Shown here: piece by piece, positions 1 through 36,011 of the stretch
Layout: every line of letters starts with the position of its first letter
Numbering within the stretch: the first letter of the stretch is position 1
IMG/VR virus record: IMGVR_UViG_3300033571_029110
Location: 1-36,011 of that record
Length of the DNA: 36,011 bases
Reading direction: 5' to 3' (one strand)
DNA from: a virus
Position numbers and translations under genes: made by a program
Notes under the pieces: generated by a model
Seen by the model: the letters and a program-made list of their open reading frames with translations, nothing else
Databases searched by the model: none
What the model was told of the DNA's origin: nothing

Positions 1-969
<969 letters not shown>

Positions 970-990
970 TTATCTCCAAGTTTTAGTTTC

Positions 991-1698
991 CTAAAATTGG
1001 GCCCTAACTGATTTTTTTGATTTGACCTGAACTTTTACTTTTTTCGCCCCTTCCACTTTACAGTGAGATTCCCAAGGAACGAAAAGTGTATCGTCTACGA
1101 TCACTTCCAGTCTAATTCTTCCTCTTGCTCCCTCAGGAAGGTGTTTCATCTTTTTGAGAGGAACTAAACATCTACCGTCTTTATAAATTTTACCGTAAAA
1201 AACCAGATTAATGTCTGCTGTGTCAATAATTATTCTAGCTTGTGAAGAAGCTAGACTTGCTCCCTCTACTGTAACATTACATTCAAAAGTTTCCTCCTTG
1301 TCCCGGTAGAGTTTGTAAAAATCTAAATCCATTTCCTCTTCCTCGCTAAAAAATTCTTCCTGTGGCGTGGGTGGATCTTCTCTGTGGATCCTTTCCCTGA
1401 TTTTCTTTTTCTTTCCCGTTTGTTCTGCAGAAGGAAAAGAAAACTCCTCTCTTGTTTCTTTTTGTTGTGTGAGTGGTTCCCTAAAATCCGGTGGGGGTTG
1501 TGGAGGAGTCCATTGCTGACCAGGATTAAGCATGTTCCTTAAAGCATCTCTAAAATCTTGCTGGTAATTACTAAAAATAGATTCGTTTAGTGGTTTCATT
1601 TGATTGGGGATCGAATTGCTTTCCGCCACTTCTCTTGTTTCGTTTTTTTCTGTTTTCGGAATTTCCGATTCTGTTCTCCAAGACAAAAAGCTCTTCAT
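991..1698 (-). CDS. Hypothetical protein, disordered N-terminus with C-terminal beta-rich domain
   Basis: A 235-residue protein that I cannot assign to a named family. Residues 1-120 are polar and low in complexity: a Pro-rich patch (TPPQPPPDF), a Lys/Arg stretch (GKKKKIRERIHR) and an acidic stretch (FFSEEEEMD). Residues about 135-225 look like a compact beta-rich domain with alternating hydrophobic strands (RIIIDTADINLVFYG, RIRLEVIVDDTLFVPW), followed by a basic tail. Its start overlaps the stop of the upstream gene by 4 bases, so the two are probably translated together. The collagen-like gene follows 33 bases downstream. The placement suggests a virion or assembly protein, but nothing in the sequence proves this. 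Confidence 0.75.
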   Translation of the reverse strand: MKSFLSWRTESEIPKTEKNETREVAESNSIPNQMKPLNESIFSNYQQDFRDALRNMLNPGQQWTPPQPPPDFREPLTQQKETREEFSFPSAEQTGKKKKIRERIHREDPPTPQEEFFSEEEEMDLDFYKLYRDKEETFECNVTVEGASLASSQARIIIDTADINLVFYGKIYKDGRCLVPLKKMKHLPEGARGRIRLEVIVDDTLFVPWESHCKVEGAKKVKVQVKSKKSVRAQF

Positions 1699-2060
1699 TT
1701 TCTGATATTTTTTACCCTCACCTCAACTTTTTGGCCAAAAGCTTCAAAAGTTTTTTTTATGTGATGCACCTTAATTTTTTTTTCTACTCTATTTATCTGC
1801 TTTTGATTAGAAACCGTTATTCCGTTAACCTTTGCAACTATTCTGAGGAATTCATCAGAGACTTTTTTTTCCACGCGTTCCTCCCTGAGTTTATCTAAAA
1901 CAGATTTCCAAGGATTTTCTGGATCTAAAAGCATCCCACCCCCTCCTCCGCCAGCGGTGGCAACCTGAATAACTATTGCCACGTCACTCCAGACATAATC
2001 TGATGTGCTCCATACAAGCCCATCATTATTCCATAAAAAATAAACTTTTTCTCCGGACAT
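1695..2060 (-). CDS. Hypothetical protein with Gly-rich linker
   Basis: A 121-residue protein without a recognised family. The N-terminal 35 residues are hydrophobic and aromatic (VYFLWNNDGLVWSTSDYVWSD). A run of six Gly (AGGGGGGM) then leads to a charged, probably helical C-terminal half ending in a Lys/Arg-rich tail. The ATG at 2060 is supported by the tight A-rich leader GGATATATAAAAG directly before it, a motif found before several late genes in this window. It is the first gene after the ligase/clamp-loader pair and overlaps the next gene by 4 bases. A structural role is possible but not shown. Confidence 0.7.
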   Translation of the reverse strand: MSGEKVYFLWNNDGLVWSTSDYVWSDVAIVIQVATAGGGGGGMLLDPENPWKSVLDKLREERVEKKVSDEFLRIVAKVNGITVSNQKQINRVEKKIKVHHIKKTFEAFGQKVEVRVKNIRK

Positions 2061-2061
2061 C

Positions 2062-2073
2062 TTTTATATATCC
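2062..2073 (-). promoter_or_regulatory. Candidate late promoter / AT-rich initiation box
   Basis: On the minus strand the sequence reads GGATATATAAAAG directly before the ATG at 2060. TATATAAA resembles the T4 late promoter core TATAAATA. The box ends only 2-3 bases before the ATG, so a transcript starting from it would have almost no leader. It may instead be an AT-rich translation-initiation context. Confidence 0.38.
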
Positions 2074-2090
2074 AAGAGATAGAGGGAGGA

Positions 2091-3038
2091 TTACCTATTA
2101 GTCATTCCCTGAAGGGTAAAGACCAAAGCTAATAGGCTAACCACTGGATCAATTACCAGGTTTCTTTCTGCTTGATATTTAGCAACTGTGATTATGATTC
2201 CGGGAATTAGACCAACAGATTCTGGCCTTTTCTCCTTGATCCATTTAATAAAATCGGATGAAAGGGTGTTCATAACTTCGTCCACTTTAGAGGAATACTG
2301 ACCCACAACCAACTGATAATTTTTAACTGGATCCTGTTTAGAAAAAATCATTTCAAAGATTTCTTCGTGATCCCATAAGGTTTCATTAATTCTTTTTTCT
2401 GTTAAGTCTGTTACACCATCAATATTCCATCTTTGGATAGTGTTCAGAGCTGAACGCATATCAGGGAAATATTTTTTGGTAAAGAGCTCTAAATTTTTCT
2501 CGTCGTGGGTGATCTCCATTAATCCAAGGATCTTACTTATCCTCTCTTTCCATTGGGATTTTATTTCCTCTTCTTCCTCCTTACTGATTGGATCAAAATC
2601 ATAAACTTCGAATCTGGATTTTATAGCATCTGGGATCTTGTTCAGATAATTACACGTAGCAATGAATCTAGTGCCTTTAGCAAACTTTTCGATTGTTCCC
2701 CTTAGTGCTTTATAGAATTGTTCAGAAGCCCCGTCAAACTCGTCTAAAACAACTATTTTGGTGGTGCTTACACCATCCATGATGGAAACTGTTGAACAAA
2801 AATCGTTGATCTTAGTCCTGATTGTTTCCACAGAGCTTTCGTCAGAAACATTAATGAAAAGATATGGATGATTTCTCATCAGTACTTTTGCCATGCTGGT
2901 CTTTCCACATCCCGGTGATCCGGCTAAAAGCACGTTCTGCTGTAGACCGTCGAGAAAAGAATTTTTGATCCTAGCCGGTAGGATCATGTGTTTAATTTCC
3001 TTAGGTCTTAATTTTTCTGTTAGAAGTTCCTGAATCAT
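2091..3038 (-). CDS. 44: Sliding-clamp loader large subunit (T4 gp44-like AAA+ ATPase)
   Basis: A 315-residue AAA+ ATPase, close to the 319 residues of T4 gp44. In the T4 system gp44, with gp62, loads the gp45 clamp onto primer-template DNA. Visible motifs are Walker A (GSPGCGKTS, residues 40-48), Walker B (VVLDEFDG, D99-E100), sensor 1 (ATCN, about 127-130) and an SRF arginine-finger motif (141-143). The C-terminal 150 residues form the helical collar region. The start overlaps the stop of the DNA ligase gene by 4 bases, indicating co-translation. Neither gp62 nor the clamp gp45 is in this window. The ATPase and clamp-loader assignment is strong. Confidence 0.93.
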   Translation of the reverse strand: MIQELLTEKLRPKEIKHMILPARIKNSFLDGLQQNVLLAGSPGCGKTSMAKVLMRNHPYLFINVSDESSVETIRTKINDFCSTVSIMDGVSTTKIVVLDEFDGASEQFYKALRGTIEKFAKGTRFIATCNYLNKIPDAIKSRFEVYDFDPISKEEEEEIKSQWKERISKILGLMEITHDEKNLELFTKKYFPDMRSALNTIQRWNIDGVTDLTEKRINETLWDHEEIFEMIFSKQDPVKNYQLVVGQYSSKVDEVMNTLSSDFIKWIKEKRPESVGLIPGIIITVAKYQAERNLVIDPVVSLLALVFTLQGMTNR

Positions 3039-4357
3039 TTACATTTATCTTTTAAGTTGTCTGCCTCGTGTTTGTCGTCTCTGACTGAAATAAATCTTGG
3101 TAAAAAGAGTGACCAATTTCCAAATTTATCGTTGATGATAACATTATACTGGACTGCACATATTTTACCAATATGCGAGTCGGGTGTTTCACTAAGAGTT
3201 TTAAGATCTTCGTCAGTAAATCCCGATCCGATTTTAACATGGAGTGTTCCCGACGAATCCTTGCATATGAACCCACCTATGAGTCCTTCTCTTTTCCCCT
3301 CTCCTGGATACCATCCAGTTATTTCCAGATCACATTCATTAACTTCTTTTAGTTTGATCCAATTTTTAGACCTTTTACATTCGTAAACGTGATCCGGGTT
3401 TTTTAGAATTACACCTTCTCCTCCCCTTTCGATAATTTTTTTGTAATATGTGTAAATATCTTCTTTTTCTTTAGCAACAAAAGAATCTGCTAAGATTACA
3501 TGGGAAGAAGTGTTTTTAGCGAAAACTCCTTCTAGAGTCCCCCTTCTGATACGAAACGGAATAATTCCCTTTCCTGTACGTAAAGAATCCCCGTCTTCGA
3601 GGTCAAAAACATTAAACATTAAGTCATCACCTATGGAATCAGAAGGTTTCCCCTTTAACATTTGATTTACTTTCCCGGAAACGCTCTTTCTATTTAGGTC
3701 CGTTAGTTCTCCGTCGAAAAACCAATCCCCCTTTAAGCCCGAACCTTTTAAAAGAGATAGAATTATGGAGCCGATGTTTTTCAAATAATTTGAGGGAATT
3801 TCGTTGAATGCTCTTGTATAAAACTTTATCTCCTCTCCGGATACGAACGCGATTATTCTTACCCCATCGTATTTTTCCTCGCATATTATCGATTCCCATT
3901 TATTTATTTCTGATTCGTCATCTTGGGCTAACATTAAGCTTGGATCTGGTATTACCGGTTTAGGAAAACACTTGTTTACTAGCTTTGCCCCGATTCCGAT
4001 GTTTAATCTCTTGGTTAAAATCTTCCCTAGTATTTTTCTTTCTTCTATTGTGTAGGGTAGGCAATTAACCATTTCGAAAGCTTCCTCTCTAAATTTGTCA
4101 TTTGGTGCTGGTGCGGCAAACAATCTGGTTGTTAAATCCTTAAATTTTTCGAACGGGTCACTATCAATTAAATATGGTTGTTCTTCTATGACCTCCAGCT
4201 TGTGAAGTTTTGTTGTTAAAAAGGGATCTAACGCAACTTTTAAAAAATACTCAAGAATGGGGGAATAGTTATTCTTAATTAATTCTTGTTTAATTTTTTG
4301 AGATCCCTCCCCTGTGGAAGATTCTATCTCTAATAATATCCGTAATTCTTGGTTCAT
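3035..4357 (-). CDS. 30: ATP-dependent DNA ligase (T4 gp30-like)
   Basis: A 440-residue ligase; T4 gp30 has 487. It seals nicks using ATP through a covalent lysyl-AMP intermediate. Motif I is EEKYDGVR, with the likely AMP-acceptor at K162. Further nucleotidyltransferase motifs follow: FFDGELTD (motif III region), EGVILKNP (motif IV) and KNWIKLK (motif V). The C-terminal part (about 340-430) fits the OB-fold domain. The N-terminal 150 residues match the helical domain of gp30-type ligases. It is the first gene of a two-gene unit with the clamp loader. A TATATTTG box lies just upstream and a terminator for the portal genes sits further upstream, so the unit is probably transcribed separately from the late genes. 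Confidence 0.95.
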   Translation of the reverse strand: MNQELRILLEIESSTGEGSQKIKQELIKNNYSPILEYFLKVALDPFLTTKLHKLEVIEEQPYLIDSDPFEKFKDLTTRLFAAPAPNDKFREEAFEMVNCLPYTIEERKILGKILTKRLNIGIGAKLVNKCFPKPVIPDPSLMLAQDDESEINKWESIICEEKYDGVRIIAFVSGEEIKFYTRAFNEIPSNYLKNIGSIILSLLKGSGLKGDWFFDGELTDLNRKSVSGKVNQMLKGKPSDSIGDDLMFNVFDLEDGDSLRTGKGIIPFRIRRGTLEGVFAKNTSSHVILADSFVAKEKEDIYTYYKKIIERGGEGVILKNPDHVYECKRSKNWIKLKEVNECDLEITGWYPGEGKREGLIGGFICKDSSGTLHVKIGSGFTDEDLKTLSETPDSHIGKICAVQYNVIINDKFGNWSLFLPRFISVRDDKHEADNLKDKCK

Positions 4358-4373
4358 GTGTTTAGATTTAACA

Positions 4374-4381
4374 CAAATATA
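4374..4381 (-). promoter_or_regulatory. Candidate Bacteroidota-type promoter -7 box (TATATTTG)
   Basis: On the minus strand TATATTTG fits TAnnTTTG, the -7 element used by the primary sigma factor of Bacteroidota. It is 16 bases before the ligase ATG and directly follows the terminator at 4401-4439. I see no clear TTG at the -33 position, so confidence is moderate. Confidence 0.42.
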
Positions 4382-4400
4382 AAAAAAATTAGTAAAATCT

Positions 4401-4439
4401 AAAAAAATGATTCCCCTATTTTATGTACATAGGGATTGT
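4401..4439 (-). terminator. Rho-independent terminator after the portal genes
   Basis: On the minus strand TCCCTA pairs with TAGGGGA (one bulged G) across an 11-base AT-rich loop, and a run of seven T follows four bases later. It lies five bases after the stop of the second portal gene and before the ligase promoter, so it separates late structural from replication genes. Confidence 0.6.
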
Positions 4440-4443
4440 ATTT

Positions 4444-6090
4444 TTATGTTTCTTCTGGGGCTGGTTCTTCAGTAGCTCCAGATTCTTCTTCTGGTGGTGT
4501 TGCTTCTTCGCCTTCTCCTCCCTCTTCTCCTGCCTTGGGTGCTTCTCCTTCTTTTTTTTCTGCCCTTTCTTTATAAAGCTTATTTGTCATTTTATCCTCA
4601 TAAGGAATTTCTAAAAATCTGTCTATCAAAAAGTCCTGGACAAAATATTGTATTTCTTCGTCTCCTGAAGGCTCCTTAATTTCTCCCATGGAATTAATGA
4701 AATCAATCTGCTTCAGGAGCTGTTGTATTTCTCTAGACTCACCAAATTGGTTATCACTTTCAAACTTTACTCCTATCTGGCTTCTAAACTCAGCATCATT
4801 TCTTAAAAATGGGTAATCTAAACACATCTGGATCCAGAGAGGCTTTGTAACTATTTCTTGAAAAATTGATCTTAGCCTTGTTACAAATTTAGAAAATCTT
4901 ACTTCGTCTCTTTCTGCCCCTTCAGAGGCGAGTTTATAACTGTTCCCGTTAGCGGCACCAAATCTAGCAGAGAATCTGTTATAAGGGATTTTTGAATCCA
5001 TTCTAAGTTTATTATAAAAATAAACCACAGAATCCATGATGTTTAGGTTCGGTCCCTGTGCGTTTAGTGTTTCAACTTTAACCGATTCTCCTCCTTGTTG
5101 CGGGAATAAATAGTTTTTGTAAAACTGAACGTCGGGCCTACCATTAATAGCTAGCTCCCCTGATGTTGTATCTAGTTTTATGTCTTCTTTATAAATCGAC
5201 ATAAGTTCCCCTAGAGTTTCTTTTGCTTTTTGTGGAGATTTAGTTCCGATAGGAACCGTCATCTTAATTCTGTATTGAGCATTCATAACATTCCAAATAA
5301 TTCTGGAATGTTCCATAATTTTTAAAAGGTTGTATGAGCGAATAAGTCTTTCACAATAAGAGGTTCTTGAAACAGTATTTCCTTTTGCGTAAGAGATATA
5401 AATCACCTGTGCATCTAAAAGCTTTCTCTGTCTTGTTGTTTCTCCGTAATACTGCCACCAGATTGTTTCCATTGTTCCATCTGGTCTTTTCTCCACTGCA
5501 GGGGATAAACTGATAGCATCTAATTCTTTAAACCCAACAATGTCTTTTCCGTCGTTGGAATAAATGATCTCCAAAGCTAAAAATCCATCAACAAGAAACT
5601 GCCTGAAATAATGCCATCCTGAAAGACCGTTTGTAAAGTTGTGTAAAACGTACAGTTTCCTGAAATTTTTTCTGAGAGATTCAATAACTTCATCCTTTAA
5701 ATCCATATTTACCATAGTAGGATGACAAAAAAAGTTTTTCTCATCATATACTATAGCTTCGTCACAAATAGTGTCTAGGATGTATTCGATTTCAGCATTA
5801 AGAGCAAATTTTCTTATAAAATCTCTTTTGAAAGGATAATCCTTATCAAAATATGCAATATATTTTCTGATTGATGTGTCCTGTGCAGCTATTGAGTAAA
5901 TAAAATCTTCGTCATCTTCAGAGAATCCAAATCTTTCTCTAAGATTAGCTTCTGAAATACCTACTGCCATTGAATCTTTTATAACAAGATCGTTATAATC
6001 CATTCCAAATGTTCCTAAGCCACTAAGAGTTTTAAATATCCTAGCGAAATTAGGATTAAAATTTTGTAAGTTGTCTAAAAATCCTGACAT
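4444..6090 (-). CDS. 20: Portal protein, second copy (T4 gp20-like)
   Basis: A 548-residue portal protein; T4 gp20 has 524. Portal proteins form the dodecameric ring at one head vertex through which DNA is packaged and to which the neck binds. The gp20 pattern is clear: the YIAYFDKDYPFKRDF region near the N-terminus, the segment EYILDTICDEAIVYDEKNF, the stem/crown region containing VPIGTKSPQKAKETLGELMS, and a C-terminal acidic, Pro/Glu-rich tail (about the last 50 residues). It lies five bases after a paralogous gene with the same domain order. Across 52 aligned residues around SPQKAK the two copies share about 42 identities. Whether both proteins enter the ring or one is a specialised variant is unknown. 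Confidence 0.92.
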   Translation of the reverse strand: MSGFLDNLQNFNPNFARIFKTLSGLGTFGMDYNDLVIKDSMAVGISEANLRERFGFSEDDEDFIYSIAAQDTSIRKYIAYFDKDYPFKRDFIRKFALNAEIEYILDTICDEAIVYDEKNFFCHPTMVNMDLKDEVIESLRKNFRKLYVLHNFTNGLSGWHYFRQFLVDGFLALEIIYSNDGKDIVGFKELDAISLSPAVEKRPDGTMETIWWQYYGETTRQRKLLDAQVIYISYAKGNTVSRTSYCERLIRSYNLLKIMEHSRIIWNVMNAQYRIKMTVPIGTKSPQKAKETLGELMSIYKEDIKLDTTSGELAINGRPDVQFYKNYLFPQQGGESVKVETLNAQGPNLNIMDSVVYFYNKLRMDSKIPYNRFSARFGAANGNSYKLASEGAERDEVRFSKFVTRLRSIFQEIVTKPLWIQMCLDYPFLRNDAEFRSQIGVKFESDNQFGESREIQQLLKQIDFINSMGEIKEPSGDEEIQYFVQDFLIDRFLEIPYEDKMTNKLYKERAEKKEGEAPKAGEEGGEGEEATPPEEESGATEEPAPEET

Positions 6091-6095
6091 CAGTT

Positions 6096-7688
6096 TTATA
6101 AGTTAAATTCTTCACCTTCTTTTTTTTCTCCCTCTTTTCCTTCTTTTCCTTCTTCTTCCTCTTTCTTCTTTGCTAACTTTTTCTTTAGATCGTCGTTTTG
6201 TAAAAGATCTTGTGAAGTCATCCCTGAATATCTATTAACTAAATAATCTATATTGAAGTATGGTTTTCCTTCTGAGTTTTTTAATCCATACATTTTTATT
6301 AATTGTTCCTTTCTAGAGGTCATCAATTCAATTTCTTTAGCCATTGTGAAATAGTTCTCTTTCACGTAATCTAGGCCAAATTCGGACTTTAAAAGATAGT
6401 CATTTTTTCTTTGTGGAAAATCTAGACAAAATTGAATCCAAAGGGGTTTAGTAAGGATCTCCTGGTAGATTGATCTTAATCTGTTAATGAATTTACCAAA
6501 TCTTATCTCTTCCTGGTCTAATCCTTCTGCATTAAATGTGATAGTTCCTTCTGAACCGGATTCTTCCCTACCAAATCTGGTTGCTGGAATTTTTGAATCC
6601 ATTCTAAGTTTGTTTGCAAAATATTGCAAAGCATTGGTATCTGAAAAAGCTGTTGCATCTCCTGCGTTTGCAAGAGGTTGTATATCAGGAGTTCCGTTGG
6701 GGGAGGAAGGCATAAGATAGTTCTTAAAGAATTGTATCTTTGGTCTTCCGTCTATGCTTAGTTCTCCACTATCAGTATTAAGTCTTATATCCTCTTTATA
6801 TATTGACATAAGTTCTCCTAAAGTTTGCTTAGCCTTCTGTGGAGATTTTGTTCCTATAGGAACACTCATTGTCATCCTATAAGAAGAATTCATGACATTC
6901 CAAATAATTCTAGTATGCTCCATAATTCTTAAAAGATTGAATGATCTAACCAATCTTTCAGAATAACTGATCCTTGCAGAAGTTCCTCCTCCTTTAGCAT
7001 AAGAAATATAGATAATCTGGGAGTCGTAAAGTTTTCTAGTTAAAGATGGATTATCTGGATATTGGATCCAAACATCTACGAAGGATCCGTCCATCTGCTT
7101 TTCTATCGTTGGTATCAGTGAGGCAGGATCTAGTTCTTTAAAACCTATAATTTCTTTCCCTTTCGGATCAAATATTATCTCAAATGAAATAATACCATCT
7201 ACCAAGAATTTTCTAAACATGTGCCACGCAAGAATATCCTGATTAAATCCAAAAAGATTGTAGATCTGTTTATACCTCTTTTGTACCTTTTTTACTATAT
7301 CCTCTTCAGCATCGTTGTGTTGCATAAAAGAAAAATATGCCCAAAAGTTTTTCTCGTCATAAACTATCGCTTCGTCACAAAGAGTGTCTAGAATAAATTC
7401 TATTTCGGGATTTTGTGAAAATCCCCTTAGATAGTGTCTCCTGTTTTTGTAGTCCCTGTCAAAATAAGCAATATATTGTTTAGTGACCGAGTCTGCTCTT
7501 TTTAATCCTGCTAAAAAGGCTTCGTCTTTAATTCCTCCTTTTTTAAGAAACTCGGCTTCTGTAACACCTACAGCCTGTGAGTTTTTAATAACTAAATCCC
7601 CGTAGGCCATCCCGAAAGCACCAACCTTCTTGACGCTGTCGACGATTGAATTTAAAAAAGTTTTTTTTCCGTCTGTAAAACCGGCCAT
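6096..7688 (-). CDS. 20: Portal protein, first copy (T4 gp20-like)
   Basis: A 530-residue portal protein, paralogous over its whole length with the next gene downstream. Shared landmarks are YIAYFDRDY, EFILDTLCDEAIVYDEKNF, IISFEIIFDPKGKEIIGFKE, VPIGTKSPQKAKQTLGELMS, NKLRMDSKIPATRF and a C-terminal Lys/Glu-rich tail (EEGKEGKEGEKKEGEE). The two copies differ mostly near the N-terminus, in the insert before LRMDSKIP and in the tail. The first copy has a Lys-rich tail and the second an acidic Pro/Ala-rich tail. It starts with ATG 3 bases after the preceding gene and is co-transcribed with gp4 and the gp55-like gene upstream. The portal assignment is firm; the reason for two copies is not known. 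Confidence 0.93.
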   Translation of the reverse strand: MAGFTDGKKTFLNSIVDSVKKVGAFGMAYGDLVIKNSQAVGVTEAEFLKKGGIKDEAFLAGLKRADSVTKQYIAYFDRDYKNRRHYLRGFSQNPEIEFILDTLCDEAIVYDEKNFWAYFSFMQHNDAEEDIVKKVQKRYKQIYNLFGFNQDILAWHMFRKFLVDGIISFEIIFDPKGKEIIGFKELDPASLIPTIEKQMDGSFVDVWIQYPDNPSLTRKLYDSQIIYISYAKGGGTSARISYSERLVRSFNLLRIMEHTRIIWNVMNSSYRMTMSVPIGTKSPQKAKQTLGELMSIYKEDIRLNTDSGELSIDGRPKIQFFKNYLMPSSPNGTPDIQPLANAGDATAFSDTNALQYFANKLRMDSKIPATRFGREESGSEGTITFNAEGLDQEEIRFGKFINRLRSIYQEILTKPLWIQFCLDFPQRKNDYLLKSEFGLDYVKENYFTMAKEIELMTSRKEQLIKMYGLKNSEGKPYFNIDYLVNRYSGMTSQDLLQNDDLKKKLAKKKEEEEGKEGKEGEKKEGEEFNL

Positions 7689-7691
7689 TAT

Positions 7692-8282
7692 CTATTGAAC
7701 ATTTTTCTTATATATCTCTTCTATCGGGGTCCCTTCAATTGAACGTGTATAAAGATATACTATCTTAGTCCAATCTTTGTAAGGAATTTCTCTTAGATCC
7801 CTAACTTTTTTCAAGTCCCAGCTTCTATAGGAGTTTTTAAAAGGTATTCCATTTAAAATTAAATCCAGTGTTTTGAAATCTGTTTTTAATTGTATCTGGT
7901 CTCTCATTTCTCCTCTTTCCTGTAGTTCGGTGTTTTTCCTTATCTGAGATTCATAAACACTGGTAATTCTATTGAAAAGGGGTAACCTTATTGTGGGAGG
8001 AACAAGGATAAGATCTATTCCATAAAATAAATCTTTTTCACCCTTAGTCTCAAATCCACTAAAGAAAATTACCGGTCTCTTATTAATGAATTTTTTCGGC
8101 TTTTCTAATCTGTCTAAATACTCAAAAGTGTAAATTTTTCCTGCAAGAAGGTCTTTAGGATTTAGTGATGAAGGTTTATTTAAAAAATTCTTTGTCCAGT
8201 ATAAAAAGGCCTCTTCTGCTAATGATCCTTTTCCTACTAGATCTAACTTGTAATCTTCAAACTGTTGGTTAAATGATTTCAT
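7692..8282 (-). CDS. Hypothetical protein between gp4 and portal
   Basis: A 196-residue protein without a name I can give with certainty. A central segment (about 48-100: AGKIYTFEYLDRLEKP, then NKRPVIFFSG, then GIDLILVPP) looks like a small beta-rich domain. It recalls a family often found near head-completion genes in large T4-like phages, in which a Gly-Lys/Arg-aromatic strand precedes a hydrophobic strand and a conserved pair of Pro. A later segment, IPYKDWTKIVYLYTRS, is also conserved-looking. It overlaps the gp4 gene by 4 bases and is 3 bases from the portal gene, so it belongs to the same head-assembly unit. Its role is an inference from position only. Confidence 0.75.
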   Translation of the reverse strand: MKSFNQQFEDYKLDLVGKGSLAEEAFLYWTKNFLNKPSSLNPKDLLAGKIYTFEYLDRLEKPKKFINKRPVIFFSGFETKGEKDLFYGIDLILVPPTIRLPLFNRITSVYESQIRKNTELQERGEMRDQIQLKTDFKTLDLILNGIPFKNSYRSWDLKKVRDLREIPYKDWTKIVYLYTRSIEGTPIEEIYKKNVQ

Positions 8283-8764
8283 CTCAGTATAAAGCTTTCG
8301 TCTATTGCACCAAATTTGTATCCTCTTGTTTCGGCAAACCTCGTTGCTGCTTCAAACTTTGCTCTATTGGTTATCCAAACTTTAAGCCTATCGTTATATG
8401 ATTTTACCTTTTTTTCTGTAATCTTACCTTCTAACACAGGTTTTTTATCTAGCTTATATTGATTTTGTGGTTTGATGTCAATAATCCATTCTTCCATTAT
8501 CCCTTTGGAATTTATGACTTTTATGTAGTAGTCTGGATAGTAGTTATGCTCTTTTTTGTCTATGGGACTCCAATACCTAATAACCAGCGGTTCAGAACTC
8601 CACTTTAATACATTGTGATTCAGATCACAATATTGGCTAAATTTTCTTTCCCACGAGCTTCGATAAATAATATTGTTTATGTCACCAATGTATTTTTCCG
8701 GATTCTGTGGGGTGTATTTTCCGGACTTGAATCTACCAGAGGGCTTGAGCTTTTTTATATCCAT
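8279..8764 (-). CDS. 4: Head completion protein (T4 gp4-like)
   Basis: A 161-residue protein closely matching the pattern of T4 gp4 (150 residues), needed to finish DNA-filled heads before tail joining. Recognisable elements in order are GKYTPQNPEKYIGD, IIYRSSWERKF (residues 33-42), the W..SEP.VI.Y segment (about 55-65), YYPDYYI (D78), WIIDIKPQ (D96, K98) and a helical end with AAxRFAExRGYKF. The E39, D78 and DxK residues resemble the core of PD-(D/E)XK nucleases, to which this family has been related. It sits directly downstream of the gp55-like sigma factor and upstream of the portal genes. Confidence 0.88.
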   Translation of the reverse strand: MDIKKLKPSGRFKSGKYTPQNPEKYIGDINNIIYRSSWERKFSQYCDLNHNVLKWSSEPLVIRYWSPIDKKEHNYYPDYYIKVINSKGIMEEWIIDIKPQNQYKLDKKPVLEGKITEKKVKSYNDRLKVWITNRAKFEAATRFAETRGYKFGAIDESFILR

Positions 8765-8769
8765 ATTCT

Positions 8770-9126
8770 TTAGATGTTGTAATAGGAGTTTTCCTCCTTA
8801 ACAATCCTAGAAAACGGAATGGTTTTTATTGATTTGGGTGGATGGATTTTCTTCCATCCTTTTTTCATTCCATTATGTGCTATTTGTGAAATGAATGCAA
8901 AGGGATTATCAGATTTCTCTGGGTCGTATCTGTTCCAATATTTAACCAGATCTTCCATACCAGAAGCTATACAATCTTCTCGGTCTTCTGGATCTCTGTA
9001 AGAATGTGTCTTTGACATCCCGTTTACTATAAGAGAAAACATATCTATAGTTTCTCTTGTTAGTTCCCCGTTGTGCTTACTTTCTAGAAGTGCTCTTTTG
9101 AGTTCTTTGTTTTTTACGTAAATCAT
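8770..9126 (-). CDS. 55: Late-transcription sigma factor (T4 gp55-like)
   Basis: A 118-residue protein resembling the first two thirds of T4 gp55 (185 residues), the sigma-like factor that directs host RNA polymerase to late promoters (TATAAATA). Matching features are YVKNKELKRALLE at the N-terminus (gp55 has a similar YVNNKELLQAI), ETIDMFSLIVNGMSKTHSYR, EDCIASGMEDLVKYWNRYDP and NPFAFISQIAHNGMKKGWKK, which correspond to sigma region 2. The C-terminus is short and lacks an obvious copy of the clamp-binding tail of T4 gp55. The ATG overlaps the stop of the upstream -1-frame reading frame as ATGA, suggesting translational coupling. Late-promoter-like boxes before structural genes in this window support the role. 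Confidence 0.8.
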   Translation of the reverse strand: MIYVKNKELKRALLESKHNGELTRETIDMFSLIVNGMSKTHSYRDPEDREDCIASGMEDLVKYWNRYDPEKSDNPFAFISQIAHNGMKKGWKKIHPPKSIKTIPFSRIVKEENSYYNI

Positions 9127-9368
9127 TCGCTAGGAAAATTATTTTGGAGCTTTTTAATTTGTTGCTCGATTGTTACCCTCAATTGTTCCAAATTTTCCTT
9201 AGATTTTTCAATTACTTCTATTCCAATTTTACCGTTTTCTTCGCTGGAAGTTTCCAATTCTTTTAATTTACTCAAAACCTGAACTAGATCAGATAAAACA
9301 AAATTGAGTCTGTTACCAATTCCTTCATCAGAATCGGTAACAGACTCTACAATTTTATTACTTTTTAC
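9123..9368 (-). CDS. Coiled-coil reading frame without start, probable -1 frameshift extension
   Basis: This frame encodes 81 residues and ends with TGA overlapping the gp55-like ATG (ATGA). The product is amphipathic and helical (for example LSDLVQVLSKLKELE and EKSKENLEQLRVTIEQQ) and ends NNFPSE, so it looks like real protein. No ATG or GTG is available; the only conventional alternative is a TTG at the codon before SKLKELE, leaving about 50 residues. It is exactly in the -1 frame of the upstream 772-residue gene, whose last codons form the slippery heptamer A AAA AAG followed by TAA. A -1 shift there gives a product of 853 residues. Independent initiation is the main alternative. Confidence 0.6.
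   Translation of the reverse strand, partial: VKSNKIVESVTDSDEGIGNRLNFVLSDLVQVLSKLKELETSSEENGKIGIEVIEKSKENLEQLRVTIEQQIKKLQNNFPSE
9300..9356 (-). promoter_or_regulatory. Stem-loop downstream of slippery heptamer (frameshift stimulator or terminator)
   Basis: On the minus strand GAGTCTGTTACC (9347-9336) pairs perfectly with GGTAACAGACTC (9317-9306) around an 18-base loop. An outer arm AAAATT/AATTTT (9356-9351 with 9305-9300) extends it after a 3-base bulge. The inner stem begins 20 bases, and the outer arm 11 bases, after the heptamer at 9368-9374. A T-rich stretch (AATTTTGTTTT) follows, so it could also act as a weak terminator. Confidence 0.65.
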
Positions 9369-11683
9369 TTTTTTTTTGTCTTTGGTGCTGAAGAGAGTCC
9401 TGCTCTTTTCAAATCCTCAACAAATTTTTTACCGTTTTTCTTATGATTCCCTGGTGCTTCCTCTAGATTAGCATGAGCTTCATCTTCGATAAATTTTTTT
9501 GGATTAATGGATTTAGCTTTAGGAGCTTTTTCTGTGTGCGAATTAGCTTGTCCCTCTGCTAGATTCATATTCTTAAGATCTTCAATAAATTTAGCACTTC
9601 CTTTTACATTTGCTTGTGGTGCATCTGCTAGGTTTAGGTTTTCCAGATCTTCAATAAATTTTTTGCTCGATCCTGATTTTTTAGAGGGTGCGCTTGCTAA
9701 ATGACTATCAGAAGATTTACCTCCTTTTAAGGATTTTCCACTTTCTGGAGCTTCAACCAAACCAGCGTTTTTTTCATTTTCAACAAATTTTCCTGCAGAA
9801 CTTGCTGATTTACCTGGCGCTTTAGATAGATGTTTTTTGACAGAATTCATAAAAGCAGCATCATATTTAGCAGAAGGTGATTCTTTATCGGGAGCATGTG
9901 CTAAACCTGCATCAGTAGATTCATTGAAACCTGGATCAGATTCCATCTCAAGATCTAATGTTGGAGCGGTAATATCAATGTTTCCTACCTCGTCTTCGAT
10001 GTTTTCAACATCAGAGAAGAAATATTCTCCAGTTTTACCTTCACCAAACATAATAGTGTATGTTTTAGAATTTCCATCTACTCCAATAACTTTACCTTTT
10101 TGTCCGTTTCTTTTAATCCTAACAGGGGTGTCAATAGAATATCCCATTTCTTCGTTTACGTCTCCAGAAACAGATTTTGCATTTTTTTCTAAGTTGTTAA
10201 TCTCTTGATTAACTATGTTCCATCTATTCTTAAGGTCTGAAATTTCTTTTTCGATACCTTCTTCGATCTGAATTAATTCTTGAGAATCTGAAATTCTTGG
10301 ATTTTGAGACTTAGCAAATTTAATTTTGTTACTTTCGTTTTCTAGAATTTGTATGTTCTTGGCAATTTCTTTCTTATCATTTTTCATGATGCTAAGAATT
10401 GCCTGCTCTCCTTCTAAGAATTCTGTTAGAGATTCTGAGATGTCATATTTGATAAAATCCTTGATGATGCTCACTGCCTGTGTTGCATTGGCTTCGTAAA
10501 CCTTGTTGAGTTTCATCATAGGGTTTACTGTGTGAACGTATATTTTCTTTCCTAATTTAAAAATATTTGCTTCTACACCTTCATAGATTTTAGATTTAAT
10601 TTTCTTTCCGAAATCAATATCTGCTATTTCTTCTGAAGTGCTAGACACAAACAAAGCTTTAGAAATTTTCAATGATGAGTTTTCTAATAAGGTGTTTGTT
10701 GTTACACTAAGAAGTACAGGAAGTTCATTCTCGTTGATTTTTTTTCCGTTGAAATAAACTCTCTTTAGGTCATTTTCGTAAACAAATTCAACTTTATTGT
10801 TTCCAACATTCAAAGAAACTTTGTTGTTTGATATCTTAACGTCTCTGTCTTCTAGAATACCAGCTTTATTTACAAAATCTGGAGAGAGATCAGAAGGATT
10901 CACTTCTGTTAATGAAGTTTTGTCTTCATTTACAGAAAAGAATTTTCCGTTAGCATAAAATACTGATCCATTTTCTAGTACTTGGACTGGAGAATAAACG
11001 GAGGTAACCTCGCAAACTTCGTTATCGTAACCAACGTGGAATTTTGTTCCGTTTTGGTTTTCGTAAAGAGAGAGGAAGCTAACTAAATTTCTTACTTGTG
11101 GGTTAAATCCAAATCTTTTTAATCCGTGGATAAGAGTTTCTGTAGATCTGTTTTCTGAAATTAGCCACGATTTCATTTGTGAAGTTGCATCAGAAAAAAG
11201 ATCTCTTCCTGAAGTGCTTCTAATTGATTCGTAAGCTTTAACCACTTCAATTTCCCTTCTTCTGTTTTCTAAAATCGTATTCATGTTTTCTAAAACGGAA
11301 GCTACTGAAGATTCCCAAACAAAACCTTTAAGTTCATTAATAAATCCTTCTATTACGAAAGCTTCAGAAATGTTTTTAGAAACAAGTAAAAATTCATATT
11401 TTTCTAAAAGAATTTTTCCTGCTGGTAGTTCAGCAAAAGAAGAATTTTTAAGAGCAGAAATTGTATTTAAAACACCAAAAGAAAAAGAAGTTTTCCCTTT
11501 TTGTGTATATTCTTGCTCCGTTTTAGATTCGTTTATTCCCTGTGCTGTAGCTCCGTTAAGATAAGACGATCCTACCGTTGGATTAGAAGAATCTACTCCA
11601 CCCCAATTATTCAGGGATTCTGCAATTCTTTTTGAAGCTTCCATTTGGATTTTATTGATGTCATTATTCATGTTTTGTTCCAT
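9365..11683 (-). CDS. Large putative virion/scaffold protein with C-terminal repeats
   Basis: A 772-residue protein with no family I can name. Residues 1-420 are mixed helical and beta and include a segment with many short strands (about 200-330). Residues about 425-520 are charged coiled coil. A compact beta segment near 535-585 (VRIKRNGQKGKVIGVDGNSK) resembles a KOW or SH3-like fold. From residue 591 to the end runs a Lys/Ala/Pro-rich tail with about seven degenerate repeats of the type KKFIEDLxNLNLAxAP. Some repeats contain L-x-E followed by A or G (LVE-A, LAE-G, LEE-A), the consensus cut by the T4 prohead protease. The gene ends ACA AAA AAA AAG TAA, a slippery site. An internal head or core role is an inference. 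Confidence 0.8.
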   Translation of the reverse strand: MEQNMNNDINKIQMEASKRIAESLNNWGGVDSSNPTVGSSYLNGATAQGINESKTEQEYTQKGKTSFSFGVLNTISALKNSSFAELPAGKILLEKYEFLLVSKNISEAFVIEGFINELKGFVWESSVASVLENMNTILENRRREIEVVKAYESIRSTSGRDLFSDATSQMKSWLISENRSTETLIHGLKRFGFNPQVRNLVSFLSLYENQNGTKFHVGYDNEVCEVTSVYSPVQVLENGSVFYANGKFFSVNEDKTSLTEVNPSDLSPDFVNKAGILEDRDVKISNNKVSLNVGNNKVEFVYENDLKRVYFNGKKINENELPVLLSVTTNTLLENSSLKISKALFVSSTSEEIADIDFGKKIKSKIYEGVEANIFKLGKKIYVHTVNPMMKLNKVYEANATQAVSIIKDFIKYDISESLTEFLEGEQAILSIMKNDKKEIAKNIQILENESNKIKFAKSQNPRISDSQELIQIEEGIEKEISDLKNRWNIVNQEINNLEKNAKSVSGDVNEEMGYSIDTPVRIKRNGQKGKVIGVDGNSKTYTIMFGEGKTGEYFFSDVENIEDEVGNIDITAPTLDLEMESDPGFNESTDAGLAHAPDKESPSAKYDAAFMNSVKKHLSKAPGKSASSAGKFVENEKNAGLVEAPESGKSLKGGKSSDSHLASAPSKKSGSSKKFIEDLENLNLADAPQANVKGSAKFIEDLKNMNLAEGQANSHTEKAPKAKSINPKKFIEDEAHANLEEAPGNHKKNGKKFVEDLKRAGLSSAPKTKKK
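9368..9913 (-). repeat. Degenerate protein repeats (KFIEDL..NLAxAP)
   Basis: Residues 591-772 of the 772-residue protein contain units ending AGLAHAP, KHLSKAP, AGLVEAP, SHLASAP, LNLADAP, MNLAEGQ, ANLEEAP and AGLSSAP. Five are preceded by K(K)F(V/I)E(D/N). Units are roughly 18-30 residues apart. The codons are similar but not identical, so the repeats are old or under selection. Confidence 0.85.
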
Positions 11684-11697
11684 CTTTGTGCTTTTTG

Positions 11698-11708
11698 TTA
11701 TATATATC
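11698..11708 (-). promoter_or_regulatory. Candidate late promoter (GATATATATAA)
   Basis: GATATATATAA on the minus strand lies 14 bases before the ATG at 11683. It matches the AT-box seen before several structural genes and resembles the T4 late core. The leader that follows (CAAAAAGCACAAAG) has no strong Shine-Dalgarno sequence. Confidence 0.45.
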
Positions 11709-11717
11709 TTTTTTTGT

Positions 11718-11739
11718 AGGATTTCTCTTAAGTAATCCT
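11718..11739 (-). other. Small inverted repeat between gene end and late promoter
   Basis: AGGATT and AATCCT form a 6-base-pair stem with a 10-base loop containing CTTAAG. It lies between the stop of the collagen-like gene at 11747 and the AT-box at 11698-11708. On the minus strand it is followed by A rather than T, so it is not a standard terminator in the direction of transcription. Confidence 0.35.
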
Positions 11740-11746
11740 TTGTATT

Positions 11747-12124
11747 TTACCAGGTATCGTTACTCCAGGCAACACGCTTCCAAATATTATTCACTCCGTT
11801 ATAATTTTGTGTGCAGTAGTAAATAAACGACGAAGAAAAATAAAGGTCTCCTGTTATATCCCCTGTTGCTCCTATACTAGTAGAAGGCTCAGAAGTTAAT
11901 CTTCCTCCACCTCCTGTTGGTCCGGTAATTCCCTGTGGTCCCGTAGTTCCAGTGGCTCCTTGTGGACCGGTAGATCCTGTAGCTCCTGAGCCTGTTCCCC
12001 CCGTATTTATGGTATTATAAGGGAAGAGTGCTGCATTACCGTTGTTGATACCAACTAAGCTGTCCCCTGGACCAAACCCCGTCGCTGCGGGTAAAGATGC
12101 TAATGAAATTGTTTTATTTGCCAT
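11747..12124 (-). CDS. Short collagen-like virion protein
   Basis: A 125-residue protein. The N-terminus (MANKTISLASLPAATGFGPG) resembles a short virion-attachment segment. Residues about 42-72 form Gly-X-Y triplets (GTGSGATGSTGPQGATG), with Thr or Gln in place of Pro. The C-terminal 45 residues are aromatic-rich (LYFSSSFIYYCTQNY, then WKRVAWSNDTW), like small phage fibre or head-decoration end domains. It is one of a cluster of probable surface proteins with the two upstream paralogues. Its collagen part shares its triplet style with the long collagen-like gene at the left edge. Confidence 0.8.
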   Translation of the reverse strand: MANKTISLASLPAATGFGPGDSLVGINNGNAALFPYNTINTGGTGSGATGSTGPQGATGTTGPQGITGPTGGGGRLTSEPSTSIGATGDITGDLYFSSSFIYYCTQNYNGVNNIWKRVAWSNDTW

Positions 12125-12137
12125 TTAAGCTATTTAT

Positions 12138-12209
12138 TTAAAGAGTTATAAATTCCGCGTCCTGTGTGACTAAGATATTACCATTTTGATCAGTGAGATA
12201 ATTAGTGAT
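12138..12209 (-). other. In-frame open stretch after the stop of the 160-residue gene
   Basis: Directly after the TAA at 12210-12212, and in the same frame, 23 sense codons run to a second TAA at 12138-12140. The translation contains NYLTDQNGNILVTQ, a pattern seen at C-termini of fibre-like proteins, so it looks like former or conditional coding sequence. Possible explanations are stop-codon readthrough, a recent nonsense mutation or a sequencing error. Confidence 0.5.
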
Positions 12210-12692
12210 TTAGCTCGATACCAATCCCTCTCCTATGATAACCTCGATATTTACCCTGGCAGAGTGTGGATTATAAAGAAGCATGCCTCCCTGTTCAAAA
12301 TAGGGTGATTCTATATCACTCCCATTAGGATCTAAATCCCATCCGCCAAAAATATAGTTACTATTACCTGTAAGAATCATCAAATTTGCTATAGGTAGAT
12401 AATTGCCTTGATAAATTACATTAATAAATCTACTTGCTACTGGTAGGGTAGAAGGATATGTGGCTTTTATTAAGATAAAATCGACATTATCTATTCCTTC
12501 TGCACTAAGAACTAAAGATGAATTTGGGTATACACACCCATTAAAAGAGGAAAAATTATTCAGTATTATGTCAGTATCACAAAAGCTAAATTCACGAACA
12601 ATGGTAGTTCCTTTCACTACCTGTAAATTGCATCTTTGGAATAAAGATCCTTCAAATTGTATTGCATCACATACTAGAGGTGGTGTAGCCAT
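12210..12692 (-). CDS. Putative virion protein, paralogue of upstream gene
   Basis: A 160-residue protein of unknown function. It shares an ordered set of motifs with the gene just upstream: an N-terminal QRCNLQV segment versus QSCNLDI, then YQGNYLPIANLMILTG versus YKGQIYPINSLMVLTG, then GGWDLD versus QGWDLS, then QGGMLLYNP versus FGGILFNNP near the end. This indicates a tandem duplication. The content is mostly beta strands with few charged residues, as in virion surface proteins. The TAATG junction with the upstream gene indicates translational coupling. The frame stays open after the stop (see 12138-12209), so the C-terminus may once have been longer. Confidence 0.78.
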   Translation of the reverse strand: MATPPLVCDAIQFEGSLFQRCNLQVVKGTTIVREFSFCDTDIILNNFSSFNGCVYPNSSLVLSAEGIDNVDFILIKATYPSTLPVASRFINVIYQGNYLPIANLMILTGNSNYIFGGWDLDPNGSDIESPYFEQGGMLLYNPHSARVNIEVIIGEGLVSS

Positions 12693-13276
12693 TAGTTCAT
12701 TATTAATATTTCAACCTCTACCGGGTACGTTTCATTTGGATTATTAAATAAAATCCCGCCGAATGTGAAATCCGGAGAAGAAATTGGCGGAAAAATATTA
12801 GGTGAAAATCCAGGTACCGGTGGGTTATTTGAGTAATAACTCAAGTCCCATCCTTGCCATGGAATAGAGGGTTGTGTTCTTCCTGTTAAAACCATTAAAG
12901 AATTAATAGGATAAATTTGTCCTTTGTATTCCCATGTTAAATATCTGTCTTCAGAGGGATGTTTTTTGTCATATTTAACCTTAACAGCTATTAATTGTAC
13001 TTCCCCTTGTTCCTGTCCTATCTCTGGTGCAGTTAAGGTATAATTAGCTCCTGGTTGTAGTATAAAATTTCTTTTAGAAGATCCTCCACACCCTCCTAAT
13101 TCTCCGCTTCCTAAGGATGGCAGATTAAAATCACACAATGATACACTAGACAAAACATTTACACCTTCTTTAATGTCCAAATTACAAGATTGAAACACCA
13201 CCCTTTTATAGGTTTCTGGATTACAGTTTAAATGTTTTATGTAAACTGGGTCTGTTGTATTAATTTGTCCAATCAT
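12692..13276 (-). CDS. Putative virion protein, paralogue of downstream gene
   Basis: A 194-residue protein of unknown function, sharing the CNL, YPINSLMVLTG, GWDL and GGILFNNP landmarks with the 160-residue protein that follows. It differs by an extra Pro-rich loop (NNPPVPGFSPNIFPP) and a Cys/Gly-rich loop (GELGGCGGSS). Its start overlaps the end of the coiled-coil membrane protein gene by 17 bases, and its stop overlaps the next ATG as TAATG. The neighbours (collagen-like protein downstream) suggest a tail-fibre or head-surface group, but no enzymatic or receptor-binding motif can be seen. Confidence 0.78.
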   Translation of the reverse strand: MIGQINTTDPVYIKHLNCNPETYKRVVFQSCNLDIKEGVNVLSSVSLCDFNLPSLGSGELGGCGGSSKRNFILQPGANYTLTAPEIGQEQGEVQLIAVKVKYDKKHPSEDRYLTWEYKGQIYPINSLMVLTGRTQPSIPWQGWDLSYYSNNPPVPGFSPNIFPPISSPDFTFGGILFNNPNETYPVEVEILIMN

Positions 13277-14510
13277 TTGAAGGCGTGTTATATTTATACC
13301 CTTTGAATCCTGGGGTATTTTCTCTGATGTATCTAGAATATTTATCTAAATCTTCCGCTGTATTTGCTCCGGTATCTTTTAATTTTTTTTGTGATTGTGG
13401 TATTTCTTTATTTTCTGTTTCTTCTTCCTGTTTAATCTCTTCTTTTTGCACTTCTGCCTCGGTTGGAAAAATCTTTTCTATTTCTATTTTCTTTATCTGT
13501 CCGCTTTCGAATCTTATCTCTCTTGTTTTTGATTCTTGTGTAGGCGAGTTGTTCTCCTTTTCATGTTTATCCTCTAGAATTATATCTTCCGTTTCTTGTG
13601 ATTCCCCGACAACATCATTGTTTTCCTCTTCTACTTCTACTTCTTGTTCTGGTATAACTCGAGGTTCTACTACTGGATCTGGCTCTGGTTCTGTGTTCTT
13701 TTCTGTCTTTTCTTCTTTAGATTTTTCAAAAGCAAAATTGGCTGCTATTACCAAGGCTATAGCTAAGGGATCAAACACAAGCATTAGCACTAAAATGTAC
13801 CAGTTAACCACCACTTCTAAAGGCTTTCCTGTTAGACCTGCAATATATTTTAGCGGTCCAATTTCTTTTGCTATATCTTCGTTGGAACTAATCTCGAGTT
13901 TTCCTATTTCTATACTAGATATTTTTTTGTTCTTAGATGAAATAGAATCGTTTATAACCTGAATTTCGCCGTCTATTCTTTTAATCTCTGCTTCCACCTC
14001 TTTTATTTGTTGTCTAAGAGAAGATGTTGATCTATTTTGATTAATTAGAACATCTTGGGAAGACTGTAAACTAGATCTGATAGTTGTTAATTGAGTAACT
14101 CTATTATTTTTTTGATCTAATTGTGCCTGATATGTTTTTATTTCGCTCTCTACGACACTTTTTTCTTGATCCAATAGGGTAACAACCTGTCCCTGATTTT
14201 GTAGCTTAAAAGCTGTTTCTTGGTAAGCAGACGAGAGGAATCCGTAGATCCCTGCAGAGGTGACTCCTATCAATACTAACGTAGCTATTAGGAGGTATGT
14301 TTTCAGTAAGACGTTAAGGCTTTTCCAGTATTGATAAAGAAGAGAAGCAGTAACTAATTTTGCAAATTCTAAGCTTCCTGCCAGTATCATTACTTCTAAT
14401 GAGGCACCAGCAAACATTTTTCCTAGTCCATAAACGGAATAGAAAGCAGCGGACCCTGAAACAGAAAAAGCAGAAAGTGTAATTAACCAAGGAAATAACT
14501 TTTTTCGCAT
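13260..14510 (-). CDS. Membrane protein with internal coiled coil
   Basis: A 416-residue protein. Three hydrophobic segments lie near the N-terminus (about 7-26, 34-58 and 70-92), followed by a long coiled coil (about 100-205, rich in Gln, Lys, Glu and Ile). A fourth hydrophobic segment is near 235-262 (WYILVLMLVFDPLAIALVIA). The next 120 residues are very acidic and probably disordered. The C-terminus ends with a short folded-looking piece (KYSRYIRENTPGFKGYKYN). Proteins of this layout are common and unnamed in large T4-like phages. A host-membrane role during infection is likely; a role in lysis cannot be excluded. An AT-box precedes the ATG and a strong terminator separates it from the upstream operon. 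Confidence 0.82.
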   Translation of the reverse strand: MRKKLFPWLITLSAFSVSGSAAFYSVYGLGKMFAGASLEVMILAGSLEFAKLVTASLLYQYWKSLNVLLKTYLLIATLVLIGVTSAGIYGFLSSAYQETAFKLQNQGQVVTLLDQEKSVVESEIKTYQAQLDQKNNRVTQLTTIRSSLQSSQDVLINQNRSTSSLRQQIKEVEAEIKRIDGEIQVINDSISSKNKKISSIEIGKLEISSNEDIAKEIGPLKYIAGLTGKPLEVVVNWYILVLMLVFDPLAIALVIAANFAFEKSKEEKTEKNTEPEPDPVVEPRVIPEQEVEVEEENNDVVGESQETEDIILEDKHEKENNSPTQESKTREIRFESGQIKKIEIEKIFPTEAEVQKEEIKQEEETENKEIPQSQKKLKDTGANTAEDLDKYSRYIRENTPGFKGYKYNTPSNDWTN

Positions 14511-14515
14511 ATTAA

Positions 14516-14525
14516 CTATATATCC
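14516..14525 (-). promoter_or_regulatory. Candidate late promoter (GGATATATAG)
   Basis: GGATATATAG lies five bases before the ATG at 14510 on the minus strand and just after the terminator at 14528-14558. It belongs to the recurring AT-box set. The last base deviates from TATAAATA. Confidence 0.38.
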
Positions 14526-14527
14526 AC

Positions 14528-14558
14528 AAAAAAAGCCAGATATATTATCTGGCTTTTT
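14528..14558 (-). terminator. Strong rho-independent terminator, works on both strands
   Basis: AGCCAGATA and TATCTGGCT form a perfect 9-base-pair stem with a 3-base loop. On the minus strand the stem is flanked by A5 before and T7 after; the plus strand also has T5. It follows the stop of the 164-residue gene and ends the non-structural operon. Confidence 0.85.
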
Positions 14559-14575
14559 AGATTAAAAATTGTGTA

Positions 14576-15070
14576 TTAAATTGTTTCAATACCTTGAGCA
14601 GCAGCCGCAAGTTCTTTTTCTAGGTTATTCTTTCTTATGTTGTCCTGCTGTACAAGAATCAATGACTCTTCAAAAGTTTTCCAAAGAGAGATAAATTGAT
14701 CTATCTCTTTAGATCCTGTACCTTCCCACCTCATTAAAAAATAATGGGAAGCTTCGATTTCTAAATTGGTAAAATAACAAACCCCATCTTTGATACCTTC
14801 TTTCTTAACAGTTTCAATTCTTTTTAGAATTTCTTTAACCCCAAGAGATTCTTTTGACCTCCATGATACTTTTTCATTCATGAATTTTTCAAAAGATTTT
14901 AAGGTGATAGAATCCATAGAAACGGCATATTCTTTTCCGTTTAATTCTGCAATAACCTCGTCCAGTTCTTTGGTCAGTTGATCAATTTTTTCTTGATCTA
15001 TTTTTTGGAAAACCTGTTCAATTTTTTTATCGTTAGCAAGTTCTTCTGCTGTAAGATTTTCTTGTGGCAT
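14576..15070 (-). CDS. Hypothetical protein, helical and acidic
   Basis: A 164-residue protein with no family I recognise. It is strongly helical: N-terminal Glu/Lys/Asp-rich helices (residues about 8-48), a central part with KEILKRIETVKKEG, and a C-terminal coiled-coil-like helix (DNIRKNNLEKELAAAAQ). There is no signal peptide or membrane segment. It is the last gene before the strong terminator and follows the RecB-like nuclease by 45 bases, so it is the end of the six-gene non-structural operon. The leader (ATAAAAATAAAAATAAAAAAT) is almost pure A/T. Confidence 0.75.
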   Translation of the reverse strand: MPQENLTAEELANDKKIEQVFQKIDQEKIDQLTKELDEVIAELNGKEYAVSMDSITLKSFEKFMNEKVSWRSKESLGVKEILKRIETVKKEGIKDGVCYFTNLEIEASHYFLMRWEGTGSKEIDQFISLWKTFEESLILVQQDNIRKNNLEKELAAAAQGIETI

Positions 15071-15115
15071 ATTTTTTATTTTTATTTTTATAGGTGTTTG
15101 TCAGTGTGAAGTTTC

Positions 15116-15880
15116 TTAAATTCCATAAATTTCTTTGAATTGAGCTAATAATTCTAAAAACTTTTTGAGGTATTCCTTCATCTCCCAGTCATGAACAATA
15201 AAGGTCTGAAGTTGATCTGTGTTCTCGTTAGATATTCTAATCCTGCCCATCTTAGGAATTTTACCGTATTTTTCAGCACACATAAACATATAAGCAACAA
15301 TTTGTAGCTTATAAGCTAGAATATCATCTTCATCTTTAGCAAACGTAGCAGATTTAAAATCATCTACTATAAGGTTTTCTTCCATGTCCAGATAAACAAA
15401 ATCCGTAGTTCCTGCCCATCCCCCTTTGAACGCGGTGAAAAGGAAAACCTCATTATCGACTATTTCTGAGATATTTTCCCAGAATTTGTCGTGATAAAAA
15501 TTCCAAAATAGGTTTCTGCCTCTTTCAACTATCTTTGCATATTTACCGTCTTCTTTTCTGGATTCCTCTATAGCAAATATCTGTGCTTTCTTAAGAGACC
15601 TTTCAACATCTCTTTCTTTAGCCCATTCCATTAGGAATATTTCTAGCATCTTGTGCAGGATGTTACCTCTTTCTGAAGCATCCGACATTATCTTATTCCA
15701 CTTTTGCTCCCCAAATTCTTCCTTTAGCTTTTCATACTTTTCTATTTTTACTAATTTAAGTATGGTGGTAACGGAAGGCAAAATTAAAGGAGCCTCGTCG
15801 ACCCCTTTAACAATATATGCTCTTCCCCAAGGATAATTTTCTCTGGAGATCTCTACCTCATTGGATTTTAATGAACTCAT
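15116..15880 (-). CDS. RecB/Cas4-like PD-(D/E)XK nuclease
   Basis: A 254-residue protein with the motifs of the RecB-type PD-(D/E)XK exonuclease family. These are RGNILHKMLE (H76), a Glu on the preceding strand (E144), GTTDFVYLD (D160), VDDFKSAT (D174 and K176), and LQIVAYMF with Q193 and Y196 as the QxxxY motif. Such nucleases bind divalent metal and cut DNA ends; in phages they serve recombination, host-DNA breakdown or DNA maturation. I chose the ATG at 15880 rather than a TTG two codons earlier. The gene overlaps the end of the upstream membrane-protein gene by 23 bases. The zinc-binding Cys residues that define Cas4 are not present. Confidence 0.82.
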   Translation of the reverse strand: MSSLKSNEVEISRENYPWGRAYIVKGVDEAPLILPSVTTILKLVKIEKYEKLKEEFGEQKWNKIMSDASERGNILHKMLEIFLMEWAKERDVERSLKKAQIFAIEESRKEDGKYAKIVERGRNLFWNFYHDKFWENISEIVDNEVFLFTAFKGGWAGTTDFVYLDMEENLIVDDFKSATFAKDEDDILAYKLQIVAYMFMCAEKYGKIPKMGRIRISNENTDQLQTFIVHDWEMKEYLKKFLELLAQFKEIYGI

Positions 15881-16325
15881 AAACAATTATTATTTTATCC
15901 AATATCCATTGCATCCATCCGAATCTTTTTTGAGACCATATAATAATCATTAGTAAAAATAATCTTGAAATAACCCAAAAGAAAGAAAGTGTTTGGAAAT
16001 ATGGACTATATACTATCAGCCAAGAAACTGTGCCTTCGATAGGAGTGATTTTTGGAATTATAATCTCTTGCAGACCCAAATTAGTCAGATATTCATTAAG
16101 AGGACGAGATTCTTCTAAAACATATGCAGGTCTAATCTCTGAAGGTGTATCGGGAGAATATAACACTTCTGGAGGAAGATTAATAACTGTGTATATTCTT
16201 CCCAGCCAATCCACTCTTAGGTTATATTTTTCCCATTCTATAGTTCCACTATTTTTCTTTATAATTTTCTTTATAAAAAAATAGTTATTGATGTCATTTA
16301 TGACTTTTTTAAAAGGATACCACAT
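15858..16325 (-). CDS. Hypothetical protein with C-terminal membrane segment
   Basis: A 155-residue protein of unknown function. The N-terminal part is basic and aromatic (WYPFKKVINDINNYFFIKKIIKK). The middle (about 30-95) is a soluble segment rich in Pro and hydrophobic strands. Residues about 105-132 are strongly hydrophobic (VYSPYFQTLSFFWVISRLFL and on through LMIIIW), probably one membrane helix, followed by a short aromatic tail. The ATG at 16325 comes two bases after the TGA of the sigma-factor gene. A TTG two codons earlier is the alternative start. It lies inside the operon with the deaminase, sigma factor and nuclease. Confidence 0.65.
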   Translation of the reverse strand: MWYPFKKVINDINNYFFIKKIIKKNSGTIEWEKYNLRVDWLGRIYTVINLPPEVLYSPDTPSEIRPAYVLEESRPLNEYLTNLGLQEIIIPKITPIEGTVSWLIVYSPYFQTLSFFWVISRLFLLMIIIWSQKRFGWMQWILDKIIIVYEFIKIQ

Positions 16326-16327
16326 AA

Positions 16328-16951
16328 TCAATCGTTAAAATTAAGTTTAATACCAGGAAACATTTCTCTGACCCTGAGTCTAGCTCTTCTGATTCTCGTA
16401 GCAATAGCTCTTTTTTTCATACCATGTTTTTCGGCTATTTCCTGATATTTCATTCTTAGAATCTCCCGATCAAAAAGAATCTCTTTATAAATTTCAGGAA
16501 GATCTTTCATCTTTTCTATCACCGAACTATAAAGAGTTTCCATTTCTTTTTCTTCTGAGTCAAAACCATTGTAAAAATTTTCTTCTTCAAATTTATTCAA
16601 TGTGCTCATCGGTGAAGAATCATCTCCGTCGTCGTTGTTATTCTTTACCGTTTCCTGTATTAATGGAAGATATCGATCCTCGTTCTTTTTTATCACAAGG
16701 GATTCATTTCTTGCTATATTATAAACCCAAGTGGAAAAATTTCCCCGATCTGGATCATATTGGGAAATTTTCGTCCAAATTTTCGCCATTGTGTTGGAAA
16801 CTGCATCCTCTGCTGCCTCCTGTTCTATGAGAATTGACTTACAATGATTTACAAGTCCTGGTTTAATTCTCTTATAGAGCTCTACAAAATCTTTTTCTGA
16901 TGTTGTTTTCATAAAGCTTTCTGCCAATTCCTGAATGTTTTTTGCTGCCAT
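16328..16951 (-). CDS. ECF-type RNA polymerase sigma factor
   Basis: A 207-residue protein with the two-domain layout of extracytoplasmic-function (sigma-70 family) factors. Residues about 20-85 match region 2: FVELYKRIKPGLVNHCKSIL, then EDAVSNTMAKIWTKI, then GNFSTWVYNIARNESL, including the -10-binding and core-binding helices. An acidic linker (KNNNDDGDDSS) follows. Residues about 135-198 match region 4, with the helix-turn-helix MKYQEIAEKHGMKKRAIATRIRRARLRVRE. It is unlike the gp55-like factor at 8770 and has no counterpart in T4 itself. It may direct the host polymerase to a second promoter class, perhaps middle genes. Target promoters cannot be read directly from the sequence. Confidence 0.88.
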   Translation of the reverse strand: MAAKNIQELAESFMKTTSEKDFVELYKRIKPGLVNHCKSILIEQEAAEDAVSNTMAKIWTKISQYDPDRGNFSTWVYNIARNESLVIKKNEDRYLPLIQETVKNNNDDGDDSSPMSTLNKFEEENFYNGFDSEEKEMETLYSSVIEKMKDLPEIYKEILFDREILRMKYQEIAEKHGMKKRAIATRIRRARLRVREMFPGIKLNFND

Positions 16952-16968
16952 TTTTTCCTGATAATTTT

Positions 16969-17409
16969 TTAGATTTTTATTTGTTTTATTTCTATGCCTG
17001 CCTGATCAAAAAGTTCAAAAGAATCTGTATTCCTATAAGTCTCCGAATATATTACTCTTTTTATTCCTGCCTGAATAATAAGTTTAGCACATTCGAAACA
17101 CGGGGAAAGAGTCACGTAGAGAGTGCTTCCTTCTGCGCTATTTGTACTTTTTGAAAGCTTTGTTATAGCATTTGCTTCAGCGTGTAAAACAGTCGGTAAA
17201 GTCTGGTTTTCACAATCCTCACAAATGTTTGGGAATCCCGTAGGAGTTCCGTTGTAGCCATCTGAGATTATAGTACGATTCTTGACTATAATACAACCCA
17301 CTTGACTTCTTTTACAATAGGAATTTTCTGCCCATATTTGAGCCATCCTAAGGTAAAGTTTGTCTAGTTTTTCTTGTTTATCCTCCTGTGTTTTCTCCAC
17401 TTGGGTCAT
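16969..17409 (-). CDS. cd: dCMP deaminase
   Basis: A 146-residue zinc-dependent deaminase. It converts dCMP to dUMP, which feeds dTTP synthesis. Zinc and catalytic residues are visible: HAEAN with H76 and E78, and PCFEC with C104 and C107. The substrate-side motif QVGCIIVKNRTIISDGYNGTP and NICEDC upstream are typical of the dCMP deaminase family (T4 cd, 193 residues). It is shorter than T4 cd and closer in length to bacterial ComEB-type enzymes. The reading frame overlaps the upstream small gene by 32 bases. A later in-frame start is possible because the first 15 residues are polar and variable. No thymidylate synthase is in the window. Confidence 0.93.
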   Translation of the reverse strand: MTQVEKTQEDKQEKLDKLYLRMAQIWAENSYCKRSQVGCIIVKNRTIISDGYNGTPTGFPNICEDCENQTLPTVLHAEANAITKLSKSTNSAEGSTLYVTLSPCFECAKLIIQAGIKRVIYSETYRNTDSFELFDQAGIEIKQIKI

Positions 17410-17635
17410 TTTTAACCTCTGCTACTTCAATTTTAAATTTTTCAACAAGGTGAAAAACGTCTTTAAGTGGTAATGCTCCAAGTAAATTGAGGACTGAGTT
17501 AATTTCCTCTTCTGTGAACTCTTTTTTGTCTGTTTCGTTTAGCTTAGACAGACACTCACCATACTTCATATAGTTAATGAGAAAATTAGAAATTGATTCT
17601 CTCAATTCCTGTGTCATCTGATAATTTTTTTCCAT
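17378..17635 (-). CDS. Small acidic protein, first gene of the deaminase operon
   Basis: An 85-residue protein of unknown function. It is helical and acidic (TDKKEFTEEEINSVLNLLG, then LVEKFKIEVAEVKND) with a short flexible end (SGENTGG). The ATG at 17635 follows a leader with two TAAATTTG boxes, which suggests a host-type promoter directly upstream. It overlaps the dCMP deaminase frame by 32 bases. The size and position are typical of early phage proteins with host-directed roles, but there is no direct evidence for function. Confidence 0.72.
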   Translation of the reverse strand: MEKNYQMTQELRESISNFLINYMKYGECLSKLNETDKKEFTEEEINSVLNLLGALPLKDVFHLVEKFKIEVAEVKNDPSGENTGG

Positions 17636-17642
17636 AATAATT

Positions 17643-17660
17643 CAAATTTACGCAAATTTA
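17643..17660 (-). promoter_or_regulatory. Two TAAATTTG boxes, host-type promoter
   Basis: TAAATTTG occurs at 17653-17660 and again at 17643-17650 on the minus strand, spaced ten bases apart. Both fit TAnnTTTG, the Bacteroidota -7 element, and lie 8-25 bases before the first gene of the deaminase/sigma/nuclease operon. No clear TTG is seen at -33 for either. Confidence 0.48.
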
Positions 17661-17694
17661 ATAAAATTTCTGCAGGAAATAAACATTTAAAGCA

Positions 17695-19377
17695 TCAAAA
17701 ATTTTTGGTAGTTGGGGTAACAATTAGGGGATTTTGTAAAGTGTCGTTTAATTGAGATAAAAGATTAACCATTTGGCTTAATTTTTCGCTAAAATCCCCC
17801 CCACCTTCTGTACTTGGTGTTTGTGGTTGTCCTCCTTGGACTTTACTTTCTTCTGTTATTGCCATAGCTTCCTCAACTGGAGATGCTTCATTTGGCTGTT
17901 CCTGTGACTTAGCCCCTGTAGACACTGGTGTTTCCGGAGAAGCCGGAGTTGCAGGTTTAGGTGATGAAGTCGGAAGAGGACTAGCCAATTTTTGTACTCC
18001 TTTTTCTTTTATACCCCCACCAGGGGAGATAGTTTCGCCCTTTTGTGAAATTTTTTCCGTAATTTTTGTTGTCTCTCCTGTGATCTCTGAAGCTTCTCCT
18101 TCTCCCCCCATTCCACCAAGCCCGGGAATCATAGACGAAACACCTGGACCGAAAAGAGATTCTAACATTTCACTATATCTTGAAAGTGCTGGACTTGAAG
18201 AAGCGGCGGATGCTGCACCACCTTCTGAACCTTCCGTTTTGCCTGCACCCATTCCCCCAAAAATACTTTCTATAGCTCCTTCTGCAGATTTTTTAGCTTC
18301 CTCTGAAACACCAGTTTTGGTTGTTCCTGTAATGGGTGTAGCCTGTTCTTGTGTTTTTGTTGTAGGTGGTGCTACTTCTGGGGTCACAAGTTTAGATTCC
18401 CCTGTTTTAGTTTCTGGTGTTCCTGGAGCAGCAGGGGAAGCAGCCTCCTGTGTGACAGGAGCGGTTTCTGTGGCTTTTGGTGTTTCGATTGGAGTAGAAG
18501 CGGGAGCAGCTGGTGTTCCACCTTCTGTCTTTTTTTCCTCCATTTTTTCCTCTAGCTTTTCCTCGCTTTTTGAGACTTCTGGTTTTTCCTGAGATTCAAC
18601 TTTTTTTGGAGCCTCTTCTTTAGCAGCTTCTATTTTTTGCCCAGGTATTTTTTCTAAAAGTTTTCCGATATTTTCTTCAAATCTCTCAGCCATCGCGTTA
18701 ACAGATCCGTTTTCTATCCCCTCTTCTTTTAAAGCTTTTGCTAAAGCAGAAATAATTGCATTGTTTTCCGGAGAAAAAATCTTAGATCTAGTCCTTTCGT
18801 CTATTGTAGAAAGATCTCTATTAAATAAGTCTATATTTTCTCTAAATGCCTTATAAAGATTTTCAAAAGAATTTTTTTCATCTTTAACTTTAGAATTAAA
18901 TTCATCTCTGGCCGATGCAAATCCTTCCTTTCCTTCTATTTCTTTTGTCCCTATGAGGTCTATAATTTCGGTTACTGTTCCCGCCTTAAGGGCTTTAGCG
19001 TTAGTGACCTTTTGGCCTGCGGCTTCTTTGGCCATAGGAATAATATCCTTTGCCCCATCTAAAGCCTCACCAGATTCTATCGTTCTTGCTATTTGTCTGT
19101 AAAACGAAGTGGTGGGTGAATATGCAAATTCATAATACCAAGGTGTTTTGGCCGAGTCTGGATCCAGTTCCTCGAGTGATTTTTTGTAGTTTTCTCTAAA
19201 AAAATTCTTTGCTTCTTTAGTAACTTCCTCGCCAGACTTGACTTTTTTTAGTTCCTCCGTGTCAACACCGGTAGGATCCATCATGATTTTTTTGTTAATC
19301 TCCTCCCTATTAAAAGCTTCACCAGCTTTAAAAACAGGAGATTGATTTTGTTCCGGTAAATTAGACTCTTCTGCCAA
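17695..19377 (-). CDS. Low-complexity Pro/Thr/Glu-rich protein, probably structural
   Basis: A 560-residue protein without a recognised family. Residues 1-235 are mostly helical and folded-looking (PWYYEFAYSPTTSFYRQIAR). Residues about 240-350 and 430-530 are Pro/Thr/Ala/Glu-rich and probably disordered. Between them lies a Gly-rich part (SIFGGMGAGK, LFGPGVSSMIPGLGGMGGEG). The C-terminal 30 residues (LSQMVNLLSQLNDTLQNPL) could be a short helix. No ATG is suitable. The TTG at 19377 gives MAEESNLPEQ, and an AT-box followed by GAAAAAAC precedes it, as for other structural genes. It follows the baseplate-type genes and may be a tail or baseplate component. Confidence 0.75.
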   Translation of the reverse strand: MAEESNLPEQNQSPVFKAGEAFNREEINKKIMMDPTGVDTEELKKVKSGEEVTKEAKNFFRENYKKSLEELDPDSAKTPWYYEFAYSPTTSFYRQIARTIESGEALDGAKDIIPMAKEAAGQKVTNAKALKAGTVTEIIDLIGTKEIEGKEGFASARDEFNSKVKDEKNSFENLYKAFRENIDLFNRDLSTIDERTRSKIFSPENNAIISALAKALKEEGIENGSVNAMAERFEENIGKLLEKIPGQKIEAAKEEAPKKVESQEKPEVSKSEEKLEEKMEEKKTEGGTPAAPASTPIETPKATETAPVTQEAASPAAPGTPETKTGESKLVTPEVAPPTTKTQEQATPITGTTKTGVSEEAKKSAEGAIESIFGGMGAGKTEGSEGGAASAASSSPALSRYSEMLESLFGPGVSSMIPGLGGMGGEGEASEITGETTKITEKISQKGETISPGGGIKEKGVQKLASPLPTSSPKPATPASPETPVSTGAKSQEQPNEASPVEEAMAITEESKVQGGQPQTPSTEGGGDFSEKLSQMVNLLSQLNDTLQNPLIVTPTTKNF

Positions 19378-19386
19378 AGTTTTTTC

Positions 19387-19395
19387 TTATATACC
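19387..19395 (-). promoter_or_regulatory. Candidate late promoter (GTATATAAG)
   Basis: GTATATAAG lies nine bases before the TTG start at 19377 and is followed by an A-rich leader. It resembles the other AT-boxes and supports the TTG start. Confidence 0.35.
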
Positions 19396-19411
19396 TGACT
19401 TTTTACTAGTA

Positions 19412-19717
19412 TTACTTTTTGGGGTTAGTAAACGAGAAAGCTTCTTCCATATCACCTTGTGAGATTTTCTTGTTTTGAGCTTCGATTTTTTCGTTTAATT
19501 TATCTATAAATAATTGATACTCATAGAAAGGTAATTTTTCTAGAGTTTCTATAGACAGTTTATGTTCTTCCCAGAGCCTGAACTTAATATCAAAGTAGTT
19601 GGTCAATGATATTTGAAATAACGAAAAGGGATCTGTACCCTCCGGGAAAGGTAATAGAAGCTGTGACCTCCCCGCCACAGCTCTCACATTTTGAGTAAAT
19701 TCTTGATTTTGTTGCAA
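19412..19717 (-). CDS. +1-frame partner of the baseplate-hub gene, probable frameshift extension
   Basis: The reading frame (101 codons from a TTG at 19717) overlaps the 3' end of the gp26/51-like gene by 128 bases in the +1 frame and has no ATG or good ribosome-binding site. Beyond the overlap it encodes a convincing helical segment (WEEHKLSIETLEKLPFYEYQ and on through LFIDKLNEKIEAQNKK). This layout is like tail-assembly chaperone pairs that are joined by programmed frameshifting. A +1 shift would add 59 residues if it happens at the stop codon. Reinitiation at TTG or GTG, or a one-base sequencing error, are the alternatives. Confidence 0.65.
   Translation of the reverse strand: MQQNQEFTQNVRAVAGRSQLLLPFPEGTDPFSLFQISLTNYFDIKFRLWEEHKLSIETLEKLPFYEYQLFIDKLNEKIEAQNKKISQGDMEEAFSFTNPKK
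19590..19595 (-). other. CTT TGA, candidate +1 frameshift site
   Basis: The last sense codon and stop are CTT TGA. This matches the release-factor-2 recoding site, where the leucine tRNA slips from CUU to UUU. A +1 shift continues into the 19412 frame as GAT ATT. No Shine-Dalgarno-like stimulator is seen before it. A second possible site is CCC G at 19643-19646. Confidence 0.5.
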
Positions 19718-20645
19718 ACATAATCTGTTTGCTCATTTGATCTGCTATAGAAAACTGAAGAGGAGTCCATTCGGCGGAAGTTCTCTCGTAGGCATCATAC
19801 ACTTTTTCATCTAGGTCCCTCCAATCGGAAATGATAAAGGTGGAAACTTCAGCAAAACTCTTGTCGAATTTTTTACCTCTTCTTGTTTTTTCTAGTAATA
19901 TTTTTCTGACCTTGGTGGTGACACCAACAGTAGGAATGAATAATCCCATCTCTGGACTTCCGTCTTTTGGTACGAAATTAAAGCAATACCTTTCTTTGTC
20001 GTATCTTTTAGTTATTTCCTGTCCTAAAACAAAGCTCTCTAAAATATTGGCTTTTAATTCTACCTGGTCTGGTAAATTGCAATTTTCTCCTTTACAGTTT
20101 TTAGAAAGCGGAAGTAGTATCCGATTTTCTCCCCTTAAAAAAGTGTAGTCACGTATTGACATGATAACGAAAAATCTATCTTCGTACCATAAATCATAAT
20201 GGTCTAGCATTCCTCCGTTCCACCGTACCCTCATACATTTTTCTAAAATGTGATTGAGTTTTTCATCCAGATCTATTCTATCTGCTTCATCAACGGTAGA
20301 ATAATGTCTAATCTCGGAAACGAGTGCTGGTCTTATCGCCATCTCGAATCCTTCTGGATAACCAAACCCCTTGGAAGGGAGAGTTTCTATTGGGATATTT
20401 TTCCACTCGGATTCCATACCCATTGGAACTCTTTTAACCTTTCCTAAGTTATTTAGTGGGATTTCTGGTTCTTTAATCGGAGGGGGATCTGTAACTTTTT
20501 GTTCCCTTCTTTTCTGTGCATTGGAATTTTCTTCTCCTATCCAATTAGGGATATTTACGTCTTCTACGTCTGGATCGTAACCGATTGTTGATTGAGCTTC
20601 TTTTTTTCTAAGCTCGTCTAGCATTTTTTTTTCTTCAGGACTCAT
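19590..20645 (-). CDS. Baseplate hub protein / assembly factor (T4 gp26/gp51 family)
   Basis: A 351-residue protein. The N-terminal 75 residues are polar and Pro-rich. Residues about 80-230 fit the T4-type baseplate family that includes gp26 and gp51: PIETLPSKGFGYPEGFEMAI, then DEKLNHILEKCMRVRWNGG, then LWYEDRFFVIMSIRDYTFL. A single Cys pair near the C-terminus (SKCESCGGEV) may be half of a zinc site, with a second Cys pair at NCKGENCNL. The gene ends CTT TGA, the same six bases as the +1 frameshift site of bacterial release-factor-2 genes, and a +1 frame continues downstream. It is longer than T4 gp26 (208) or gp51 (249). Which of the two it replaces is uncertain. Confidence 0.72.
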   Translation of the reverse strand: MSPEEKKMLDELRKKEAQSTIGYDPDVEDVNIPNWIGEENSNAQKRREQKVTDPPPIKEPEIPLNNLGKVKRVPMGMESEWKNIPIETLPSKGFGYPEGFEMAIRPALVSEIRHYSTVDEADRIDLDEKLNHILEKCMRVRWNGGMLDHYDLWYEDRFFVIMSIRDYTFLRGENRILLPLSKNCKGENCNLPDQVELKANILESFVLGQEITKRYDKERYCFNFVPKDGSPEMGLFIPTVGVTTKVRKILLEKTRRGKKFDKSFAEVSTFIISDWRDLDEKVYDAYERTSAEWTPLQFSIADQMSKQIMFATKSRIYSKCESCGGEVTASITFPGGYRSLFVISNIIDQLL

Positions 20646-20690
20646 ATTATTCTTAGATAAGAAAAACTACAGAGTTTCTAAACCCTTGTA

Positions 20691-20894
20691 TTATTTATTC
20701 TTATCTTGTTTTTTGGATAAAAAATATAACCCAAAAAAGGATGCCGACATGAAATAAAAGATGATATCTGTTATTAGATAAGATCCTGTCCATCTCGTTA
20801 CCGCTGCAAATAGAAGATCGAATCCAAAAGGATTGAAAAACGTCGCTAAAATTAAATAGATTGAACTTTTTCGTTCTCTTATAACCTTTATCAC
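20691..20894 (-). CDS. Small two-helix membrane protein
   Basis: A 67-residue protein from a GTG start. Residues about 11-29 (SIYLILATFFNPFGFDLLF) and about 40-60 (LITDIIFYFMSASFFGLYFL) are hydrophobic and probably span the membrane; the ends are basic (MIKVIRERK and SKKQDKNK). The NPFGFD motif looks conserved. An overlapping frame with an ATG at 20907 gives an unlikely composition and is rejected. It lies between the tail-tube terminator and the baseplate-hub gene. A membrane role such as lysis or infection is possible, but position alone does not decide. Confidence 0.62.
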   Translation of the reverse strand: MIKVIRERKSSIYLILATFFNPFGFDLLFAAVTRWTGSYLITDIIFYFMSASFFGLYFLSKKQDKNK

Positions 20895-20944
20895 AACTGT
20901 TGTCCATGTAATTTTTAGCTACGCGTTTTATAAATAAATCAGAT

Positions 20945-20980
20945 TAAAAATAAAACGGAGACCTGGTTAGATCTCCGCTT
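20945..20980 (-). terminator. Rho-independent terminator after tail-tube genes
   Basis: CGGAGA (20956-20961) pairs with TCTCCG (20972-20977) across a 10-base loop. On the minus strand TTTTATTTTTA follows directly. It is 28 bases after the stop of the second tube gene. Confidence 0.68.
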
Positions 20981-21007
20981 ATATATCATTTTTTGTTAGT
21001 TTTTCTA

Positions 21008-21586
21008 TTAGTTAAAAATGTCTTCGAAATAATCTGCTCTGAAGGAAAGAGACACTTTAAATGGTGTTGTTCCGTTGGTGTAATCCAAATCCATAGATTT
21101 AATCTGATCAACAGGGAAGCAGTTAACTAGCTTAATTCTTCTGAAGACATCTCCTTGTTTATTAAAAATAGAAACCAAAATATAAGTGCCACCCGCATAA
21201 ACTGATTTAATACCTGTGGCACCCGTTAGAGGATTGTAAACAAGATCTGACCACTGTCTAAGAGTTTTAAACACGTAGTTACTATTGTTGTCGTCTAGGT
21301 TGGTTTCAAATTCAACCCTAATTTTAACACCAGTATCGTCAACCACGCCTCCTGCGTATCTTCTACGAGCGAACTTATATCTTTGCTCCATGATCCCTGG
21401 GTTCTTATCTACCGCTAGTCCTGTTACTGAAAGAACGTTTTCTACGAGAAGAGTTCTTCCTGCGTTTCCTTGCGGATTTGAAACCGCTACAGGCGGTTGA
21501 ATAAGTACCTCGAATTGGTTTAAATATACTGGTTCGTATAATTGAACTGCTGCTTTTGCTGAACTGAAATGTGGTAATCCTGCCAT
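21008..21586 (-). CDS. 19: Tail tube protein, second copy (T4 gp19-like)
   Basis: A 192-residue tail-tube protein; T4 gp19 has 163. Hexamers of gp19 stack to form the inner tube through which DNA passes. The whole protein aligns with the gene just upstream: MAGLPHFSSAKA, then YEPVYLNQFEVLIQPP, then LDDNNSNYVFKTLRQWSDL, YNPLTGATG, and a C-terminal ISMDLDYTN-like end with FRADYFEDIF. It is followed by a terminator and preceded by an AT-rich leader. Compared with T4 gp19 it has about 30 extra residues, probably loops. Whether it fills the main tube or a special ring is unknown. Confidence 0.88.
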   Translation of the reverse strand: MAGLPHFSSAKAAVQLYEPVYLNQFEVLIQPPVAVSNPQGNAGRTLLVENVLSVTGLAVDKNPGIMEQRYKFARRRYAGGVVDDTGVKIRVEFETNLDDNNSNYVFKTLRQWSDLVYNPLTGATGIKSVYAGGTYILVSIFNKQGDVFRRIKLVNCFPVDQIKSMDLDYTNGTTPFKVSLSFRADYFEDIFN

Positions 21587-21596
21587 TTTTTATAAA

Positions 21597-22169
21597 TTAT
21601 ATGAATACATCGTCAAAGTAATCTACTGCCCATTGTAAGGTCAATTTGTAGATCCCAGTTTGAGTGTAGTTCAAACCCATCTCCGTAATAGGGGTCATAG
21701 GGAAACAATCTCTGAGATTTATTCTTCTGTAAACATCTCCTTGTTTATTGAAAACGTTTATCAGAATATTTCCCGTGTAGTTTGTTTTTAATCCCATAGC
21801 TCCTGTTAACGGATTGTAAATTAAATCTGACCACTGTCTGAGAACTTTGAAAACGTACATGGAGTTATTGTCATCAAGGTTCACCTCGAATTCGATGTCA
21901 ACATCCAGACCAGTTCTAGCCGGAGCTGCACCAGAGTAGTACCTCTTAGCAAATTTGAATTGCTGTGTGGTCTCCCCTGGGTTCTGATCCACCTGTAATC
22001 CAGAAACTCTTGTGACCTGTTCCAGGAGAATGTTTCCATTTCCTGGGTTCCCCTGTGGCGGTACCACCGCGGTAGGTGGAGTTATAGTCACTTCAAACTG
22101 GTTCAGATAAACTGGCTCGAATTTGTTTATCGAAGCTTTTGAACTAGTATAATGTGGTAATCCTGCCAT
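21597..22169 (-). CDS. 19: Tail tube protein, first copy (T4 gp19-like)
   Basis: A 190-residue tail-tube protein, clearly paralogous with the next gene: MAGLPHYTSSKA, FEPVYLNQFEVTITPP, LDDNNSMYVFKVLRQWSDLI, YNPLTGAMG and VDYFDDVF. The copies differ mainly near residues 35-70 (PPQGNPGNGNILLEQVTRVS) and at about 90-95. It lies 45 bases after the sheath stop with a TATATAAAATA box in the gap, and ten bases before the second copy. The order sheath then tube is the same as T4 18-19. Confidence 0.9.
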   Translation of the reverse strand: MAGLPHYTSSKASINKFEPVYLNQFEVTITPPTAVVPPQGNPGNGNILLEQVTRVSGLQVDQNPGETTQQFKFAKRYYSGAAPARTGLDVDIEFEVNLDDNNSMYVFKVLRQWSDLIYNPLTGAMGLKTNYTGNILINVFNKQGDVYRRINLRDCFPMTPITEMGLNYTQTGIYKLTLQWAVDYFDDVFI

Positions 22170-22176
22170 GCTTTTA

Positions 22177-22187
22177 TTTTATATATT
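22177..22187 (-). promoter_or_regulatory. Candidate late promoter (ATATATAAAAT)
   Basis: The minus strand reads AAATATATAAAATAAAAGC before the ATG at 22169. The TATAAAAT core differs from the T4 late consensus TATAAATA at one or two positions and lies at similar spacing to the one before the sheath gene. Confidence 0.45.
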
Positions 22188-22214
22188 TCTTCTTTTCAAA
22201 GACTCCTAAATCGA

Positions 22215-25200
22215 TTAAGAAAATTGGATGAATCCTCCTGAAGAAATTCCACCTGTTCTAGTTACAGTCATTCTGTTGATAAACTTGTGGATACCTCTAG
22301 CAGGTTCAACAATAACGTCGATTATACCGAGGTTTTGATCGATAATAGCAGGAGTGTTATTAGAAGAGTCCATGATAGTTAAGTAGTTGTAGATACCTCC
22401 AACAGATCTTACACCTGTTAGATAGTTATCAACCAACGTTTTGATTTCAAGTCTTACTGAATCTTCATTAAAGTCGAAGACATAGTTACCAAGAATTTCT
22501 TCTATAGCACTTTCGATAGTGATCAGAAGATCTCTAACGTGTAAGTTATTGAAAGCAGAGTTAGTTCTTTGGTAGCTAGTTTGGTTACCGTAAATTACCA
22601 CGCCAATTCCTCTCTTTCTGATGATAGGGTTTAGACCAAATGGTTCTAAGAATTCTCTATCTTGTAGATCGAAATCGTATTCTAAACCTACTAGGTTGCC
22701 TGCAGAGATAATACCTCTTTTAACACCTGCTACGATAGAGTAAGGTTCTCCTGTTATAAACTTACGGATAAAGTTATTTGAAACGTAAGCTGCAGGTGGA
22801 ACGTTTAAGTTCTTGCCATTATCTCTGATCGTTAAGAACGGAGAGAAAAATCCTGAGAACTTAGCTCCTAGATCCTCATCAGGAAGCGAGAATGTGAAAG
22901 AAGGATTAAGACTTAAGTTACCGCCATCAGCAATATATCTAGCTTGTAAAATTGGAGCTGGATCAGTTGCTGTTGGAGCAGAAGTAAATCTTGGATCTAT
23001 AGACTCCTGGAATTTTTTAATAGAAGGAGCATTACAGATAGCCATACATTTCTGTCTGTTCTTAGCAAGCCTTGTGAGCTGGTATTTGCAGTTTGGCTGA
23101 ATACCTCCGTCGAATGTGTCAACCACATATCTGAAGGTGATAATGTCGGTGTCTGCAAGGGTTCTTCCTATGTTGGTTGTTTCTAAAACGTCCAAGATCT
23201 GATTTAATCTTGTATCGGTTCCGTTTGGTTTAGAAGCGTCCTTAATATCTGCACCTGGCAAATAACTAAAGTTGAAAGAAGTGACAAATTCTTGGATATT
23301 TTTAAATTTCCAAACTCTTGTTGTTACTCCAGGATAAAGCTTAATAGGTCTTTCAGTTTTAACCTGGATGGTGTAAACACCTGGTGAATTTGCTGATGCT
23401 ACAGTTTTAACCTCTAAAACTCTAGTTAATCTTGATTGTAAATTTTCAACCAGAGGATTGTCATAGATTTGAAGGTCTGTTGAAACAAGTAGATCGCCAA
23501 CTTTGATACCTGTAGAATTAGCTTCGGCTACCGTGAGTTCCACGACGTTTGGTGCTAATTGTGTGACAATATTTACATAATCTGAAATGTTACCCAATGT
23601 GGAAACAATGTTGAAAGATTCACCAGAAGTTAGGTTTGTTCCTATTGGTAAAGAACTGACGAAAGTTGTATCATAGTTAGCAATCACCTCAGGAGTAGTA
23701 AATGTGTCGTCCTGGAATGCTCTACAAACTAAGATGTTGTATCCGTCTCTGTCAACGTTAACCTCGAATTTTAGGTACTGAAGAAGAGTTCCTGTATCAT
23801 CTAACCAATCTAGGTCTCCGTCCCCGATGTTTCCTGCGATCCAATCCCTGTACATAGCAGAGTTTTCGTATGCTAAATAGGAGTCATTACCTACTGGGAT
23901 ATCAGGGGAGAAGAAAACGTTATCTCTATCAAAATAATCTGGATTACCTACTTGGTAAGCATCAACTGTACTCTTGTTTGTCTCGTACCATGGTTGAACA
24001 TAAGTTGTAGAAGGACTAGAAGAGATAAGTGGGTGTGAAAGTAAAAATCTAAGCTGTTGTCTATAACCAACAGGTAGAGAGTTATTAGTAATATATTTCG
24101 CTTCAGAAATTTTTAATTTTACTAAGTCTCCTTCGTAAAATCCTAGATATCCTGGAGTTGGAAGGTTAGAAGTCACTTTTCCTAAAATCCATCTGTCTGC
24201 AGGAGAAGTAGGAGATACACTAGTAAACGACTCTAATGTTTGTAGCTGAGTAGAATATAGTGTTGGATTTGTAAATTCTGTTTGCAAGAAAATTAATCCG
24301 CTGTCTCTCGAAGACGAGTTATAAGTAGCAAAATCGGAAACAGGAATTCCAGAATCCCCTGTTGCGTTATAGATACTGTCTATTAAAAGAGTACCTGTTT
24401 CTGGTAAAATGTCTAATCCTGTGTTAGGAGAAACTCCAGTGTCCGTAATATCCGTTCCTGCAGTTGCACCGTCTACGTTTCTGAAATAAGTGTAATCTGC
24501 GAAAAGATTTTGTGAATAAGAAAGGAAATCAAGAGATTTAGGAGTTGATGTTATGTCAGAATCTGGTGATCCAATTTCGTCTACTAAATGGTGACCAACC
24601 AAATCAACTACGCTGGAGTTGTTTAGAAGATCGTCTAAGGCTTCTTCATTAACTGCACAAAAAATTCCTGTAGTAGGAGTTTGGTTGTTGATTAGTGTTT
24701 GTACGTATCTTAAAGTTCCGTTTTGATCGATAAAGTTAGGAATCAAAGTACCGGTTACTGTTAAAGAAATATTAACACCATTTAGTGCTAAGAAATTATC
24801 AATTTGTGATTTAATTAGACCTTTAGAGGTGAAATATGGGCTATAGACTGGATCGTTTGCTAAAGCTTGATAATCTGTCCAGTTACCAGTTACGACGATA
24901 ACATCAATAAACCAATCTGAAAGGTAATCATATTGGTTCATAAAAGAAGGCACATTATCTGGACCAAAGTATTCTCTGGCGGTAATGTCAAATCCCCTTA
25001 AAGGAAATCTAGAATCTAGTGATTTTCTCACTATAACAGAAACAGGAGCTTGTCCTAGATTTACTATGCTAAATAATTTTCTAGAATCTGGTTGAGCACC
25101 GGATGTGTCTTCGGTGGCCAAAAGGTAATCTGTATCAGGAAACCAAAATTTTTCCTTGTTGTAATATGAGGAAAGAAGCTTGTCTTGTTTTGTTAAAGGG

Positions 25201-25619
25201 ACTGAATATCCTCCTGTGGCGTTAGCCCCGTTTTGTTCTTCTGTGTCAACAGAAAAAGCTCTGTATCTTGCTACATCCGCACCGGCTGCAAAGTCAGGAT
25301 CACCATTTTCATCTACTGTATTGTTAAGTAAACGAAGATTTAGTGCAAAGACTGGTCCAGTTGTTAAGCAGGTTTGAATAGATCTATGAAAGAAAGAGCC
25401 TTTCTTTTCTAGAGCCGAATCAATTCCACCAAAAACTGATTGAAATGTAGTTGTGTCTGGGCAATAAACCGGGGTGTTGAAAGGACCAATATTAGAATAA
25501 CCAACCACTAGACGAATAGTCTGTGGATTAATGATAATGTTTTCTGATGCGTCAAACTCCAGCGTGTAAACCCCGGAAGCTTTAAATTGCGATAGATCAA
25601 GTTTAACCTTTTTTGCCAT
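22215..25619 (-). CDS. 18: Tail sheath protein (T4 gp18-like), oversized
   Basis: A 1134-residue tail sheath protein; T4 gp18 has 659. The sheath contracts to drive the tube into the host cell. The N-terminus (GVYTLEFDASENIIINPQTI) and C-terminal domain fit sheath proteins: KRGIGVVIYGNQTSYQ, then NLHVRDLLITIESAIEEILG, then GIIDVIVEPARGIHKFINRM. The extra ~475 residues lie in the middle (about 150-800) and are beta-rich (Asp/Ser/Thr/Pro-rich loops), so they probably form domains projecting from the sheath surface. A TATAAATA box directly precedes the gene. Confidence 0.9.
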   Translation of the reverse strand: MAKKVKLDLSQFKASGVYTLEFDASENIIINPQTIRLVVGYSNIGPFNTPVYCPDTTTFQSVFGGIDSALEKKGSFFHRSIQTCLTTGPVFALNLRLLNNTVDENGDPDFAAGADVARYRAFSVDTEEQNGANATGGYSVPLTKQDKLLSSYYNKEKFWFPDTDYLLATEDTSGAQPDSRKLFSIVNLGQAPVSVIVRKSLDSRFPLRGFDITAREYFGPDNVPSFMNQYDYLSDWFIDVIVVTGNWTDYQALANDPVYSPYFTSKGLIKSQIDNFLALNGVNISLTVTGTLIPNFIDQNGTLRYVQTLINNQTPTTGIFCAVNEEALDDLLNNSSVVDLVGHHLVDEIGSPDSDITSTPKSLDFLSYSQNLFADYTYFRNVDGATAGTDITDTGVSPNTGLDILPETGTLLIDSIYNATGDSGIPVSDFATYNSSSRDSGLIFLQTEFTNPTLYSTQLQTLESFTSVSPTSPADRWILGKVTSNLPTPGYLGFYEGDLVKLKISEAKYITNNSLPVGYRQQLRFLLSHPLISSSPSTTYVQPWYETNKSTVDAYQVGNPDYFDRDNVFFSPDIPVGNDSYLAYENSAMYRDWIAGNIGDGDLDWLDDTGTLLQYLKFEVNVDRDGYNILVCRAFQDDTFTTPEVIANYDTTFVSSLPIGTNLTSGESFNIVSTLGNISDYVNIVTQLAPNVVELTVAEANSTGIKVGDLLVSTDLQIYDNPLVENLQSRLTRVLEVKTVASANSPGVYTIQVKTERPIKLYPGVTTRVWKFKNIQEFVTSFNFSYLPGADIKDASKPNGTDTRLNQILDVLETTNIGRTLADTDIITFRYVVDTFDGGIQPNCKYQLTRLAKNRQKCMAICNAPSIKKFQESIDPRFTSAPTATDPAPILQARYIADGGNLSLNPSFTFSLPDEDLGAKFSGFFSPFLTIRDNGKNLNVPPAAYVSNNFIRKFITGEPYSIVAGVKRGIISAGNLVGLEYDFDLQDREFLEPFGLNPIIRKRGIGVVIYGNQTSYQRTNSAFNNLHVRDLLITIESAIEEILGNYVFDFNEDSVRLEIKTLVDNYLTGVRSVGGIYNYLTIMDSSNNTPAIIDQNLGIIDVIVEPARGIHKFINRMTVTRTGGISSGGFIQFS

Positions 25620-25629
25620 CTTTGAATTT

Positions 25630-25639
25630 TATTTATATA
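25630..25639 (-). promoter_or_regulatory. Late promoter with exact TATAAATA core
   Basis: The minus strand reads TATATAAATA, containing a perfect T4 late consensus (25630-25637), ten bases before the sheath ATG. A start site 5-7 bases downstream would leave a leader of only a few bases. This is the clearest late-promoter candidate and fits the gp55-like sigma factor. Confidence 0.6.
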
Positions 25640-25642
25640 TAT

Positions 25643-25675
25643 CGAAGTATTTCACTTAATACTTCGGTTCTTTTT
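25643..25675 (+). other. 9-bp hairpin next to the sheath promoter
   Basis: CGAAGTATT and AATACTTCG form a 9-base-pair stem with a 6-base loop (25643-25666). On the plus strand it is followed by GTTCTTTTT, so it could end plus-strand transcription. On the minus strand there is no T run. It lies between the terminase stop and the sheath promoter. Confidence 0.5.
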
Positions 25676-25695
25676 ATCTATATATCATTTCTTTT

Positions 25696-27504
25696 CTAGG
25701 AATCGAGGAGACCGTTTAGAAATGTATAATTAGAAACGTCATTATTTTTCAGTGAACCGTTTTCAGAAGCTTCTTTTAATTTTTCCTCTATGGCTTTTTT
25801 AAATTTTTCAGGAATAATATCATAAACTTCGGAAACAGAATCTTCAAAATCTGTAGCATCAAAAACACAATTAAGATTAACCAGTGTCATAGCTATATCA
25901 TCTTTTCCTATCTGACTGGTAAAGCTTCCCCCTGCTCCTTGTCCAAAATTGCTGAGTTCGTGTACCGTGTTTTTTTCGCATGGTATTATTTTATTAGATC
26001 TCGTGTGGATTTTTAGATCATAACAATATTTTTCTTTGTTTCTAACAGTTAGTTTTACTCCTGGTTTTAATCTGGTGGAAGCTTCGGAATGCCTGCTATA
26101 AACAAACATTTCTTCAAAAATTTCTTCGGAGTCGAGCAATTTGTCCATGAGCATCTCACCTTTGTAGTCTAACTCTAAGACAATTCTTATGTTTTCTGAT
26201 CCAAGGACATGGACAATAAGGATTTCAAGAAAAACTTTTAATTCGTCTATAGGTATGGTGTTAGATCTAAACATTCCAATCTGTAAAAGACAGAAAAAGT
26301 CACCTTCGGATTCATAAAATTTCTTAGTCTGTATCACATTCATTGGCATAGGAGCAACCTTGAAAATATTAACCACCGAGTAGTCTCCTCCTCCCCCTCC
26401 TGCCGTATCTATACTAAGATAAAATTTTTGTATATCCTTTTCAAAAATTGAAGTGGGATCAAATTTAGGATGCCAAATTAAATTAGAATAATCTAAATAA
26501 TTGTTTTCGAAAGACGAAAGCTCGTGATGTATAAAAGTTTGTTCGTTGGTTTTTAATTTTTTAAGAGTAAAAGAGTCTAATAGTAGCCTAGAAGAAGAAA
26601 GAAACTGGCACCCATACTCTTGATTAAAATCTTCTTCTGATCCAAGTGCAGCTATTTCTTTCCTTCTCCATTCTTCGTCTCTCCCTGGAATTTGCCACCA
26701 TTCTACTCTAATAGGGTTAAAATCATTTTCCCCGTCTATAGCTCCTTTATAGATATCCCAGAATTTATTTAATCCGTTTGGTGTGGATGTGATAATAACT
26801 CTCGAGATCTGTGAAGATGATATAGTGGGATAAACTGATTTAAAGAAGCTATTGATAAAATTTGGATTAATGTGTGCAAACTCATCCATGTATAGCATGT
26901 GGATTGTATAACCGATAGAAGAAGTTTTTGTTGTGGTTTTTGCCATTATTCTACATCCGTTATCAAATTTCACCGTCATAACATTGAAGACTACAATACC
27001 GGGCTTAAGAAAAAATGGGAGACCTCTGACAATAACTTTGATTTTGTCCATCAATTCAGCAGCAGTGTCCCCTATGTTTGCCATAATCATGGCATTTTTC
27101 TCGAAATTAAATAGAAGATACCAAAGTAGGAAAATTGAGGAAGTAATTGTTTTTCCACTCTGGCGCGGTGACACAAAAACGTTTTTTCTGTGAAACTGAT
27201 ATTGGTTTAGAATCTGTATTTGGTAATCTCGAAGATGAATTTGTCTAATGCCATCATCGGTCATAACCTTACAATACTTGTTGGCAAAATAAACCACATC
27301 TCCTGCACATTTTTCAATTTCCTTTAATTCCTCTTCGGTATACTCAAAAATTATATTACCTCTTCTTAATTCTGGCTCGTTCTCGTGGAATGGGTTATCT
27401 ACTTCTTTGTAATCTATACCCATGTCCTCTGCCATCCTTAGAAGGTTGTCCACTCTTTCTGTGGACCATATACTAGCCGATTCTTTTTCTTTTATGTCTG
27501 GCAT
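25696..27504 (-). CDS. 17: Terminase large subunit (T4 gp17-like)
   Basis: A 602-residue packaging motor protein; T4 gp17 has 610. It pumps DNA into the prohead and cuts the concatemer. The ATPase domain has Walker A SPRQSGKT (112-119) and Walker B MLYMDEFAH (203-211), and coupling motif TSTPNGLNKFWD (239-250). The nuclease domain has SIDTAGGGGGDYS (D366), ELDYKGE (E444, D446) and a later DDIAMTLV segment, as in RNase H-like terminase nucleases. It begins 5 bases after the small-subunit gene, the T4 order. Confidence 0.95.
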   Translation of the reverse strand: MPDIKEKESASIWSTERVDNLLRMAEDMGIDYKEVDNPFHENEPELRRGNIIFEYTEEELKEIEKCAGDVVYFANKYCKVMTDDGIRQIHLRDYQIQILNQYQFHRKNVFVSPRQSGKTITSSIFLLWYLLFNFEKNAMIMANIGDTAAELMDKIKVIVRGLPFFLKPGIVVFNVMTVKFDNGCRIMAKTTTKTSSIGYTIHMLYMDEFAHINPNFINSFFKSVYPTISSSQISRVIITSTPNGLNKFWDIYKGAIDGENDFNPIRVEWWQIPGRDEEWRRKEIAALGSEEDFNQEYGCQFLSSSRLLLDSFTLKKLKTNEQTFIHHELSSFENNYLDYSNLIWHPKFDPTSIFEKDIQKFYLSIDTAGGGGGDYSVVNIFKVAPMPMNVIQTKKFYESEGDFFCLLQIGMFRSNTIPIDELKVFLEILIVHVLGSENIRIVLELDYKGEMLMDKLLDSEEIFEEMFVYSRHSEASTRLKPGVKLTVRNKEKYCYDLKIHTRSNKIIPCEKNTVHELSNFGQGAGGSFTSQIGKDDIAMTLVNLNCVFDATDFEDSVSEVYDIIPEKFKKAIEEKLKEASENGSLKNNDVSNYTFLNGLLDS

Positions 27505-27509
27505 AATTT

Positions 27510-28286
27510 TTAATTAAATAGGTCGTCGTCCATTTCTAATGTAACATCTTCACTTTCTTCTCCGTAGTTATCTCCTAGACCTTCCGAATCTTTTAACCTT
27601 GGATTAATTAAATCGTCTTCCGGATTCTCTTTAACTATTTCAGCATCTCTAACCATTGGACCATTTTTCATAAGAGATTGAAGGCCTTCCATCAGAGATT
27701 TAGTTCCCCTTACCTTTAATGCTTCTTGGTTTTCTGGTGTGTTTTTTAGTTGACCATTTTCATCAAACTCCAAAGGATTTCCCTTTTTGAGTTCTTCTCC
27801 TTCAGATTTAAGCTGTTTATAATTTTTCTCCATTTGACTCATATACTGAGAAAAATTCTTAGGCATTTGCATAATCTGGTTTTGCAACTGAGCAAGAACT
27901 TCAAAAAGTCTTGGTTCTATTCTACCAGTATCTATTTCTTCTATAAGCTTACTAATGGCGTGTTGTGCTGTTCTTATCTGAAAAGCCATTGTTGAAATAC
28001 TAAGAGCGTCTATCTTTTGCCTAAATCTTATATAGTTGTCTTCCGGGAGATCTTCGGTTCCGTTATAAAACCTAGCCAAAGATTCTAAAATGGATCTAGC
28101 TTCAGTTTCTACCTCTGTTTTGACGTTATCAACGTTCATTATTCTGATATTCTTTATAGGAGCAATATCCGGGGTAGAAAGACCGGATAACATCTCTTCT
28201 GCTAAAACAATTCCATCGAGTTTATTTTTTAACGAGAGTTCTTGCTCTTTAGAAAGATTTGGTGTTTTTGGTTTTCTTCTTGGCAT
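27510..28286 (-). CDS. 16: Terminase small subunit (T4 gp16-like)
   Basis: A 258-residue protein placed exactly where gp16 is in T4, directly before gp17. Gp16 forms a ring, binds DNA and stimulates gp17. The N-terminus is basic (MPRRKPKTPN). The centre (about 80-165: RFRQKIDALSISTMAFQIRT, then QMPKNFSQYMSQMEKNYKQL) is a long helical segment, as in the oligomerisation core of gp16-type proteins. The last 60 residues are acidic. It is longer than T4 gp16 (164). The assignment depends on synteny and helical pattern rather than a sharp motif. Confidence 0.68.
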   Translation of the reverse strand: MPRRKPKTPNLSKEQELSLKNKLDGIVLAEEMLSGLSTPDIAPIKNIRIMNVDNVKTEVETEARSILESLARFYNGTEDLPEDNYIRFRQKIDALSISTMAFQIRTAQHAISKLIEEIDTGRIEPRLFEVLAQLQNQIMQMPKNFSQYMSQMEKNYKQLKSEGEELKKGNPLEFDENGQLKNTPENQEALKVRGTKSLMEGLQSLMKNGPMVRDAEIVKENPEDDLINPRLKDSEGLGDNYGEESEDVTLEMDDDLFN

Positions 28287-28289
28287 AAA

Positions 28290-30476
28290 TTATCTGTTTC
28301 TTGCAACTAGGGGAAGTTTTAGTATAGGTTTAGCATTATCTATAATTATCGATAATTGTGCGTCTGCTATTATGTTTTGGTTAAGAACAGTGGACTGTTT
28401 TTCTTCCTCAATCATTTGTTTGAAAATCCTAAAGTTTGTTGCCCACAGGGGCGAGGTTTTTATTTTATATGAGTAATTGTTTGTTCCATAAAAAGGACTG
28501 TCATAGTCCGTTTCGATAACAGGAGGAATATTAAATGTATATACCTGAGTTGTGACTCCGTCTAAAGAATGGACTAAACTAAGTTCTGAAGTCTGTGCCA
28601 TAGGATTCTCTGGATCGTATGTTAATCTCCACACTTTTAAAGAATATTGTCTATAGACATTGGAAAAATTAAATACAAACCCGTACCAGTCCTCTATAGC
28701 AGGTATAAATGAACCGATAGTACTAGGAATACCTGTCCCAAACGGAGAGTGTATTTCCAGATCGTTAATCCTGACTCTAAAACTTCCTGTTTGTATATAA
28801 TCGTTAACTGCGGGACTAACCGTTGGGTTAGAACCAGACCAAATAAGGTCTATAGAAATACCCTGTCCGTTATAATATCCATCAAAAAGATTTCTTGCCT
28901 GTGCTTTTTGAGCTTTCCAAGAAGATGTTGAAACGGGAGCAGGAGCACCTTCATCAGACACCTTAAATCTAAAAGAATCTAAGACTTCTATGATTTTAAA
29001 TCCACCGGATCTTACCCCGTCCGCTAAAATGGAAACGTATCCTTCTGGATTTGGCCCCATTCTAAATTTATGCGGTATAGGAGAAGTGCTATACACAATT
29101 TCACCAGTACCTATTGAATCTATAGTCAAAGGAAGTTTAGGTGCAGGTTTAGGAACCAATTTGCTTCTGTCTAAATAGTTTTGTAATCTAAACCAACAAG
29201 TAAATGACCTTTCTTCCGCAGCGGTTAGGGTTGGATCTGCTTTCCATCTTACAGCGTCTTTTTCCTCGTCCATTCTTGCAGGTGAGGAAGGATCAATTGT
29301 ATTTGGATCATCAATAAAAGACCTATCCAGATCATAATAGCTGTTAAATACTATAGTCCAGTTGTTATTTAAGTCATATTCAATAATTGGAAGAGCCTTA
29401 TTAATATATGATCTGGTTGGATCTTCAAATCTTCTCTGTGATGTAACAACATATTGCTGTGGCTTAGTCAGTTCTGTCTCTTGGTCCTTAACCTCCTCTC
29501 CGAAAAGTTCCTGTGTATTTACTGTGTAATCATGGAGAGCTGTTTCAGCAGCAGGATCCAGAAAAGAGGTATTCTTTTTAATCTCGTACTTAACCAACTG
29601 AATTTTGAAATAAACTGGATAATTATTAATGTCGCGATAAACGTACATAGAATCTATCTGGTAGATCCTATTAGTAATTGGAAAATAAATAATGTCTCTC
29701 TTCCTAGGTTGCGATGCTCTACCAAAAATTGATTCAAAATATTTTCTATCTATGTGGATTTCAAACGGTTGTTGGAAGTTTAATCCCCAACTGTCAAAAT
29801 TAATTGCAGCATCAGGAAATTGGTTGTTAAGAACCATAACCTTTACACATTTTTCGTTTACCACATTAAAAAGTGTGTATTCTTTAAGAACTACGTCCTT
29901 TCCTCTTCCCTGTGGTTGTACTGAATAATAAACAACCTCGTGTCCAAACACCTCGTTTACAACCTTACTCATATCCTGATAGAGATTAATAGCCCTGTTC
30001 ACTTCGTAAGGCCTAAATGTGAAATCACAATTAGAAAAAACAATAGGATAATTGGTTAGTTCTTTACTACATAAAGGAGCCGAAACTTGCATTAGATCTC
30101 TCGGATCAACAGTTTTGTAAGTTAAATCCAGTTCAAAATCTAAAAGAATTATAGGAGGACTTAATGGAGTTCCTGGTGGATAGTACGGACTTTCGTTTTC
30201 GTCTGAGCTAGCCGTCATTCTGATCTCAAGATAAAGGGGATTATCAGGAGATATAGGTAAAGCCTGGATAGCTGGCTCTGTTAGTGTGCTCCATAAAGAC
30301 CAATTTGATCCGTTAACGCTCCATCTGTACTCCAAGAACAAGAAAACGCTTGGTGGATTTTCTCCACTTGTGTCTATGATCCATCCATTGAAACTTTCTA
30401 CGTTTTTGAAAGGTTCAGACCAAGAAATTATCCTGTAATTCCCTATTGCTGTAAATTCTATTAAATCTTGCGCCAT
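28290..30476 (-). CDS. Neck protein (T4 gp14-like core) with large extensions
   Basis: A 728-residue virion protein, starting at the ATG giving MAQDLIEFTA. A longer frame reading from 30557 would overlap the plus-strand gene and is rejected. Residues about 200-340 resemble gp14 of T4-like phages: YYSVQPQGRG-type strand, then FESIFGRASQPRKRDIIYFP, then IDSMYVYRD and YFKIQLVKYEI, matching the T4 pattern of KEGDLIYFP then FYQLGQN then F.Y. Before it is a domain like a fibronectin-type fold (residues 1-130). After it, about 420-690, is a beta-rich part containing NGQGISIDLIWSG and WYGFVFNFSNVYRQYSLKVW, which resembles a LamG/concanavalin-like domain. T4 gp14 has only 256 residues, so the extensions are new. 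Confidence 0.62.
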   Translation of the reverse strand: MAQDLIEFTAIGNYRIISWSEPFKNVESFNGWIIDTSGENPPSVFLFLEYRWSVNGSNWSLWSTLTEPAIQALPISPDNPLYLEIRMTASSDENESPYYPPGTPLSPPIILLDFELDLTYKTVDPRDLMQVSAPLCSKELTNYPIVFSNCDFTFRPYEVNRAINLYQDMSKVVNEVFGHEVVYYSVQPQGRGKDVVLKEYTLFNVVNEKCVKVMVLNNQFPDAAINFDSWGLNFQQPFEIHIDRKYFESIFGRASQPRKRDIIYFPITNRIYQIDSMYVYRDINNYPVYFKIQLVKYEIKKNTSFLDPAAETALHDYTVNTQELFGEEVKDQETELTKPQQYVVTSQRRFEDPTRSYINKALPIIEYDLNNNWTIVFNSYYDLDRSFIDDPNTIDPSSPARMDEEKDAVRWKADPTLTAAEERSFTCWFRLQNYLDRSKLVPKPAPKLPLTIDSIGTGEIVYSTSPIPHKFRMGPNPEGYVSILADGVRSGGFKIIEVLDSFRFKVSDEGAPAPVSTSSWKAQKAQARNLFDGYYNGQGISIDLIWSGSNPTVSPAVNDYIQTGSFRVRINDLEIHSPFGTGIPSTIGSFIPAIEDWYGFVFNFSNVYRQYSLKVWRLTYDPENPMAQTSELSLVHSLDGVTTQVYTFNIPPVIETDYDSPFYGTNNYSYKIKTSPLWATNFRIFKQMIEEEKQSTVLNQNIIADAQLSIIIDNAKPILKLPLVARNR

Positions 30477-30492
30477 TTGGCTTTTATTTAGA

Positions 30493-30500
30493 ATATATAT
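30493..30500. promoter_or_regulatory. Shared ATATATAT box between divergent starts
   Basis: ATATATAT is palindromic and lies 16 bases before the minus-strand ATG (30476) and 12 bases before the plus-strand ATG (30513). It could serve both genes, as one of the recurring AT-boxes. Confidence 0.35.
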
Positions 30501-30512
30501 CAGAAAAAAGAA

Positions 30513-30845
30513 ATGGGAAAAAGAAAAATAGACATTAACAAGTTCAGCTTTGCACAATTATGTAGCAATAGCGACGGAAAAACGTCAGGAAGTGGAACAA
30601 TGGGCATTCTTATTTGTACCATCGGATGCCTCACTTTTTTAATTGGGTGTGTAGATAAGATATTCTTCAGTAAAGATGTGGATATTTTAGTACAAACAAT
30701 AATTTTTACTGGTATCGGTGCTGCACTTTTAGGGGTTAGAAAAGCTATCTCACCTGCTTATGTTAAGGAAGAAGAAATAGAAGCTTTGAACGAAGCTTCA
30801 GAAGGTCACACAGAAGGATGCACCTGTACTTGTTGTCCTCATTAA
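30513..30845 (+). CDS. Small membrane protein, only plus-strand gene
   Basis: A 110-residue protein with an ATG preceded by AGAAAAAAGAA. Two hydrophobic segments are clear: about 29-50 (TMGILICTIGCLTFLIGCV) and 57-78 (DILVQTIIFTGIGAALLGV). The C-terminal tail is acidic and ends with a Cys/His cluster (GCTCTCCPH), which may bind metal. It lies opposite to all its neighbours, between the gp15-like and gp14-like genes, and converges with the gp15-like gene with only one base between stops. Holin or antiholin, or a membrane adaptor, are possibilities without direct support. The coding reality is supported by composition, by a good leader and because it fills the gap. Confidence 0.72.
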   Translation: MGKRKIDINKFSFAQLCSNSDGKTSGSGTMGILICTIGCLTFLIGCVDKIFFSKDVDILVQTIIFTGIGAALLGVRKAISPAYVKEEEIEALNEASEGHTEGCTCTCCPH

Positions 30846-30846
30846 T

Positions 30847-31644
30847 TTATTTTATATCCTTTTGGATGTCATAAACTCCAAGGCCCTGTATAATTGTACT
30901 GTTGTCTAGTGGAGCAGTTCCTATTTCAACATTTAGTCTAATCCCTCCTTGCATTAGATTTCCTCTAAATTTTTCTGTTGTCAGATCAAACTGTGGTAAA
31001 TATGTTTCTAGCTCCATGCTAAATCCCAGAGTTATTGCTTCGCCTCTTTGGGTTCCGTACCCAAAAGAAAAGTTGTTTGGTGTTTTGTCCCCTGTACTAT
31101 CTGCTAAGCTAACCTGTACTGGGACTCTTACGCCCTTATAATAAAAATAATAAACAAATCTTTTATAGAGAATTTCTAAAGTTGACTGTTGAACCTTAAA
31201 AGCATCTATAGTGGTATCAACTTTAATTTTGCAACTCATTGTGACTGAGATAGGAATAGGATTAAGATATGATGAATATGTAACCATTTCGCTTCCAATC
31301 TCATTTTCAACCTCTTTTGTATATGAACCCCTAACAAATTTTGTTGTTGCAGCACTAGTGTCTATTCTCGAAGCACTTATTTCAAGAATTCCTCTAGGGA
31401 TCACATCGTAGTTTCCCTCAGCAAAAGCTGGTTTTCCGTCACAGTCCTCGTATGATAAATAAAAATCCTGGAGGAAAGGTTCATCACCTGCTAAAGAGTA
31501 AAAAAACGGAATATAAACTGTTCTTGGGATTCCGTCACTCCCCACCTGATCGTATGTAATGGTTTCGTTTAACTTGCTTAAAAGTCCTATTATAACACCG
31601 CGGAAGAAGACGTCATCCGTATTAAATTTTTCTAAGAAATTCAT
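30847..31644 (-). CDS. 15: Tail sheath stabiliser / tail completion protein (T4 gp15-like)
   Basis: A 265-residue protein; T4 gp15 has 272. Gp15 forms the ring at the top of the tail that holds the sheath and joins head to tail. The order of features fits gp15: an N-terminal helix with FFRGVIIGLLSKLNETITYD, then a strand VYIPFFYSLAG, then PRGILEISASRID, then the central YLNPIPISVTMSCKIKVDT and DAFKVQQSTLEILYKRFVYYF, and later ITLGFSMELETYLPQFD. It stands before the neck and terminase genes as expected for T4 13-14-15-16-17. Only the order of 14 and 15 is reversed. Confidence 0.72.
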   Translation of the reverse strand: MNFLEKFNTDDVFFRGVIIGLLSKLNETITYDQVGSDGIPRTVYIPFFYSLAGDEPFLQDFYLSYEDCDGKPAFAEGNYDVIPRGILEISASRIDTSAATTKFVRGSYTKEVENEIGSEMVTYSSYLNPIPISVTMSCKIKVDTTIDAFKVQQSTLEILYKRFVYYFYYKGVRVPVQVSLADSTGDKTPNNFSFGYGTQRGEAITLGFSMELETYLPQFDLTTEKFRGNLMQGGIRLNVEIGTAPLDNSTIIQGLGVYDIQKDIK

Positions 31645-32042
31645 ATTTTAGCTATATTTATAGGGGGTTTACTTCCGAGTTTATAAGGATCTTTGTCAAG
31701 ATCTATAACCCTTACCTGTGATTGTAAATAGATTGGGATCTCATACATTTTAAATCTAAGGGGTTCCTTATCTTGGTTGATATAATCTGGATGTTGAAAA
31801 TCCTCTGTTGAATAGGCCAGATCAGAAAGCTCCCTACATTCTATTAAAGGAGTGGGGGAAAAATAATTAGTTAGTTCCTTTATCCCCTTTTTTACAGTCA
31901 CCGAAACTTTGAACTTGTAAACAAAATATTCTTTTTGGGGGATATCATCGACTAAAGAATCCGGTTTTACAACCAAAAAATAATTAAATCTAGGTTCTAG
32001 GTTTCTAATTGTGGTTGTACCCGCTGGAAAATTTTCTGCCAT
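31641..32042 (-). CDS. Hypothetical protein, start of neck/tail block
   Basis: A 133-residue protein of unknown family. It contains several beta strands (FNYFLVVKPDS, then YFVYKFKVSVTVKKG, then YEIPIYLQSQVRVIDL) and few helices. The stop overlaps the start of the gp15-like gene by 4 bases. The position is that of gp13 in T4, but it is far shorter (T4 gp13 has 309), so I do not use that name. An AT-box abuts the ATG. Confidence 0.72.
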   Translation of the reverse strand: MAENFPAGTTTIRNLEPRFNYFLVVKPDSLVDDIPQKEYFVYKFKVSVTVKKGIKELTNYFSPTPLIECRELSDLAYSTEDFQHPDYINQDKEPLRFKMYEIPIYLQSQVRVIDLDKDPYKLGSKPPINIAKI

Positions 32043-32044
32043 GA

Positions 32045-32053
32045 TTTATATAT
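32045..32053 (-). promoter_or_regulatory. Candidate late promoter (ATATATAAA)
   Basis: The minus strand reads AGATATATAAATC directly before the ATG at 32042; it contains TATAAAT. The spacing to the ATG is only 2 bases. It marks the boundary between recombination genes and the structural block. Confidence 0.42.
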
Positions 32054-32064
32054 CTGACGTGACG

Positions 32065-34206
32065 CTAGGCTATCTTTTCGAATTGTAAATCTGAAAAGTT
32101 GTTTTTCTTAGATATTTCTATCTTATAATCAAATATTTCAGTAGGCATAGGTGCATGATTAATTACAAAGACATTCATGTGTAACTCATCACACATTTTT
32201 CTGAGTGTTGTTAATATGCTATGTACCCCATCAGGATCTACCGAACTAAAAATCTCATCAAGAAAAAGAATATTAATCGACGAAAACCTTATCTTCATTA
32301 ATTTAATGATTGCAATCAGAACAGCAAAATCAACTTTTTTCATTTCTCCTGTGGAAAGGGTATGTGTTGATATCTCTTCTCCAAGATGGAAGATCTGTGA
32401 ATTAAACTCTTCGTTAAATACCACTTTATAAGGCAAATGCAGCGATAAAAGTGTGTTGAGTATCTCTCTATTAAGGGAAGGCAAAATAGATTTAATAGCG
32501 AGCTGTTTAACGCCTTTCTCGCTTAAGACCTCGTCTATTGTCTTGAGCCAATCGTTCTTTTCCTCCCATTTGTATTTTTGAGAATTATGAACCTCCAGTT
32601 CCTGTGAAGATGAAGATAGGAGTTTTTTTATGGATTTAACCTGTTCGTTGTTATTTGAGGTCTTTAAGGTTTTAAGTTTTTCCTGGAGACTTTTTATAGT
32701 GTTTTCTATTTTACCACCTTTAGAAAAAAGATCATTTTTTTCAATAGAAACTCTTTCTTGTAATTTTTTTGCTTCCTCGTAATCTTTTTTTAATTTCTCG
32801 TTGCCTGTCGAGATAGAAATTCTTTGTTCAGATAGATTATCAAAAATAGATTTATGGAAATCTGAAGAGAAATCGGAAGAACATGTTGGGCATTTTTCGT
32901 TGTTGTAAAGGGAAAGCTTTCTGTCTATTTCTTTCAATGTACTAACCCCCTCTGAATAGATTTGATATGCTTTATTCACTCCATCTTGAACACTTTTTTC
33001 TTTTGTTTTGAAAGACTTAAGTTTTTCTATATGAAGTTTTAAAAGCTCTTTATAGTTTTCTAAAGTCTGTTCTGTTTCTTCTGTTTCCTGTCCAGCATTT
33101 TCCACCAATTTTTTTTGTAGTTCCTCTAATTCTCTCTGTGAATTGGATATAGATTTACCAGTTGCTAGAATTTCCCCTGTTAATCGTTCAACATGAGACT
33201 TGACAGCTTTCGATTCTTCTTTGAGAATATCCCTCATCTCATTCAAGATGTAAAATCCAAAAATTTTATCTATGATCTGTTTTTTATCACTGGAAGACAT
33301 TTTCAAAAAACTTTTGAAATCGTTGACGGAAAGGGAAATAGTGTTGTTAAAAACATAATAAGGGATCTTTAAAATGTCTTCTGTAATTACATCCTGTACA
33401 TTCTTTTGTCCTGCCCTATCATAATGTTTTCCGTCGATGTAGAGATCGAATACTGAGGGATCTAATCCTCTTTCAATCTCATAAACTTTTCCATTTTGTT
33501 CTAGAGTAATCCTCATCCATGCTGATCCGTTAGATCTGTTTGGGATATCCTTTAGCTTTTTGTTTTCTAATTTTCCGTAGAGACCAAAAGTGATTACGTC
33601 AGAAATAGTAGAGTTATGAGAGAGAATTCCGTTTCCGTAATAATTATGTGATTCTCTCACTTCTATATCATATAAATCGATTCTATCTTTTGATAGCTCC
33701 ATATTTGATATCTTGTGGTATCCTTCATTCGTTAGGATTTGATCACCTAATTTAAGATCCTTACACTTAATCCATTCTTTCGAGAATAGTAAATGATCTG
33801 GCGAACATTTGCATTCCATTCCGTTTTCGAGTTTAATTGTGTAGTAAAGCGAATCTGGCGCTGTTATTGCGGAATTATCCACATTAAACCATCCATCCTT
33901 TCCCTCTATTAGAAGATTTCCCATTTCTTCTGGATATTCAGAAAAAAAATCATGTAGATTCTTAATTGTTATTTCTACTTCCTTCTCTAAAGGTGACAAT
34001 GGTTCTAGCAAATATTTTTTGATTTTATTCCTAAATTCTGGACTATCCGGAATTTTTATTATTATCCTGGTGTCGGGGGAAAAACATTTACCAGCCCCAT
34101 TTTCTCCAAAAACCTGGATTAAACCCGCTTTATCAGAGAGTTCTATACTTTGTAATTTGTTCCCATAGGAGGAAACATTCCTCCATTCAATCTTCTTGAT
34201 CTTCAT
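32065..34206 (-). CDS. 46: Recombination endonuclease subunit (T4 gp46-like, SbcC/Rad50 type) with intein
   Basis: A 713-residue precursor. Gp46 with gp47 resects DNA ends for recombination-dependent replication. Extein residues 1-40 end in the Walker A start GENGAGK. An intein of 158 residues (41-198) follows. The second extein starts STISD, restoring GENGAGKST. After splicing the protein would have 555 residues, matching T4 gp46 (560). Other motifs are the zinc hook CPTC (439-442), flanked by coiled coils, the ABC signature LSTGEMKKVDFAVL and Walker B INILFLDEIFSSVD near the C-terminus. It overlaps gp47 by 20 bases. ATP binding should depend on splicing. Confidence 0.94.
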   Translation of the reverse strand: MKIKKIEWRNVSSYGNKLQSIELSDKAGLIQVFGENGAGKCFSPDTRIIIKIPDSPEFRNKIKKYLLEPLSPLEKEVEITIKNLHDFFSEYPEEMGNLLIEGKDGWFNVDNSAITAPDSLYYTIKLENGMECKCSPDHLLFSKEWIKCKDLKLGDQILTNEGYHKISNMELSKDRIDLYDIEVRESHNYYGNGILSHNSTISDVITFGLYGKLENKKLKDIPNRSNGSAWMRITLEQNGKVYEIERGLDPSVFDLYIDGKHYDRAGQKNVQDVITEDILKIPYYVFNNTISLSVNDFKSFLKMSSSDKKQIIDKIFGFYILNEMRDILKEESKAVKSHVERLTGEILATGKSISNSQRELEELQKKLVENAGQETEETEQTLENYKELLKLHIEKLKSFKTKEKSVQDGVNKAYQIYSEGVSTLKEIDRKLSLYNNEKCPTCSSDFSSDFHKSIFDNLSEQRISISTGNEKLKKDYEEAKKLQERVSIEKNDLFSKGGKIENTIKSLQEKLKTLKTSNNNEQVKSIKKLLSSSSQELEVHNSQKYKWEEKNDWLKTIDEVLSEKGVKQLAIKSILPSLNREILNTLLSLHLPYKVVFNEEFNSQIFHLGEEISTHTLSTGEMKKVDFAVLIAIIKLMKIRFSSINILFLDEIFSSVDPDGVHSILTTLRKMCDELHMNVFVINHAPMPTEIFDYKIEISKKNNFSDLQFEKIA
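33613..34086 (-). mobile_element. Mini-intein in the gp46 P-loop
   Basis: Residues 41-198 of the gp46 precursor. The N-terminus CFSPDTRIII has Cys1 and the DTxI pattern of block A. CKCSPDHLLFS carries the block B His. IDLYDIEVRESHNYYGNGIL is the block F pattern, and SHN followed by Ser is the C-terminal splice junction (block G). No homing endonuclease motif (LAGLIDADG or HNH) is seen in 158 residues, so it is a mini-intein. Confidence 0.92.
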
Positions 34207-35299
34207 GAGCTTCTTCTTTTTCCCTTGAGACTTTTTCCAAAAGTTTTTCTATTGCTTTATAAAGCTTTGTTTTCTTCTCTCCCTCGAAGTTTTTATTGTC
34301 CAGATAAATTTTTGTTAGATCAAGAATGGAGAAATTCTTTCCCTCTAGGTCATGAAATACCTCATCTAGGATATCTTGGTCTGGCGTGGAAACGGGAGTA
34401 AAAGAAATTTTTAATGGTTGTTCCACATAATCAACAAGCAGACCTAATGGCACTTTAACAGCAATCTGCGGATCTATCAATACATCGACAAAGTTGTTTT
34501 TAAGAACCGGGTTCAAATCTGATGGTGTTGAGTTTAGAACATGTTCAAAGGTTAATCTCACAAATCTTGGTGAAATTTTATTTTCAAAAAATGATTCGTC
34601 TCCTGTTTCCAGATCTAAAACAGTAATACCTTTAAGGTTATCTGTGTCCGATCTAGTTAATTGATAGGGAGATCCTAACATTCTTATTTTTCCAAAATTT
34701 TGTGAATAATGGATGTGACCTGAATAAACTCTTTCAAATTTACTAAGCTCATCATAATTTAAACCCCCGTCTATCCTAACGAACTTATTAAACAGTAGAC
34801 CTTTCATGTCTGTGTGACAAAAAAGGTAATCATGTTCAGTGGCGCACGAAAGAAGTTCTCTTTCCGTTTGGTGATCCTTTCTCCATGGCATCAAAAATAT
34901 TTTCCTCCTGCCTAATTTTATAGATTCTGGTTCTTCAAAAATATTTACCCCGGGTATCCATTTTAAAGATTTTAATGAATTTATTTCGTTACTAGCGCGT
35001 CCAAATATGTCATGATTTCCACAGATAATAAAAATACCATCTTTAAATATCTTGGAAAGGTCCTCAAATATTTCGATCCCTAAATTCAAAACTCTAAGAT
35101 TTAAAGATTGCCTAGAATCGTAGACATCTCCCAAATGAACTAAGACATCACCGGGCTGATAGATTTTTTTACAGAGTGGGATAAACCAATTCTTAAAATA
35201 GCTTTCGTGTATCTCTATCCATTCAGTAGAATTGTTCCTAACCCCCAGATGAGTGTCAGTTATGAATATGATTCTTTTTGCCTGTGGTAAATTAATCAT
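34187..35299 (-). CDS. 47: Recombination nuclease subunit (T4 gp47-like, SbcD/Mre11 type)
   Basis: A 370-residue metallophosphatase; T4 gp47 has 339. It forms the nuclease of the gp46/47 complex. All phosphoesterase motifs are visible: TDTHLG (D15, H17), HLGDVYDSR (D58), CGNHDIFG (N95, H96), CHTD (H162) and SGHIHYS (H195, H197). The C-terminal third (about 260-370) is the capping and gp46-binding region, ending in charged coiled coil. I use the ATG at 35299; a TTG one codon earlier is less likely. TGATG links it to the upstream gene. Confidence 0.93.
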   Translation of the reverse strand: MINLPQAKRIIFITDTHLGVRNNSTEWIEIHESYFKNWFIPLCKKIYQPGDVLVHLGDVYDSRQSLNLRVLNLGIEIFEDLSKIFKDGIFIICGNHDIFGRASNEINSLKSLKWIPGVNIFEEPESIKLGRRKIFLMPWRKDHQTERELLSCATEHDYLFCHTDMKGLLFNKFVRIDGGLNYDELSKFERVYSGHIHYSQNFGKIRMLGSPYQLTRSDTDNLKGITVLDLETGDESFFENKISPRFVRLTFEHVLNSTPSDLNPVLKNNFVDVLIDPQIAVKVPLGLLVDYVEQPLKISFTPVSTPDQDILDEVFHDLEGKNFSILDLTKIYLDNKNFEGEKKTKLYKAIEKLLEKVSREKEEAHEDQED

Positions 35300-35775
35300 C
35301 AAAAAATCTTTTTAATTCCTTTTTTTTCTAATATCCCAAATTTTATATCCATCTCCTGGACTATAATTTCTTTATATTTCATATGGACAGATTCATAGGC
35401 CTTTTGATAGTTTATAGCAGTATAATCACAAATGCCTACAAATTTTTCTACCATTGTAAACTCTGTTCCTTCTAGTTCTTTTAATATGTCCTGAAAAATA
35501 AGAGGAATCAAATCTTTTGGTATTTTCTTGCTTGGATTTAGTATTGTCCATCTAGAAGACATAAAAATTTCATCTATCTTATCGTTGAGCCTATTTAGAT
35601 GTATACTTTCCTCGCTGTCGTAAGAAGTTCTTGAGTGTATAGATCTATAATCTATCATACTGTCAAATTCATAAATTTCATCCCCACCAAATCCTTCTTC
35701 TGCGTTCTCTAAATTTAGATCGTCATTTTCCGCGGTGTTTTTTTCATCTTCAATTAACTTTTTTTGTTTTGTCAT
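35299..35775 (-). CDS. Hypothetical protein between helicase and gp47
   Basis: A 158-residue protein with no recognised family. The first 60 residues are acidic and polar (KNTAENDDLNLENAEEGFGG). The rest looks folded: LNDKIDEIFMSSRWTILNPS, then PLIFQDILKELEGTEFTMVE, then YTAINYQKAYESVHMKYKEI. Its start overlaps the helicase stop by 4 bases and its stop overlaps gp47 as TGATG, so it is translated as part of the replication/recombination unit. It could be a small DNA-metabolism factor; no enzymatic motif is seen. Confidence 0.75.
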   Translation of the reverse strand: MTKQKKLIEDEKNTAENDDLNLENAEEGFGGDEIYEFDSMIDYRSIHSRTSYDSEESIHLNRLNDKIDEIFMSSRWTILNPSKKIPKDLIPLIFQDILKELEGTEFTMVEKFVGICDYTAINYQKAYESVHMKYKEIIVQEMDIKFGILEKKGIKKIF

Positions 35776-36011
35776 TGATCGTTTATTATTTGGCTGGTGG
35801 GATCTTCAGAAATCCTCATGTAATTATAGTCAACTAAAAACTTCCTATACGAGTTTTTGTAACCTTCGTCTCTGTTAGCCAGTAGCTTTAATTTATATTC
35901 GTTTGAAGTATACATTAAAGGGTCTTGGATAATACCAAACATACCATCGACTGTTGCAACCAAACCGGAAGATTCTGATGCTGAATTCATACTTAAATCC
36001 GTTGCATCAAA
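35772..36011 (-). CDS. 41: Replicative DNA helicase C-terminus (T4 gp41/DnaB-like), 5' part outside window
   Basis: The frame is open to the right edge, so the ATG at 35990 is internal and this is the 3' end of a longer gene (79 residues visible). SASESSGLVATVDGMFGII and YKLKLLANRDEGYKNSYRKF, followed by VDYNYMRISED, match the C-terminal strand pattern of DnaB-type helicases. The usual form is AES.GL..TAD.MFGI, then LKNR, then a VDY..MRL strand. In T4-like phages gp41 unwinds DNA at the fork with primase gp61. The partial length limits certainty. Confidence 0.72.
   Translation of the reverse strand, partial: FDATDLSMNSASESSGLVATVDGMFGIIQDPLMYTSNEYKLKLLANRDEGYKNSYRKFLVDYNYMRISEDPTSQIINDQ

Follow-up and report, generated by a model that had tools for sequence, protein, structure and literature searches.

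The tandem portal genes and their neighbourhood

The window, by which we mean the whole 36,011-base virus record that was analysed, is a genome fragment and carries two portal genes of the T4 gp20 type, here called copy A and copy B. The pair sits in a head-morphogenesis cluster with genes resembling gp4 and gp2 directly upstream (Table 1). Downstream of portal B, the translation reads as a putative DNA ligase and not as capsid genes. The junction of 5 nt between the two portal genes leaves no space for a separate promoter, which suggests that A and B are co-translated. Within the window, the DNA end protector and the head-closure gene are single, and a search for paralogues of the sheath or the large terminase found none.

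Table 1. Positions of the portal pair, its candidate DNA-contacting loops and neighbouring structural genes in the window.
Feature	Position	Strand	Basis
Portal copy A, T4 gp20-type, 530 aa, upstream	6096..7688	-	PF07230, E 1.9e-59; phrog_213 portal
Portal copy B, T4 gp20-type, 548 aa, downstream	4444..6090	-	PF07230, E 1e-58; phrog_213
A/B junction, 5 nt (A stop to B ATG)	6091..6095	-	sequence
Tunnel loop of A, residues 374-386	6531..6569	-	low pLDDT over 375-385 in AF2 model; charges
Tunnel loop of B, about residues 375-388, aligned to A374-386	4927..4968	-	AF2 model; charges
Inner clip loop of A, residues 327-339	6672..6710	-	alignment to T4; K/R counts
Inner clip loop of B, about residues 330-342	5065..5103	-	alignment to T4; K/R counts
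DNA end protector, gp2-like, single copy, directly upstream of portal A	7692..8282	-	phrog_429, E 1.1e-08
Head closure / head completion, gp4-like, single copy	8279..8764	-	phrog_218, E 1.5e-43
Tail tube copy 1, 190 aa, adjoins sheath	21597..22169	-	phrog_3629 tail tube, E 2e-08
Tail tube copy 2, 192 aa	21008..21586	-	phrog_45 tail tube, E 1.4e-06
Tail sheath, single copy	22215..25619	-	phrog_34521, E 1.5e-114
Large terminase, single copy	25696..27504	-	PF03237, E 2.1e-21

Both proteins belong to the Pfam family Portal_T4 (PF07230), with scores of 202 bits for A and 199.6 bits for B against a cut-off of 22.9, and both match the PHROG portal family (phrog_213). A sequence search of the PDB likewise placed the two copies with T4 gp20. 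AF2 models were of moderate confidence (A: mean pLDDT 70.8, pTM 0.61; B: mean pLDDT 68.9, pTM 0.59), and Foldseek returned the T4 portal gp20 as the best match of each (probability 1.00, TM about 0.5). At this confidence, the models of both copies are predicted to hold the full portal fold of wing, stem, clip, tunnel loop and crown. An earlier note on this DNA had recognised the gp20 pattern in both genes and a spacing of five bases, and the family matches and the distance from the A stop to the B ATG bear this out.

Over 506 aligned residues, A and B are 47% identical. For the region around SPQKAK, about 42 of 52 shared residues had been proposed from the sequence; the best 52-column window that contains the motif has 43 identities and the worst 36. 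The tails also differ in the way described there, being Lys-rich in A and acidic and Pro/Ala-rich in B. Both genes are intact open reading frames with selection on each, in agreement with the view that neither copy is broken.

Conservation and ancestry of the pair

To our knowledge, the portal has been treated as a homomeric ring encoded by one gene per phage. IMG/VR was searched with B, with A, with a portal alignment and with the portal of phage LR756500, and phage records were added; the resulting census is a sample, with the best 80 matches per query taken from IMG/VR. It comprises 192 contig entries with a portal match among the matches listed, LR756500 and LR756501 each contributing a second place. 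In 78 of these 192 entries, neither copy is incomplete, and the two are always in the order A then B, on one strand and 2-23 nt apart, and the arrangement of the window thus recurs in 77 further contigs among the matches listed. Another 29 entries show both copies, one being cut by the contig end or (L010) split. A lone complete portal flanked on each side by 600 nt or more was seen in 61 entries and one with a shorter flank in 10, five of which are A- or B-type; all five end at most 230 nt from the expected site of the missing copy. The remaining 14 entries are cut, split, recoded (Lak) or partial.

No A- or B-type contig with room for a second copy and devoid of it was found among the matches listed, and a search of the larger contigs for a third full portal copy gave none. 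Every pair contig holds two full-length genes in place of the usual one per genome. The earlier note had asked whether related phages conserve the pair and had held that a single copy in them, with the other absent from virions, would speak against its reading; on the side of the relatives this objection fails, since the pair proved to be conserved throughout a large clade, and among the matches listed all A/B-type relatives with room for both genes hold both. A chance or assembly artefact is ruled out by the presence of both copies in 107 of 192 entries (78 of them complete) and by the selection on both. The phages of this lineage are T4-like, tailed and very large, and in this analysis all of them came from metagenomes. 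Cellular genomes were searched for the portal as a clue to the host and gave no match; hosts of the annotated relatives are Prevotella, Tenacibaculum, Chryseobacterium and a Sphingomonas.

Selection was estimated from 67 comparisons with dS between 0.05 and 1, which gave a median dN/dS of 0.026 for A and 0.036 for B (maximum 0.049); in 10 non-overlapping genome pairs all values were below 0.05. Since the duplication, the two genes have stayed intact and in the same order, with strong purifying selection on each, and such constraint suggests that both are needed.

For further comparison, sequences were dereplicated at 92%, which left 27 of the 78 pair genomes (the 78 having 51 distinct A proteins) and 46 singles; the phage singles PAU, PTm1, pT24 and MA9V-2 were included in the tree and excluded from the statistics on domains and loops. 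In this tree, built from 93 dereplicated portals, the A copies form one group and the B copies another, each split into the same two subclades in mirrored fashion, and all 48 rows labelled as single lie outside the pair clade. The stem branches of the A and B clades are 0.19 and 0.21. A tree of 50 rows supported the A (P1) clade at 100/99.5 and the B (P2) clade at 100/97.3. When A and B of the subclade of the window were forced together, the fit became 42.6 log units worse (p-AU 0.0002), and independent duplications in the two subclades were rejected by this test. A recent duplication was also rejected, given the A-B identity of 47%. Judged by these trees, A and B stem from one ancient tandem duplication, in which a T4-type portal gene was doubled at the root of this large-phage lineage. 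The nearest single-portal sequences are L203-L205, L222 and L227-L229, whose exact order is unsure because of the long branches among them.

The nearest named relative is the 462-kb phage LR756500, with a portal about 42-45% identical to A and B. This phage and the single-portal IMG/VR relatives lie outside the A and B clade and have one full-length portal and one tail tube. LR756500 additionally encodes a portal-like open reading frame of 190 aa. Lak megaphages and the phages LR756501-LR756504 and LR745206 (634-735 kb) belong to the same portal family at about 34-36% identity to B and, unlike the pair lineage, have a single full-length portal. The 735-kb phage LR756501 carries an extra, shortened portal-like open reading frame of 342 aa far from its portal. 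Across the phage collection, 1999 records matching B gave 2001 places, and only LR756501 and LR756503 had two, the second place being the shortened 342-aa frame.

Divergence of the portal copies and the duplicated tail tube

Domain limits were transferred from T4 by means of PMC4493910 and of alignments of A and B to T4. T4 gp20 (PDB 3ja7, 6uzc, 9mkb, 9lu6/9lu7), which shares with A and B the PF07230 family and is their best Foldseek match, has the same domain order of wing, stem, clip, stem, tunnel loop, wing and crown. The T4 portal is described in PMC4493910 as a homododecamer of a single protein, whereas two paralogues with differing inner clip and tunnel loops are co-retained here. The copies resemble each other most in stem helix 1, where the A and B proteins of a genome are 81.5% identical, compared with 84% among A copies and 86% among B copies. 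Next come clip and wing 2, at 57% within a genome, and the lowest A-B identity (29-30%) is found in the tunnel loop and the crown and tail. In the clip, the divergence between A and B exceeds that within either copy.

In the inner clip loop, a lysine or arginine is found in 0/27 A copies, 25/27 B copies, 7/7 nearest singles and 37/46 of all singles. In the alignments, A has lost the basic residue of this loop relative to the nearest single-portal phages. According to PMC4493910, R338 and K342 of the T4 inner clip loop face the channel and are required for packaging.

The tunnel loop (A374-386) has a mean net charge of -1.26 in A and +1.59 in B, with A below B in all 27 dereplicated genomes; for singles, the mean is -0.14 among the nearest ones and -1.85 over all 46. 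These values vary with the limits chosen, and over A368-393 they become -2.9 and +0.6 with A below B in 25/27. A control scan of 419 windows found opposite-sign charges in 27/27 also at windows starting at A139-140, and the charge pattern of the tunnel loop is thus unusual and not unique. Since the 27 genomes share one duplication, the loop contrasts represent few evolutionary events. Compared with their single-portal relatives, A and B have changed in a complementary fashion at two loops that, from their alignment to T4, are assigned to DNA contact.

Other differences are less sharp. The protein ends in a hydrophobic residue in 21/27 A copies, 12/27 B copies and 41/46 singles, and as a clean marker of A and B this feature is weaker than it first seemed. 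Overall, A and B are about equally similar to the nearest singles, the exceptions being the tunnel loop, where A is the closer copy in 26/27, and wing 2, where it is so in 4/27. Six strict type-II sites were found, three of them in the clip, which are too few for a domain map.

In every domain, A and B from the same genome are about as similar as A and B from different genomes, the largest gap being in stem 1 (81.5 vs 77.6%); gene conversion is therefore not what keeps the copies alike and was rejected. A test for co-evolution by parallel A/B change matched by genome gave no overall signal (11.3 concordant vs 11.0 crossed sites per genome pair), and the excess seen in stem 1 depends on two sites.

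The tail tube is a second duplicated pair, one that the earlier note had not linked to the portals. Its two copies lie in tandem directly after the sheath gene and are 57% identical. Among 38 portal-pair contigs queried, two tubes were found in 24, two were cut by the contig end and 12 had no tube; among 28 single-portal records, one tube was found in 13, one was cut and 14 had none. Tube pairs hence occur in 24/24 uncut portal-pair contigs and single tubes in 13/13 uncut single-portal records, several of the contigs being near-copies of one another. Profile searching in the neighbourhood of 12 single-portal tubes revealed no second tube, and 30 phage records with a tube match had one place each. 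A sheath-like open reading frame of 870-1285 aa precedes the tube in 9/12 single-tube loci. In Tenacibaculum phage PTm1, the tube homologue carries the annotation 'baseplate subunit'. A tube tree separates first copies, second copies and singles into three groups (supports 78/72, 84/84 and 93/91); support is below that of the portal tree owing to the short protein. When the window and the two largest pair contigs were scanned for paralogues, no tandem pair other than those of portal and tube exceeded 40% identity in all three. A single gene for the gp23-type major capsid protein was found in 6/7 pair contigs searched; in G003, the two matches share one frame.

How two portal proteins may be used

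The proteins themselves are ordinary T4-type portals, and the novelty is the co-retained pair. In the open-access literature searched, no paper was found that describes a phage with two portal genes or with a mixed portal, and reports may exist elsewhere. T4 gp23 and gp24 are capsid paralogues that are both kept in one particle, at different lattice positions. The portal pair is similar in that two paralogues are retained; however, the positions in a portal ring are equivalent, so that A and B would either mix or form separate rings.

The earlier note had offered a mixed ring, two capsid forms, or a copy serving in the prohead initiator or connector, and among these options the complementary changes at the two loops favour the mixed ring. 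One mixed portal ring of subfunctionalised subunits appears to be the best explanation, and we give it about an even chance of being correct. A and B would co-assemble into one ring at a single portal vertex, most simply as six A and six B in alternation, and such a ring would have 6-fold symmetry. The ring-building frame of stem, clip and wing would be common to both copies, and each would have given up or altered a different DNA-contacting element. B would retain, at the mouth of the channel, the basic inner clip loop, which A lost, and the opposite-charged tunnel loops at the channel gate could favour A-B neighbours over A-A or B-B. In T4, according to PMC4493910, a beta-sheet of the clip is common to neighbouring subunits, and tunnel loops contact neighbours and help to fix the 12-mer.

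Counted for a mixed ring were the A-B identity of stem helix 1, which comes near the A-A and B-B values, and the major capsid protein, which is not doubled, together with the lack of a sheath or terminase paralogue in the window. Counted against it were the missing overall signal of matched A/B change and the missing sign of gene conversion, as well as the clip divergence between A and B, which separate rings could explain too.

Two separate homomeric rings are the next candidate, to which we assign roughly half the weight of the mixed ring. Packaging would then fall to one ring as the portal, and the other would initiate the prohead, act as a second connector ring or be the portal in another form of the particle. 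All portal domains are present in each copy, the copies differ in C-tail (including the hydrophobic end) and clip, and matched A/B change is not in excess, all of which would fit this reading. However, the major capsid protein was found once in pair contigs, terminase and sheath lack a paralogue in the window, and the DNA end protector and head-closure genes are single there, so no second set of head and neck genes was seen. A pure A ring would moreover be devoid of the basic clip residue that all seven nearest singles possess.

It is improbable that one copy left the portal role and became a non-portal structural or regulatory protein, for instance a packaging regulator or an internal head protein. 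Portal-derived partial proteins do occur in related megaphages (342 aa in LR756501, 190 aa in LR756500), but these frames are shortened or fragmentary, whereas A and B are full length and adjacent, similarly constrained and symmetric on the tree, with stem branches of nearly equal length. Simple redundancy or dosage, with two interchangeable copies, is very unlikely: the genes are tandem and probably co-translated, but extra dosage is not needed for a ring of 12, the A- and B-specific differences are retained across 27 dereplicated genomes, and loss of either copy was not seen where the contig allows it among the matches listed.

The tail tube may likewise comprise two subunit types, a looser conclusion than that for the portal. 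Whether its duplication has any functional tie to that of the portal is evenly balanced with the alternative that both were merely fixed on the same long branch. In T4, the portal and tube rings are not in contact, with neck proteins between them, and the co-occurrence of the two pairs is effectively one phylogenetic event, both of which speak for a coincidence. On the other hand, portal and tube stood alone among the tandem pairs in exceeding 40% identity in each of the three paralogue scans, and both form rings of the DNA conduit. In other tailed phages, there is a 12-to-6 symmetry mismatch between portal and tail. Tentatively, and with a probability well short of even, the whole conduit could be built from obligate paralogue pairs: an alternating portal of six A and six B would match the 6-fold neck and tail and continue into a tube of two subunit types, and the duplication would have removed the mismatch.

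A lineage with two co-retained, complementary portals can be used to study why portals have 12-fold symmetry. The pair may serve as a probe of the separate tasks of inner clip and tunnel loop in packaging and as a test of the need for a 12:6 mismatch with the tail, and the matching duplication of the tube could be used to test whether entire conduits can become two-component.

Portal-like reading frames in relatives

Two large relatives also carry partial portal-like ORFs. The one in the 735-kb megaphage lacks the middle of the portal and adjoins a thymidine-kinase-like gene, and about 3 kb away lies a gp23 capsid-like fragment, the match of which was below the family cut-off. In the nearest named relative, the neighbours of the ORF with a portal clip-like stretch were judged by eye to be endonuclease- and intein-like. 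Two portal genes, each from another contig of the relatives census, are divided into two ORFs, for which an intron, a frameshift or an assembly error are alternatives.

Coordinates of portal-like ORFs and of further window features
Feature	Location	Size
Shortened portal-like ORF	L158:4021-5049 (LR756501, about 142.0-143.0 kb)	342 aa
gp23 capsid-like fragment	LR756501 145855-146025	
ORF with clip-like stretch	L157:3912-4481 (LR756500, about 256 kb)	190 aa
Split portal, copy A	L010:1542-3161	
Split single portal	L201:119-1761	
Collagen-like repeat protein	window 1-957	
Repeat protein	window 9365-11683	772 aa
Third tandem pair	window 12210-13276	160 + 194 aa
Tail-tube pair	window 21008-22169	
gp46/SbcC-like recombination protein	window 32065-34206	

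Other proteins of the window

The collagen-like protein is truncated at the window edge. Several KKFIEDLxxxxLAxAP-like motif repeats were found at the C-terminal end of the 772-aa protein, which had no match in the PHROG search. By eye, a gp46/SbcC-like recombination protein was recognised, and its sequence reads as if a small intein interrupted the Walker A motif.

Further tandem pairs

Members of the third tandem pair are 28% identical to each other, and the PHROG search returned no match for them. Tail-tube genes are likewise duplicated in tandem, and the phylogenetic distribution of this duplication matches that of the portal pair.

Follow-up and report, generated by a model that had tools for sequence, protein, structure and literature searches.

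Ribosomal frameshifting in tail-assembly genes is the main kind of programmed slippage known from DNA phages, and the Lambda gpG/gpGT gene, with its minority -1 extended product, is one such case. The -1 frameshift of E. coli dnaX takes place at A AAA AAG, with a stem downstream of this heptamer, and its stimulators lie close to the slip site. Runs of nine A's or nine T's slip efficiently with bacterial RNA polymerase (PMC5009743), and the nine-A run of Thermus thermophilus dnaX gives rise to two products (PMC1088944). Transcriptional slippage in Shigella spa13 (and mxiE) leads to a C-terminally extended product; the coding end of the spa13 extension runs into the start of spa32, the gene that follows, and affects spa32 expression (PMC5009743). 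The tssM1 gene of Citrobacter rodentium has an A run before its stop codon and yields two protein lengths, the extended form arising via an extra A, and no RNA stimulator was found (PMC4256274). Transcriptional slippage has been suggested to rescue one methyltransferase gene of Campylobacter phage CPt10 that has a frameshift in a poly-A tract (PMC2853527). Our search of the open-licence literature returned no description of a phage gene with conserved A9 slippage.

The window analyzed here, a stretch of viral DNA of 36,011 nucleotides, contains a 772-codon gene that ends in an A9 run abutting its stop codon, followed by an open -1 frame that reaches the start of a gp55-like gene. The proposed layout is that of spa13: slippage, a C-terminal extension and an overlap with the next gene. 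However, spa13 is a secretion-system gene without homology to the phage gene, and no terminator is mentioned in its extension. The tssM1 run is an A11 located 28 nt before the stop, whereas the phage A9 directly precedes the stop and is kept across many phages. Slippage results in a shorter product for both the Thermus and the E. coli dnaX genes, but would result in a longer one for the phage gene. The phage junction shares the A AAA AAG sequence and a downstream stem with E. coli dnaX, although the phage hairpin is 20 nt away and terminator-like. Finally, Lambda gpG/gpGT is likewise a phage gene, but differs in slippery sequence, gene and neighbourhood, as a tape measure gene follows there and gp55 here.

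The junction and its conservation in relatives

The features of the junction are given in Table 1. The codons at the 3' end of the gene are ACA AAA AAA AAG TAA (in the letters of the window, ...gac AAAAAAAAA g TAA), and the A AAA AAG heptamer that the original prediction had placed at 9374-9368 is indeed present on the minus strand. The sequence and the open reading frame also bear out its claim of an 81-codon -1 frame that lacks ATG and GTG codons and runs into the ATGA start of the gp55-like gene, within which the frame terminates at a TGA (9125-9123). TTG codons are present only well inside this frame.

Table 1. Positions of the junction features within the window.
Feature	Position	Strand	Remarks
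gp55-like late sigma factor gene	8770..9126	-	PHROG 234, E 5.9e-15; Sigma70_r2; start overlaps the stop of the extension (ATGA)
-1 frame extension, 81 codons plus stop	9123..9368	-	entry at GTA 9368
Covarying hairpin followed by a U-rich tract	9306..9347	-	best read as an intrinsic terminator within the extension
0-frame stop codon TAA, abutting the A9 run	9365..9367	-	
772-aa 0-frame gene	9365..11683	-	family without known function
A9 slippage run	9369..9377	-	phase NNA AAA AAA AAN

Relatives were gathered with four queries (the 772-aa protein, gp55, an alignment of the 772-aa protein and an alignment of the extension), which together resulted in about 250 loci. All relatives with the slip site are viral contigs from metagenomes; annotated isolates with the site were sought but none was found, no relative was found in bacterial genomes, and at the nucleotide level annotated phages matched only weakly and over short stretches. 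Using a pattern that required the run and a -1 frame open for at least 45 codons, we identified 64 distinct junctions in which an A9 (57) or an A10 (7), in phase NNA AAA AAA AAN, is followed by an immediate stop and an open -1 frame. A search with the extension peptide, which is unbiased for the run, revealed at least nine A's plus a stop in 71 of 71 complete junctions; three further contigs begin inside the extension and lack the junction. Likewise, when the stop of each gene was located without requiring the run, the run was present wherever the extension was present. The stop following the run is TAA, TAG or TGA across all the run-bearing relatives, and the homopolymer of at least nine A's is kept in length among the homologues. 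The original prediction had named relatives that keep the frame with a good ATG and without a slippery run as the finding that would speak against it, and no such relative was found.

The -1 frame contains 0 stops per sequence in 38 unique relatives, as opposed to 11.4 and 9.0 in the other frames, and the pN/pS of the window-type extension is 0.43 in this frame versus 0.89 and 1.35 in the other two. Hence, the frame reached by a gain of one base in the run is the conserved coding frame. In the window's clade the extension is conserved and about 80-86 codons long, and its end overlaps the gp55 start, with a few ending just before it. In a second group (loci L082-L099 and L179-L187) the extension is 52-60 codons long, has an unrelated sequence (for example, SRNYYFAPENPEQNK.GKPFVD..KGKFAKAP) and ends before gp55; its pN/pS is 0.51 in the -1 frame versus 1.07 and 1.24 elsewhere. 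Both extension types evolve as protein, under purifying selection, in the -1 frame only.

Both the run and the extension are absent in three lineages (L068, L152/L153 and L173/L174/L182). In a tree of the 0-frame core, whose rooting is uncertain, as is the distant L101 row, these run-less lineages are found at three places, one nested in the window's clade and two adjoining run-bearing groups. Given these three separate positions, the simplest reading is that run and extension were lost together more than once.

These joint losses also bear on the possibility that the 81 codons form a small gene of their own, translated from an internal rare start codon, and that the A run is incidental. Many extensions do contain TTG codons, and Shine-Dalgarno sites are rare in this phage. 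However, no start codon is conserved in the extensions (ATG is absent in 40 of the 50 coil extensions), in every junction the -1 frame stays open back to the run, and no extension was found without an A9. An internal start was rejected on account of this missing conserved start and the constant company of the A9, and we consider it most improbable. Even less credit is given to the A9 as a contingency locus, at which replication slippage would toggle the extension between phage genomes: runs of nine A's are generally mutation-prone, but all the junctions are out of frame, and such a phase-variable DNA switch was rejected because a fused in-frame state was not found among them.

The retention of the run, the stop and the open -1 frame in the relatives strongly supports the existence of two protein lengths. 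Judging from these comparisons, a short and a C-terminally extended form are almost certainly both made, by slippage of either RNA polymerase or the ribosome, and it is very likely that some kind of programmed slippage yields the extension.

A terminator-like hairpin within the extension

The 12-bp stem that had been described 20 nt past the heptamer is present in the window (9347-9336 pairing with 9317-9306). The hairpin ranks top in a terminator-like scan and, like an intrinsic terminator, lies where a gene ends and has a U-rich tract after its stem. Its pairing is maintained: 94.4% of the cells are paired versus 30-40% in slid controls, and double-sided changes are found at 7 of the 13 pairs. 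Three relatives without the slip site (L152, L173 and L182) have a terminator hairpin with a U tract at the same place, 22-25 nt past the stop, and inspection by eye revealed one at this place in L068, which also lacks the site. In the second group, the terminator is located 94-97 nt past the stop inside the extension, or beyond the extension. Across the clades, no hairpin holds a constant position.

Because relatives without slip site and extension have a hairpin at the same place, and other clades have one elsewhere, the hairpin is most likely the transcription terminator of the gene, and the simplest reading would be that the gene's own terminator was captured inside the extension. The original prediction had itself cautioned that the long spacer and the T-rich tail might indicate a terminator, and the comparison with the slip-site-less relatives supports that caution. 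For the same reason, the hairpin was dropped as a frameshift stimulator in the leading reading. Moreover, its distance to the heptamer, 20 nt or about 11-13 nt when AU arms are counted, differs from the approximately 5-9 nt of a stimulator. The hairpin may also slow ribosomes.

Proposed slippage by RNA polymerase or by the ribosome

The codon 5' of Lys-Lys is ACA, TCA, GCA, AGA, CAA, GAA, CTA or GTA, and all eight end in A. In the coil clade, the third base of the Thr, Ser and Ala codons at this position is A in 49 of 49 cases, while A-ending codons account for only 0.25-0.41 of the usage for these amino acids; as a control, none of the 38 other fourfold columns in the gene tail is invariant. 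The third codon of the run is AAG, AAC, AAT or AAA. Conservation of the heptamer among related phages, which had been proposed as a check, was thus found in part: the A run is kept, but the heptamer as written is not, since its final base varies among G, C, T and A. According to these alignments, the constraint applies to the A9 as a unit and extends to a synonymous A that the A AAA AAG heptamer does not contain. This first A is dispensable for a single A AAA AAG, but is needed by a nine-A homopolymer or by two overlapping heptamers. The constrained A9, the varying last base and the terminator-like hairpin do not support a classical heptamer with a stimulatory hairpin.

We surveyed the coding sequences of these phages (about 412 kb, non-redundant) for the avoidance of A runs, with expected values derived from synonymous shuffles. 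Runs of at least nine A's elsewhere are five-fold depleted (12 versus 59.8 expected), and the observed/expected ratios for the three phases are 0.26, 0.15 and 0.21. In the same survey A8 is halved and A7 is normal, and in-phase A AAA AAG is found 58 times versus 90 expected (0.64), with no depletion in the other phases. An avoidance signature of this kind has been used for transcriptional slippage (PMC1088944). The avoidance of at least nine A's in all three phases tips the balance to RNA polymerase, although replication errors would produce the same phase-independent pattern. Two more coding A9 runs, which are rare given this avoidance, are present on the minus strand of the window, in a 351-aa ORF (19590-20645) and a 121-aa ORF (1695-2060).

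The identical protein would result if ribosomes were programmed to shift into the -1 frame on two tandem heptamers (A AAA AAA and A AAA AAN), aided by the hairpin or not. The phase NNA AAA AAA AAN followed by a stop is constant in 64 of 64 junctions, so that an in-phase X XXY YYZ heptamer is always present; this constancy fits two overlapping -1 heptamers and counts against the transcriptional level, but common descent could account for it under either mechanism. In addition, A AAA AAG is among the strongest -1 heptamers in E. coli, and its phase-specific avoidance elsewhere is a ribosomal signature. Support also comes from the proven A AAA AAC site of an IS cluster, for which no stimulator has been established (PMC4066793), and from the conserved and covarying hairpin of the coil clade. 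On the other hand, this hairpin lies far from the heptamer, has a counterpart at the same place in relatives that lack the slip site and has no constant place in the other clade. Furthermore, slippage on the last two codons would be weaker where the third codon is AAC or AAT, and the constraint on all nine A's argues against a ribosomal heptamer.

The invariant A before Lys-Lys, the varying heptamer end, the absence of a constant hairpin place and the depletion of runs of at least nine A's favour the transcriptional level. RNA-polymerase slippage is therefore considered the likelier source of the extension, and ribosomal -1 slippage a possible but less probable one. The extended product proposed originally is supported by the 64 junctions and the selection on the -1 frame; its attribution to a fraction of the ribosomes is the less probable option. 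The full reading, i.e., a programmed recoding site that gives both lengths and acts at the level of transcription, appears reasonably probable from the sequence comparisons. RNA polymerase would insert an extra A at the A9 in a fraction of the transcripts, and the resulting A10 would bring the 81-codon -1 frame into register with the 772-codon frame. Two products would then be made in a set ratio, the protein of 772 aa and a form of 853 aa (...TKKK-VKSNKIVES...) whose tail would be a helical hairpin. If the hairpin is the terminator of the gene, the extension and the overlapping gp55 start would be carried on read-through transcripts. Counting against the full reading, a terminator within the extension would cut the yield of the extension. 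The run, the frame and the terminator are conserved; slippage itself, its mainly transcriptional level and the importance of both forms are what we infer.

The protein, its neighbours and the meaning of a conserved slip site

AlphaFold predicts a folded core for the 772-aa protein at residues of about 66-565 (pLDDT mostly >70), within which an SH3/Tudor-like domain lies at about 520-560; residues 619-772 have a pLDDT <50. This disordered tail consists of repeated xLAxAP / KFIEDL motifs (9365-9900, minus strand, and homologues). Structural matches to the predicted fold were confined to uncharacterised myophage proteins, e.g., of Tenacibaculum phage PTm1, and among solved structures only a small Tudor-like domain was matched; no PHROG and only sub-threshold Pfam matches were obtained. 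For the extension, analyzed as an 83-residue piece starting from KK, a two-helix hairpin is predicted (H19-47 and H52-78), and slippage would add this helical hairpin to some copies of the protein. The xAP motif of the disordered tail recurs in the extension of the second group. Two extra xLAxAP / KFIEDL-type motifs sit in this -1 extension, so that slippage in the second clade would alter the number of motifs.

The gene is surrounded by T4-like structural and replication genes, with head closure, DNA end protector and portal genes on one flank and tail sheath, tail tube and terminase genes on the other. Its place and neighbours suggest that the 772-aa protein is a virion or assembly protein. 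The downstream gene matches the T4 gp55 family profile, and, judged by gp55 and portal, the closest named records are those of metagenomic huge phages (462-735 kb) and of the Prevotella Lak phages. Several further features of the window were observed. The portal gene is apparently duplicated: two neighbouring genes (4444-6090 and 6096-7688, minus strand) each match PHROG 213, the T4-type portal family, with E about 1e-55 to 1e-57. Two tail-tube-like paralogues (PHROG 32623/3629) also lie side by side, at 21008-21586 and 21597-22169 (minus strand), adjoined by a 1134-aa protein with its best sheath match at residues of about 719-1122. Shine-Dalgarno-like sites are missing before nearly all of the window's genes, and TATAAATA-like boxes closely precede several starts, which may point to a Bacteroidota host with late promoters right at the start codon. 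For gp55, the missing Shine-Dalgarno site was dropped as a sign of translational coupling because it is uninformative where nearly all genes lack one.

The extension overlaps gp55 and contains the probable terminator, which invites the idea that slippage tunes gp55. Ribosomes stopping at the TAA would allow the terminator hairpin to fold, whereas on slipped transcripts, or with slipped ribosomes, translation would proceed through the hairpin, prevent termination and end on the gp55 start. Slippage would in that case gate an attenuator, setting the level of the extended protein and of the late sigma factor; we think this unlikely. A function for the extension, and any control of gp55, are likewise only what we infer.

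A plain listing of open reading frames gives the short form alone and leaves the stretch before gp55 empty. In this family of large phages one slip site has been kept through deep divergence, while the extension differs completely between the two clades. The natural variants of the family can be used to separate ribosomal slippage from slippage by RNA polymerase, and the family is also suited to asking whether slippage can open a terminator.
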